41,529 nucleotides of DNA, from the IMG/VR virus record IMGVR_UViG_3300031759_000059, positions 1 to 41,529 of that record; one strand, 5' to 3'. The translations under genes and the position numbers were made by a program. The notes below the pieces were generated by a model. That model was given only the letters and a program-made list of their open reading frames with translations. It did not search any database and had not been told where the DNA came from. This document shows positions 1 through 41,529 of the stretch, in pieces. The stretch is from a virus. Every line of letters begins with the position of its first letter. Position 1 is the stretch's first letter.

Positions 1-2143
1 CCGTGTCTAGACTATTTGTTATAGGATTAAAGAATTGACGCACACCATAGCCACCTGAAGTGTTACCATAGATAACACTGGCATTGGCAATAATGTTACC
101 AGTAACACCAACAGCACCAGCAAGTATTGTAGAAGCCACTGAAGCTACGTTGGTGCTTGCTGTACCGTTGACTGTTAGGGTATTGTGTACGGCACCAGTT
201 GATAATATGTTACCTGATGCGTTTATAACACCTGTTACAGTTAAGCCAGTAGACTGTACATTAGCTATTGGTGCGTTAGCTGCCCAGAAACTTAGGTAAC
301 CATTTTGACTTGACGCCCCACGTACATATTGTGTAAAGCTATCCCAACCTGCTGTATTGTAGTTAATACCAAAGCGTGCTACTTCTGAACCGGTTGCATT
401 TGATAATACACCATTCTGTGCTGTTAATTGGAAGTTAGTATCATTACCGTGTGTAAATATTGCAGTTGCGGTATTGGCTGTGGTAATACCTTGTGTGATC
501 AACCCATTAACTGTTAGAGAGTTAAAGATACCGCCTGTGGCTACAATATTGCCGGCATTATTAATCCAACCGCCGTTTACAGTTAAACCGTTATTGGTAG
601 TTAATCCATTGAACACACCAAAGCCAGCTAAGATGTTACCACTGGCATTAATCACACCATTAACTGTCAATGCGTTAAGTACTGCGTTAGTGGCTAGTAC
701 ATTACCTGTGGTATTAATTTGCCCAGCGTTGACTGTACTAGCTGAGACATTACCATTAGCATTAATAAATCCAACCACAGTATGTGAACCTGTGTAAATA
801 GGATCATATATTATATTACCATCACTGACGTTGACATTGCCTGCAATAGGTTCAGCGATATTACTAAACAAGTACCAAGCATTATTAGTCCACGAACGTA
901 CAAATCCAGTATGTGCGTATGTGTTGGCAGGCCCGCCAATAAAGTGACCATAGAATCCAATACTAAAGTTATAGGGATATACGTTACCTTGAAGGTAGAT
1001 CAACGGATCGTTGACTGTTAAGTAACTATAATTTATACTAACTACGTTAGCCGCATATAAGTTACCGCCAATATATACGTCTTTAGCAAAGCTAGCACCA
1101 CCTTGTACAATTAGTGCACCTGTGCCTAAGGTAGTGGCATTAGTAGTTGGGGTAATAATTGGGGCTGAGTAAAAGGTACTAGTGCCGCCTACACTCAATG
1201 ATGTTAGATTACCAATTGAAGTGATATTAGTCTGACCAGCTGTGGTAATTAAGCCACTTAATGCATAAGCTGAAACAGTATTGGCTAAGACGTTACCTGA
1301 TGAATTTAATAATCCTGTGTTATCGATAGCTGATGATACATTACCAGTTACGTTAATACTTGGCGGGTTGAATGTAGCGTTGGCACCTAAAGTTACTGTG
1401 GATCCATTACTGCTAAACTGCCAAGTACCGCTTGGGTCAACGCCCATCGACTCACTGCCAATGTACACAGTGTTGCCACTAAAGTAAGCACTCTTAAATT
1501 TCTGTGTTGGCGATCCTAGGTTGTAGGTAACGTTGGCACTGGGTAATATATTGCCTGTGACAGTGATGGTACTGCCAACTGACAGCTGACCAAGAATAGT
1601 TTCGCTACCCTGATTATAAACATTGCCAACAGTTAGATTACCAGAGACCGTTACTACGTTTGACACTTTATTGTAGGTAAATGCTGTTGTCCCACTTAGG
1701 AATCCGGTGTCATTAAACTGTACCTGTGTGTTGCCACCGCCAGGAATACCTGACACCAGTTGAAATGTTAAACTTGTGTTGTTTAGTACTATAGGATCAG
1801 CTGTGGTTAAACGAAATTCTTGACCAGCATAGGTATTGCCCTGTGTAGATACCACAGTCATACCACTCTTGATAAACAGATTACTGCTGGCGTCTGTGGT
1901 GCGTATCCACCAACCATTTGATCCAGAACCAGGAGTTACAACGTCCCAGATACCATTTTGTGATCCTGTGGTTTGATTTTTTACTAGAATACGCATACCG
2001 TTGAATGTTGATACTCCATCAACAGTATTAGGTTGTGTGTTACCTAGATATAGGTTACCAACGTCAGCGGTAGTGGCCACATTGACTGGTTGTTTCCACT
2101 CGTCGTTAAAAACCTGTGCCTGATTAATTCTGGTTAACGCCAT
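1..2143 (-). CDS. Tail-fibre/adhesin-like structural protein (partial, 3' end outside window)
   Basis: The frame opens at ATG 2143 and stays open to the left edge, so at least 714 codons are present and the C-terminus is missing. The N-terminus reads MALTRINQAQVFNDEWKQ. The first 150 or so residues form a compact region rich in W and G, probably an attachment domain. The rest is low-complexity, rich in N, T, G, V and A, with repeating units built around a GNVTV-like phrase, as in trimeric beta-structured phage fibres. The ATG has a GAGAG ribosome site and a late-type GATAAATAC motif about 20 bases upstream. It is the last gene visible in the tail cluster. Fibre role inferred from composition and neighbours; the receptor cannot be predicted. 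Confidence 0.75.
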   Translation of the reverse strand, partial: MALTRINQAQVFNDEWKQPVNVATTADVGNLYLGNTQPNTVDGVSTFNGMRILVKNQTTGSQNGIWDVVTPGSGSNGWWIRTTDASSNLFIKSGMTVVSTQGNTYAGQEFRLTTADPIVLNNTSLTFQLVSGIPGGGNTQVQFNDTGFLSGTTAFTYNKVSNVVTVSGNLTVGNVYNQGSETILGQLSVGSTITVTGNILPSANVTYNLGSPTQKFKSAYFSGNTVYIGSESMGVDPSGTWQFSSNGSTVTLGANATFNPPSINVTGNVSSAIDNTGLLNSSGNVLANTVSAYALSGLITTAGQTNITSIGNLTSLSVGGTSTFYSAPIITPTTNATTLGTGALIVQGGASFAKDVYIGGNLYAANVVSINYSYLTVNDPLIYLQGNVYPYNFSIGFYGHFIGGPANTYAHTGFVRSWTNNAWYLFSNIAEPIAGNVNVSDGNIIYDPIYTGSHTVVGFINANGNVSASTVNAGQINTTGNVLATNAVLNALTVNGVINASGNILAGFGVFNGLTTNNGLTVNGGWINNAGNIVATGGIFNSLTVNGLITQGITTANTATAIFTHGNDTNFQLTAQNGVLSNATGSEVARFGINYNTAGWDSFTQYVRGASSQNGYLSFWAANAPIANVQSTGLTVTGVINASGNILSTGAVHNTLTVNGTASTNVASVASTILAGAVGVTGNIIANASVIYGNTSGGYGVRQFFNPITNSLDT

Positions 2144-2163
2144 AATGCTCTCTTAATTATCTA

Positions 2164-2172
2164 GTATTTATC
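2164..2172 (-). promoter_or_regulatory. T4-type late promoter motif (GATAAATAC)
   Basis: GATAAATAC on the minus strand, 20 bases before the ATG at 2143 and just after the terminator of the preceding gene. It differs from the T4 late consensus TATAAATA in the first base only. The same variant lies ahead of the fibre operon at 8643-8652. Confidence 0.6.
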
Positions 2173-2174
2173 AA

Positions 2175-2200
2175 GAAAATAGGACCCTGAGGTCCTATTT
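2175..2200 (-). terminator. Intrinsic terminator after the 1292-residue fibre gene
   Basis: An inverted repeat AATAGGACC / GGTCCTATT with a 4-base loop, followed on the minus strand by TTTCTT. It lies 20-45 bases past the stop of the gene ending at 2221 and just before the next late-type motif. Confidence 0.75.
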
Positions 2201-2220
2201 CTTTTAACACAATACTGCAA

Positions 2221-5200
2221 TTATGCTTGTGATTCGTTCCACTGAACTTGAATTTCACCTGTAACGTTAACACCAGCTGCTGTTGGTACTAGAGCAGTAA
2301 CGTTAATAGCTAGTAACTCTGGACCGTCTGGATAGATGTTAAATCCTGGAATACCACTGTTACCAATCTGTTTAACTTGACTCAAGTCTAGCTGACCTGA
2401 GTTGGTATAGTTAACTGGAATCGCAAACAAACGTTCACCACCTGTGGCCCAACTTGTACCACCACTAGCGTAACTGTAACCATTGAAACTCAATGAACCA
2501 GTGTATTGAGCTGCGCCTAAGATATTACCTGAAGCCACCTGTGTGTAGCTTGGTTGAATAGCACTTGATGGATTGTTCTGTGCGTTAAATGCCTGGTTGT
2601 ATAAGTAACTCCAAGTTGTGCTGGTAGTACTGATATTATTTGGATTTAGAATACCTTCAACTAGGTAACGTGCACCAGTTGTTTGGCTGACGTTGTTACC
2701 AGAGAAGTTAATAATCATGTTTTGTAGAATCAACTGCGCACGATTAACTAGATCACGTGTACCTAAGTCACCTGGAATTTGATTACTTACGCTTGGTGCT
2801 AGACGCATTGCAAACGCTGTAATAGTGCTAGATGTTGCTGAACTACCTGTTGGGAACGCAACGTTAGCTACTGAGTACGTATAAGCGTAACCGCGGTCAG
2901 TGTCAAAGCCGCCGTCTAGGATAACTGCACTACCCCAGTGGTTCAAGCTCGGTGCTGATGTACTGTTAATTACACGTACTGAAACGTTAGCACTATGTGG
3001 CTGAGCATTACCTGCTGAGAATGTAGTGTTTTTACCGTCTTGGAACAGGTTAAAGCTAGCTGCACGTGTCACACCTGTTACTGTAGCTGGTTGTACGTTA
3101 CTGTAAGTAGTTGGTGAGTAAACAATGTTACCGTAGGTAATACCTGTACATTTTAATATTTCGTTATCAATCAATACCCACACTGGTTGCGTTGGTGTTG
3201 GTGTTGGGAAGTGTGTAGCATCTTGTATATAGAATGTCGTATCACTTGATGTAATGCCACTATAGTTAGCACCATAGGTAGCACTGTTACCTAACAAGAT
3301 TTGATATGGTGTATCATTAATCGCTTGATAACGTGCCGGTAAGTTACCTGAACGCATATATGCTTGATAGTTAAAGTTGTTGTTCATAATTCTATGGCAG
3401 AAAATATAATCACCACGTGGGCCACGAACACCAAAGTCAATGAAACCAGCACCGTACCATGTGTACTGAATCATCAACATCTGCATCTTAGTGCCATCTA
3501 ACAAGTAACCACTTGGACCTGTGCCGTCTAGACGATCAAGGTTCCAATATTTTTGTGGATAACGTTGTTCAATAACTTTACTTGGTTTAATACGCACTTG
3601 GTTAGTTAAGCCGCGCCATACTGGACTAATTGTTAGGTTGTTGTCGTCAATAACTGATGTTACAGTGTGTGTCATACCGCGTAGGATAATTTTATCACCT
3701 GCAACAAACTGTTGTGTAAACAAGCAAGTACCGTCACCTGCACACAAGTTAGTAGCAACCTCAACTGACACTGTGCCTGTCATATAGAATGTAGCTGCAC
3801 GTAGGACTACACTGATTGTTACTCCGTTGTTTTCCCAGTACACGCCGTTTTGATCATCAAACAAACCAGCACGTACACTCGCACCTGCCCAGGTAACTGT
3901 AGCTATTTTAGGTTGGTTACCCACTACCGGAGTAGTACTACCTAAAGGTGTGGTTACGTTACATTGGAAGCTATTAAATCCAGTAACCTGTTGTACTAGA
4001 TAGTAGCCATTATAGCCTAGAGTGTTGATTTGTTGCACTAAAACATTAGCACCAATTTGTAGTTGATGTTCTGTGTCTGTGGTAATGTTAATAACGTTAC
4101 CAACGCCTGTACCTGTAGCAGAGATGCTGGTAATGTCAAAGTTACTGCCTAACAGTGTACCTGATGTCCACATAATACCTTTACCAGATTGGTAACGGAA
4201 ATATTTCTTAGTCTGTCTAGCTGCTGCCGCACCATGGTGTGGTGTACCAGTACCTAGGTTAACCCCACCGTCTGCCGCACGGTGTGTGAAGAATGAGTTT
4301 GGACGTACATAACAAGCACCTGTAACAGGTCCCGTAACAGTACCTCTGGCCACAAATGTAAACGTGGTTGCACTTGGAATAGTCTGAATCACCGCTGGAC
4401 CAAAACCAAATACTGTACCGCCTGAAGCGGCTATGTTAGCTAAGATTGGTGTACCTGGTGATAGACCATGTGCATAAGCACTAGTAGCTGTAATTGTACT
4501 TGGGTTAGCACCATCTGTGGTAAATGAAAGTTGTGGCAAGCTAGCTGTACCGTAGAAGCCTGCATAACGAATATAAGTGTCCCAACGGTTAACTTGATAA
4601 CCAATTGCTGTATTTGGTGGGTTCTTAGGTACATAGTCTAGATAGTTAGTATACACATCACTGACTTGATATTGTCCTTCTGTTACAGGAGTATAGTGGT
4701 TTTGTGTGCTAATAGCTGAGAATTTATTGAAACTATGACCTTTTAAGTTCATAGCCACCAATGGAACACTAGTATTACCAGCTGTGAATATACCTGATAA
4801 ACGTAAAACTAAACTGCCTGCACCTGCTTGTGCTATTGGAGTTGTGCCCATCGCACCACGTGTAAACTGCGCAATGTTAGCCTGTGCTGTACCAATTGTT
4901 GTCATCTGTACAATTTCAACGTTGGTACCACTTACTCCACCTGCGTCCCAGTAGGCTTTGGTAATAATAGTATTAGCGTACATACTGTCTTGTGGTGATG
5001 TATTTTGGTAGCCACGGTTAACGTTAATAGTTGTTGAGTTTGGCACGCTGACCACGTTGGCCATTTCTGCTTGACCAACCACACTAATACCTGCGCCTGA
5101 AGCAATAGCAATGTTGGCTGAGTTAGTGTTCCATCTGTTACGCACCACTGTTAGCGAACTTGTGCCGCCACCTGCTGTAACTACCATCAATTCTACTGGA

Positions 5201-6099
5201 TATTGTATGTTACCAGTGTTAACAGCAATCATACTACCGTTGACAATAGGTGTACCTGAAGCTACTGCTAACGCTGTTTGACCAGCTGTCAAGCTACTAG
5301 TTGTTGATGTAGTTGCTGTAACACCTTGTGCATTAGCATAAATCAATACAACGTTATCACCTGGATTAAATCCAGTTGAGCTAACCACTGTTAGACCACG
5401 TTGGTTCTGCGAAGCTACGTTGGTTGTTAAGTATGTGGTCAGTGTTGGTTTGCCCACAGGGTCACTGTTTAATAATAGTGCAAAGTCATTTTGTGTCCAG
5501 TTAGGTTGGTTGTTACCTGGACCTGCTTGTGAAAAGCCGTTTGAAATAATCTGTACGTTACTTGAACCAGCTGCCACCGCACCTGATGTTAGGCTGTTAC
5601 CTAAGAAACTAATGTATGAAATTGTGTTAGCATAAACGTCTGAACCTGGAACTTCATAGATACTTGGGTTATCATTGTTAGTAAATAGACTTTGCCATTT
5701 AGTGTTTTGTAAGCCGTACTCAAAGTCAGCGTCAATTAGTGACTGTGGGTTAGCTACACGTAAACGTTCAACTGCATCACGAGCAAATGGGCGATCTACT
5801 TGATATGGAGCTTCAACGTAAACGGCTAATTTATCAGTACTAGGATATTGTGTAGTATTAAGGTTTAAAGTAATAGTAGTTACACCATCAATACTAGTTG
5901 GGAAGTTACTGTTTGGACCTTGTGTCCAAGTAATCACACCCTGTAAAGTTGCATCAGCAAAGTTGTAAAGGAATGTCTGTGCTGTAGCATCTAAGATCGC
6001 TATGACCTGACCATTTGAATAGTTGCCAGGTATCTGCACATAGCCAACCCCTGAGTTGCCTGGTACAAATATGTATTGTTTAATTGCTTGTCTTGCCAT
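2221..6099 (-). CDS. Large structural protein, tail fibre/baseplate-type (1292 aa)
   Basis: A very long protein rich in T, N, G, S and V with no enzymatic motif. The N-terminal 120 residues contain short beta-rich phrases such as VPGNSGVGYVQIPG. The middle alternates between Thr/Ala-rich stretches and aromatic-rich segments, for example around residues 720-960 (WENNGVTISVVLRAATFYM). The C-terminus, ending in EIQVQWNESQA, looks like a folded beta domain. Its start is 3 bp from the stop of the upstream gene, so the two are cotranscribed. Length, composition and position suggest a receptor-binding or long-fibre subunit. A baseplate wedge or tail-spike role cannot be excluded from sequence alone. 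Confidence 0.75.
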   Translation of the reverse strand: MARQAIKQYIFVPGNSGVGYVQIPGNYSNGQVIAILDATAQTFLYNFADATLQGVITWTQGPNSNFPTSIDGVTTITLNLNTTQYPSTDKLAVYVEAPYQVDRPFARDAVERLRVANPQSLIDADFEYGLQNTKWQSLFTNNDNPSIYEVPGSDVYANTISYISFLGNSLTSGAVAAGSSNVQIISNGFSQAGPGNNQPNWTQNDFALLLNSDPVGKPTLTTYLTTNVASQNQRGLTVVSSTGFNPGDNVVLIYANAQGVTATTSTTSSLTAGQTALAVASGTPIVNGSMIAVNTGNIQYPVELMVVTAGGGTSSLTVVRNRWNTNSANIAIASGAGISVVGQAEMANVVSVPNSTTINVNRGYQNTSPQDSMYANTIITKAYWDAGGVSGTNVEIVQMTTIGTAQANIAQFTRGAMGTTPIAQAGAGSLVLRLSGIFTAGNTSVPLVAMNLKGHSFNKFSAISTQNHYTPVTEGQYQVSDVYTNYLDYVPKNPPNTAIGYQVNRWDTYIRYAGFYGTASLPQLSFTTDGANPSTITATSAYAHGLSPGTPILANIAASGGTVFGFGPAVIQTIPSATTFTFVARGTVTGPVTGACYVRPNSFFTHRAADGGVNLGTGTPHHGAAAARQTKKYFRYQSGKGIMWTSGTLLGSNFDITSISATGTGVGNVINITTDTEHQLQIGANVLVQQINTLGYNGYYLVQQVTGFNSFQCNVTTPLGSTTPVVGNQPKIATVTWAGASVRAGLFDDQNGVYWENNGVTISVVLRAATFYMTGTVSVEVATNLCAGDGTCLFTQQFVAGDKIILRGMTHTVTSVIDDNNLTISPVWRGLTNQVRIKPSKVIEQRYPQKYWNLDRLDGTGPSGYLLDGTKMQMLMIQYTWYGAGFIDFGVRGPRGDYIFCHRIMNNNFNYQAYMRSGNLPARYQAINDTPYQILLGNSATYGANYSGITSSDTTFYIQDATHFPTPTPTQPVWVLIDNEILKCTGITYGNIVYSPTTYSNVQPATVTGVTRAASFNLFQDGKNTTFSAGNAQPHSANVSVRVINSTSAPSLNHWGSAVILDGGFDTDRGYAYTYSVANVAFPTGSSATSSTITAFAMRLAPSVSNQIPGDLGTRDLVNRAQLILQNMIINFSGNNVSQTTGARYLVEGILNPNNISTTSTTWSYLYNQAFNAQNNPSSAIQPSYTQVASGNILGAAQYTGSLSFNGYSYASGGTSWATGGERLFAIPVNYTNSGQLDLSQVKQIGNSGIPGFNIYPDGPELLAINVTALVPTAAGVNVTGEIQVQWNESQA

Positions 6100-6102
6100 G
6101 TT

Positions 6103-6507
6103 TTATGCCCCAAATAATAATGAATTAGCTAACAGTGTAGCTTTTGTCGTTGATGCAAATGAACCATATTGAATTGTGTTTGCTTGGAACATTGCATTTG
6201 TAATACTGTTGTTGCTAGGTGTACCAATGCTTAATACATCCCCTAATACCAAACAGAAAAATTTACCGTTGTTGGCACTAGTTGGTGCTATAGCAAATGA
6301 TATAGTACTGCCGCTGAAGAAATAGTCAACCCCTGGGTTTTGTATTGCACCCCCAAGGCCAACAATAGTAGCGTTTGGGTTACCTGGTGTGTATGGTGCA
6401 CCTGATACTGTAACGTTAAATGTCACAGTAACACCGTTAAATTGTGAACTAATATCGTCAATTTTAACGAAATTACCTACTTGTGGTCTTTGTCCAATGT
6501 ATGACAT
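6103..6507 (-). CDS. Small structural protein, fibre-associated (134 aa)
   Basis: Unrecognised by name. It begins MSYIGQRPQVGNFVKIDDIS, a phrase often found at the start of phage fibre-attachment proteins. It continues with a beta-sandwich-like segment (FNVTVSGAPYTPG, VDYFFSGSTISFAIAP) that is also found, in related form, in the first 80 residues of the next gene upstream (6516-7988). This suggests a shared module for docking to the baseplate or to a neighbouring fibre. Its start has an AGGAGAT ribosome site, and the gene lies 8 bp from one neighbour and 3 bp from the other. Confidence 0.7.
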   Translation of the reverse strand: MSYIGQRPQVGNFVKIDDISSQFNGVTVTFNVTVSGAPYTPGNPNATIVGLGGAIQNPGVDYFFSGSTISFAIAPTSANNGKFFCLVLGDVLSIGTPSNNSITNAMFQANTIQYGSFASTTKATLLANSLLFGA

Positions 6508-6515
6508 ACTATCTC

Positions 6516-7988
6516 CTAGTTTCTACCCACTACTACTTCAATAACACCTTCTAAGTCATTGTGACTTTCTAAGGCCTTACCAATTACTGACCCTACAACT
6601 GGATTAGATTCTGCACGTGCATATCCGTTACCTGCTGAAACTAACATATCACCTTTGTTAATATGACCTTGAACCTTACAAGGAACACGACCATAAAGTG
6701 CAACTGTACTTACATAGTTACCTTCTAAACCTTCGTTCATGATGTATCCTGGTTGTGTAGACACTACACCAGCTATACGTGTGTCCATGTTAACTGTTGA
6801 TTGTGTGACTTCTTGTTCACCACCAAATGATACCACTGTGCCTGGAGCATATTTGGCATCAGCTAAATATTTTTCTGCCAAGTCAGCGTATTGTGCTGTG
6901 GTTGCCTGTGCGTAGATAATATTAAAGCCAGCGCCACTTGTACCGATATTGCCTTGACCAGCTGTGCCACCGTTACCAATAGCAATAGCATTGTTTAAAC
7001 TGTTGACATAGATAGCTCCGCGAATACCCGCGCCACCCATAACCTGTAGTGCGCCTGTTTGACTGCTGGTCGAAGTACTAGTTTGTGTAACGTTAGCATT
7101 ACCAATCCACAAGTCAGCATAAACATAACTACCATCACTGGTAGTAACTGTTGTGCCTGGAGGAGTAACTAAGTTACTGAACAATCTCCAACGACCGTCT
7201 GCCGCTGTTTTGTATAGGCCTGTGTAGCGTTGCGCTGTACCATCATTGTATGTACCAGCAATACCAATATCAACTGCGTTACCTACGTTGGTATTAGCTA
7301 AGAATAAGAATGGATCGTTAACTGTTAAACTGTTAGTAGCTGTGGTATTAAACGCACCAGCAACTGTAAATGATCCAGCTACAGTCATTGACCCGCCTAG
7401 ATACATAGATCCAGTTACGCCAACCCCACCTGATACTACCAGTGCGCCAGTTGATTGGTTAGTTGAACCAGTTGTGCTGGTAGCATATATAGTACCACCC
7501 ACATAAGTTGCACCTGTAATACCAACGCCACCTTTGACCTGTAGTGCACCTGAGGTAGTGCTGGTTGCTGTTGGAGTGCCTGAAAATACAATAGTATTTT
7601 GACCTGCGGCAGTTACACCTAAAGATGTAGTTGTTGGCCAGTAAATACCTGTGGTACTTGCACCAATGCCTGAAATACTTGGAGCAACGTTAGTGCCCAA
7701 TGGATAAACGTTGGCTGTTAAGTTGATAGTGTTAAGTGCGCCAGCTAGATATGTTACTGAAATATTGTTTGTACCAGCAGTTGGTGCGGTAACAAAAGTT
7801 AAACTTGATCCTGCGGCTACATAGTTGGTAAATGGAACTTGTAAGGTACTGCCAACCTGTACAATCAAGTCAGAAGCTCTACCAACACTTTGTTGTAGAG
7901 TAAAGTTTACGGTTGTACCATCACCACTAAAAAACTGGTTACTAGTAGCCAGGGTTTGGGTAATTGGTTGTATACCTACGTATGCCAT
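6516..7988 (-). CDS. Tail fibre protein with repeated GGVGI modules and a conserved C-terminal head (490 aa)
   Basis: Three regions can be read. Residues 1-80 are a docking-like beta domain similar to the 134-aa neighbour. Residues 130-330 hold repeats of the form SGALQVxGGxGIxGxxYxGG, which is a typical phage fibre shaft. The last 120 residues start ADLAEKYLADAKYAPGTVV and end VIEVVVGRN, a C-terminal head seen in many marine and freshwater T4-like fibres and related to self-assembling or self-cleaving fibre tips. It lies in a tight operon, 8 bp before the 134-aa gene and 1 bp after the 117-aa gene. Host recognition is the likely role, inferred from architecture. Confidence 0.8.
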   Translation of the reverse strand: MAYVGIQPITQTLATSNQFFSGDGTTVNFTLQQSVGRASDLIVQVGSTLQVPFTNYVAAGSSLTFVTAPTAGTNNISVTYLAGALNTINLTANVYPLGTNVAPSISGIGASTTGIYWPTTTSLGVTAAGQNTIVFSGTPTATSTTSGALQVKGGVGITGATYVGGTIYATSTTGSTNQSTGALVVSGGVGVTGSMYLGGSMTVAGSFTVAGAFNTTATNSLTVNDPFLFLANTNVGNAVDIGIAGTYNDGTAQRYTGLYKTAADGRWRLFSNLVTPPGTTVTTSDGSYVYADLWIGNANVTQTSTSTSSQTGALQVMGGAGIRGAIYVNSLNNAIAIGNGGTAGQGNIGTSGAGFNIIYAQATTAQYADLAEKYLADAKYAPGTVVSFGGEQEVTQSTVNMDTRIAGVVSTQPGYIMNEGLEGNYVSTVALYGRVPCKVQGHINKGDMLVSAGNGYARAESNPVVGSVIGKALESHNDLEGVIEVVVGRN

Positions 7989-7989
7989 G

Positions 7990-8343
7990 TTATGAAAGCT
8001 CCAAAACGCTCATTACTACGTCAGCTGAGTTAGCAGCTGAAGTCTGAACAAAAACTGCATTATTAGATTGTAATACTACCTTTTGGTCAACACCAACTGG
8101 AATTAGTGTACCGCCTGCTGAAATAGGTGCATTATAAATCAAATAGATATTTGCACTACTACCAGCGGCATAGTTGCCAGTGAATATACCAACGTTGGCA
8201 CTAATAGTAGAGCCTGTGGTATTAGCAACTGCTATGCCTAGTATTACTGAAGATAACACAGTGCTACTTACAGTGTAGTTACCTACCAGTGACCATGTGT
8301 TACCAGCGTTTTTGCTTGTTTTTAAATAAAAATTACTTGCCAT
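7990..8343 (-). CDS. Small tail/fibre structural protein (117 aa)
   Basis: An all-beta-looking protein without catalytic motifs. It starts MASNFYLKTSKNAGNTWSLV and continues with alternating hydrophobic residues and small polar residues (VSSTVLSSVILGIAVANTTG; GNYAAGSSANIYLIYNAP). This pattern resembles small beta-sandwich subunits found between fibre genes in T4-like marine phages. It sits between the 80-aa and 490-aa structural genes with gaps of 14 bp and 1 bp. Called structural from its context; no family name is claimed. Confidence 0.65.
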   Translation of the reverse strand: MASNFYLKTSKNAGNTWSLVGNYTVSSTVLSSVILGIAVANTTGSTISANVGIFTGNYAAGSSANIYLIYNAPISAGGTLIPVGVDQKVVLQSNNAVFVQTSAANSADVVMSVLELS

Positions 8344-8357
8344 TTTATGTTATCCTA

Positions 8358-8600
8358 TTAACTTAATGCGATTGCAAATGCTTGCGCATCTGATACTGTG
8401 GCGGCTTGGACTCCATTGATGGTTAATCCTGCCGCGTGCGTTACTGATACGGTATTAGCTGTAAGGGTTTCTTGTGTGGTATTAGCTGTAAGACCTGCAA
8501 CTGACAAGTTACCTGTTGTGGTAATACTACCTGTTGCTGCATCTATCGTTAATGGTCCGACTGTTAAGCCGTTCTGAACTACAAAGTTGGTGTTAGCCAT
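8358..8600 (-). CDS. Short fibre-shaft-like protein (80 aa)
   Basis: First gene of the visible tail operon. It starts MANTNFVVQNGLTVGPLTID and consists almost wholly of short T/A/G/N/V repeats (GSITTTGNLSVAGLTANT) like those in the shafts of the larger fibre proteins here, then a hydrophobic end (DAQAFAIALS). It may be a minor fibre subunit or adaptor. Its leader runs about 45 bases from a late-type GATAAATAA motif. Confidence 0.6.
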   Translation of the reverse strand: MANTNFVVQNGLTVGPLTIDAATGSITTTGNLSVAGLTANTTQETLTANTVSVTHAAGLTINGVQAATVSDAQAFAIALS

Positions 8601-8642
8601 TTGGTTCCATATTCCCCAAGGTTAAATGATTACTTGCTTTAA

Positions 8643-8652
8643 GTTATTTATC
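8643..8652 (-). promoter_or_regulatory. T4-type late promoter motif (GATAAATAAC) of the fibre operon
   Basis: GATAAATAAC on the minus strand, 43 bases before the first fibre gene and directly after the groEL terminator. It matches the motif found before the gene starting at 2143. Confidence 0.55.
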
Positions 8653-8679
8653 CTAGAGAATTGAAAAGTTCAAGACAAA

Positions 8680-8705
8680 AAAATAGCACCCGAAGGTGCT
8701 ATTCT
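8680..8705 (-). terminator. Intrinsic terminator of groES-groEL
   Basis: AATAGCACC TTCG GGTGCTATT followed by a run of seven T on the minus strand. The stable UUCG-capped hairpin lies 25-50 bases past the groEL stop and separates the chaperonin operon from the late fibre operon. Confidence 0.85.
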
Positions 8706-8730
8706 TTTAAGCAATTAACTGGGTAGTTAA

Positions 8731-10652
<1,922 letters not shown>

Positions 10653-10685
10653 GATTTTATTTCTCCTTAATTAAGCAAGTAAAAT

Positions 10686-10708
10686 GTTTTGCCCCGAAGG
10701 CACAAAAC
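10686..10708 (-). promoter_or_regulatory. UUCG-capped hairpin in the groES leader
   Basis: GTTTTGTGCC TTCG GGGCAAAAC forms a stem about 45 bases after the -10 box and about 30 before the groES ATG, so it is inside the transcript leader. Only ATTTT follows it, not a full T tract. It could act as an attenuator, a stabiliser or a heat-sensitive structure; none is shown. Confidence 0.5.
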
Positions 10709-10731
10709 TACTAGTATATACTTGATAATAC

Positions 10732-10761
10732 AGTATACACTAGCAGAATTATTTATGTCAA
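10732..10761 (-). promoter_or_regulatory. Sigma70-type promoter of groES-groEL
   Basis: TTGACA (10756-10761), 18 bp, TATACT (10732-10737) on the minus strand. The spacer contains CATAAATAAT, a near match to the phage late motif, so the operon might be read both early and late (inference). Confidence 0.75.
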
Positions 10762-10768
10762 GTGTTTT

Positions 10769-11200
10769 CTACTCTAAATGATTATCCATCCATACTTTAA
10801 AGTCATTCCATTCCTCTTTAAGCATATCTCGTTTCCAAATATTATATTTCTTTGGAACAATTTTAAGATTGTCTATAGTAGACGGACCGTTGTGTTTTTG
10901 CGGAATCACATGGTCTGGACTAGGTAAGAATATATCATCACTAGTTACTCTATTCTTACCGCGGCCATAACAAAACTTAAAACCATTATGATAATCAGGA
11001 CTAATATTGTACAACTCTTCCGGAGTTGCATCGTACTCCGGTTGCATACTCCAGTAGATACATTGTACCATTTTAAGATCCATTTTACCTGTAATTACCT
11101 TAAACCAAATATCTTTATTAAGATAAGTTGCTTCATCCATATCCGGATATGGATTATTTTCTACTTCAATAATCTTTTGGTTAATTAGTTCTACATCCAT
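10769..11200 (-). CDS. HNH endonuclease (143 aa)
   Basis: The C-terminal half carries an HNH-type site: PDHVIPQKHNGP followed by TIDNLKIVPKKYNIWKRD, with the DH pair, the central Asn and a downstream Asn-x-x-Lys. The N-terminal 70 residues (MDVELINQKIIEVENNPYPD) are of unknown fold and may bind DNA. The start overlaps the end of the ParB/DGQHR-like gene by 10 bp, and the groESL promoter lies right behind it, so it looks inserted between two transcription units as free-standing homing endonucleases often are. The target site is unknown. Confidence 0.75.
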   Translation of the reverse strand: MDVELINQKIIEVENNPYPDMDEATYLNKDIWFKVITGKMDLKMVQCIYWSMQPEYDATPEELYNISPDYHNGFKFCYGRGKNRVTSDDIFLPSPDHVIPQKHNGPSTIDNLKIVPKKYNIWKRDMLKEEWNDFKVWMDNHLE

Positions 11201-12489
11201 TTTTTGTATCCTTCTGTGAATGATAACAATACTTTGTATGTCTCACCTTTTTCTGTTTTAGGCACAGTAAGTTTATATTTGGTACTGTAAGAATCATATA
11301 CGTGATATGTAGCGTGTGCAACTTTTACCTCAGGTGCAATACCACTTGGGTTACTTAAAGTATTAAACGCTTCCTTATACCAATTGTTAATTGCTTGCTT
11401 ACATTGGTCGTGATATGTACCAGAATTTTGACCTTTGTTTACATTACCAAAACGTTTTCCAATTATCTCAGCTAGATCCTCTAGTTTAGGATTTAGGATT
11501 GAATTATTTGGACCTTGGTAGTCTACATCTAACCACTCGGGTTCTTGTTGTTTCAATAACTCGCATAGTCCAACTAAGTTTGCTGACTTCATTGGATCAT
11601 TTGGGTAAACTTTAACTAGCACTGCTGCCGCAGCGTCCATTACGTCAAATCCCATGCGTGCAGATTTATACAAATCTGCCATGTGGCTAATACCTCTTGC
11701 ACCGTTAGCTACAGGATCCCCTACACGACAAATATTAACAGCCCAACGTTGAGCCCATTGTGCGATATCCCACATAAACTTATCTTCACGGATCGGTGGA
11801 CGATCAGCCTGGATATAAGCATCACAACGTTCTTTACGGTTGCGATAGTTATCGTATGCTTCTGACGGTAGGTTATCTACATTACAAGCACAGAACTGAT
11901 CAATGTCTACGTTTTCATCGTCACTGATGCGATATTGTACAGACATATATCTAATACCAAAAATCATACAAGCAATAGTACGGTGTTGGGCATCATTGAT
12001 AAACAGTCGTTTTAAATCTTTAGTCATGCGCCCAATGCCATTAAACACACTCCATGGATCAAATTTAAAAACAATCTGAACAATGTGACGTGCATATAAT
12101 GTACGCTGTGAACGATAGTTAATCCATAACTTTTCTACAGCGTGGCGTTCAACGCCTTCCATTGGCATGATATTCATCAAAGGAATATCAATACCCCATA
12201 ATGCTTTAGTATCTTCTAAGTGCTCTAACAAATCATAAAATGTTTGTAGAAGTTGCTGTTTGCCCCCACGCATATTAGCAAGGAATAGTTTTTCGTCAAC
12301 TAATTCAAGTCTGCTTTCTACTTCTGTTTGACTAATTTGGTCATATGGTCGTCGTTGGGATACTGGTCCAAGTATTTGGTCCAAATCTTTACCAAAACGT
12401 TGAGCAATTACTTCTGGGTATCCTTGATTAGGATATTTTGGGTCAGGGTTAGCAGCCAAGTGATTAACCCAAGATGTTGCTTGTGACAT
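11191..12489 (-). CDS. ParB/DGQHR-like protein of unknown role (432 aa)
   Basis: A cytoplasmic protein. Around residues 155-170 the phrase LFINDAQHRTIACMIFG resembles the DGQHR/ParB-like signature (Asp-x-Gln-His-Arg), followed by VQYRISDDENVDIDQFCACN. Such domains occur in ParB-like nucleases and in phage proteins that bind or hydrolyse nucleotides, but the key residues cannot be verified here. The N-terminus (MSQATSWVNHLAANPDPKYP) is Asn/Pro-rich, and the remainder is helical with many W and Y. It has its own strong promoter at 12557-12585, a leader of about 60 bases with a CGTAG/CTACG hairpin, and a GGAG ribosome site. Function not known. Confidence 0.6.
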   Translation of the reverse strand: MSQATSWVNHLAANPDPKYPNQGYPEVIAQRFGKDLDQILGPVSQRRPYDQISQTEVESRLELVDEKLFLANMRGGKQQLLQTFYDLLEHLEDTKALWGIDIPLMNIMPMEGVERHAVEKLWINYRSQRTLYARHIVQIVFKFDPWSVFNGIGRMTKDLKRLFINDAQHRTIACMIFGIRYMSVQYRISDDENVDIDQFCACNVDNLPSEAYDNYRNRKERCDAYIQADRPPIREDKFMWDIAQWAQRWAVNICRVGDPVANGARGISHMADLYKSARMGFDVMDAAAAVLVKVYPNDPMKSANLVGLCELLKQQEPEWLDVDYQGPNNSILNPKLEDLAEIIGKRFGNVNKGQNSGTYHDQCKQAINNWYKEAFNTLSNPSGIAPEVKVAHATYHVYDSYSTKYKLTVPKTEKGETYKVLLSFTEGYKKWM

Positions 12490-12556
12490 ATATTTCTCCT
12501 TTGTCCTAAAGTTGAATTAACGTATGCGTAGAACCAACTACGACATACTAGTTACT

Positions 12557-12585
12557 ATTATAGTATCATTTGGTATTGTTGTCAA
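12557..12585 (-). promoter_or_regulatory. Sigma70-type promoter for the 432-aa gene
   Basis: TTGACA (12580-12585), 17 bp, TATAAT (12557-12562), minus strand. It lies directly after the tmRNA terminator and a CCTCT/AGAGG hairpin. Confidence 0.85.
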
Positions 12586-12599
12586 CCTCTTTTTAGAGG

Positions 12600-12623
12600 T
12601 AGCAAACCCGCCGAAGCGGGTTT
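12600..12623 (-). terminator. Hairpin terminator after the tmRNA coding piece
   Basis: AAACCCGC TTCG GCGGGTTT, a very stable GC stem at the 3' end of the tmRNA locus. The following T tract is weak. A second small hairpin (CCTCT/AGAGG) follows. Confidence 0.65.
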
Positions 12624-12624
12624 G

Positions 12625-12938
12625 GTTATTTTGGGTAACAAGGCATAACTGCCCCGTGGTTGCTGTTTCTTAGGCAGCTACTGCTTCTGTACCACGAGCA
12701 AAGCGGAAACCGCGGCCCATAGATACTTTTACAGTACCAAGTGTAGATGCTTTTGCATTTACGGATTTTGCTTGATTTACAGTCATCGCCTACTGTGTTG
12801 TCCACTTGCCTACTAAGCCGTCAATCGATACCATGGCACCCCCAACGAAAAACTCTCTTTCAAAAATGCTTTGGTGGAGGCGACGGGAGTCGAACCCGTG
12901 TCTTGTCCGTTTTTGGACTCGCTTCATACAACAATTCT
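12625..12938 (-). ncRNA. ssrA: Circularly permuted (two-piece) phage tmRNA
   Basis: The two halves of the tRNA-like domain are in swapped order. The acceptor piece comes first (about 12938 to 12872): a T-arm ACGGG-TTCGACT-CCCGT at 12883-12899 and the 3' strand CGCCTCC-A-CCA ending at 12872. After a 28-nt spacer (12871-12844) comes the coding piece, beginning GGGGGTG at 12843 with the tmRNA-type D-region ATGGTATCGATTGACGG. GGGGGTG pairs over all 7 positions with CGCCTCC, including the G3-U70 wobble that specifies alanine charging. The tag frame ends GRGFRFARGTEAVAA with stop TAA at 12670-12672. It resembles two-piece tmRNA tags ending in VAA, but the resume codon is not certain. The exact 5' end of the acceptor piece, next to the stop of the 105-aa gene, and the 3' end of the coding piece are estimates. 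Role: rescue of stalled ribosomes. Confidence 0.9.
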
Positions 12939-13256
12939 TTAATCCCAATATGGAAGTGGTTCCTTAGCATTTAGTATAACTTCATACTCTGGATCCAACA
13001 ACCATTTTTGGATTTTTCTTTTAGCATCACGGCGATGTGGTCTTTGCATTACCATGTTAACCCACCATCCTTGTGGACAGTTGTTAAACTTATGTGTGCC
13101 TGCATCACTGTGATACTTGTTTACTACTCGTTTATACTGCTTGGTTTTTGGGTCCATTGGCACCCAAATTAATCTGCCTGGGACTTTGATCATTTCTCTA
13201 GTTTGCCAAGCTAGATCAGTGTGGTCGCCACGCTTACGTCTACGTGTTCTAGACAT
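12939..13256 (-). CDS. Small basic hypothetical protein (105 aa)
   Basis: Not recognised. It starts MSRTRRRKRGDHTDLAWQTR, is strongly basic, and has many W, H and K residues (NCPQGWWVNMVMQRPHRRDAKRKIQKW), which suggests nucleic-acid binding. Its stop codon abuts the acceptor piece of the tmRNA, so tmRNA is probably transcribed together with it. GAGGAG ribosome site. Confidence 0.6.
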   Translation of the reverse strand: MSRTRRRKRGDHTDLAWQTREMIKVPGRLIWVPMDPKTKQYKRVVNKYHSDAGTHKFNNCPQGWWVNMVMQRPHRRDAKRKIQKWLLDPEYEVILNAKEPLPYWD

Positions 13257-13322
13257 ATTATGCTCCTCGTAAAGTTTACGATCGCATAACAGTCTCCATG
13301 TACATTGTTTTCATGTTAATCT
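13257..13322. other. Intergenic leader, no clear feature
   Basis: A short stretch between small genes. It holds a CGTAAA/TTTACG hairpin just before the ribosome site of the 105-aa gene and a possible 12-codon ORF, neither convincing as a gene. Confidence 0.3.
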
Positions 13323-13433
13323 CTATTCGTCATCACTGCCCATGTATTCTTCATAGGCTGTTAAAAATTCATCTAGCATGACACAGACGATAATCACCAC
13401 TACCCCAACAGTAAATATTTCGCCAAAAGTCAT
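13323..13433 (-). CDS. Tiny single-span membrane protein (36 aa)
   Basis: Reads MTFGEIFTVGVVVIIVCVML then DEFLTAYEEYMGSDDE. One hydrophobic segment (residues 6-20) is followed by an acidic tail. Its ATG overlaps the stop of the 50-aa gene in an ATGA junction, which supports real translation. Function unknown; phage membrane micro-proteins of this type often alter host membrane physiology. Confidence 0.5.
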   Translation of the reverse strand: MTFGEIFTVGVVVIIVCVMLDEFLTAYEEYMGSDDE

Positions 13434-13582
13434 CGTACGCACCACATGCCGTTATAGTAAACTTCAACTTGCCCAGTTGCCTTGTTAAGTTGTTGTTCAC
13501 CGTTGGTTGGCTCATTACTGACGAGGACCTTACTCAAATCCTGTTCAGTTACGCCAACATCAGTATAGTCTTTAATGTCCAT
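13430..13582 (-). CDS. Small hypothetical protein (50 aa)
   Basis: Starts MDIKDYTDVGVTEQDLSKVL and ends YYNGMWCVR. The composition is protein-like and it overlaps the next gene by ATGA. No ribosome site is visible. The same frame is open for about 20 more codons upstream without an ATG/GTG/TTG start and reads like protein (WAYPYDNKYG just before the ATG), so the true start may be non-standard or the reading may come from the preceding gene (see findings). Confidence 0.45.
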   Translation of the reverse strand: MDIKDYTDVGVTEQDLSKVLVSNEPTNGEQQLNKATGQVEVYYNGMWCVR

Positions 13583-13616
13583 ACCATATTTATTATCATA
13601 TGGGTATGCCCATACA

Positions 13617-14021
13617 TTAAATTGAATTTGGTATATGTTCTGGCTTAACTTCTATTGGGGGTAGCTTAAAATCCCAACGCTGTTTAATTGGTCCAAATTG
13701 GCTGGCTTGGAATGTAGCACGATCGCCACCTTCCCAATAGGTATTAACCAACGGAATAATAGTCATACCCTGAACCTTTGGTGCATCATCTGTGCTTGGA
13801 CGTATCCAACACCCTTCATGCTTGATCTTACCTTCTTCATCTTCTGTAGCATAGGTTCGGAAAGGATAATCTTTTTTGACTCTGTCACCCAACTTGCATT
13901 CATCCATGGTTAACGTTACATAACCACCTGCGTCATTAGGCATGTATAATTCTTGAACTACTGTGTCTGCTAATGCTGTAGAAGACACAAAAAGACTGAT
14001 AACCGCTAAGTGTTTAAGCAT
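13617..14021 (-). CDS. Secreted/periplasmic hypothetical protein (134 aa)
   Basis: A clear Sec signal peptide: MLKHLAVISLFVSSTALA, with cleavage predicted after ALA at residue 18. The mature part has two cysteines (DECKLGD, EGCWIRP) that could form a disulphide, and it is rich in aromatic and acidic residues. No known domain was recognised. A variant late motif (AGTAAATAC, 14075-14083) lies about 55 bases upstream, and the ATG has an AGGAG site. An envelope role during infection is inferred from export only. Confidence 0.65.
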   Translation of the reverse strand: MLKHLAVISLFVSSTALADTVVQELYMPNDAGGYVTLTMDECKLGDRVKKDYPFRTYATEDEEGKIKHEGCWIRPSTDDAPKVQGMTIIPLVNTYWEGGDRATFQASQFGPIKQRWDFKLPPIEVKPEHIPNSI

Positions 14022-14074
14022 TTTACTCTCCTCATATTAGCGGTCAGATCATTATGAAGAGATCGCTTACACCA

Positions 14075-14083
14075 GTATTTACT
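14075..14083 (-). promoter_or_regulatory. Possible late promoter motif (AGTAAATAC)
   Basis: Minus-strand AGTAAATAC just past the terminator of the next operon and ahead of the secreted-protein gene. It has one mismatch from the GATAAATAC form seen elsewhere here. Confidence 0.35.
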
Positions 14084-14091
14084 CTAAAATA

Positions 14092-14117
14092 AAAAGCCCG
14101 CGTCAGAGCGGGCTTTT
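14092..14117 (-). terminator. Intrinsic terminator (AAAAAGCCCGC/GCGGGCTTTTT)
   Basis: A perfect 11-bp inverted repeat with a 6-base loop and flanking A/T runs, placed 15-40 bases after the 103-aa gene. It would end minus-strand transcription and could work on both strands. Confidence 0.85.
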
Positions 14118-14132
14118 TAGGTCCTGCTCCAC

Positions 14133-14444
14133 TCAGGCAGCTTCTGTTTCAGTGATACCAGCACGAGCCTTGATTGCTTCTAGGCTAGGCTTAGTAACTT
14201 TAACAGTGCCAAGACCTGCATACTTTTCATCTGCCGCGTCAATTGCTGCTGCAAATTTACTGTAAAGGTCTGTGGTTTTCAAGTAGTTTACAGCGTCTAA
14301 CTTAGACATAGCTGTTGGTAACTCGATAAGGTTAATGTCTGTGTGACCATCTTTGTTTAAGATTTTAACACGGCTAACTAGATCATTAGCAAAACGAACC
14401 TTGGTCTTACCATTTAACGTTGAAATACCTGTTACTTTAAACAT
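14133..14444 (-). CDS. Hypothetical protein (103 aa)
   Basis: Starts MFKVTGISTLNGKTKVRFAN, a short beta-rich N-terminal half, then an Ala-rich helical half with YLKTTDLYSKFAAAIDAADEK and a loosely charged end AGITETEAA. No family recognised. It overlaps the upstream 68-aa gene by 8 bp and ends at a strong terminator, so it closes that operon. AAGGAG ribosome site. Confidence 0.65.
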   Translation of the reverse strand: MFKVTGISTLNGKTKVRFANDLVSRVKILNKDGHTDINLIELPTAMSKLDAVNYLKTTDLYSKFAAAIDAADEKYAGLGTVKVTKPSLEAIKARAGITETEAA

Positions 14445-14643
14445 TTACTACTCCTTCTTGTTGTTGTCTATCTTGAACTACGAAGCTTTGAATGTCTCCA
14501 AAGGCTTCACCCATCTCAAACATGTACTCCCAAAACTCTTGCTTTACGGCAGTAGTTTGAAATTCTAGATCAGCAAACACTCCTTTGAGTGCCTGCGGAG
14601 TGATGTTGCCACCACAAATTCTTGTTAAATTATTGTATTTCAT
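14437..14643 (-). CDS. Hypothetical protein, predicted leaderless (68 aa)
   Basis: The likely start is ATG 14643 (MKYNNLTRICGGNITPQALK). The longer open frame to 14682 runs through the promoter, so it is not used. TATAAT ends at 14650, six bases before this ATG, which places the transcription start at or next to the A of ATG and leaves no room for a ribosome site. The protein is small, with an acidic helical middle (FWEYMFEMGEAFGD). Function unknown. Confidence 0.65.
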   Translation of the reverse strand: MKYNNLTRICGGNITPQALKGVFADLEFQTTAVKQEFWEYMFEMGEAFGDIQSFVVQDRQQQEGVVNV

Positions 14644-14649
14644 AAAGCT

Positions 14650-14678
14650 ATTATAGCACCTTTTGATTTGATTGTCAA
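14650..14678 (-). promoter_or_regulatory. Sigma70-type promoter, leaderless configuration
   Basis: TTGACA (14673-14678), 17 bp, TATAAT (14650-14655), then AGCTTT and ATG. Preceded by TTTTGG, an extension shared with the promoters at 15239, 15588 and 18348. Confidence 0.85.
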
Positions 14679-14684
14679 CCAAAA

Positions 14685-14870
14685 TTATACCGCTACAGTG
14701 TCATTTTCAACATATTCAAGTTCATCTAAGGCTTCTTGTTCACTGTCAAAGCCACAGACATCATACCCAGTAGCATAGTGCTTGACATACCAACGACCAT
14801 TACCCGGACTTGCTTCTGTATCAATACCAACTTCACCAACGCCCTGAATTACTTTCATTGCCTTATCCAT
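14685..14870 (-). CDS. Small hypothetical protein (61 aa)
   Basis: Reads MDKAMKVIQGVGEVGIDTEA then GRWYVKHYATGYDVCGFDSE and ends YVENDTVAV. The middle resembles small phage modules of the form WxVxxYxxG-x-V-x-G-F-x-x-x-x-x-A found in many host-takeover genes, but no function can be given. It follows the 106-aa gene by 14 bp, with GGAGC as ribosome site. Confidence 0.6.
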   Translation of the reverse strand: MDKAMKVIQGVGEVGIDTEASPGNGRWYVKHYATGYDVCGFDSEQEALDELEYVENDTVAV

Positions 14871-14884
14871 TGTTTGCTCCTTAG

Positions 14885-15205
14885 TTAGTCTGCACGTGAA
14901 CCCATGTAAGCACGGAAACCATGTTTGGTTAACACATCTGCGTAAGCACGTGCACCTGCTTCTTTAACATCCATGCTTTGACCATTGTAGCTACCACAAG
15001 TCCATAGGTTCATTGTTTTTGGACGATAGCTTTTCTTAAAGCCCATTTCAGCTAGTGCTTTGGCTTCTTTTGAATTAGTACGCGATACAAACACATCTAC
15101 CCAAGCAAAACCACAGTAGGCCATTTCACCATGCTGGGCAATAAATGCTTGTTCTGCTGTAATTGCGGCTGTTTGTGCTTCATTTTTAATAGCTTGAATG
15201 TCCAT
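14885..15205 (-). CDS. Hypothetical early-type protein (106 aa)
   Basis: Starts MDIQAIKNEAQTAAITAEQA. The body (CGFAWVDVFVSRTNSKEAKA, then MNLWTCGSYNGQSMDVKEAG) is a compact alpha/beta-looking domain with conserved-looking W and G residues. No family recognised. It is first in a two-gene unit with the 61-aa gene, under a strong TTGACT-TATAAT promoter, with a CAGGAGC ribosome site. Likely expressed early in infection. Confidence 0.65.
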   Translation of the reverse strand: MDIQAIKNEAQTAAITAEQAFIAQHGEMAYCGFAWVDVFVSRTNSKEAKALAEMGFKKSYRPKTMNLWTCGSYNGQSMDVKEAGARAYADVLTKHGFRAYMGSRAD

Positions 15206-15238
15206 TTATTGCTCCTGTGTTGTTAGTGTATGTGTAAC

Positions 15239-15267
15239 ATTATACATTCTTTTAACCAAAAAGTCAA
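15239..15267 (-). promoter_or_regulatory. Sigma70-type promoter for the 106-aa gene
   Basis: TTGACT (15262-15267), 17 bp, TATAAT (15239-15244). It shares TTTTGGTTGACTTTTTGGTT with the promoter at 15588. Confidence 0.85.
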
Positions 15268-15280
15268 CCAAAATCTAATC

Positions 15281-15556
15281 TTAAAAGTGTGGGTTCAACT
15301 CTTCTTTGCGGCCTTTGGTAAGTGTCCAAGTGCCATTGCCCACACTGACAAAGTATTCTTTCATAACATCTACATAGTCAAATGTAGCAGAGTCATACAC
15401 ACGTGAACGGAATTCTTTTAGATAAAACTTATGGCCTGTGAATGTAGTCAGATACTTTTTAGTGATACGAGCAACCTTACCTGCGTAATACCAATCACCA
15501 TTGAAACCGTAACTAACATCATCGCCTACTTGATAATCATGTTTAATTAGTTGCAT
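15281..15556 (-). CDS. Hypothetical early-type protein (91 aa)
   Basis: A small beta-rich protein: MQLIKHDYQVGDDVSYGFNG then WYYAGKVARITKKYLTTFTG, resembling an SH3/KOW-type fold in pattern (VGDDVSY, ARITKKYLTTF), ending TLTKGRKEELNPHF. It has its own strong promoter 32 bases upstream and an AAGGAAC ribosome site. The fold is inferred; partners are unknown. Confidence 0.65.
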   Translation of the reverse strand: MQLIKHDYQVGDDVSYGFNGDWYYAGKVARITKKYLTTFTGHKFYLKEFRSRVYDSATFDYVDVMKEYFVSVGNGTWTLTKGRKEELNPHF

Positions 15557-15587
15557 TTGTCTAGTTCCTTATTGTTAATATGTGTAT

Positions 15588-15616
15588 ATTATACAGTCAC
15601 TTAACCAAAAAGTCAA
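15588..15616 (-). promoter_or_regulatory. Sigma70-type promoter for the 91-aa gene
   Basis: TTGACT (15611-15616), 17 bp, TATAAT (15588-15593), with the TTTTGG extension upstream. Confidence 0.85.
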
Positions 15617-15650
15617 CCAAAATCAGCAGAAAAGGGAAAATATCAGTGAC

Positions 15651-16823
15651 TTATAAGTCTTTGATTTTTTGTAGATAGCCAACTACATTTTCCATGTAAT
15701 TTAGGGCATTTTTTTGAGATGAAAGTACAGACAACAGTTCTGGACTATTTCTACGTATTAATTCAATTTGAATACTACTATCCATTAGTTGGTGTTTGAG
15801 ATCTTCTAAGGGCAGTCTGGCCACTAACTTAAACATATTCATATCTCTGAACGGAGTCCAAGTTAATGTTTTTCCTAAATGCCAGTGTTGCCAGTCATTG
15901 GCATTGTATTCGCAACACTGTTTTATAGCTTCGGCTAGTGTTGCAGATTGTGCGGGTGTGTTGGATAATTTTTCTATGTAACTACGTTTAAAAAAATCAT
16001 AATTAAGACTATTTTTAAATCTTTCCTCAGACATTACTTTGACAAATGAAGAGCCGTGGGCCTGCAATAGCTGATCAACTGTTACAGGATTTCTGGCAGT
16101 AAATTCATCACCAGGAGCTCCGCTGGCCAACACACAATTTTCTGCCCAATAGTGAATTTGGTTATATGCCCAAAATCTACTCAAATGCCCGTGATTTTTA
16201 AGATAAAAATAATCGTGTTCTATATACCCATTTGTAACTATATGGTAGTCGTCAGTGTAGTTTTTTATATATGAAAACAGCAGAGCGGTATCCACGCCAC
16301 CACTTAAAAATACACGCAAAGGCAGTCTATTGTATTCAATAAACTGTTGAACTTTTGATTTCAGTATAAGGTCAATTTGATCAACTGCCTGATCAAATGA
16401 CACAGGCGAATCGTCAATTGAGCCAATTGGGTCAAATGCAGTATGGATTAATTCTAGGTTATTGGTAAGACCAACTATTCCATCAGTGTACTGCAACTTG
16501 CCTATTTCTCTCAGATTTGTTAATCCAAGATCATAGTCATACCAAATTGGAAAACTTCTGAGATTATCAGTTCTTATCAGCAGGCCACTGTCAGTGACTT
16601 TGATAATACAAAAATTGCCGCTATGGGTGGGAGATATTTCTTCACTGATTCTTACAGCAAAATGACTTAGATCTGCGTTGTCTAAATATCCCTTGTACCA
16701 TACAAGATCACCGTGGTAGTCTTGTACCTGTGTCCACCCATCATCTAAATTTATAACAAAATGATCAGTTTGATAGTTATGTTTAAAATTAGTCTGTGCA
16801 GTTTTGCTAATGTGAAAAAACAT
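15651..16823 (-). CDS. Asparagine-synthetase-like PP-loop protein (390 aa)
   Basis: The C-terminal half has the ATP pyrophosphatase loop VFLSGGVDTALLFSYI (about residues 170-186) and a later GAPGDEF segment, as in the AsnB synthetase domain. The N-terminal 150 residues look like a worn glutaminase-type domain (FCIIKVTDSGLLIRTDNLRS; FPIWYDYD) but lack the N-terminal catalytic Cys2, since the protein starts MFFHISK. So glutamine-dependent activity is unlikely; it may adenylate another substrate. Its ATG overlaps the ClpP stop (TAATG), so translation is coupled to clpP. Similar stand-alone PP-loop proteins sit in modification clusters. The substrate is unknown. Confidence 0.75.
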   Translation of the reverse strand: MFFHISKTAQTNFKHNYQTDHFVINLDDGWTQVQDYHGDLVWYKGYLDNADLSHFAVRISEEISPTHSGNFCIIKVTDSGLLIRTDNLRSFPIWYDYDLGLTNLREIGKLQYTDGIVGLTNNLELIHTAFDPIGSIDDSPVSFDQAVDQIDLILKSKVQQFIEYNRLPLRVFLSGGVDTALLFSYIKNYTDDYHIVTNGYIEHDYFYLKNHGHLSRFWAYNQIHYWAENCVLASGAPGDEFTARNPVTVDQLLQAHGSSFVKVMSEERFKNSLNYDFFKRSYIEKLSNTPAQSATLAEAIKQCCEYNANDWQHWHLGKTLTWTPFRDMNMFKLVARLPLEDLKHQLMDSSIQIELIRRNSPELLSVLSSQKNALNYMENVVGYLQKIKDL

Positions 16824-17443
16824 TATCTTTTTGTAATCACCTCGTCAGCAAGCCCATAGGCCACTGCTTCTTCTGCTGATAAGAATGTATCAAACTTCAT
16901 AGTGTCAAACAATTCTTCGTAGGTCTTACCTTGCGTATTATGTTTGACATAGAGTTCAGTTAGACGTTTGTTAATGCGCACACTTTCTTCAAAACTACGT
17001 TTAGCATCTTCAAACTGTAGATCTTGTACGTGTACACTACCACGTGTGCCAGGAGTACCTGAACTAACACGATGGATCATTGTACGTGCTTCTGGTAAGA
17101 CAAAACGCTTGCCTGGATGACCTGCTTGAGCAAGGAAACTACCCATACTACATGCCTGCCCAAGAACAATAGTACGCACATCTGGACGGATAAACTGCAT
17201 AGTATCATAGATAGCCAAGCCAGCAGTTACACTGCCACCTGGACTGTTGATATAGAATAAGATGTCTGCTTCTGAATTTTCTGCTTCTAGGTATAACATC
17301 TGTGCTACGATTGAACTGGCTGTATGTTCATTAACATCAGTATCTAACATCACGATACGATCTTTAAGTAGACGTGAATAAATGTCATAGGCACGTTCGC
17401 CTTGACTTGTACGTTCTACTACCATTGGGACTAAATTTGACAT
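16823..17443 (-). CDS. clpP: ClpP serine protease subunit (206 aa)
   Basis: A full-length ClpP. Nucleophile Ser99 is in [11 protein letters not shown], His124 in [11 protein letters not shown], and the catalytic Asp segment [20 protein letters not shown] is present. The oxyanion motif [16 protein letters not shown] is intact. The usual IHQP after the histidine is changed to IHRV and the handle region is divergent, so it may form its own 14-mer or mix with host ClpP. The partner ATPase (ClpX/ClpA) is not in this window. It forms one operon with the CxxC zinc-finger gene (0 bp gap) and the PP-loop gene. Possible roles are turnover of host regulators or of tmRNA-tagged peptides (inference). Confidence 0.93.
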
Positions 17444-17710
17444 TTATCTTCCTTTTGTTCGTTCTTGTAATTCTTGACAAAATACGCAGAGCTTGACTCC
17501 GCGAATAGCTGACCTACGCTTTTCTGGAATTTCATCTCCGCACTCTTCACAGTGCGTAAGGCTTGGTTGCGCCGCTTGCTGTTCTAATTGGCGGCGCACG
17601 TTAGCGATAGCATTCATGTTGTTGTGGATGGCATGTAACTGCCCCATTTCGGCTTCTTCTTCGTTATTGTACACGAAGTCGTCGTTTATTTGGATTTCTT
17701 TTACGGTCAT
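17444..17710 (-). CDS. DksA/TraR-type zinc-finger protein (88 aa)
   Basis: The C-terminal 40 residues carry CEECGDEIPEKRRSAIRG and then CVFCQELQERTKGR, the four-cysteine CxxC...CxxC finger of the DksA/TraR family. The N-terminal half (MTVKEIQINDDFVYNNEEEA, then an AIHNNMNAIANVRRQLEQQA helix) could form the short coiled coil that enters the RNA polymerase secondary channel. Family members alter transcription initiation. Located between a 65-aa gene (4-bp overlap) and clpP. A regulator of host or phage transcription is the likely role. Confidence 0.85.
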   Translation of the reverse strand: MTVKEIQINDDFVYNNEEEAEMGQLHAIHNNMNAIANVRRQLEQQAAQPSLTHCEECGDEIPEKRRSAIRGVKLCVFCQELQERTKGR

Positions 17711-17904
17711 AGGCTGTCTTCACTTAGTAGCGGTTTATCTAATTTATCTCTGGGCGGTTCTAACTCACTTAACTTCTGATACATTGTAGCTAAAAGTCCT
17801 CGCAGACTTTCCATACGAGGATCTTTAACATCAGTGTGTCTGATGATATCGTGTACTAGCCCAATTTGGGTCTGTAATTCTTCTAATTTATTTTTATCTA
17901 CCAT
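17707..17904 (-). CDS. Small helical hypothetical protein (65 aa)
   Basis: Reads MVDKNKLEELQTQIGLVHDI then MESLRGLLATMYQKLSELEP. Two amphipathic helices and a polar tail suggest a small coiled-coil adaptor. It overlaps the 138-aa gene upstream by 7 bp and the zinc-finger gene by 4 bp, so it belongs to this operon. No function is known. Confidence 0.6.
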   Translation of the reverse strand: MVDKNKLEELQTQIGLVHDIIRHTDVKDPRMESLRGLLATMYQKLSELEPPRDKLDKPLLSEDSL

Positions 17905-18314
17905 GAACTATTATAAAACACTTTTAGGCCTAAGAACAACTGGCTGCGTGCCTCCTTGATAAATTTTAAATCATCTTCGTAGTAGTAATCATCACTTGGA
18001 TCACCCCAGAAGAACCCCGTTGCTTCAACACCTTTAACACGACCTCGTTTGAGATCTTCTTCAAGTTGGTCAATGTCTTCCCAGGTCAGCTCTAGTTCAT
18101 CACCGTTGAACTCACCTTCATTGCCTTTACTGACCCAGAGATTGTACATCCAACCATGTAGGTTTGGATGCTTGCGCCAGTAGGCGATTTCAATAGGTTT
18201 ACTTACTTTGGGATTAACATACTCACCAGTTTCTTCGTTGAACTCACAGGTGTCCCAATATTCACTATTTTGACCTGCTTTGGCAGCAACGTAAGCATAC
18301 ATGTCTAAACCCAT
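17898..18314 (-). CDS. MGLDMYAY-type phage hypothetical protein (138 aa)
   Basis: Begins MGLDMYAYVAAKAGQNSEYW, a start shared by a widespread phage and bacterial family of unknown function, and continues IAYWRKHPNLHGWMYNLWVS and GFFWGDPSDDYYYEDDLKFI. It is acidic and very rich in aromatics. It is first in the clpP operon, with a promoter at 18348 and an AAAGGTC ribosome site. Family recognition is from the N-terminal phrase only. Confidence 0.7.
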   Translation of the reverse strand: MGLDMYAYVAAKAGQNSEYWDTCEFNEETGEYVNPKVSKPIEIAYWRKHPNLHGWMYNLWVSKGNEGEFNGDELELTWEDIDQLEEDLKRGRVKGVEATGFFWGDPSDDYYYEDDLKFIKEARSQLFLGLKVFYNSSW

Positions 18315-18347
18315 GATTGACCTTTCATACTTAAAAACATAAGTGTT

Positions 18348-18376
18348 ATTATACTATCAGTTTATGGTTGTGTCAA
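18348..18376 (-). promoter_or_regulatory. Sigma70-type promoter of the clpP operon
   Basis: TTGACA (18371-18376), 17 bp, TATAAT (18348-18353), minus strand, preceded by TTTTGG. It lies between the divergent genes starting at 18314 and 18400. Confidence 0.85.
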
Positions 18377-18399
18377 CCAAAATTTCATTAAATATTAAA

Positions 18400-19452
18400 A
18401 TGATTATCTATAGTGATACCAGTGTTTGCGATAGTTGGGCAGAATTACCTAACATTACCATAGTAAAAAATATTAATGTTTATATGGATTCGCCAGGGCC
18501 AAAAACCGCAGTATTTCATGCGCCCTTTCCTAGGTATTCAGATTTTGATCATTTAGAAGAAACTTTCAACCAAATATATGATTCTAGTGAGCAGATAATA
18601 CTACTGGTCACAGAACTACACGATGTCACTGTAGATTTCATTGAAAAGTTTGATCGCCCTAAAATAGTCCTGTTCTTAAATGGTGATTTAAATTTCAAAC
18701 TAGATCATGCTACCTACTATCACTACCATCATTGGTTTGAGTCTACTACGTTGTTTTATAAAAATAATCAGTTTCTACTAGACAAGTTAACTCCTTATAC
18801 TGCTAAACCTAAATATTTTGACATATTATTAGGACAAGAAAGAAAACATCGTGATGAAATATTTTCTTATATCAAACACAATAACCTAGATGACAAAGTT
18901 ATTCTAACCTATATATCTAGTATAACAGAAAGTTTTCAAGAAAAATCCGCCACTGAGTGGCAATGGGAAAGTGAAGGATTAGAAATTCCTGATTGGCCTA
19001 TTAGGCATACTATACGCCCAGTAAAATACTACAATCAAATAATTTCATTAAGCCAGATCATTCCATTGAGCATTTATAACCAAACAGCCTACACAGTAGT
19101 AGCAGAAACATGGGGGATTGATAATCGCTTTACCTTTAACACTGAAAAAATCGTCAAACCTATTCTAGCTGAAAGGTTATTTTTAGTGGCCAGCAATCAA
19201 TACTATCTACGTAACTTACGTGCATTGGGATTTCGTACATTTGACACGGTCATAGATGAAAGTTATGATCTAGAACCTGATTATAAAATCAGATGCCAAA
19301 TGATTGGTGAACAGATAAAATTCTTAGCTGGTCAACCTCAGAAAGAACTTTTAGCTAAAATTAGTCCAATAACAAAGCATAACCAAAGTTTGATGTTAGG
19401 TACTGATTGGTATGGAGAATTTTTAAATTCTCTTGGCGCAATTATAGTTTAA
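18400..19452 (+). CDS. Glycosyltransferase-like protein, paralogue A (350 aa)
   Basis: The start is placed at ATG 18400 (MIIYSDTSVCDSW) because the longer frame from 18343 begins inside the minus-strand promoter. The C-terminal third holds FNTEKIVKPILAERLFLVAS, YLRNLRALGFRTF and VIDESYDLEPD, nearly the same block as in the gene at 26693-27967. The TEKI-x-KP-x(5)-F-x-LVA block resembles the nucleotide-sugar-binding end of GT10/exostosin-like GT-B glycosyltransferases. The N-terminal half is unlike the paralogue. No ribosome site is visible. It overlaps or abuts the following radical SAM gene. Substrate unknown; a role in glycosylating DNA, virion or envelope glycans is inferred. Confidence 0.6.
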   Translation: MIIYSDTSVCDSWAELPNITIVKNINVYMDSPGPKTAVFHAPFPRYSDFDHLEETFNQIYDSSEQIILLVTELHDVTVDFIEKFDRPKIVLFLNGDLNFKLDHATYYHYHHWFESTTLFYKNNQFLLDKLTPYTAKPKYFDILLGQERKHRDEIFSYIKHNNLDDKVILTYISSITESFQEKSATEWQWESEGLEIPDWPIRHTIRPVKYYNQIISLSQIIPLSIYNQTAYTVVAETWGIDNRFTFNTEKIVKPILAERLFLVASNQYYLRNLRALGFRTFDTVIDESYDLEPDYKIRCQMIGEQIKFLAGQPQKELLAKISPITKHNQSLMLGTDWYGEFLNSLGAIIV

Positions 19453-19460
19453 ATACTAGT

Positions 19461-20942
19461 GTGCACCATACGTTAATTTTCAATTTAAGCTCTTATCAAC
19501 CAGAATATCGCAGAAGTCTAGGCGGTCATCGTATAGCCTCTTGGCTACGTGAACAAGGATGGGATGCCGAAGTAATTGACTTTATTGAATTTTGGACTTT
19601 AGAAGAATTACAAGAACTTTGTCGCGAACGTCTTAATGATCGCACAGTATTTGTTGGGTGTAGCACAACATTTTCTTATTCTAGTCCATTAATACAAAAA
19701 TTGTTTATATGGATTAAGGCAACATATCCTAAAATTAAACTGGTTGTGGGCGGGCAAAGCCTAGGACGTATTATTATACCTGCTGATTGGTACATTGAAG
19801 GATATGGCGAACATGCTATCTTAGAAGTAATAGCTCATCTGTTGGGTAATAATAACAAAGTCAAATACTCTCTATGGAACAACGGCAAGAAATTTATCAA
19901 TGCCATACACAGCTATCCAGCTTATCCAATGTCTAGTCTGCGTGTGCAGTACGAAGCTAGAGATTTTATACGTGAATTTGAATGGCTAGGTATTGAGATT
20001 GGGCGAGGTTGTAAATTTAAGTGTGACTTCTGCGCTTATCCTATACTGGGAGTCAAAGGTGATTATTCTAGAGCCGCAGATGATTTTCAACAAGAACTTC
20101 AGGACAATTATGATCAATGGGGAGTCAGCCATTATTATGCCGCTGATGAAACATTCAATGATCGCACAGAAAAAATTATTAAATTTGCAGATGCTGTTGA
20201 AAATTTAAACTTTAATCCTACCTTTATGGGATTCATACGCCCTGATTTGCTAGTGTCGCGTCGTGAAGATTGGGAACATCTACTGAGAATGAGATTTTTT
20301 ATGCATCACTATGGTGTAGAAAGTCTTAACTGGCAGTCAGCTAAAAGCATAGGCAAAGGCATGCCTACTGAAAAGTTAACTCAGGGATTGTTAGAAGCCA
20401 AGCAGTGGTTCAAACAATATGTTCCATATCATGGGGTAATGAGTTTTATTGTTGGATTACCGCACGAAACAAAAGAGACTATTCAAACTACATTTGATTG
20501 GGTTGATGCCAATTGGCAAGATCAGCATGCAACTTTTTATCCATTAAACATTGTTGTTGAGGATCGTCACAAATCTACCATTGGGGAAGATTGGGCTTCA
20601 AGAGGCTACAGAATTAAACCTCTTGAAAATATAAGCATGCCTGAAGAAAGTCTGGCACGCACAAACAATCTGCCATGGCATGATGAAATTTTAGGATTAC
20701 ACTGGGCCAATGATCACATGGATTTAAAATGGGCCATTGCAACTATCAATGATTGGAATGCAACTAAACAGATAAAGCATTCTGTATCAGGGTGGGCGTT
20801 TGGTCAGGTCCTGCCCTATACCAATTTATCAATTGAACAATTTGTTAATACACCTGCAGAAAAAATAAATCATTTTATAGTCCAACATCAGACTAAAAAA
20901 TTAATTAAAGAATATATTAACTCAAAGATCAATTATAGATAG
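19461..20942 (+). CDS. B12-binding-type radical SAM enzyme (about 493 aa)
   Basis: The start at GTG 19461 avoids overlap with the preceding gene; an in-frame ATG lies at 19407. Residues 1-120 form a Rossmann-like cobalamin-binding-type domain (GGHRIASWLREQGWDAEVID; LVVGGQSLGR) but without a DxHxxG lower-ligand motif. The [4Fe-4S] motif is GRGCKFKCDFC near residue 185, and a GLPHETKETIQTTFDWV segment follows, both typical of the class that carries out methylations or rearrangements. The end overlaps the convergent uvdE gene by 21 bp. Together with the glycosyltransferase-like gene it may form a two-gene modification unit. The substrate is unknown. Confidence 0.85.
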   Translation: MHHTLIFNLSSYQPEYRRSLGGHRIASWLREQGWDAEVIDFIEFWTLEELQELCRERLNDRTVFVGCSTTFSYSSPLIQKLFIWIKATYPKIKLVVGGQSLGRIIIPADWYIEGYGEHAILEVIAHLLGNNNKVKYSLWNNGKKFINAIHSYPAYPMSSLRVQYEARDFIREFEWLGIEIGRGCKFKCDFCAYPILGVKGDYSRAADDFQQELQDNYDQWGVSHYYAADETFNDRTEKIIKFADAVENLNFNPTFMGFIRPDLLVSRREDWEHLLRMRFFMHHYGVESLNWQSAKSIGKGMPTEKLTQGLLEAKQWFKQYVPYHGVMSFIVGLPHETKETIQTTFDWVDANWQDQHATFYPLNIVVEDRHKSTIGEDWASRGYRIKPLENISMPEESLARTNNLPWHDEILGLHWANDHMDLKWAIATINDWNATKQIKHSVSGWAFGQVLPYTNLSIEQFVNTPAEKINHFIVQHQTKKLIKEYINSKINYR

Positions 20943-21965
20943 TTGCCGAGCACGTTCGTATAGTGCAAAACTAGCCAAATTCTTACCCTTGCTTTCGCAC
21001 ATGATGTCAAACTTGTCTAAGAATGACAATGCCCAATCGTTACAAGCAGTGTTCCAGTAGAAGTCACTGTGCGCACGCATCTTACTTTTCTTGTAGCCTT
21101 GCTCTAGTAGTAGGCTGTGGTTAGGAGCTGTACTAGATGAATGAGCGGGGAGAACGTCTTCTCTGGATACACTATAGTGTAGCGTAGGACGCAGGCCGCG
21201 CCAACTGTCAAGAATGCGTGCAATTCTGGCATCCTTAAGATCAATGTAATGCCCTTCGCGGATCCAATGGTGGTGGATATCAAGAACAATAGGTACAGTA
21301 TCGACAAGATTGAGGCAATCATCAAGACCATGTTTCATTTCCTCGTTTTCAATGGTAATAGTGTTGCGTGCTTCAACACTGAGTTTAGGGTAGACATCAA
21401 GGATACCTTGATAGCCTCTACGACCTGCAATATGCACGTTGCATTTAAAGTCTTGGAACTTTTGGCCATAGCCCATCATGCGAATCATGTCCGCATGATA
21501 CTCAAACTCTGCTATACTCCTGGCGACAATATCGTCATTATCGCTAGCCAAAACAGTAAACTGACCAGGATGAAAGGATAAACGTACACCACGATCCTTA
21601 GCAACCAATCCAACTTCTGCAAAAAGCTGTTCACAACGCCTTTTAACATCAGCTTGCTGCCAATAATAAGACCAGCTAGACTCAGTATATACAGGCAAGA
21701 TGTCACTGCTAATACGTACCATGCGAAGTGATTCATCTAAGTTACCTACCCTCTCAATTAGTTTGCGAGTGGACATAATGTTTTGTTCCATTAGGTCCCA
21801 TAGCCGCTGTTCAGCTACTTCGCGGGATTGACGATTAAGCCAAGCCACTGTAGTAGTACCTGTATTGAATTCTTTTGCAGCGTCTGTGGATTTGATACCC
21901 TCAACTTGATCAGGGCGATCAATCCACTTGCAGGCAAAACCGATGCGTTTGATTTGTGATGTCAT
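20922..21965 (-). CDS. uvdE: UV damage endonuclease UvdE (347 aa)
   Basis: TIM-barrel UvdE/UVDE. The first strand reads IKRIGFACKWIDRP. Metal-site regions include SFHPGQFTVLAS with its His, NVHIAGRRG, TIENEEMKHGLDDCL with Glu, VPIVLDIHHHWIREG with the HH pair, and LRPTLHYSVSRE. It nicks 5' of UV photoproducts in an ATP-independent pathway and is useful to a sunlit-water phage. The start at 21965 lies six bases after a perfect -10 box, predicting a leaderless message. The C-terminus overlaps the convergent radical SAM gene. It is a single-gene unit. Confidence 0.93.
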   Translation of the reverse strand: MTSQIKRIGFACKWIDRPDQVEGIKSTDAAKEFNTGTTTVAWLNRQSREVAEQRLWDLMEQNIMSTRKLIERVGNLDESLRMVRISSDILPVYTESSWSYYWQQADVKRRCEQLFAEVGLVAKDRGVRLSFHPGQFTVLASDNDDIVARSIAEFEYHADMIRMMGYGQKFQDFKCNVHIAGRRGYQGILDVYPKLSVEARNTITIENEEMKHGLDDCLNLVDTVPIVLDIHHHWIREGHYIDLKDARIARILDSWRGLRPTLHYSVSREDVLPAHSSSTAPNHSLLLEQGYKKSKMRAHSDFYWNTACNDWALSFLDKFDIMCESKGKNLASFALYERARQLSIIDL

Positions 21966-21971
21966 AAAACT

Positions 21972-22000
21972 ATTATAACACCAAAATGTCTTTATGTCAA
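21972..22000 (-). promoter_or_regulatory. Sigma70-type promoter of uvdE, leaderless configuration
   Basis: TTGACA (21995-22000), 17 bp, TATAAT (21972-21977), then AGTTTT and the ATG. Confidence 0.85.
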
Positions 22001-23265
22001 CCTACTTTACCAAAACTTGCCCACTGTGTTGCGCCCAAACAAACCCAGCCAATTGCTGAACCAGGCATAGGACTTTCATTCCAAACTATAGTACCTGTGA
22101 TAGCAGGATAGTTTGGTATTGTCGAAGCTGAGCTCATAGGAGTATTACCTATGCGTAGGTTTTCTATTTCTACACTACCATCAGGATCTAATAGAATATT
22201 TTGTTTGTTATTAGCACCAATGACCAACTGTTGACTACGTGGTGTGCCAATATAACCTGTGTCTTGACTGCGTTTGTTCACTACCACTTCAACTTCTTGG
22301 TCCCAAACACTTAACACCGCAGTAGGATCAATGGTGTTTACTCCTACTCGTCCCTGTGTAACATACAAGGTATCAACTAATAGATTTTCACCTGATGTCT
22401 GTAGGTCGTTAACCACACCCAAACGTCTGATGTTGGTATCAATGATATGGTATCCTAGCCTATTACCACTGACAATTTCTTTCCCACCTTGTGTGATCTT
22501 GTCTAGATCAATACCATCAGCCTGCATCTTTTTAAAGATAATGTCGCTGAATCCTGAAAATAAATCATCTGTTAGTAATTCTTTGACTGCTTGACTGGTT
22601 TGTTCTACCAGCTTTAAAAAGCCCTTGGCATCAGCCGCTACTTCACCATTAATCACCAAACGGCCATTGAGACTGATGTCACCTTTGACTGTGAGTTGTG
22701 GAGCAAACAATGGCCCTTCAAATGCAGTACCACGATCCATCAAGGTCATCTGTACACGAGTACTTAGATCTTCTATGCCTGTACTGCCAAAGTTTGTGAT
22801 AATACCGCCGCTGACCTGGTCACCTGTTAACTTTAGTCCTGAAAAATCTATGCTGTTGTGACTGATACTTTTTTCTGGGAAGCTGGTAGTCTGTAGCATA
22901 CTGCCTACTTTGTTCTGCACCAATGCTCCAATAACTTCTGTGACGTTTACTGCGGCTAGTTTTTGATTGATGTAGCTGCTGATCTGTTGGTTAGCAGTTG
23001 CAGTTAGGTTTTTATTAATCTGGTCAGTTAATTGTGCTACAATCTTTTGCAGTTGTTCATCGCTGGTGCTAACAAAGTTAAAATTGTCCAGGCGTGTACG
23101 GATTTGTTGTTCAACAAGGCGTTGTACAACGCTGTCAAATTCAGTATTGGCAATTTTAGCAACGATTTCATTGGAAATTTGATCGCGTAGTTCAGCTTCG
23201 ATAGTGCCTTTAAGGCTGTCTATGATGCTGGCGACAATAGGTTGTAACTGTTCATTGATATCCAT
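21997..23265 (-). CDS. Coiled-coil fibre-like structural protein (422 aa)
   Basis: The N-terminal 130 residues are a long amphipathic helix series (MDINEQLQPIVASIIDSLKG, then LVEQQIRTRLDN and TDQINKNLTATANQQISSYI), expected to form a trimeric coiled coil. Residues 130-300 are beta-rich (DFSGLKLTGDQVSGGIITNF; LTVKGDISLNGRLVINGEVA), followed by VGVNTIDPTAVLSV, a phrase of fibre-tip regions. It ends NYPAITGTIVWNESPMPG...WASFGKVG. The layout is like phage whisker or short-fibre proteins. It lies outside the main tail cluster, between repair and modification genes. Its end overlaps the uvdE promoter. Confidence 0.7.
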   Translation of the reverse strand: MDINEQLQPIVASIIDSLKGTIEAELRDQISNEIVAKIANTEFDSVVQRLVEQQIRTRLDNFNFVSTSDEQLQKIVAQLTDQINKNLTATANQQISSYINQKLAAVNVTEVIGALVQNKVGSMLQTTSFPEKSISHNSIDFSGLKLTGDQVSGGIITNFGSTGIEDLSTRVQMTLMDRGTAFEGPLFAPQLTVKGDISLNGRLVINGEVAADAKGFLKLVEQTSQAVKELLTDDLFSGFSDIIFKKMQADGIDLDKITQGGKEIVSGNRLGYHIIDTNIRRLGVVNDLQTSGENLLVDTLYVTQGRVGVNTIDPTAVLSVWDQEVEVVVNKRSQDTGYIGTPRSQQLVIGANNKQNILLDPDGSVEIENLRIGNTPMSSASTIPNYPAITGTIVWNESPMPGSAIGWVCLGATQWASFGKVG

Positions 23266-23283
23266 AACACCTCTTTGAAAAAC

Positions 23284-24027
23284 TTAGAAACTAATTGAAA
23301 TAACGTGTTCGTAGTTTTTCTTGATTAAACTTTTATACATCAAGTTCTTATGTACATAAAAACTCTTTGCTCCAGCATCAATGCTGAATTTAGCCATCTG
23401 CTTGAAAAACATACTGCGACGAGCAAATGGGCCGGTGGTCACTGCATTAGCACCATGCATCTCATATACTGTGGTGCTCCAACTATTTCTATCATTGAAA
23501 TCATAATGATGATACTCTAAAAATAGTTTTGTATCGTTGTGTGCGTGAACTGCCAATGGTTGACTAAATTCACGATCACGGAAATCTTGGTTCTTATAGT
23601 CACGTAAGGTGGTTATAATAACATCTTTGGCTAGATCACTAGCTGACTTTATTTTATCTAACTGCTCTTGTTCTGAGTTGGCAAAGGTAAAATACTCATC
23701 GCTGGCCACTACCCAATTAAACTGCTTTTTATATTCTTTTAATTCTGCATCAGCAATATATACGTATTTAACTCCTGTAGTGTCTAGGAATTTTTTTGTA
23801 TCTGCTGTGATACCTGTAACAGCTATCTGTTTATATTTGGCACCCAACATCATAGGACTGAATCCGTAGAACAGTACACTGGTGGGAACTGCTCCATGAT
23901 GCTCTGAGATTGAACGAAGAATTTCTTGCTTCTTGTCAATAACTTCTTGGCTTTTAGGATTAAATTTGAAAGCACTTAAACTGGCTTCAGAATACGTGGC
24001 AAAACCTTGCGGCATAATTGTTTCCAT
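23284..24027 (-). CDS. Hypothetical protein, possible methyltransferase-like fold (247 aa)
   Basis: Not recognised. It starts METIMPQGFATYSEAS; ATG 24015 (MPQGFATY) is the alternative start. The middle pattern TSVLFYGFSPMMLGAKYKQI then VKYVYIADAELKEYKKQFNW alternates strands and helices like a Rossmann fold, and WVVASDEYFTFANSEQEQLD could be the following strand, which hints at a SAM-methyltransferase-like arrangement without the GxGxG loop. It lies 15 bp from the amidinotransferase gene on the same strand, so it probably belongs to the same modification cassette. The assignment is weak. Confidence 0.6.
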   Translation of the reverse strand: METIMPQGFATYSEASLSAFKFNPKSQEVIDKKQEILRSISEHHGAVPTSVLFYGFSPMMLGAKYKQIAVTGITADTKKFLDTTGVKYVYIADAELKEYKKQFNWVVASDEYFTFANSEQEQLDKIKSASDLAKDVIITTLRDYKNQDFRDREFSQPLAVHAHNDTKLFLEYHHYDFNDRNSWSTTVYEMHGANAVTTGPFARRSMFFKQMAKFSIDAGAKSFYVHKNLMYKSLIKKNYEHVISISF

Positions 24028-24042
24028 TTGTAACTATTTAGT

Positions 24043-24957
24043 TTATTCTCTAACTAAATCAAGCGTTACACAATGGAAGCTGCCTCCTAGTGTGCGGCTA
24101 TGGCGCAATTTTAATGGAATACTGGTAATACCTACTCGCTCTAGGTCTTTAATAAGCTGGGTCTGCGCCGCATCAATGATCACAGTGTTTGGATCAACAC
24201 TCAGCATATTCATACCAACCCACTTGCTGGCATAGGGATATTGATAAAAGTCCTGTGCTACTACATCCTGTACCCAAATCTTCTCCCATCCATCAAAGGC
24301 TTTTGGGCAGTTTACTTGATTAACACGACTAGCATTTAATACAACTAACCCTTCACGCAGTGGTGCTATGGTTGAATCAATATGCACACCGCTGTAGAAG
24401 TTACATAGTTCTATTTTGATTTGTGGGAACTGTTGACATAACCATTCGTAGGCCTTACGATTGCCGCTGGGGCTTTCTAAGTATAACCAAGTGTTACCTA
24501 AACGGCAAATGTTAGCGGCATCTAAGGTCATACCTTGACCACGCGGCATATTAAACACCATGCGTGCTGAATTAGTCACCGCTTGTAGTGCTTGAATTTC
24601 TTGATCACGGCAAGGATACATCATAGCAGGATCAACTACACAGCTACCCCATATTATCAATCTATCTCTAGGACAATAATTGTACATGCCACCTAGCTCT
24701 TGAAAGTTCATATCTGCGGGACGATGGACTTCAACGCCTATTTGTGTCAAGACATTGGCTAGGTCATCTAGATCCTCATTGGCTTCGTCAATGATCCACT
24801 GCGGCACTGGGCCACTAGGCACTGGTGTTTCTTTCCAAGTGGTCTTAGAACTTTCCTGAGCAAACACAGGATCTGTACTAGGCCAATTGGCATGTGTTGC
24901 TGATCCTACGACCACTGATTTTAGTTTTCCCCATTCATTACTTGTGCTGATCTTCAT
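24043..24957 (-). CDS. Amidinotransferase-family enzyme (304 aa)
   Basis: A guanidino-transfer (glycine/inosamine-phosphate amidinotransferase) fold protein. It starts MKISTSNEWGKLKSVVVGSA, the usual N-terminal strand-turn, and has CPRDRLIIWGS, SGVHIDSTIAPLREG with the catalytic His and Asp neighbourhood, and the nucleophilic Cys296 in LGGSFHCVTLDLVRE at the extreme C-terminus. Such enzymes move an amidino group from arginine to an amine, or hydrolyse it. Its ATG overlaps the stop of the oxygenase-like gene (ATGA), so the two are translationally coupled. With a nucleotide-sugar dehydrogenase upstream, a guanidino-sugar product is plausible but unproven. Confidence 0.85.
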   Translation of the reverse strand: MKISTSNEWGKLKSVVVGSATHANWPSTDPVFAQESSKTTWKETPVPSGPVPQWIIDEANEDLDDLANVLTQIGVEVHRPADMNFQELGGMYNYCPRDRLIIWGSCVVDPAMMYPCRDQEIQALQAVTNSARMVFNMPRGQGMTLDAANICRLGNTWLYLESPSGNRKAYEWLCQQFPQIKIELCNFYSGVHIDSTIAPLREGLVVLNASRVNQVNCPKAFDGWEKIWVQDVVAQDFYQYPYASKWVGMNMLSVDPNTVIIDAAQTQLIKDLERVGITSIPLKLRHSRTLGGSFHCVTLDLVRE

Positions 24958-25460
24958 ACGTGTCCTGTAACTTGTAGTGTGTATCTTGGTGTGTAGCCCA
25001 TGTTAGCCGCTAGGTGCGGAGTATCGTACCACCATACTACCACATCACCCGCTGACCATTTAACCACAGGTTCACCTGCTACTTCTAAATAGTGGCCACT
25101 GGCCCAGTCTTCTAAAAACACAATAGCACGATAAATGCTTTGATGTGTAGTTTCTAATTCAAATACGTCAATATAGCGTTTATAAGTGTCTATATGATTA
25201 GGTAAGATTGTACCCGAATCCATGCGATAATAACTAGTACAGACATCTTTCCACTTTAGCTGTTCTTCAAAGTAAGCAATAATACGATTATTCCATACAG
25301 GCTGTGTCTTGCGCATATCACACATGCTGCCCACAAAGTTATCAGCAAAGCCCATGTCTGTCCAACGTGCAGTGTCGCTGGGATTGTTAAATGGTTCTTT
25401 GCTATAATCTAAATGCAGATATGCATCGCCCCAAAACGGCTCTATGTTAAATCTGTCCAC
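24954..25460 (-). CDS. Fe(II)/2-oxoglutarate-oxygenase-like protein (168 aa)
   Basis: A small jelly-roll candidate. A HxD pair lies in LPNHIDTYKRYIDVFE, a distal His in WYDTPHLAANMG, and an Arg in TPRYTLQVTG, which is the metal- and oxoglutarate-binding pattern (H-x-D...H...R). IYRAIVFLEDWASGHYLEVA fits the core strands. It resembles small phage and aspartyl-hydroxylase-like oxygenases. It overlaps the dehydrogenase upstream by 14 bp and the amidinotransferase downstream by 4 bp. The hydroxylation target is unknown; a sugar or amino-acid precursor for the neighbouring enzymes is the simplest guess. Confidence 0.7.
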   Translation of the reverse strand: MDRFNIEPFWGDAYLHLDYSKEPFNNPSDTARWTDMGFADNFVGSMCDMRKTQPVWNNRIIAYFEEQLKWKDVCTSYYRMDSGTILPNHIDTYKRYIDVFELETTHQSIYRAIVFLEDWASGHYLEVAGEPVVKWSAGDVVVWWYDTPHLAANMGYTPRYTLQVTGHV

Positions 25461-26691
25461 GTGTGTTTCCGTAGTGAATAACAGTATACGATGGGTTACG
25501 TGTAGAGTACCTACGCCATGGATCTACAATAATGCTACCGTGGCCTGGTGTAAAATATAGTTGTTGTTCTGGCAAGTTACCTGTATAGCCGTAGGTAATC
25601 TGACGATTGTGTGCTAGTAGAACAATACCTTCGGTGTCGTCATACACCGTATCGCCTGTTAGAGGATCACTGTACAAGTATTGTGCGCCATGTTCCTCTA
25701 GATAACTACCAATTAATAAGCTGTAACTGCCTTCTAACATATCTACATCTGGCTTGTAGGCCTTGCCATGAATAATAATTGGCATATCGTGTGTGTTTTG
25801 TAAATCTATTAGGTATAATGCTAGGTTCTCTGCTTGCTTTTCACGAGCGTGCATGACTGTGTCAAATATATCATAGCCTAGATCTAGTCTTTCTGCTAGA
25901 TATCGTAGAGCAATATTATCGCGAGGATGACAAGGGCCAGCATCGCCCATGCCTGCGGTCATGTACTTAGGACTCATAATACGTATAGTTGATTCTGCTA
26001 GGGCAGATGTTACTACATCTACATTCATGTTGCCATTCTTCATGGCCACATCTTGTATCATATTAACTAGGCCAATCTTGGTTGATATAAATGTATTGTA
26101 AAAGACTTTGATAGCTTCTGCTTCGTCCCATGTGCCGATAGCGTAGCGTGGATTGTTAGCCATGAGGGGTTGGTAGAAGTCTTTGAGTAATTGTGCATCA
26201 CCTGTTAGGCTACCATCTTCTGTGCCAATGATAACCATTTCTGGATTAACCATATCCCAGGCAACACTGCCCATGGCTATTAGGTAAGGATTATAGATAA
26301 AACGTGCGTTGGTAATATGACGACGTAATTCACGTCTTGTTGTGCCAGGTAGTACCGTTGAGATTAATACCACTAGTTGATCTTTGGTCACGTATTGATT
26401 GATGTCAGCTAAGACTTGATTAGCAATGGTGTAATCAAAATCTTTATTAGCCAAATGTGTACTAGGAATAGATCCATCATATACAGGATCATGTGGTGTT
26501 TGTACTGCTACAAAGATTACGTCTTTGCCTCGTACTGCACCTTCTAGTGTATCAGAAATCTTAATCTTCTTACTGTGTTTAGGGTAAATATCATAGCCAG
26601 TTACATCATATTCTTGTGCCATTACTTCTGCACAGGCTAGGCCTAATTTACCGATTCCAATGAATCCTACTGTTTTTAATTGAATTGACAT
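25447..26691 (-). CDS. UDP-glucose/GDP-mannose dehydrogenase family enzyme (414 aa)
   Basis: N-terminal NAD site GFIGIGKLGLACAEVMA with GxGxxG at 12-17. TPHDPVYDGSIPSTHL and STVLPGTTRRELRRH are conserved family blocks. The central KVFYNTFISTKIGLVNMI helix and the nucleophilic cysteine in GMGDAGPCHPRDNIAL complete the four-electron alcohol dehydrogenase site. The C-terminal domain has GKAYKPDVDMLEGS, as in this family. It oxidises a nucleotide sugar to the uronate. It is first of three overlapping genes. Its ATG is only 1 bp from the divergent ATG at 26693, with its ribosome site GGAGC inside the plus-strand gene. Confidence 0.9.
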   Translation of the reverse strand: MSIQLKTVGFIGIGKLGLACAEVMAQEYDVTGYDIYPKHSKKIKISDTLEGAVRGKDVIFVAVQTPHDPVYDGSIPSTHLANKDFDYTIANQVLADINQYVTKDQLVVLISTVLPGTTRRELRRHITNARFIYNPYLIAMGSVAWDMVNPEMVIIGTEDGSLTGDAQLLKDFYQPLMANNPRYAIGTWDEAEAIKVFYNTFISTKIGLVNMIQDVAMKNGNMNVDVVTSALAESTIRIMSPKYMTAGMGDAGPCHPRDNIALRYLAERLDLGYDIFDTVMHAREKQAENLALYLIDLQNTHDMPIIIHGKAYKPDVDMLEGSYSLLIGSYLEEHGAQYLYSDPLTGDTVYDDTEGIVLLAHNRQITYGYTGNLPEQQLYFTPGHGSIIVDPWRRYSTRNPSYTVIHYGNTRGQI

Positions 26692-26692
26692 A

Positions 26693-27967
26693 ATGCTCCA
26701 AATTGATCATATCTACGAATTTTTTTTAAAAAATGTCTTCCCAAAATCAGAGGGATATTTTCGTCCCAATGGGGTTGTGACTAAAGATAATGTAAATGTA
26801 TTTAATAGAAATAGTTCCAATTCTAAAATATTATTCTATGATCAAGAGCCATTCCTAAATGAAGTTGAGGATTTACTTGGTTGGTTTAAAACTCCAGAAC
26901 CCTTGACTAGAATTACAATCTTTGAAGATCTTAGATACCCTAAATTTAAAGAATATTCATTAGATGAATTGTATAATCTGTATTTCAATGATCCTAATAC
27001 TGATAAAACAGCCAATCATCCAGATGTTCATGCTACTACGTTGGCTTATCCTAATACCTTTTTTAAAGAACCACATATAATAGTAGTTTCTGAAATATCA
27101 GAATATCTGCAGACTCTATTAAAAAATTATGAATTGAATCCGCTTTACTACTTTTTCCATGGCTTTGCGGCCTTAGATTGGTATCGTGGATTCTATGCTT
27201 TGAACTTTAATAAATCAATAGTCAGATCATATGACTATGATTTTACCTCGTTTAATAGAATTATCAACTATGATCGTAGCTATAGGATTTACTTGATTAG
27301 TTTGCTAAAAGCTCAAGGTCTATTAAACAAAGGGCTAGTCAGTTTTAATGTTACTGACAACGCATTTGATGATTGGCGTGATGAAGTTGCTGATCCAAAT
27401 AGTAAACTAAGCGAGTTTGCAAAACAGCACGCAGAAACTCATTTGGTTAATGTTGATAAATTAGTCATAGACCATGCAGAATTGCCAGGTAGTGCCAGTG
27501 CTGACATTCCTAGAGGAAATGATGCACTGTGGAACATTGTAACTGAAACAGTGTTTTACTACAATAAGCTACATCTAACTGAAAAGATATTCAAACCTAT
27601 CGTCAGCAAGCAACCTTTTATGCTCGTGGCTGCACCAGGTAATCTTGCCTACTTACGCAGTTATGGATTTAAAACCTTTGATGGAATCATTGATGAAAGC
27701 TACGATCTTATTCAAGACAACGATCAGCGCACTGCCGCAGTAGTTGATCAATTGGCATGGTATTGCGGTTTATCTGAAGATGAAAAATTAGATGTCATAA
27801 AGCGTATAGAACCTATTGTTTTGCACAATTTCCATCACTTTTATGGCGAATTCCGCCACATAATCACACAAGAATTAATCACTAATGCAAAGACCTTGTT
27901 TAAAGATCTAGGCTATGATGACAGTCACATTAACTACCATGATATCTATCATGTGCTGACCCATTAA
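26693..27967 (+). CDS. Glycosyltransferase-like protein, paralogue B (424 aa)
   Basis: Residues 285-370 hold the block LTEKIFKPIVSKQPFMLVAA, YLRSYGFKTFDG and IIDESYDLIQDND, matching the gene at 18400-19452 and like the donor-binding end of GT10/exostosin-like glycosyltransferases. The N-terminal half is different, with an early SKILFYDQEPFLNEVEDLLG phrase. No signal peptide or membrane segment. The ATG is 1 bp from the divergent dehydrogenase start, and no ribosome site is visible. Next to a nucleotide-sugar dehydrogenase, transfer of an acidic or modified sugar is plausible. Confidence 0.65.
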   Translation: MLQIDHIYEFFLKNVFPKSEGYFRPNGVVTKDNVNVFNRNSSNSKILFYDQEPFLNEVEDLLGWFKTPEPLTRITIFEDLRYPKFKEYSLDELYNLYFNDPNTDKTANHPDVHATTLAYPNTFFKEPHIIVVSEISEYLQTLLKNYELNPLYYFFHGFAALDWYRGFYALNFNKSIVRSYDYDFTSFNRIINYDRSYRIYLISLLKAQGLLNKGLVSFNVTDNAFDDWRDEVADPNSKLSEFAKQHAETHLVNVDKLVIDHAELPGSASADIPRGNDALWNIVTETVFYYNKLHLTEKIFKPIVSKQPFMLVAAPGNLAYLRSYGFKTFDGIIDESYDLIQDNDQRTAAVVDQLAWYCGLSEDEKLDVIKRIEPIVLHNFHHFYGEFRHIITQELITNAKTLFKDLGYDDSHINYHDIYHVLTH

Positions 27968-27980
27968 AATCTCACCTAAA

Positions 27981-27989
27981 TATAAATAC
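27981..27989 (+). promoter_or_regulatory. T4-type late promoter (TATAAATAC) of the small-membrane-protein operon
   Basis: An exact TATAAATA core plus C, 35 bases before the ATG at 28025. The leader has an AAGGAGC ribosome site. Confidence 0.7.
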
Positions 27990-28024
27990 TAGTATAATAA
28001 AAATAGTATTTCAAGGAGCAGGAC

Positions 28025-28306
28025 ATGGGTGATGTATTCAAACTCATAGGTGATTTAGGTTTTCCTATCGCAGTGGCGCTAGCAGGCGGCTATTTCGTTT
28101 ATCTCACAATTAAACTATTACTACAGGGTGTGCTAGGCTCAATCAAGGGCATGGCAGGTATTATCACAGCCTTAGATAATCGTGTAAAAACAATGAACCA
28201 TGACGTTATCCGTATTGATACTATTGTAAGTAATGCACTTGGACTTAGACCAGACACTGATCGTATTGCACGTGCAGATGGTAAGACGGACGCCCGTCGC
28301 GATTAG
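28025..28306 (+). CDS. Holin-like small membrane protein A (93 aa)
   Basis: A short N-terminus (MGDVFKLIGDLGFPIAVALA), one transmembrane segment at about residues 12-35 (GGYFVYLTIKLLLQG), then an amphipathic helix LDNRVKTMNHDVIRIDTIVSN and a charged tail. The layout matches the protein at 29774-30103 (GFPIVMAVGMGYIIKYV ... LNQKVNTVL), so they are paralogues. A single N-terminal span followed by a short coiled coil is typical of BhlA/UviB-type holin-like proteins. Late promoter upstream. Holin function is inferred. Confidence 0.6.
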   Translation: MGDVFKLIGDLGFPIAVALAGGYFVYLTIKLLLQGVLGSIKGMAGIITALDNRVKTMNHDVIRIDTIVSNALGLRPDTDRIARADGKTDARRD

Positions 28307-28331
28307 CTATATCGTAAAAATGACGCAAAGA

Positions 28332-28340
28332 TATAAATAC
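28332..28340 (+). promoter_or_regulatory. T4-type late promoter motif (TATAAATAC) before the GIY-YIG gene
   Basis: TATAAATAC ends four bases before the ATG at 28345, so a transcript from it would be nearly leaderless or would serve the genes downstream. The same motif lies before the other GIY-YIG gene. Confidence 0.5.
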
Positions 28341-28344
28341 ATAT

Positions 28345-28908
28345 ATGAACAAATATTATGTATATGAATATCTCAGAGAAAATGGCACTCCTTATTATGT
28401 AGGTAAAGGTAGTGGGTTTAGAGCGTATTGTAAAAGGCCATATAAACCCAACGACAAATCTCGCATACGAATTGTTGCTGATAAGTTGACTGAACAAGAA
28501 GCATTTAATTTAGAAGTAGAACTAATTGCAAAATACGGTAGAAAAGATTTGGGCACTGGTATTTTAAAAAACAAAACAGATGGTGGAGAAGGGCCTTCAT
28601 TGACTGATGATATTAAACAAAAAATATCTGTAGCAGGAAAAGGTAGAACCCCTTGGAACAAAGGACTTACAGCATCTACTGATAAAAGAGTAAAAGAAAA
28701 TGCTAAATCTCGTTCTCGTGTTAGATATAGCGAAGAAACAAAAAAAGCATTTATGAAGCCAAAGTCTGAAGAAGGTAAAAAAAATATGTCCGTGGGACAA
28801 CTAGGAAAAAAATATCCTAAAAAGGCTTGCGAGCATTGTGGCAAAGAAATACCAACAAATGCAATGGCTTCTCATATGAGAACTCATAAGGGAGAGATTA
28901 ATGTTTAA
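28345..28908 (+). CDS. GIY-YIG homing endonuclease with C2H2 finger (187 aa)
   Basis: GIY-YIG catalytic domain at 1-95: YYVYEYL, then PYYVGKGSGFRAYCKR with the Arg, and the metal Glu in EAFNLEVELIAKYG. It is followed by TPWNKGL and a Lys-rich NUMOD-type linker (SEETKKAFMKPKSEEGKKNM) that reads DNA. The C-terminus has a zinc finger CEHCGKEIPTNAMASHMRTH (C-x2-C-x12-H-x3-H). It sits between two small membrane genes and looks inserted into that operon; its stop overlaps the next ATG. Mobile, non-essential gene. Confidence 0.9.
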   Translation: MNKYYVYEYLRENGTPYYVGKGSGFRAYCKRPYKPNDKSRIRIVADKLTEQEAFNLEVELIAKYGRKDLGTGILKNKTDGGEGPSLTDDIKQKISVAGKGRTPWNKGLTASTDKRVKENAKSRSRVRYSEETKKAFMKPKSEEGKKNMSVGQLGKKYPKKACEHCGKEIPTNAMASHMRTHKGEINV

Positions 28909-29053
28909 ATTACCACATCAAGTATGGCTAGAGCAACAACCAAAGCATACCCAAATATGGTTAAAGAAACAAGCAATCTGGCACGATGCTGATTTGTTTA
29001 GATTCTTAGTTATAGGTATGTTATTAGGATTTTTAATTGGGCTGATATTTTAG
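28901..29053 (+). CDS. Tiny membrane protein (50 aa)
   Basis: Reads MFKLPHQVWLEQQPKHTQIW, then a hydrophobic end FLVIGMLLGFLIGLIF that spans the membrane once. GGGAGAG ribosome site 6 bases before the ATG. It overlaps the GIY-YIG stop by 8 bp and is followed by the DUF4337-like gene after 10 bp, so it belongs to the late membrane operon. Function unknown. Confidence 0.65.
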   Translation: MFKLPHQVWLEQQPKHTQIWLKKQAIWHDADLFRFLVIGMLLGFLIGLIF

Positions 29054-29063
29054 GAGATAGATA

Positions 29064-29642
29064 ATGGCATTAATGGATACAGTAATGAAAATGGTAACAC
29101 GTGAACCTAAACCAGGTGATGATAAAGCTCCGGCCACAGGCGGCCCTAGTCGCAGTGAACGCGAAGCAAAGATCAAAGGACACGCTGGCTTAGTAATTAA
29201 TATTTTTGCTGCCTTACTAGCATTTAACGTTTGGTATGGCGGTGGGTTAAGTTCAACTATTATGAACAACACTATCAAAGCAAACGATATTTGGAATTTT
29301 TATCAAGCAAAATCAATCAAACAAACAGAATACGAACTAGCTGCACAGACTACCTCTGATCCAGTCAAGGCTAAAAAGTTTAGTGAAAAAGCCGCTAATT
29401 ATGAACTAGGTGACGAAGGCAAACCTGCACTGTTTGAAAAGGCTAAAAAGTTAGAAGAAGAACGTGATCATGCTAAGAAAAAATCGCCGTGGATTGGCTA
29501 CGCTGGCACAGCATATCAACTAGCGATTGTTTTACTTTCAGCAAGTATTTTAGCAGTTAGCATGGCACTATTTTGGACCAGCTTTGGCGTATGCGCAGTT
29601 GGCATACTGCTAATGAGCCAAGGTCTTTTCCTTTGGTTCTAA
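29064..29642 (+). CDS. DUF4337-like membrane protein (192 aa)
   Basis: A polar N-terminus (PKPGDDKAPATGGPSRSERE), a first span around residues 38-60 (AGLVINIFAALLAFNVWYGG), a conserved NDIWNFYQAKSIKQTEYELA motif typical of DUF4337, a coiled Lys/Glu region (KAKKLEEERDHAKKK), then two C-terminal spans (AYQLAIVLLSASILAVSMAL; FGVCAVGILLMSQGLFLWF). Three spans in all. The family has no assigned function. Late operon, AGGAGA ribosome site. Confidence 0.75.
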   Translation: MALMDTVMKMVTREPKPGDDKAPATGGPSRSEREAKIKGHAGLVINIFAALLAFNVWYGGGLSSTIMNNTIKANDIWNFYQAKSIKQTEYELAAQTTSDPVKAKKFSEKAANYELGDEGKPALFEKAKKLEEERDHAKKKSPWIGYAGTAYQLAIVLLSASILAVSMALFWTSFGVCAVGILLMSQGLFLWF

Positions 29643-29643
29643 T

Positions 29644-29772
29644 ATGAGAGTTGCATTAATTTGGATTTTTTGGTTAGCACTGGTGTTTTGGTGGCTGACT
29701 CCTGAGATAGACTCTATCAAAGATAGAGTAGCGGAACATAACGCACAAATTCAAAAGGCGTTAGAGGAGTAG
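29644..29772 (+). CDS. Tiny membrane protein with coiled tail (42 aa)
   Basis: Reads MRVALIWIFWLALVFWWLTP then a charged helix EIDSIKDRVAEHNAQIQKAL. One Trp-rich membrane span, ending 1 bp before the ATG of the next gene and starting 1 bp after the previous stop. This spacing and the protein-like content support it as a real gene. It may be a spanin-like or holin-accessory peptide (guess). Confidence 0.6.
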   Translation: MRVALIWIFWLALVFWWLTPEIDSIKDRVAEHNAQIQKALEE

Positions 29773-29773
29773 T

Positions 29774-30103
29774 ATGGATATTGTAATGTTAATCAATAAG
29801 TATGGCTTCCCCATTGTCATGGCAGTGGGCATGGGCTATATTATCAAATACGTATGGGAATGGAGCACAAAAGAAGTTAAGCCTGTGATTAGCGATGCTA
29901 ACACTGTGCTGATTGCGCTTATTGATCGTATACGTATGCTAGACAATGACCTAATACGCTTAAATCAAAAAGTAAACACAGTCTTACACCTACGTGGCAA
30001 AACAATTGAACACGAACGTGTTGAAGCTGAAAAAGAAATTAATATGAAAGTACATAAAGCTAAAACAGAAGACGACCAAGCCGCATCAAGCGGCGAAGGT
30101 TAA
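29774..30103 (+). CDS. Holin-like small membrane protein B (109 aa)
   Basis: A paralogue of the protein at 28025: MDIVMLINKYGFPIVMAVGM, one span through residue 28, then ALIDRIRMLDNDLIRLNQKV as an amphipathic helix and an acidic/basic tail ending EDDQAASSGEG. It is last in the late membrane operon; the stop overlaps the convergent S11 peptidase gene by 4 bp. Holin-type topology; function inferred. Confidence 0.6.
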   Translation: MDIVMLINKYGFPIVMAVGMGYIIKYVWEWSTKEVKPVISDANTVLIALIDRIRMLDNDLIRLNQKVNTVLHLRGKTIEHERVEAEKEINMKVHKAKTEDDQAASSGEG

Positions 30104-30858
30104 CTTTTAATTAGCTCTTCTGCCTCTGGAAAGCGTGTATGTGCATTGCGACTTCCAAGTAGGGCAATTATACGCTGACCTAACTGCGTATTCATCAGCA
30201 TTACCAAACATCCGCCACTTTGGTGAATATACCCAGTTTTACTTACAATAATATCATCGTCATGTAGTCTAACAATAGGGCTGGTATTAAATGCCTGATA
30301 CCAATGTTTCTTTACTTTAATCTCAACGCTAGGTCGAGTAGCACTGACTATGTTGGGATAACTTTTAGCACTGATAATAAGTTTAATTAAATCGCGAGCT
30401 GTACTGACGTTGGTTTCCTCTAGGCCAGTGGGATCAGTGTAGTGTGTGTTGGCCATGCCAAGATTGATGGCCTTGAGATTCATAGCCTCTATACAACTAT
30501 CAACTCCGCCTGGATAGTTCGCGCATAAAGTATAGGCCGCAAAGTTATCACTTTTAACCATGGCTAGATCAATTAGGTCTTGGCGAGTAAGTGTTTTAAC
30601 ACTATGAGGTAAGTGTGTATGATATTGGCGGGTTAACTTATAGTCTAAGATAATCACGTCATCTAACGGCTGGCGAGAATCTAGCACAACCATAATGGTC
30701 ATTAGTTTAGTAATACTAGCAATAGGGCGTGGTTGATCTGCATCTTTCTCAATAACAACTTGTCCTTGAGTATCAGTGACCAAATAGCTCTTAGCAGTTA
30801 CACCAGCTTGTACGGTAACTGCAAACGATACCAAAAGAAAAAATATAATTTTATTCAT
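30100..30858 (-). CDS. Secreted S11 D,D-peptidase (penicillin-binding endopeptidase-like, about 252 aa)
   Basis: Start ATG 30858 gives a clean signal peptide (MNKIIFFLLVSFAVTVQA); an upstream ATG at 30870 adds four residues. The serine peptidase motifs are complete: SxxK in PIASITKLMT, SxN in VKSDNFAAYTL, and KTG in IVSKTGYI. These are the S11 (DacA/PbpG) signatures, which cut D-Ala-D-Ala or D-Ala-DAP cross-links in the periplasm. There is no C-terminal membrane helix, so it should be soluble, like PbpG. It is fourth gene of the lipoprotein-cyclase-radical SAM cassette. It may help wall lysis or entry; a classical lysozyme or amidase is not seen in this window. Confidence 0.88.
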   Translation of the reverse strand: MNKIIFFLLVSFAVTVQAGVTAKSYLVTDTQGQVVIEKDADQPRPIASITKLMTIMVVLDSRQPLDDVIILDYKLTRQYHTHLPHSVKTLTRQDLIDLAMVKSDNFAAYTLCANYPGGVDSCIEAMNLKAINLGMANTHYTDPTGLEETNVSTARDLIKLIISAKSYPNIVSATRPSVEIKVKKHWYQAFNTSPIVRLHDDDIIVSKTGYIHQSGGCLVMLMNTQLGQRIIALLGSRNAHTRFPEAEELIKS

Positions 30859-32008
30859 AGTTAATAACATCCGTTATGACATTTCGTTTAATTAACTCTT
30901 TGAAGTCTTCCATGTTGTCTGCCTTTGGTGCGCAATACCCGCAGAAGCATATAGATTTTGCACACTTGACCACAGGCATAGATTTAGTTTCAAATTGCTC
31001 TTTAAGATTATTGATTAGTGCTGAGCTATTGCTCAAGTTGCCAATTGGTTCTACTTTGCCAGTGAATGACATCTTACAATCTTTATTAAAATAGACCTTG
31101 CCAGTGGTCTGTTGAACAAATAAGAAGAACCAATTTACACTACAGTTCCAGCCAAAGAATCCCTGTTTAGGCACAAATACCACAGCTGATTTCAAGTCTT
31201 TGTTTAAGGACATTTTCCTACCACCACAACATGCACGACCTTCACAGATGCTTACAACATCGCTGGTATCTGTTGCTATATCATTTAATTGTTCTATAGC
31301 TGGTTGATTATTTTTTGAATTGGTATTAGAAATCCAAAATGTTTTAAACTTTGAATATTGATCAGCGGTGTATGCTAGTTCTGGATTATCAAATGGTTTG
31401 GGTATACATCTAATATCGTGTTGCTTACAAAATTCCACAGCTTCAGATGATTTAATCCATAACTCAGGTACGGTGTGCATCATTACCACACATTTTACAC
31501 GCTTGTTATTGTTCTTTAATTCTAATAGATTTTCAAAGAATATCTTTTCTTGTTTAGGAAGATTTTCTGCATGATAGCTGACTGTAAATTCATCTATTAG
31601 ATCTATTACTTTGCTCCAGATACTTTGTTTAACAATAGCATTGGTAGTGGTGGTAATAGTTAATTCCCATTGGCTGGAATACTTTTTATATTTTTCTCTG
31701 CAGGCAGTGAGAATATCAATGATGTCTGGATGATACAAACTTTCGCCGCCATAGACGTTTAATACTACCTTACGTTGAGTGGGCTTTTTATTGGCCATGT
31801 ATAGGCTAACGTACTCATACATAAAGTCAATAGTTTGTAAACATTCATCTAGCGGAGGATGAGGTAACGAGTTATCGTGCCCTCCTTCTTCACCTATTTC
31901 GCAATAGCTGCAATCCAAATTGCACTTTTTGGTTAGTTCCCAATCTAATAGAAAGGCTGGTATATTATTGGGATCTAGAGCGATCCCAATTGATTTAATT
32001 TCTTCCAT
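30851..32008 (-). CDS. Radical SAM enzyme with C-terminal Cys-rich (SPASM/twitch-like) domain (385 aa)
   Basis: Radical SAM motif C29-x3-C33-x2-C36 in LTKKCNLDCSYC, with VYGGESLYHPDI forming the GGE SAM-binding strand. The C-terminal third has further Cys clusters (CEGRACCGGRK; KDCKMSF; CAKSICFCGYCAPK) that could hold auxiliary iron-sulphur clusters as in SPASM/twitch proteins. Such enzymes modify peptides, proteins or sugars. The start shares one base with the cyclase stop (TAATG), so the two are coupled. No small precursor peptide is evident next to it. The substrate is unknown. Confidence 0.85.
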   Translation of the reverse strand: MEEIKSIGIALDPNNIPAFLLDWELTKKCNLDCSYCEIGEEGGHDNSLPHPPLDECLQTIDFMYEYVSLYMANKKPTQRKVVLNVYGGESLYHPDIIDILTACREKYKKYSSQWELTITTTTNAIVKQSIWSKVIDLIDEFTVSYHAENLPKQEKIFFENLLELKNNNKRVKCVVMMHTVPELWIKSSEAVEFCKQHDIRCIPKPFDNPELAYTADQYSKFKTFWISNTNSKNNQPAIEQLNDIATDTSDVVSICEGRACCGGRKMSLNKDLKSAVVFVPKQGFFGWNCSVNWFFLFVQQTTGKVYFNKDCKMSFTGKVEPIGNLSNSSALINNLKEQFETKSMPVVKCAKSICFCGYCAPKADNMEDFKELIKRNVITDVINYE

Positions 32009-34032
32009 TATTTGCTCGTAGCGTGATAAGTGCCGTCCCAGTTAGCTGGAACTCCCTCTTCAAGACGCTCAATCATCTTGTGATAGTATTCTTTAATTTC
32101 TACAGTTGGATCAGCTTCTAGTTCACGTGCCCATTTAAGTGCGGCAACCCAATTGCCACGTAGATATTCTTTCTTATATTCTTCGTGTTTGTATGCGACT
32201 GTATGACCCACAGCATAGATATCTAAGCCGATGGTTTTGCCTTTAACAGCAATGTTGTCTAACCATACCACAGGGAAGTCATCTTTACAATACTCAGCAG
32301 TCTTAGGTCCAATGATTAGTAATACACCATAGGCCTTAGTTTGTCCTTCTAAACGTGCCGCAGTGCTGACACTATCACCTAAGACATCATAGCCAAACTT
32401 ACTTTTAGCACCAATGTTACCAATTAAAGTTTCACCTGTGTTAACACCAGCACCCATGCCCACTGGTGGACGACCTTTGGCTGTTAGTTCCTTGTTGAAA
32501 TCAGCAATGGCATCAATCATTTCTAGTGCTGTACGTACCGCAGTCTTGGCATGGTTAGCATCATCCAATGGAGCACCATGAACGTGCAGGCTGGCATCAC
32601 CAATGAACTTGATCAGTGTACCGTCATTCTTAAGCACAGGAATACTCAGTGCTGTCATGTAGTCGTTCATGATCTGTGTAAGTCCTTCTACATCATCACC
32701 AAACGATTCGCCTAGGGTAGTAAACCCACGCAGGTCTGTCATGACAATTGATAGTTCTTTACGCTCACCACCTAGTTTGATCAGCTCTGGATTCTTTTGC
32801 AAGCGTTCTACTATAGTAGGATTAACATAGCTGCCAAACTGTTTCTTGATCTGTTGTTTCTGTAAGAATTCACTAACAAACTTAACACCATAAGCGTGTA
32901 GCATAACAAGAACTACACCTGCTGTAGGCACAATAGCATCTATTAAGAACTTGTAGTGCGCAAACACATACATGCTTGCTGGAATTAAACTAGCAGTTAA
33001 TACAACACCTACACCTAGGCCAACATATACCCAACGTGATAATATTAGGATAATAAGTGAGATAACTACAAGTGCTAATAGTTCAGCACCAGGAGCCCAA
33101 TCAGGACGTTCAATATTTACATTGTTAGCCAGCGTAGCAACTACAGCGGCCTGCATGTCTTGTGGCCAAACACTGCCTTTTGATGTTGCTACTGGATTAC
33201 CAATACCTGCGGCACTGGTACCTACAATAACAATACCTTTCTTAAAGTCTTTAGGTAGGTTAACTGCTGATACAGGAATACTCTGTTGACTCCAGTCTAC
33301 CCAGATACGACCTAGGCTGTCTGTACTAATAGGACGGAAGCTAGGCACACGCATTTTCTCAACGCCATTCTCATTTAGCTTAACTTGGAATGTGTCATCA
33401 TTACTAATAACACGCAGTACTTCTAAAGGAACGCTGGGATATAAGCCACCATTATAGCCCACAAACAATGGCAAGCGACGATTAACACCATCAATCTCTG
33501 GCATAGTGTTAGCAATACCAACACCAATGGCATTATTTTCTAATTCTGGAATGTTGGCAATAATGCCTGGATAGTTAATGATAGTATCTAAATAGTCTGC
33601 ACCAATTACAGCACTACCTGGTTTGCGTGGAATATTCTTGCTGGTCTGTGCGGGCATGTTAGTAAGAATAACATTAGCCTGTGTTCTTAACACTGTGGCT
33701 AGTGTTGCATCGCCACCTTGGCGATCCTTTTCTGGCATTAATACGTCCCAAACAACTAGGCCAGCATTGTGGGCGTATATTTGATCAATTAGATTAGCAT
33801 AGATGTCACGCTTAAATGGCCATTGACCATAACGGTCTATGGTAGCTTCATCTATGTTTACAGTATAGATATTATTTTGAGTAGGCTTCTGATTGGTAAT
33901 AAGTGTGTCAAAGTATCGGAGCCTAACACTTTCTACAAATGTAGGTCCTTGAAACACTACAGCTACAATAAGAGCTAGAGTAATGAGAGCAGTCCATGGA
34001 CTGACTAAGATTTTCTTAAGTTTGTTTTTCAT
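32008..34032 (-). CDS. Phage CHASE2-adenylate cyclase, class III (674 aa)
   Basis: One N-terminal membrane anchor (LVSPWTALITLALIVAVVF), then an extracytoplasmic CHASE2 sensor (about 35-300; RYFDTLI, VNIDEATIDRYGQWPFKRDI), then three membrane spans (about 310-385), then a cytoplasmic class III cyclase catalytic domain (about 425-600). Metal Asp residues are in VMTDLRGFT and LIKFIGDASLHVHGAP. Substrate-selecting Lys and Asp (IKFIGD; GYDVLGD) match ATP use. The transition-state Arg is kept in VSTAARLEG, but the usual Asn is replaced by Ser. It overlaps the lipoprotein gene by 4 bp. Expected to make cAMP in response to an envelope signal; activity is not proven. Confidence 0.93.
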   Translation of the reverse strand: MKNKLKKILVSPWTALITLALIVAVVFQGPTFVESVRLRYFDTLITNQKPTQNNIYTVNIDEATIDRYGQWPFKRDIYANLIDQIYAHNAGLVVWDVLMPEKDRQGGDATLATVLRTQANVILTNMPAQTSKNIPRKPGSAVIGADYLDTIINYPGIIANIPELENNAIGVGIANTMPEIDGVNRRLPLFVGYNGGLYPSVPLEVLRVISNDDTFQVKLNENGVEKMRVPSFRPISTDSLGRIWVDWSQQSIPVSAVNLPKDFKKGIVIVGTSAAGIGNPVATSKGSVWPQDMQAAVVATLANNVNIERPDWAPGAELLALVVISLIILILSRWVYVGLGVGVVLTASLIPASMYVFAHYKFLIDAIVPTAGVVLVMLHAYGVKFVSEFLQKQQIKKQFGSYVNPTIVERLQKNPELIKLGGERKELSIVMTDLRGFTTLGESFGDDVEGLTQIMNDYMTALSIPVLKNDGTLIKFIGDASLHVHGAPLDDANHAKTAVRTALEMIDAIADFNKELTAKGRPPVGMGAGVNTGETLIGNIGAKSKFGYDVLGDSVSTAARLEGQTKAYGVLLIIGPKTAEYCKDDFPVVWLDNIAVKGKTIGLDIYAVGHTVAYKHEEYKKEYLRGNWVAALKWARELEADPTVEIKEYYHKMIERLEEGVPANWDGTYHATSK

Positions 34033-34241
34033 CTTTCTAATATACTTCCTCTAAATGGGCTAGCACAGACTTTTGGGGGTGATTGATAATCTTCTGGCCA
34101 TATTTCTTCTGGTGGTACGTACAATGTGTACGCTGGTTTATTTGGTGTTGTTTCAACTTGCTTATTATTTTTTGCGGGAGTAGGCTGGACAGCACAGCCT
34201 GTGATTAGTAGTACTACTAGAAATGATGTCGTTGGATTCAT
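34029..34241 (-). CDS. Small lipoprotein (70 aa)
   Basis: Signal plus lipobox: MNPTTSFLVVLLITGC with LITGC, so Cys16 should be lipidated. The mature chain is short, Pro-rich and polar (PPEEIWPEDYQSPPKVCASP), suited to spanning the periplasm or to contacting the CHASE2 domain. It is the first gene of the cassette and overlaps the cyclase by ATGA. It may be an outer-membrane spanin-type lipoprotein or a cyclase partner. TATAAATA lies 5 bp before the ATG, so the start or promoter is ambiguous. Confidence 0.7.
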   Translation of the reverse strand: MNPTTSFLVVLLITGCAVQPTPAKNNKQVETTPNKPAYTLYVPPEEIWPEDYQSPPKVCASPFRGSILER

Positions 34242-34246
34242 ATTAA

Positions 34247-34254
34247 TATTTATA
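34247..34254 (-). promoter_or_regulatory. Possible late promoter motif (TATAAATA) before the lipoprotein-cyclase cassette
   Basis: An exact TATAAATA on the minus strand, 5 bp from the ATG at 34241 and next to the 3' end of tRNA-Ser. Chance AT-richness cannot be excluded. Confidence 0.4.
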
Positions 34255-34255
34255 T

Positions 34256-34349
34256 TGGCGGAGAGCGAGGGATTCGAACCCTCGATACAGGTTTAAGCCC
34301 GTATGCTTCCTTAGCAGGGAAGTGCCTTCGACCACTCGGCCAGCTCTCC
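34256..34349 (-). tRNA. tRNA-Ser(GCT)
   Basis: Acceptor GGAGAGC pairs with GCTCTCC, discriminator G, encoded CCA. Anticodon stem CTTCC/GGAAG with loop CTGCTAA; long variable arm as expected for Ser. Confidence 0.95.
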
Positions 34350-34355
34350 AATTCT

Positions 34356-34430
34356 TGGTGCTGGATGTCGGGATTGAACTGACGACCTACCGCTTACAAG
34401 GCGGTTGCTCTACCACTGAGCTAATCCAGC
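34356..34430 (-). tRNA. tRNA-Thr(TGT)
   Basis: GCTGGAT/ATCCAGC acceptor, A73, encoded CCA. Anticodon loop CTTGTAA in stem ACCGC/GCGGT. Confidence 0.95.
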
Positions 34431-34437
34431 AATTTAA

Positions 34438-34522
34438 TGGTGCCCCAAGAGAGACTTGAACTCTCACACCTTTCGGTACTTGCTTCTAAGACAAGCGTGT
34501 CTGCCAATTCCACCATCGGGGC
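34438..34522 (-). tRNA. tRNA-Leu(TAG)
   Basis: GCCCCGA/TTGGGGC acceptor, A73, CCA. Anticodon loop CTTAGAA; type II variable arm. Reads CUA. Confidence 0.94.
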
Positions 34523-34527
34523 AATAT

Positions 34528-34980
34528 TTAAACTGTTTCTTTTTTCTTTCTACCACCCTTACGATTAAGGGCAATTTTTCTTTTATGTTCTTCTGATTTA
34601 GGTTTACCTTTATTACCTGACCCATTGGTATTACCTTTTTTATTTTTACCATTCATTTTACAGGCTTCTTCATACCCATATTTGGCAACCATTCTATCCC
34701 AAGGACTATTATCTTTGCCCTGATCTATTCTATTTTCTTGTGCAGTGCCCCAATATAAATGTTTTGGGTTACTACACTTTTCATTGTTACAGGCATGGCA
34801 TATATGTATTTTATGTCCACTTGGGATACTCGTATCTAATACATGGGCCATTAGCCCTTTACAATAACTAGATAATCCACCTTTTTGTGGGCCACCTCTT
34901 TCTATGCAAGACTCCGTTAAAACTAAGTGTTGTTGCCTTGCTTCTTTAGATTGTTTAATATACTCTTCTATTAATAACAT
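34528..34980 (-). CDS. HNH homing endonuclease with NUMOD-like tail (150 aa)
   Basis: HNH core GHKIHICHACNNEKCSNPKH then LYWGTAQENRIDQG, with the zinc cysteines, the NN pair and the C-terminal His/Asn. The basic C-terminus KPKSEEHKRKIALNRKGG is a NUMOD3-type DNA-reading segment. It lies between tRNA genes and carries an AAGGAGA ribosome site and a late-like CTAAATAAA upstream. A mobile insertion in the tRNA array. Confidence 0.88.
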   Translation of the reverse strand: MLLIEEYIKQSKEARQQHLVLTESCIERGGPQKGGLSSYCKGLMAHVLDTSIPSGHKIHICHACNNEKCSNPKHLYWGTAQENRIDQGKDNSPWDRMVAKYGYEEACKMNGKNKKGNTNGSGNKGKPKSEEHKRKIALNRKGGRKKKETV

Positions 34981-35051
34981 TTTATATCTCCTTATGTTTA
35001 TTTAGCTAAACACATTGAAAAATGTCATTTATTGTAATTACCAAAATTAAT

Positions 35052-35127
35052 TGGTACATCTAACGAGATTCGAACTCGTGTTCCCGCCGTGAAAGGGCGG
35101 TGTCCTAGGCCTCTAGACGATAGATGC
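35052..35127 (-). tRNA. tRNA-Glu(TTC), copy 1
   Basis: GCATCTA/TAGATGT acceptor with G1-U72 wobble, A73, CCA. Anticodon loop CTTTCAC in stem CCGCC/GGCGG. Nearly the same as the copy at 41278. Confidence 0.95.
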
Positions 35128-35321
35128 ATTGTGTCCTGCTACCAGCACTACCTGGCCCAGAACTGAGCGGTTACTCTGTCCGTCTGTTTGCTTTGTGGTT
35201 AAAAACAGCAAAACACCCACGATACTTTCAAGGCTCCCGGCAATGGGACTTAGAGGTAGTCGCTAAACTTTATCGTGCGCACCCTGGCGTTATGGTATCA
35301 CCAATGACCCACTTTCTTTAA
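35124..35321 (+). CDS. Doubtful small plus-strand ORF between tRNAs (65 aa)
   Basis: The ORF reads MHCVLLPALPGPELSGYSVR, ALWLKTAKHPRYFQGSRQWD and KLYRAHPGVMVSPMTHFL. The composition is protein-like with normal charge, but the ATG lies in the 5' end of tRNA-Glu, no ribosome site is visible, and the surrounding array is all on the other strand. The 214-bp stretch 35128-35341 holds no tRNA that I can fold. It may instead be an RNA element or a remnant of a displaced gene. Function unknown. Confidence 0.3.
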   Translation: MHCVLLPALPGPELSGYSVRLFALWLKTAKHPRYFQGSRQWDLEVVAKLYRAHPGVMVSPMTHFL

Positions 35322-35341
35322 GGAAAAGTGTAACCTAGTGT

Positions 35342-35416
35342 TGGTTGCGGTCGCAGGACTCGAACCTGGTCTCCAGCTTATGAGGCTGGCGAGCTGCCAA
35401 TTGCTCCACCACCGCT
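35342..35416 (-). tRNA. tRNA-Met(CAT), initiator-like
   Basis: Ends GCAACCA like bacterial initiator tRNA, with an unpaired A1-A72 if the 5' end is at 35416. The D-arm (GTGGAGCAATTGGCAGCTCG) resembles tRNA-fMet. Anticodon loop CTCATAA. The anticodon stem lacks the three G-C pairs usual for initiators, and the outer T-stem pair is mismatched, so the assignment is tentative. Confidence 0.8.
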
Positions 35417-35422
35417 ATCAAC

Positions 35423-35662
35423 TTAAACGTTATTAACCCTAAGGTTAAGAACAAAATTCTCTACTAATAACTTAGTTACTGTGGCTAACAGTATTGCTTC
35501 ACCATCAGCACTATTGGTAAATTCTTCATACACTTCATAGGCTTGACTGCCAACGATTTGATAGATTCTATCTTTTTCTAAAGGCAGGCCTTCCCAATCA
35601 ATCATATCACTGAGCTCTACTTCTTTGGCCAGTTCAATAATCTCTTCTTGCGTATATTTCAT
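35423..35662 (-). CDS. Small acidic hypothetical protein (79 aa)
   Basis: Starts MKYTQEEIIELAKEVELSDM, helical and acidic, with DWEGLPLEKDRIYQIVGSQA and a long hydrophobic-patterned helix EAILLATVTKLLVENFVLNL. No family recognised. The ATG directly follows the TATAAT of a perfect promoter, so transcription would begin inside the first codons; either the start is elsewhere or the promoter mainly serves the tRNA behind it. Confidence 0.6.
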   Translation of the reverse strand: MKYTQEEIIELAKEVELSDMIDWEGLPLEKDRIYQIVGSQAYEVYEEFTNSADGEAILLATVTKLLVENFVLNLRVNNV

Positions 35663-35691
35663 ATTATACTGCCTTTTAGTGACTATGTCAA
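35663..35691 (-). promoter_or_regulatory. Sigma70-type promoter abutting the 79-aa gene
   Basis: TTGACA (35686-35691), 17 bp, TATAAT (35663-35668), immediately followed by ATG. Confidence 0.8.
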
Positions 35692-35698
35692 ATACTTA

Positions 35699-35773
35699 TG
35701 GTCCGGCGTGAGGGAATCGAACCCCCAACTAGGGAGTAGAAATCCCCTGTTATATCCATTTAACTAACACCGG
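35699..35773 (-). tRNA. tRNA-Arg(TCT)
   Basis: CCGGTGT/ACGCCGG acceptor, A73, CCA. Anticodon stem GGGGA/TCCCT with loop TTTCTAC, reading AGA. Confidence 0.9.
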
Positions 35774-35775
35774 TT

Positions 35776-35852
35776 TGGTGGGCCCACCTGGACTTGAACC
35801 AGGAATCTCCAAATTATGAGTTTGTTGCTTCAACCAATTAAGCTATAGGCCC
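35776..35852 (-). tRNA. tRNA with CAT anticodon, probably Ile2 (reads AUA after lysidine modification)
   Basis: GGGCCTA/TGGGCCC acceptor, A73, CCA. Anticodon loop CTCATAA. The arms and 3' half (GGTTCAAGTCCAGG, GGGCCCACCA) resemble bacterial tRNA-Ile2 more than elongator Met. Decoding depends on host TilS, so this is an inference. Confidence 0.8.
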
Positions 35853-35859
35853 TGTAAAA

Positions 35860-35933
35860 TGGAGCGGGATAAGGGAATCGAACCCTCACCAAAAGATTGG
35901 AAATCTCTTGTTCTGCCATTAAACTAATCCCGC
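35860..35933 (-). tRNA. tRNA-Gly(TCC)
   Basis: GCGGGAT/ATCCCGC acceptor, T73, CCA. Anticodon loop TTTCCAA. First gene behind the promoter at 35953. Confidence 0.95.
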
Positions 35934-35952
35934 ATTAACCAAACAAGCATAT

Positions 35953-35981
35953 ATTATACGCTCATTTGGCCGCTGTGTCAA
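35953..35981 (-). promoter_or_regulatory. Sigma70-type promoter of a tRNA operon (Gly-Ile2-Arg)
   Basis: TTGACA (35976-35981), 17 bp, TATAAT (35953-35958), minus strand. The -35 box overlaps the last codons of the YkuK-like gene. Confidence 0.85.
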
Positions 35982-36448
35982 CCATTTACTACGTGATGTA
36001 GACGGTCTGCCGCATAGCTAGCCGCAAACGCATTTGGTTTAACCAATGGTATGACATTACAGGTACCACGGATATAACCAATTGCTTGTTGCACCACACA
36101 GCTTGACCCATGCATTTCATCAGGGTTAATGTCTAAGTGAACTTCAACTTCACGATCTTCTAATACTTCGTGCAGTTTAAGGTATAGTTCTGAAATCTTA
36201 TATACTTCGTTCATTAGACGCATAGCTGGACGACTACGCTTTTGATCATAGTCAACTTCAACTGAGCTTTCACCAAAGATCTTACAGCCGTTTTTACCGT
36301 TAAGGTGTACAACCACTGCCAAGGTGTATTCAGCATACCATTTGCCATTTTTACGGAAACGACGGCTGTCTCCACCAATGTAGACTTTGGTTTCTGCGCT
36401 CTGTGATTCTATGTAATCACGGACATAATTGATGTCTAATTTTTTCAT
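35978..36448 (-). CDS. YkuK/DUF458-type RNase H-like protein (156 aa)
   Basis: VYIGGDSRRFRKNGKWYAEY at the N-terminus is the Asp-bearing first strand of an RNase H fold. YTLAVVVHLNGKNGCKIFG and VEVHLDINPDEMHGSS supply the next acidic residues, and the C-terminal KPNAFAASYAADRLHH is typical of the YkuK/DUF458 family. Likely a nuclease or nucleic-acid-binding protein; family members have no firm role. It lies between tRNA-Phe and the tRNA-Gly operon promoter. Confidence 0.8.
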   Translation of the reverse strand: MKKLDINYVRDYIESQSAETKVYIGGDSRRFRKNGKWYAEYTLAVVVHLNGKNGCKIFGESSVEVDYDQKRSRPAMRLMNEVYKISELYLKLHEVLEDREVEVHLDINPDEMHGSSCVVQQAIGYIRGTCNVIPLVKPNAFAASYAADRLHHVVNG

Positions 36449-36468
36449 GTTATACCTTTATTTAACGT

Positions 36469-36544
36469 TGGTGCTACCTCTTGGACTTGAACCAAGCACA
36501 CCCGACTCTTCAGGCCGGTGCTCTACCAGATGAGCTAAGGTAGC
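36469..36544 (-). tRNA. tRNA-Phe(GAA)
   Basis: GCTACCT/AGGTAGC acceptor, A73, CCA. Anticodon loop CTGAAGA in stem CCGGC/GTCGG. It sits 3 bp from the phosphatase gene. Confidence 0.93.
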
Positions 36545-36546
36545 AT

Positions 36547-36975
36547 TTAAACTAAACCTAAATAGTGCATTAGCTTGTGTTTGACCATCAAGTTAGGAAT
36601 ACGAAATTTCTCTGTATCTCTAAACCCAATCATAACGCCAACTTCTGCTACTGCACCACTGCGTGCTACACCCATATGGCAGTGTACCACTACATTCATA
36701 TGTTCATTCCATGCTTCACGTAATGCTTCAGCAATACCTTTAGCATCTTCATTGGTAATTGCTGCATCATACAAACAACCGTCAGGCTCATTGTCTTCTA
36801 CGTCTAGGAAGTAGAACTGATAGGTCTTACGGAACTGATGTTTAGGCGTTGGAAACTCTACACCAGGATCTACAATCTGGATCAGCATACTGTTGAAACC
36901 TGGGTCGTAGTGATATCCCTTGCGAACATCATCAAGACTAATATTTTCAATCCACGGTTTCATCATCGTACTCAT
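36547..36975 (-). CDS. Dual-specificity protein phosphatase-like protein (about 142 aa)
   Basis: The P-loop HCHMGVARSGAVAEVGV matches HCxxGxxRS, with Cys as nucleophile and Arg binding phosphate. It follows NEHMNVVVHCH in the usual strand. The start is taken at ATG 36975 (MSTMMKPWIENISLDDVRKG); ATG 36966 is possible, and the longer frame to 37050 runs through the upstream gene. It overlaps the 127-aa gene. Possible substrates are host Ser/Thr/Tyr phosphoproteins, RNA 5' ends or phosphosugars; none is shown. Confidence 0.85.
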   Translation of the reverse strand: MSTMMKPWIENISLDDVRKGYHYDPGFNSMLIQIVDPGVEFPTPKHQFRKTYQFYFLDVEDNEPDGCLYDAAITNEDAKGIAEALREAWNEHMNVVVHCHMGVARSGAVAEVGVMIGFRDTEKFRIPNLMVKHKLMHYLGLV

Positions 36976-37330
36976 CCTTATAATATTCTGGGTGTTTAGC
37001 ACGGACAGCAAGATGCGTACCCATTGCCGCACCACAGCTAAACCGATCACCCTCTTTGAACTTTCTGCCGTTAAGTTTGAACGGCTTTAGAACTCTATCG
37101 CCATTCCACTGACCACGTTGGATATGAATGTAACCTAGCTCGCCTAACTGCTCACGCAAACGGGCAAACTCTGGGTGGTCTTCTGAACTTGTGCTACTAC
37201 ACTTACCTTTACCTTGTAGGATTAATAGCAGTTCATCATTGGTTGGCACACGACCATTATTCGTATAAGAATTCCATTCTTTATGAATAGTCACACTAGT
37301 CATATACTCTGGGTTAATTGTAAAGTCCAT
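36947..37330 (-). CDS. Hypothetical protein (127 aa)
   Basis: The start is taken at ATG 37330 (MDFTINPEYMTSVTIHKEWN), which overlaps the previous stop as TAATG with an AAGG site before it; GTG 37339 would add three residues. A middle CSSTSSEDHPEFARLREQLG segment is followed by YIHIQRGQWNGDRVLKPFKL and GDRFSCGAAMGTHLAVRAKH. This resembles a small DNA-binding or regulatory module but no family was recognised. Part of the overlapping operon of small genes reading to the phosphatase. Confidence 0.6.
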   Translation of the reverse strand: MDFTINPEYMTSVTIHKEWNSYTNNGRVPTNDELLLILQGKGKCSSTSSEDHPEFARLREQLGELGYIHIQRGQWNGDRVLKPFKLNGRKFKEGDRFSCGAAMGTHLAVRAKHPEYYKDEYDDETVD

Positions 37331-37524
37331 TATGCCCACCTTAACAAGAATAAAGTAAATTCATCTTCGTCCATTTCTACATATTTTCGTTTACTGGCGT
37401 AATGTTGCCAGGTAAACTTATATCCTAGGTCAGACAAAAATGTTATCCAATTAATATAGTCTTGCCTATAAAATTCTTTACACAATTTTGGAAACTCATT
37501 AACACTAAAATTAATCTTATTCAT
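37330..37524 (-). CDS. Small hypothetical protein (64 aa)
   Basis: Reads MNKINFSVNEFPKLCKEFYR, then QDYINWITFLSDLGYKFTWQ and YVEMDEDEFTLFLLRWA. It is helical and aromatic-rich. It overlaps the next gene by TAATG and lies 5 bp from the 71-aa gene. Function unknown; it could be a small takeover protein. Confidence 0.55.
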   Translation of the reverse strand: MNKINFSVNEFPKLCKEFYRQDYINWITFLSDLGYKFTWQHYASKRKYVEMDEDEFTLFLLRWA

Positions 37525-37529
37525 TCAGT

Positions 37530-37745
37530 TTAAACTTTCCTGCCTTTGAACTTGGTATCTTTAGTACCACGACGTTTATACCAACCATATGGTTCACCGT
37601 TGGGTAATAGACCATCTATAACTCCTGCGACGCCCATTTCTCCTACAAACACAGGAGGCTCCTCAACATGTGTACGAAGAGCTTCTCGTGTCTCAACCCA
37701 ACTTGGTTGTTGCTTAGAAGTCATAGTCTTTTGATTCATATTCAT
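37530..37745 (-). CDS. Small hypothetical protein (71 aa)
   Basis: Starts MNMNQKTMTSKQQPSWVETR; internal ATGs at 37739 and 37724 are possible. It contains GVAGVIDGLLPNGEPYGWYK and a basic end TKDTKFKGRKV. No recognised family. It overlaps the 117-aa gene by 32 bp with the listed start, or by 11 bp with ATG 37724. Confidence 0.5.
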   Translation of the reverse strand: MNMNQKTMTSKQQPSWVETREALRTHVEEPPVFVGEMGVAGVIDGLLPNGEPYGWYKRRGTKDTKFKGRKV

Positions 37746-38067
37746 TTGCTTGTAGTATTTCCCAAGTCATAGACTTTTGGAACTGTTCGTAAGCAGAACC
37801 TTTACGCAACCAATCAGCAACAATATCTTGGCTACCCCAACTACCTGGCGGAGCAAAGTCCTGTAGCCATAGTGAATATTCTTTTAAGCGTGTTTTGTTC
37901 CAATGGTCTGCACGTGCAATAACATCGGTCCACGGATCGCAACTTAACAAACTGGTTAAGAAACTACCTGGTGGTAGAGCATATAAGAAATAGTTCTTAA
38001 GTGCTTCTTGACTTACATCAGGTAAATCACTTAGACCATTCCAATCAAATTTGGTTTTCATATTCAT
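37714..38067 (-). CDS. Hypothetical protein (117 aa)
   Basis: Starts MNMKTKFDWNGLSDLPDVSQ after a GAGG ribosome site. The middle (SLLSCDPWTDVIARADHWNK, YSLWLQDFAPPGSWGSQDIV) is Trp-rich and looks globular. No motif identified. The operon order is 54-aa, 85-aa, 117-aa, 71-aa, 64-aa, 127-aa, phosphatase, with overlaps at most joints. Confidence 0.6.
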   Translation of the reverse strand: MNMKTKFDWNGLSDLPDVSQEALKNYFLYALPPGSFLTSLLSCDPWTDVIARADHWNKTRLKEYSLWLQDFAPPGSWGSQDIVADWLRKGSAYEQFQKSMTWEILQANEYESKDYDF

Positions 38068-38302
38068 GCCCTCGCCTTCCTAGTTCATCAATTAAGCCTG
38101 CGTAGGCTAAAGTAGTTTCTTGTCCTAATGCTTCTAGCATGTTAATACAGTTAATAATATAACCTGTTTCCATATCAGATATTAGTAATACCTTGCGTTC
38201 TTTAGTTAGCCATGTTGCATAGTGCATTCTGCGGTACTCTTTAAAGTCCGCATTGTCAGGTGTGCTTAATATATCCCAGGCTAATTGTTGTTCTTCAGTC
38301 AC
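38045..38302 (-). CDS. Hypothetical protein, GTG start (85 aa)
   Basis: Begins at GTG 38302 directly after the stop of the 54-aa gene (TGA-GTG), reading as MTEEQQLAWDILSTPDNADF. Then EYRRMHYATWLTKERKVLLI and NMLEALGQETTLAYAGLIDE. Helical; no family recognised. Translation is probably coupled to the 54-aa gene. Confidence 0.6.
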   Translation of the reverse strand: MTEEQQLAWDILSTPDNADFKEYRRMHYATWLTKERKVLLISDMETGYIINCINMLEALGQETTLAYAGLIDELGRRGHEYENQI

Positions 38303-38467
38303 TCAGAAACTCTCATCTGCTGTGGCATACATATATTCAATATGTTTGACCTGATCGTGCCATTCAGCAAATCGTTCAACAGTCCACTGCCCAGATAATA
38401 CCATAGCATAGGCTGTTTCAGCATCTTCTGCTTCTTGGAACTTGGTGTATGTATTTTTATTTTTCAT
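38303..38467 (-). CDS. Small hypothetical protein, predicted leaderless (54 aa)
   Basis: Reads MKNKNTYTKFQEAEDAETAY, then WTVERFAEWHDQVKHIEYMY. The ATG lies six bases after the TATAAT at 38474-38479, and no ribosome site precedes it, the same geometry as at 14643 and 21965. It is first gene of a seven-gene early-type operon reading to the phosphatase and tRNA-Phe. Function unknown. Confidence 0.6.
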   Translation of the reverse strand: MKNKNTYTKFQEAEDAETAYAMVLSGQWTVERFAEWHDQVKHIEYMYATADESF

Positions 38468-38473
38468 ATGTGT

Positions 38474-38502
38474 ATTATACAGTCATTTAATCAAAATGTC
38501 AA
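38474..38502 (-). promoter_or_regulatory. Sigma70-type promoter, leaderless configuration
   Basis: TTGACA (38497-38502), 17 bp, TATAAT (38474-38479), then ACACAT and ATG. It starts directly after tRNA-His. Confidence 0.85.
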
Positions 38503-38503
38503 G

Positions 38504-38578
38504 TGGGGTGTCTAACGGGGTTCGAACCCGTGATGCAGGAATCACAATCCTGAATGTTACCGCTACATTATAGACACC
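38504..38578 (-). tRNA. tRNA-His(GTG)
   Basis: An encoded G(-1) pairs with C73, then GTGTCTA/TAGACAC acceptor and CCA. Anticodon loop TTGTGAT in stem CAGGA/TCCTG. The G(-1):C73 pair is the histidine identity element. Confidence 0.95.
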
Positions 38579-38580
38579 AT

Positions 38581-38654
38581 TGGAGCAGGATACGAGAATC
38601 GAACTCGTGACTAGACGTTGGCAACGTTTCGTTTTACCATTAAACTAATCCTGC
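38581..38654 (-). tRNA. tRNA-Gly(GCC)
   Basis: GCAGGAT/ATCCTGC acceptor, T73, CCA. Anticodon loop TTGCCAA; one A-C mismatch in the anticodon stem. Confidence 0.92.
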
Positions 38655-38662
38655 ATTAAAAC

Positions 38663-38740
38663 TGGAGCCCCCAGAGAGATTCGAACTCCCCACCTTTTGG
38701 TTCGTAGCCAAATGCTCTAATCCAAATGAGCTATGGAGGC
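38663..38740 (-). tRNA. tRNA-Arg(ACG)
   Basis: GCCTCCA/TGGGGGC acceptor, T73, CCA. Anticodon loop CTACGAA in stem TTTGG/CCAAA. Needs A34 to inosine for full CGN reading. Confidence 0.94.
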
Positions 38741-38741
38741 A

Positions 38742-38818
38742 TGGTAGCAATAACTAGATTCGAACTAGTGACCTTATCCGTATGAAGGATCTGCTCTGGC
38801 CAGCTGAGCTATATTGCT
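38742..38818 (-). tRNA. tRNA-Met(CAT), elongator-like
   Basis: AGCAATA/TATTGCT acceptor, A73, CCA. Anticodon loop TTCATAC. Type I D-arm (AGCTCAGCTGGCCAGAGCAG). The third CAT species of the array; Met rather than Ile2 is inferred. Confidence 0.85.
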
Positions 38819-38826
38819 ATGTTGGA

Positions 38827-39402
38827 TTATTTACGGACTATGAGCATTTGGATCTTTTCTCCAAATACTCCACAATTTAATAAGCTAGTTGGATACATAC
38901 CACAGACTTCGTTGATAGCCTGTTGTACTCCTAACATGTCTGAATCATGACAAAGTATGATTGCTTCATCTTCTGATAGTGTCATGGATTTAATAATATC
39001 ATTTTTGGCCATCTCGTATGAATGATCGCCATCAATGAATGTAACACCAAATTTAACATCATTGATTTCATCTAATAGGTATTCACTTGAATTAGTAATC
39101 AATTGAGTTCTTTTATCAATTATATTTGCTATATCTTTTGGCAATAAGTTTTCCACATCAATTGAATATAATTTACCTTTATTATTGTCCGTTAAAGCAC
39201 CACATATAGTCAAAGTTGATGTGCCATAACTACGGCCTATTTCTAATACATTTTCTGGTTTTTTAGAATAGATGATTGAATATAAAAATAGTATATCATT
39301 CTTAGAACATTTAGCATGCCCAGATGGGACCAATTCCAAAAAATCATCTAATCGATGAATGAAATCTGGATATGAGCCGTCAATAAAATCCATTGTTAAC
39401 AT
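38827..39402 (-). CDS. Class I SAM methyltransferase-like protein (191 aa)
   Basis: VLEIGRSYGTSTLTICGALT is the SAM-binding motif I (E-I-G-x-x-x-G), followed by KLYSIDVENLLPKDIANIID as motif II and VTFIDGDHSYEMAKNDIIKS, a Methyltransf_24-type DGDHSY motif. The start may be ATG 39402 or 39393. It lies alone between tRNA genes. It could methylate a sugar, a small molecule or tRNA; the family usually acts on small molecules or glycans. Confidence 0.85.
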   Translation of the reverse strand: MLTMDFIDGSYPDFIHRLDDFLELVPSGHAKCSKNDILFLYSIIYSKKPENVLEIGRSYGTSTLTICGALTDNNKGKLYSIDVENLLPKDIANIIDKRTQLITNSSEYLLDEINDVKFGVTFIDGDHSYEMAKNDIIKSMTLSEDEAIILCHDSDMLGVQQAINEVCGMYPTSLLNCGVFGEKIQMLIVRK

Positions 39403-39424
39403 AGTATATATTTACATTTATTCT

Positions 39425-39496
39425 TGGAGCACAGGGCCGGATTTGAACCGGCGGCTTTAGGGATTTGCAGTCCCCGCCATTAGGCCACTCTGGTAC
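39425..39496 (-). tRNA. tRNA-Cys(GCA), acceptor stem imperfect
   Basis: Anticodon loop CTGCAAA in stem GGGGA/TCCCT; a perfect T-stem GCCGG/CCGGC; T73 and CCA. The acceptor GTACCAG against CCTGTGC has two mismatches (positions 5 and 6). Confidence 0.8.
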
Positions 39497-39509
39497 CGTT
39501 GCGTAAAAA

Positions 39510-39583
39510 TGGCTACCCCACACGGATTTGAACCGCGACTAAGAAGTTTGGAGCTTCGCGTGCTGCCGTTACACTATGGGGTA
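39510..39583 (-). tRNA. tRNA-Trp(CCA)
   Basis: TACCCCA/TGGGGTA acceptor, G73, CCA. Anticodon loop CTCCAAA. Confidence 0.94.
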
Positions 39584-39591
39584 ATTGATTG

Positions 39592-40194
39592 TTAATGGTG
39601 GCCTAGTGTCCACCCTTTTTCTAAATATTCATTTATATCATCAGCTTTAATAAAACTAGATACTGTACCATTGTTCATCATCTTTCGTCCTAGCTGTGCC
39701 TTTGCTAGCGCATTTCTATGTGTATCTGTTTTAGGGATATCTTTGTTTATGCGTGATGCGTGTTTTCTAAATGCGTCTGGGTCTTGTTTTGCCCAATTAT
39801 TAACAGAACATTTTCTTCTTTTTTCATCTGTTGTTCCTTGGGCAAGGGCAGACAATCTTATTTTTTCAATCGACTCTTGCGAATGTTTTTTACCAGAAAA
39901 TGCACCCACAATGCCTGGATTACCACCCGAGCCGCCTATTTTGAAATTGTATGTATTTGTATCCTTAACAAATTCTTCATTTACTATTTCGCGTTCTTTA
40001 TTAAACATGTCTTGTTTATTGTCAAACACATGTAAAATCTCTTTAGTAAAATTTTGCTTTCCGTGTTTAGAAATAGCACGCTTAAGATACTTTCCGGACC
40101 CTAAGTAATCGTCATTCAACTCTTTAGTTTGGTGCGATCCGACATAAATTTTATTATCGATTAAATTTGTAGTCTTGTATATAATATAGAACAT
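39592..40194 (-). CDS. GIY-YIG homing endonuclease (200 aa)
   Basis: The start is taken at ATG 40194 (MFYIIYKTTNLIDNKIYVGS) with a GGAGAT site; the longer frame to 40239 runs through a late promoter. The domain has YIIYKTTN...IYVGSHQ as the GIY-YIG pair, YLGSGKYLKRAISKHG with Arg, and the metal Glu in MFNKEREIVNEEFV. The C-terminal half (AFSGKKHSQESIEKIRLSAL, THRNALAKAQLGRK) is NUMOD-type, and the last residues EYLEKGWTLGHH are typical of phage GIY-YIG genes. Mobile insertion in the tRNA array. Confidence 0.9.
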   Translation of the reverse strand: MFYIIYKTTNLIDNKIYVGSHQTKELNDDYLGSGKYLKRAISKHGKQNFTKEILHVFDNKQDMFNKEREIVNEEFVKDTNTYNFKIGGSGGNPGIVGAFSGKKHSQESIEKIRLSALAQGTTDEKRRKCSVNNWAKQDPDAFRKHASRINKDIPKTDTHRNALAKAQLGRKMMNNGTVSSFIKADDINEYLEKGWTLGHH

Positions 40195-40210
40195 TTTTAT
40201 CTCCACTATA

Positions 40211-40219
40211 TTATTTATA
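40211..40219 (-). promoter_or_regulatory. T4-type late promoter (TATAAATAA) of the GIY-YIG gene
   Basis: TATAAATAA on the minus strand, 16 bases before the ATG at 40194, with a GGAGAT site between. This supports the shorter gene. Confidence 0.65.
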
Positions 40220-40249
40220 CAAAACTGCTGTGCTACCATTTTAATTAGG

Positions 40250-40365
40250 TTGGAGTTGTCCCCCAGGATGCCCGTAGCCCTATGCGTCCATAGGGTTCAC
40301 TGGTAAATTCCAGCTATAAGTGGAGTTTTCTCCTACTTATCGTAGGACTCGCATGCTCCGGACTG
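40250..40365. ncRNA. Possible structured RNA between GIY-YIG gene and tRNA-Gln
   Basis: The 140-bp gene-free gap 40239-40378 is rich in inverted repeats: CCCTATG/CATAGGG (40278-40295), CTGG/CCAG (40300-40313), GGAG/CTCC (40322-40333), overlapping CCTAC/GTAGG (40332-40346), and closing GTCC (40258) with GGAC (40363). No known RNA class was recognised. Confidence 0.4.
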
Positions 40366-40378
40366 TTCTTTATTTATT

Positions 40379-40452
40379 TGGCAGGCCCACCTAGAATCGA
40401 ACTAGGACTAACAGGATCAAAACCTGTTGTGCTACCACTACACCATGAGCCA
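40379..40452 (-). tRNA. tRNA-Gln(TTG)
   Basis: TGGCTCA/TGGGCCT acceptor with a U1-U72 mismatch (a weak 1-72 pair is usual for Gln), G73, CCA. Anticodon loop TTTTGAT in stem ACAGG/CCTGT. Confidence 0.93.
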
Positions 40453-40464
40453 ATTAAACTTTTT

Positions 40465-40538
40465 TGGTGCTCTCACCAAGAATCGAACTTGGAATACATC
40501 CTTACCATGGATGCGTTATGCCACTTAACTATAAGAGC
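40465..40538 (-). tRNA. tRNA-Thr(GGT)
   Basis: GCTCTTA/TGAGAGC acceptor, A73, CCA. Anticodon loop ATGGTAA in stem CATCC/GGATG. Confidence 0.93.
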
Positions 40539-40540
40539 AT

Positions 40541-40632
40541 TGGTCCTTCTGGAGGGACTCGAACCCCCATTAGCGGCTTATCTAGCACTCACTCCTTATA
40601 AGGGAGCCGTTCTACCATTGAACTACAGAAGG
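40541..40632 (-). tRNA. tRNA with TAT anticodon (Ile, AUA) and an unusually long variable arm
   Basis: CCTTCTG/CAGAAGG acceptor, A73, CCA. Anticodon loop CTTATAA in stem GCTCC/GGAGT. The D-arm is of class I type, yet the variable region is about 22 nt with a possible AGTG/CGCT stem, as in class II tRNAs (Leu, Ser, Tyr). Total 92 nt. Identity is uncertain. Confidence 0.75.
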
Positions 40633-40643
40633 ATAAAAATATT

Positions 40644-40733
40644 TGGCGGAAGCGGTGAGATTCGAACTCACGAAGGGTTTCCCCTTGTCTGTTTTCAAGA
40701 CAGGTGCAATCAGCCAGGCTCTGCCACGCTTCC
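40644..40733 (-). tRNA. tRNA-Ser(TGA)
   Basis: GGAAGCG/CGCTTCC acceptor, G73, CCA. Anticodon loop CTTGAAA; long variable arm (AAGGGGAAACCCTT) typical of Ser. Confidence 0.95.
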
Positions 40734-40740
40734 AAAATAA

Positions 40741-40926
40741 GTGGGCGGTTTGCTGTACTCTCCTAACCTCGAATACGTAATGTTACAGCTTTCTCCCGGG
40801 TAGCAAGTCACCACATTGTTCTTCAGCTTGCGCTGTGATTCCTCCTTGCTTGGTAGGTATTTTTGATCTTACAGGGTTTTATTGGCACGCCCTACTTCAC
40901 CCTAAACGCGATGTGGTTGGAATACT
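40741..40926. ncRNA. Possible structured RNA between tRNA-Ile and tRNA-Ser
   Basis: A 186-bp gene-free gap in a minus-strand tRNA operon. On the minus strand it can fold into a stem AGCAAG/CTTGCT enclosing TCAC/GTGA and an AGC-GCAA-GCT hairpin with a GNRA loop, and a second arm GCTGTAAC/GTTA...TACAGC. I found no tRNA or ORF of substance in it. The class is unknown. Confidence 0.4.
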
Positions 40927-41000
40927 TGGTAGTCCGTACTGGTTACGATCCAGTGTTTGTCGATTATCAGTCGACTGTTCTCCCATTGAACTAACAGACT
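40927..41000 (-). tRNA. tRNA-Ile(GAT)
   Basis: AGTCTGT/ACGGACT acceptor, A73, CCA. Anticodon loop CTGATAA in stem GTCGA/TCGAC. T-loop ATCGTAA has A at position 54 instead of T. Confidence 0.9.
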
Positions 41001-41007
41001 ATAAAAA

Positions 41008-41083
41008 TGGCTCCGGTCGTTGGAATCGAACCAACCTTCATGGATTAACAGTCCACCGCCTACACCGTGTTTGCTTGACCGGA
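41008..41083 (-). tRNA. tRNA-Asn(GTT)
   Basis: TCCGGTC/GACCGGA acceptor, G73, CCA. Anticodon loop CTGTTAA in stem TGGA/TCCA. Confidence 0.94.
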
Positions 41084-41106
41084 ATAAAACTTTACTACTA
41101 CTAACT

Positions 41107-41181
41107 TGGTGCGCAGTGAAAGGATTGAACTTTCGACCTTGGCCTTGTAAGGGCCCTGCTCTCCCGCTGAGCTAACCGCGC
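41107..41181 (-). tRNA. tRNA-Val(TAC)
   Basis: GCGCGGT/ACTGCGC acceptor, A73, CCA. Anticodon loop CTTACAA. Confidence 0.95.
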
Positions 41182-41189
41182 AATTAATT

Positions 41190-41264
41190 TGGTGGACCGT
41201 CGGGGAGTCGAACCCCGTACTCCTGCGTGCAAGGCAGGTGTGTTCCCAAGTATACCAACAGCCC
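41190..41264 (-). tRNA. tRNA-Ala(TGC)
   Basis: GGGCTGT/ACGGTCC acceptor with the G3-U70 alanine identity pair, A73, CCA. Anticodon loop CTTGCAC in stem CCTGC/GCAGG. Confidence 0.95.
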
Positions 41265-41277
41265 GTAACTTTAAAAC

Positions 41278-41353
41278 TGGTACTCCCAACGAGATTCGAA
41301 CTCGTGTTACCTGCGTGAAAGGCGGGTGTCCTAGGCCTCTAGACGATGGGAGC
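41278..41353 (-). tRNA. tRNA-Glu(TTC), copy 2
   Basis: GCTCCCA/TGGGAGT acceptor with G1-U72 wobble, A73, CCA. Anticodon loop CTTTCAC; one C-A mismatch in the anticodon stem. D- and T-arms are identical to copy 1 at 35052. First gene after a strong promoter. Confidence 0.94.
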
Positions 41354-41369
41354 AATGACTCTAATAAAC

Positions 41370-41398
41370 ATTATATAGCTAACAGACAATGCTGTCAA
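41370..41398 (-). promoter_or_regulatory. Sigma70-type promoter of the right-hand tRNA operon
   Basis: TTGACA (41393-41398), 17 bp, TATAAT (41370-41375), minus strand. It drives Glu-Ala-Val-Asn-Ile and probably onward. Confidence 0.85.
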
Positions 41399-41406
41399 CA
41401 ATTATT

Positions 41407-41482
41407 TGGCGCGATATAGGGGTTTCGATCCCCTTACCTCGGCAGTGACAGTGCCGTGCTCTCCCGATTGAGCTAATACCGC
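41407..41482 (-). tRNA. tRNA-Asp(GTC)
   Basis: GCGGTAT/ATATCGC acceptor, G73, CCA. Anticodon loop CTGTCAC in stem CGGCA/TGCCG. T-loop ATCGAAA has A at position 54. It lies upstream of the promoter at 41370, so it belongs to a transcript from beyond the window. Confidence 0.92.
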
Positions 41483-41529
41483 ATTTATAAACTACTATAC
41501 CATTTCATACCTTTAGTAGCACGACCATT

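Follow-up and report, generated by a model that had tools for sequence, protein, structure and literature searches.

The window, a 41,529-nucleotide stretch of viral DNA, carries a permuted (two-piece) tmRNA gene on its minus strand at about 12,600-12,960, identified by ARAGORN and Rfam. Its tag belongs to a family with a fixed interior, KVSMGRGFRF, found in phages that encode their own ClpA and ClpP; this family looks new. tmRNA frees ribosomes that have stalled and adds a tag to their products. We favour the reading, at a probability of about 0.45, that the gene specifies a phage two-piece tmRNA with a private tag, and that trans-translation with host SmpB would feed the tagged chains to phage ClpAP through the core. 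The whole window lies within the 149,159-base viral contig G001, which it matches at 100% identity over all 41,529 bases.

Identification of a permuted tmRNA gene

The window gene matched Rfam model RF04321 over its full length (model positions 1-213) with 112.8 bits (12933-12670, minus strand; cut-off 47; E 2.1e-21) and RF01850 beta_tmRNA with 98 bits (12987-12636, minus strand; cut-off 84). ARAGORN assigned it to the class tmRNA* (permuted) with the tag AKASTLGTVKVSMGRGFRFARGTEAVAA. The preliminary description had proposed a permuted two-piece tmRNA in a phage and had suggested these covariance-model and ARAGORN runs; the proposal held, the permuted models matching above cut-off. Sequence reading and a script also reproduced the 28-nt spacer that it had placed between the CCA half and the 5' half, and the pairing of the acceptor strands over 7 positions with G3-U70: GGGGGUG and CGCCUCC form 7/7 pairs across the spacer. 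The T stem pairs at 5/5 positions and its loop, TTCGACT, fits TTCGANN. With its Rfam E-value and an acceptor pairing that is kept in 14 related genes, the window tmRNA stands above chance. Seven promoter-like sites were found in the window against 4.8 expected, and the only 12/12 match is the one that bounds the tmRNA unit (Table 1).

Table 1 Features of the tmRNA locus in the window
Feature	Position	Strand	Basis or remark
Permuted tmRNA gene, ARAGORN extent	12579..12964	-	ARAGORN; RF04321 12670-12933, RF01850 12636-12987
T stem-loop ACGGG-TTCGACT-CCCGT, acceptor piece	12883..12899	-	Rfam, sequence reading, script
Acceptor 3' strand CGCCTCC	12876..12882	-	Sequence reading, script
A73 and encoded CCA tail	12872..12875	-	Sequence reading, script; CCA end at 12872
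28-nt spacer	12844..12871	-	Sequence reading, script
Acceptor 5' strand GGGGGTG, start of coding piece (G1 at 12843)	12837..12843	-	Sequence reading, script
Tag reading frame AKASTLGTVKVSMGRGFRFARGTEAVAA plus TAA, 28 codons	12670..12756	-	ARAGORN, sequence reading
Tag core KVSMGRGFRF, invariant in lineage	12700..12729	-	Comparison of relatives
Hairpin GCTG/CAGC, stop codon inside loop	12662..12678	-	Stem compensated in relatives
Terminator-like palindrome AAACCCGC-TTCG-GCGGGTTT, 3' of tmRNA gene	12603..12624	-	Scan score on + strand only
Sigma-70-type promoter match TTGACA-17-TATAAT, 12/12, next gene	12557..12585	-	Bounds tmRNA unit
ClpP, 206 aa, upstream of tmRNA	16823..17443	-	PF00574; NF001368 just above cut-off
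GroES, downstream of tmRNA	10362..10652	-	
GroEL, downstream of tmRNA	8731..10350	-	GroEL match

A tag family with a fixed interior

The tag end GRGFRFARGTEAVAA had been read correctly from the window frame, and the tag does differ from the ANDE...LAA type; it starts with AK and contains the core KVSMGRGFRF. Its proposed likeness to FxR...VAA tags proved superficial: relatives in the lineage end in ALAA, AVLA and ATFA, and the conserved element is the interior KVSMGRGFRF, which had not been highlighted.

A pattern for the tag end FARGTEAVAA matched in 10 viral stretches, which added 7 new contigs. The KVSMGRGF pattern returned 31, among which 24 held tmRNA-like genes with the full KVSMGRGFRF and 7 were dropped as chance frames. 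These 24 records were selected by patterns that fix KVSMGRGF, so the invariance of the core among them is partly by construction. The reading frame is open in all 24, which comprise 12 distinct tags of 28-30 residues with a net charge of +2 to +5. Both ends of the tag drift. The N-termini include AKAST, ANANT, ANTSK and AEKANT, and the C-termini are AVAA, ALAA, AVLA and ATFA, two branches (AVLA and ATFA) thus lacking an xAA end; most tags end in [V/L]AA, and the C-terminus is small and hydrophobic in every one. The canonical SsrA features, an N-terminal AN(D) and a C-terminal LAA/VAA, are accordingly not conserved across the lineage; in the window tag the start AK misfits and the end AVAA fits.

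ARAGORN called a tmRNA in 19/24 core-bearing records. It missed L231, where the gene runs off the locus edge, and also L364, L369, L373 and L375, four copies of a single gene in which the T-loop GGCAGAA replaces TTCGANN and the acceptor stem is intact.

The window tag had no match in PDB and none in INPHARED, where a tblastn search with a 28-aa query has little power. Borrowing of the tag from a phage protein was considered for a 103-aa ORF at 14133-14444, which has LGTVKV in common with the tag near its C-terminus, and was rejected as chance (blastp E 31 among 711 ORFs of G001). A literature search, whose coverage excluded most subscription journals and preprints, gave no account of a KVSMGRGFRF tag or of a tmRNA with phage ClpA.

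Compensatory changes in the RNA stems

For structural comparison we used 14 distinct genes picked from among the 24. The script found 7/7 acceptor pairs with G3-U70 in 14/14, with compensatory changes at positions 4-6; the search expression required G1-G3 and U70-C72, and none of the 14 genes failed it. The acceptor 5' strand occurs as GGGGGUG, GGGGAUG, GGGCCUG and GGGGUCG, and in 14/14 genes the 3' strand matches it. CCA is encoded in 13/14 genes; two contigs of one phage have no encoded CCA. The hairpin at the stop codon takes the forms GCUG/CAGC, GCAG/CUGC, GUUUG/CAAAC and UGUUUUAG/CUAAAACA. It was the script's best stem in 9/14 genes, and in the other five GCAG/CUGC was present by eye. Because this stem is compensated, the amino acids at the tag end probably follow the stem and not the reverse.

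In one gene, L267, the T stem shows 2/5 pairs in the fixed register and a shifted stem is visible. The contig of L267 (G019) and that of L228 (G016) are 95.6% alike over 4,808 aligned bases. The tRNA-like halves of their tmRNAs differ and the tag is identical, which shows exchange within the tmRNA gene.

Phage ClpP, ClpA and chaperones

The preliminary description had pointed to a ClpP in the same phage, and the 206-aa protein was confirmed, with the Ser/His motifs GQACSMG and MIH. ClpP was found in 24/24 core-family records (9/9, G022, G001 and 13/13; one ClpP is cut by the contig end). In the 12 contigs for which the distance was measured, it is encoded on the tmRNA strand, 2.5-5.2 kb upstream, and the order ClpP - tmRNA - GroES - GroEL was found in 7/7 contigs checked. 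In G425 the ClpP at this place is only 66% like that of the window, and the core is kept. By comparison, ClpP occurred in 9/37 other tmRNA-bearing viral contigs, which are mostly shorter than the long contigs of the family.

A set free of any tag filter was obtained by listing the best 80 viral loci with ClpP relatives and then running ARAGORN. Nine of these loci had a tmRNA. The core is present in eight of them, and the ninth, L301, has the ordinary tag ANDEQFLMVA; GroES and GroEL lie near ClpP in exactly the eight core-tag loci. In 71/80 of these best listed loci no tmRNA was found in the stretch, which, together with the ordinary tag of L301, indicates that ClpP does not need the core-tag tmRNA.

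A PF10431 ATPase was detected in 8 of the 22 core-family records examined, including 6/6 of those of at least 140 kb. PF10431 is also found in ClpB, ClpC and ClpX. The five of these six long records that were read whole (G001, G022, G425, G434 and G428) all encode a full-length ClpA homologue, the last four being 78-83% alike to the G001 protein. The best PDB match of the G022 protein is E. coli ClpA (E 1.3e-179), and an IGF tripeptide in the phage ClpA aligns to the IGL loop of the E. coli protein. The ClpA relative is recognised by PF10431 and phrog_4871; its NCBIfam ClpA score is 824.9, below the cut-off of 993. The components of a ClpAP protease are therefore at hand, namely a ClpP with the Ser/His motif and a ClpA with two AAA modules. 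Among non-family records PF10431 was found in 5/11, four of the 11 (L024, L035, L044 and L090) having no ARAGORN tmRNA, and in 2/7 of those with one.

G001 also encodes DnaK, DnaJ, Hsp20, GroEL and GroES. Outside the window, DnaK adjoins Hsp20 (27166-29575 of G001) and DnaJ lies 23 bp before clpA (116853-120037 of G001). SmpB (PF01668) was found in 0/24 core-family records, many of them fragments; host SmpB would serve in its place. Four long family contigs align with G001 over 47-62 kb at 70-75%. Since the family records share homologous genomes, the co-occurrence of tmRNA, ClpP and ClpA represents one lineage and not independent cases.

Constraint on the core and alternative explanations

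The eight core-bearing ClpP loci represent six distinct phages (L277/L278 and L281/L282 are duplicates), and they provided the sole test without a tag filter. Across these six phages, the ten core codon columns comprised 4 synonymous-only, 0 amino-acid-variable and 6 invariant columns. The flanks, taken as the 8 codons before the core and the last 9 codons, comprised 3 synonymous-only, 14 amino-acid-variable and 0 invariant columns (Fisher p 0.006 for core versus flank, with the relatedness of the six phages uncorrected). As trans-translation would have it, the tag frame is open from the resume codon to the stop and under coding constraint.

It is quite possible, if on balance unlikely, that this is an ordinary phage two-piece tmRNA whose AVAA/ALAA end is read by host ClpXP and whose interior is fixed by recent descent or exchange. 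The [V/L]AA ends of most family tags agree with such an origin, as do the core DNA, nearly identical between phages about 75% alike (outside the window), and the exchange at the locus seen in G016 and G019. Exchange of the whole gene, however, would not spare the core alone, and the flanks are amino-acid-variable in 14 codon columns against 0 in the core; nor do the branches ending in AVLA and ATFA carry the expected xAA.

Less probable is that conservation of the core serves the RNA: the core would be an element of the mRNA-like domain, structured or bound by a protein, and its place in the reading frame would be incidental. Four-fold sites are identical at 236/270 in the core versus 2100/3574 in clpP (45 pairs, 10 phages), an excess which argues that RNA-level constraint, codon choice or exchange also acts, and single-sequence folds allow a short G-C-rich hairpin within the core. 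Against an RNA element, RNAalifold on the core region gave little covariation (covariance term 1.6), all 4 variable columns of the filter-free set are synonymous, and variation of the core across 21 genes is confined to 6 positions, all of them third positions, a result partly forced by the search pattern.

The length and charge of the tag and its fixed interior would also suit a basic peptide signal that is not mainly a degron and that sequesters, localises or inhibits tagged chains or a host factor. We regard this as improbable, given the small hydrophobic C-terminus of every tag and the phage protease in every family record. That the gene is a decayed or non-functional remnant, as the branch with the odd T-loop missed by ARAGORN and the two CCA-less contigs of one phage might hint, is scarcely credible for a window copy scoring 112.8 bits, with compensated stems in its relatives and a frame open in all 24.

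A possible route from the tag to a phage protease

The phage gene has a permuted tRNA-like domain whose acceptor stems are compensated, and a tag frame with a core that varies only synonymously; the hairpin at the stop codon covaries. The processing, charging and SmpB use of permuted tmRNAs are known biology. They are treated in passages of PMC11915505. By that pathway, the spacer would be cut out by RNase P and 3' processing and the two RNA pieces would stay paired; host AlaRS would charge the acceptor, whose G3-U70 element was checked. Host SmpB would then bring the tmRNA to stalled ribosomes, where the 28-residue tag would be added. In the most speculative step, the core KVSMGRGFRF and not the drifting C-terminus might be recognised by phage ClpAP or its adaptor. 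Chains made from broken messages of phage or host would in this way be fed to the phage protease during infection, and the phage chaperones would handle the rest.

A core that addresses phage ClpAP would explain both the fixed interior beside a drifting C-terminal end and the keeping of tmRNA, ClpP and ClpA together in the lineage. The earlier idea that tagged peptides go to a phage protease gained from the phage ClpA on the parent contig; the targeting of tag to protease, and with it the link between ClpA and the core, is what we infer. More tentatively, the phage may run rescue and degradation itself with its own tmRNA, ClpA, ClpP and five chaperones, its ClpA reading KVSMGRGFRF as a private internal degron that host ClpXP may ignore, and may borrow only SmpB and the processing enzymes. 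On why phages carry tmRNA, passages of PMC9004378 offer only conjectures. The fixed interior, the drifting degron end and the phage ClpA and ClpP turn the question into a testable one: are tagged chains directed to the protease of the phage? If they are, tmRNA degrons would come in a second kind, an internal one, usable as an orthogonal degradation tag.

Host and other features of the window

The GroEL of the window looks proteobacterial, its best 80 matches listed, at 69-75%, including many Betaproteobacteria and also Gammaproteobacteria such as Rodentibacter. Five such bacterial genomes have the standard tmRNA tags ANDERFALAA (three), ANDDNYALAA and ANDETYALAA. An origin in a betaproteobacterial host was considered and not supported; the tag core occurs in 0/369 genomes of that class. 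Matches to Brevundimonas phages were also rejected, being limited to a 40-nt T-arm. ARAGORN called no tmRNA in a 3,040-base stretch of Kabachok, among tRNAs, and none was called in the contig L004, whose neighbour gene is 67% alike.

L009 holds at 4349-4518 a very compact permuted tmRNA-like match (RF04321, 70.6 bits; frame end VEMAMAA) that ARAGORN misses. In the window itself, 25 tRNA genes at 34256-41482 are interspersed with homing-endonuclease-like ORFs (GIY-YIG and HNH names are PHROG labels), and a 674-aa protein at 32008-34032 matches phrog_35576 (E 2.9e-210); by eye we take it to resemble a CHASE2-adenylate cyclase.

Comparison with known systems

Two-piece phage tmRNAs are already known, and the permuted form itself is not new. 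Passages of PMC9004378 describe one in the methylophage Melnitz and report that ARAGORN classed 53 of 133 unique tmRNA structures from phages as two-piece; a passage of PMC11915505 lists 79 unique tmRNA sequences from bacteriophages, whatever their form. Two scans of viral contigs gave permuted tmRNAs in 50/119 and 106/119 of the loci listed, figures that are not prevalences, as both scan patterns favour the permuted form. The expectation that a permuted form would be unusual in a phage therefore did not stand. Among the matches listed, the median tag length was 14 and 10, and tags of at least 24 residues made up 4/50 and 12/106, four of these 12 belonging to the KVSMGRGFRF family.

The window gene shares with the permuted tmRNAs of RF04321 and RF01850 the gene order, the acceptor stem with G3-U70, the T arm, the spacer and the positions of the resume and stop codons. 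It differs in its 28-codon tag, which has a long insertion against the model, in the core KVSMGRGFRF, and in that neither an N-terminal AN nor a C-terminal LAA is kept across its lineage. Melnitz is likewise a large phage with a permuted tmRNA, described in PMC9004378 as under a glutamine riboswitch, whereas no riboswitch scored above the Rfam cut-off in the window; a conserved interior tag block is not described in main-text passages of that paper. Bacillus phage G and mycobacteriophages also have tmRNA genes, and in the passages of PMC4131195 that list ssrA phages permuted phage forms are undiscussed; the word 'permuted' occurs 0 times in that paper.

A second viral tag family (L049, L398, L458, L459, L475 and L488) likewise joins a permuted tmRNA to a tag of 27-31 residues. 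Its interior, ADTF[DE]F...FTGN[TS]V, is unrelated, its tags end near VALAA, and the window ClpP was not found in those six stretches. With bacterial SsrA and ClpXP/ClpAP the phage lineage has in common an Ala-rich hydrophobic C-terminus and the presence of ClpA and ClpP homologues; here, in contrast, ClpA and ClpP are encoded by the phage and it is the interior of the tag that is conserved.
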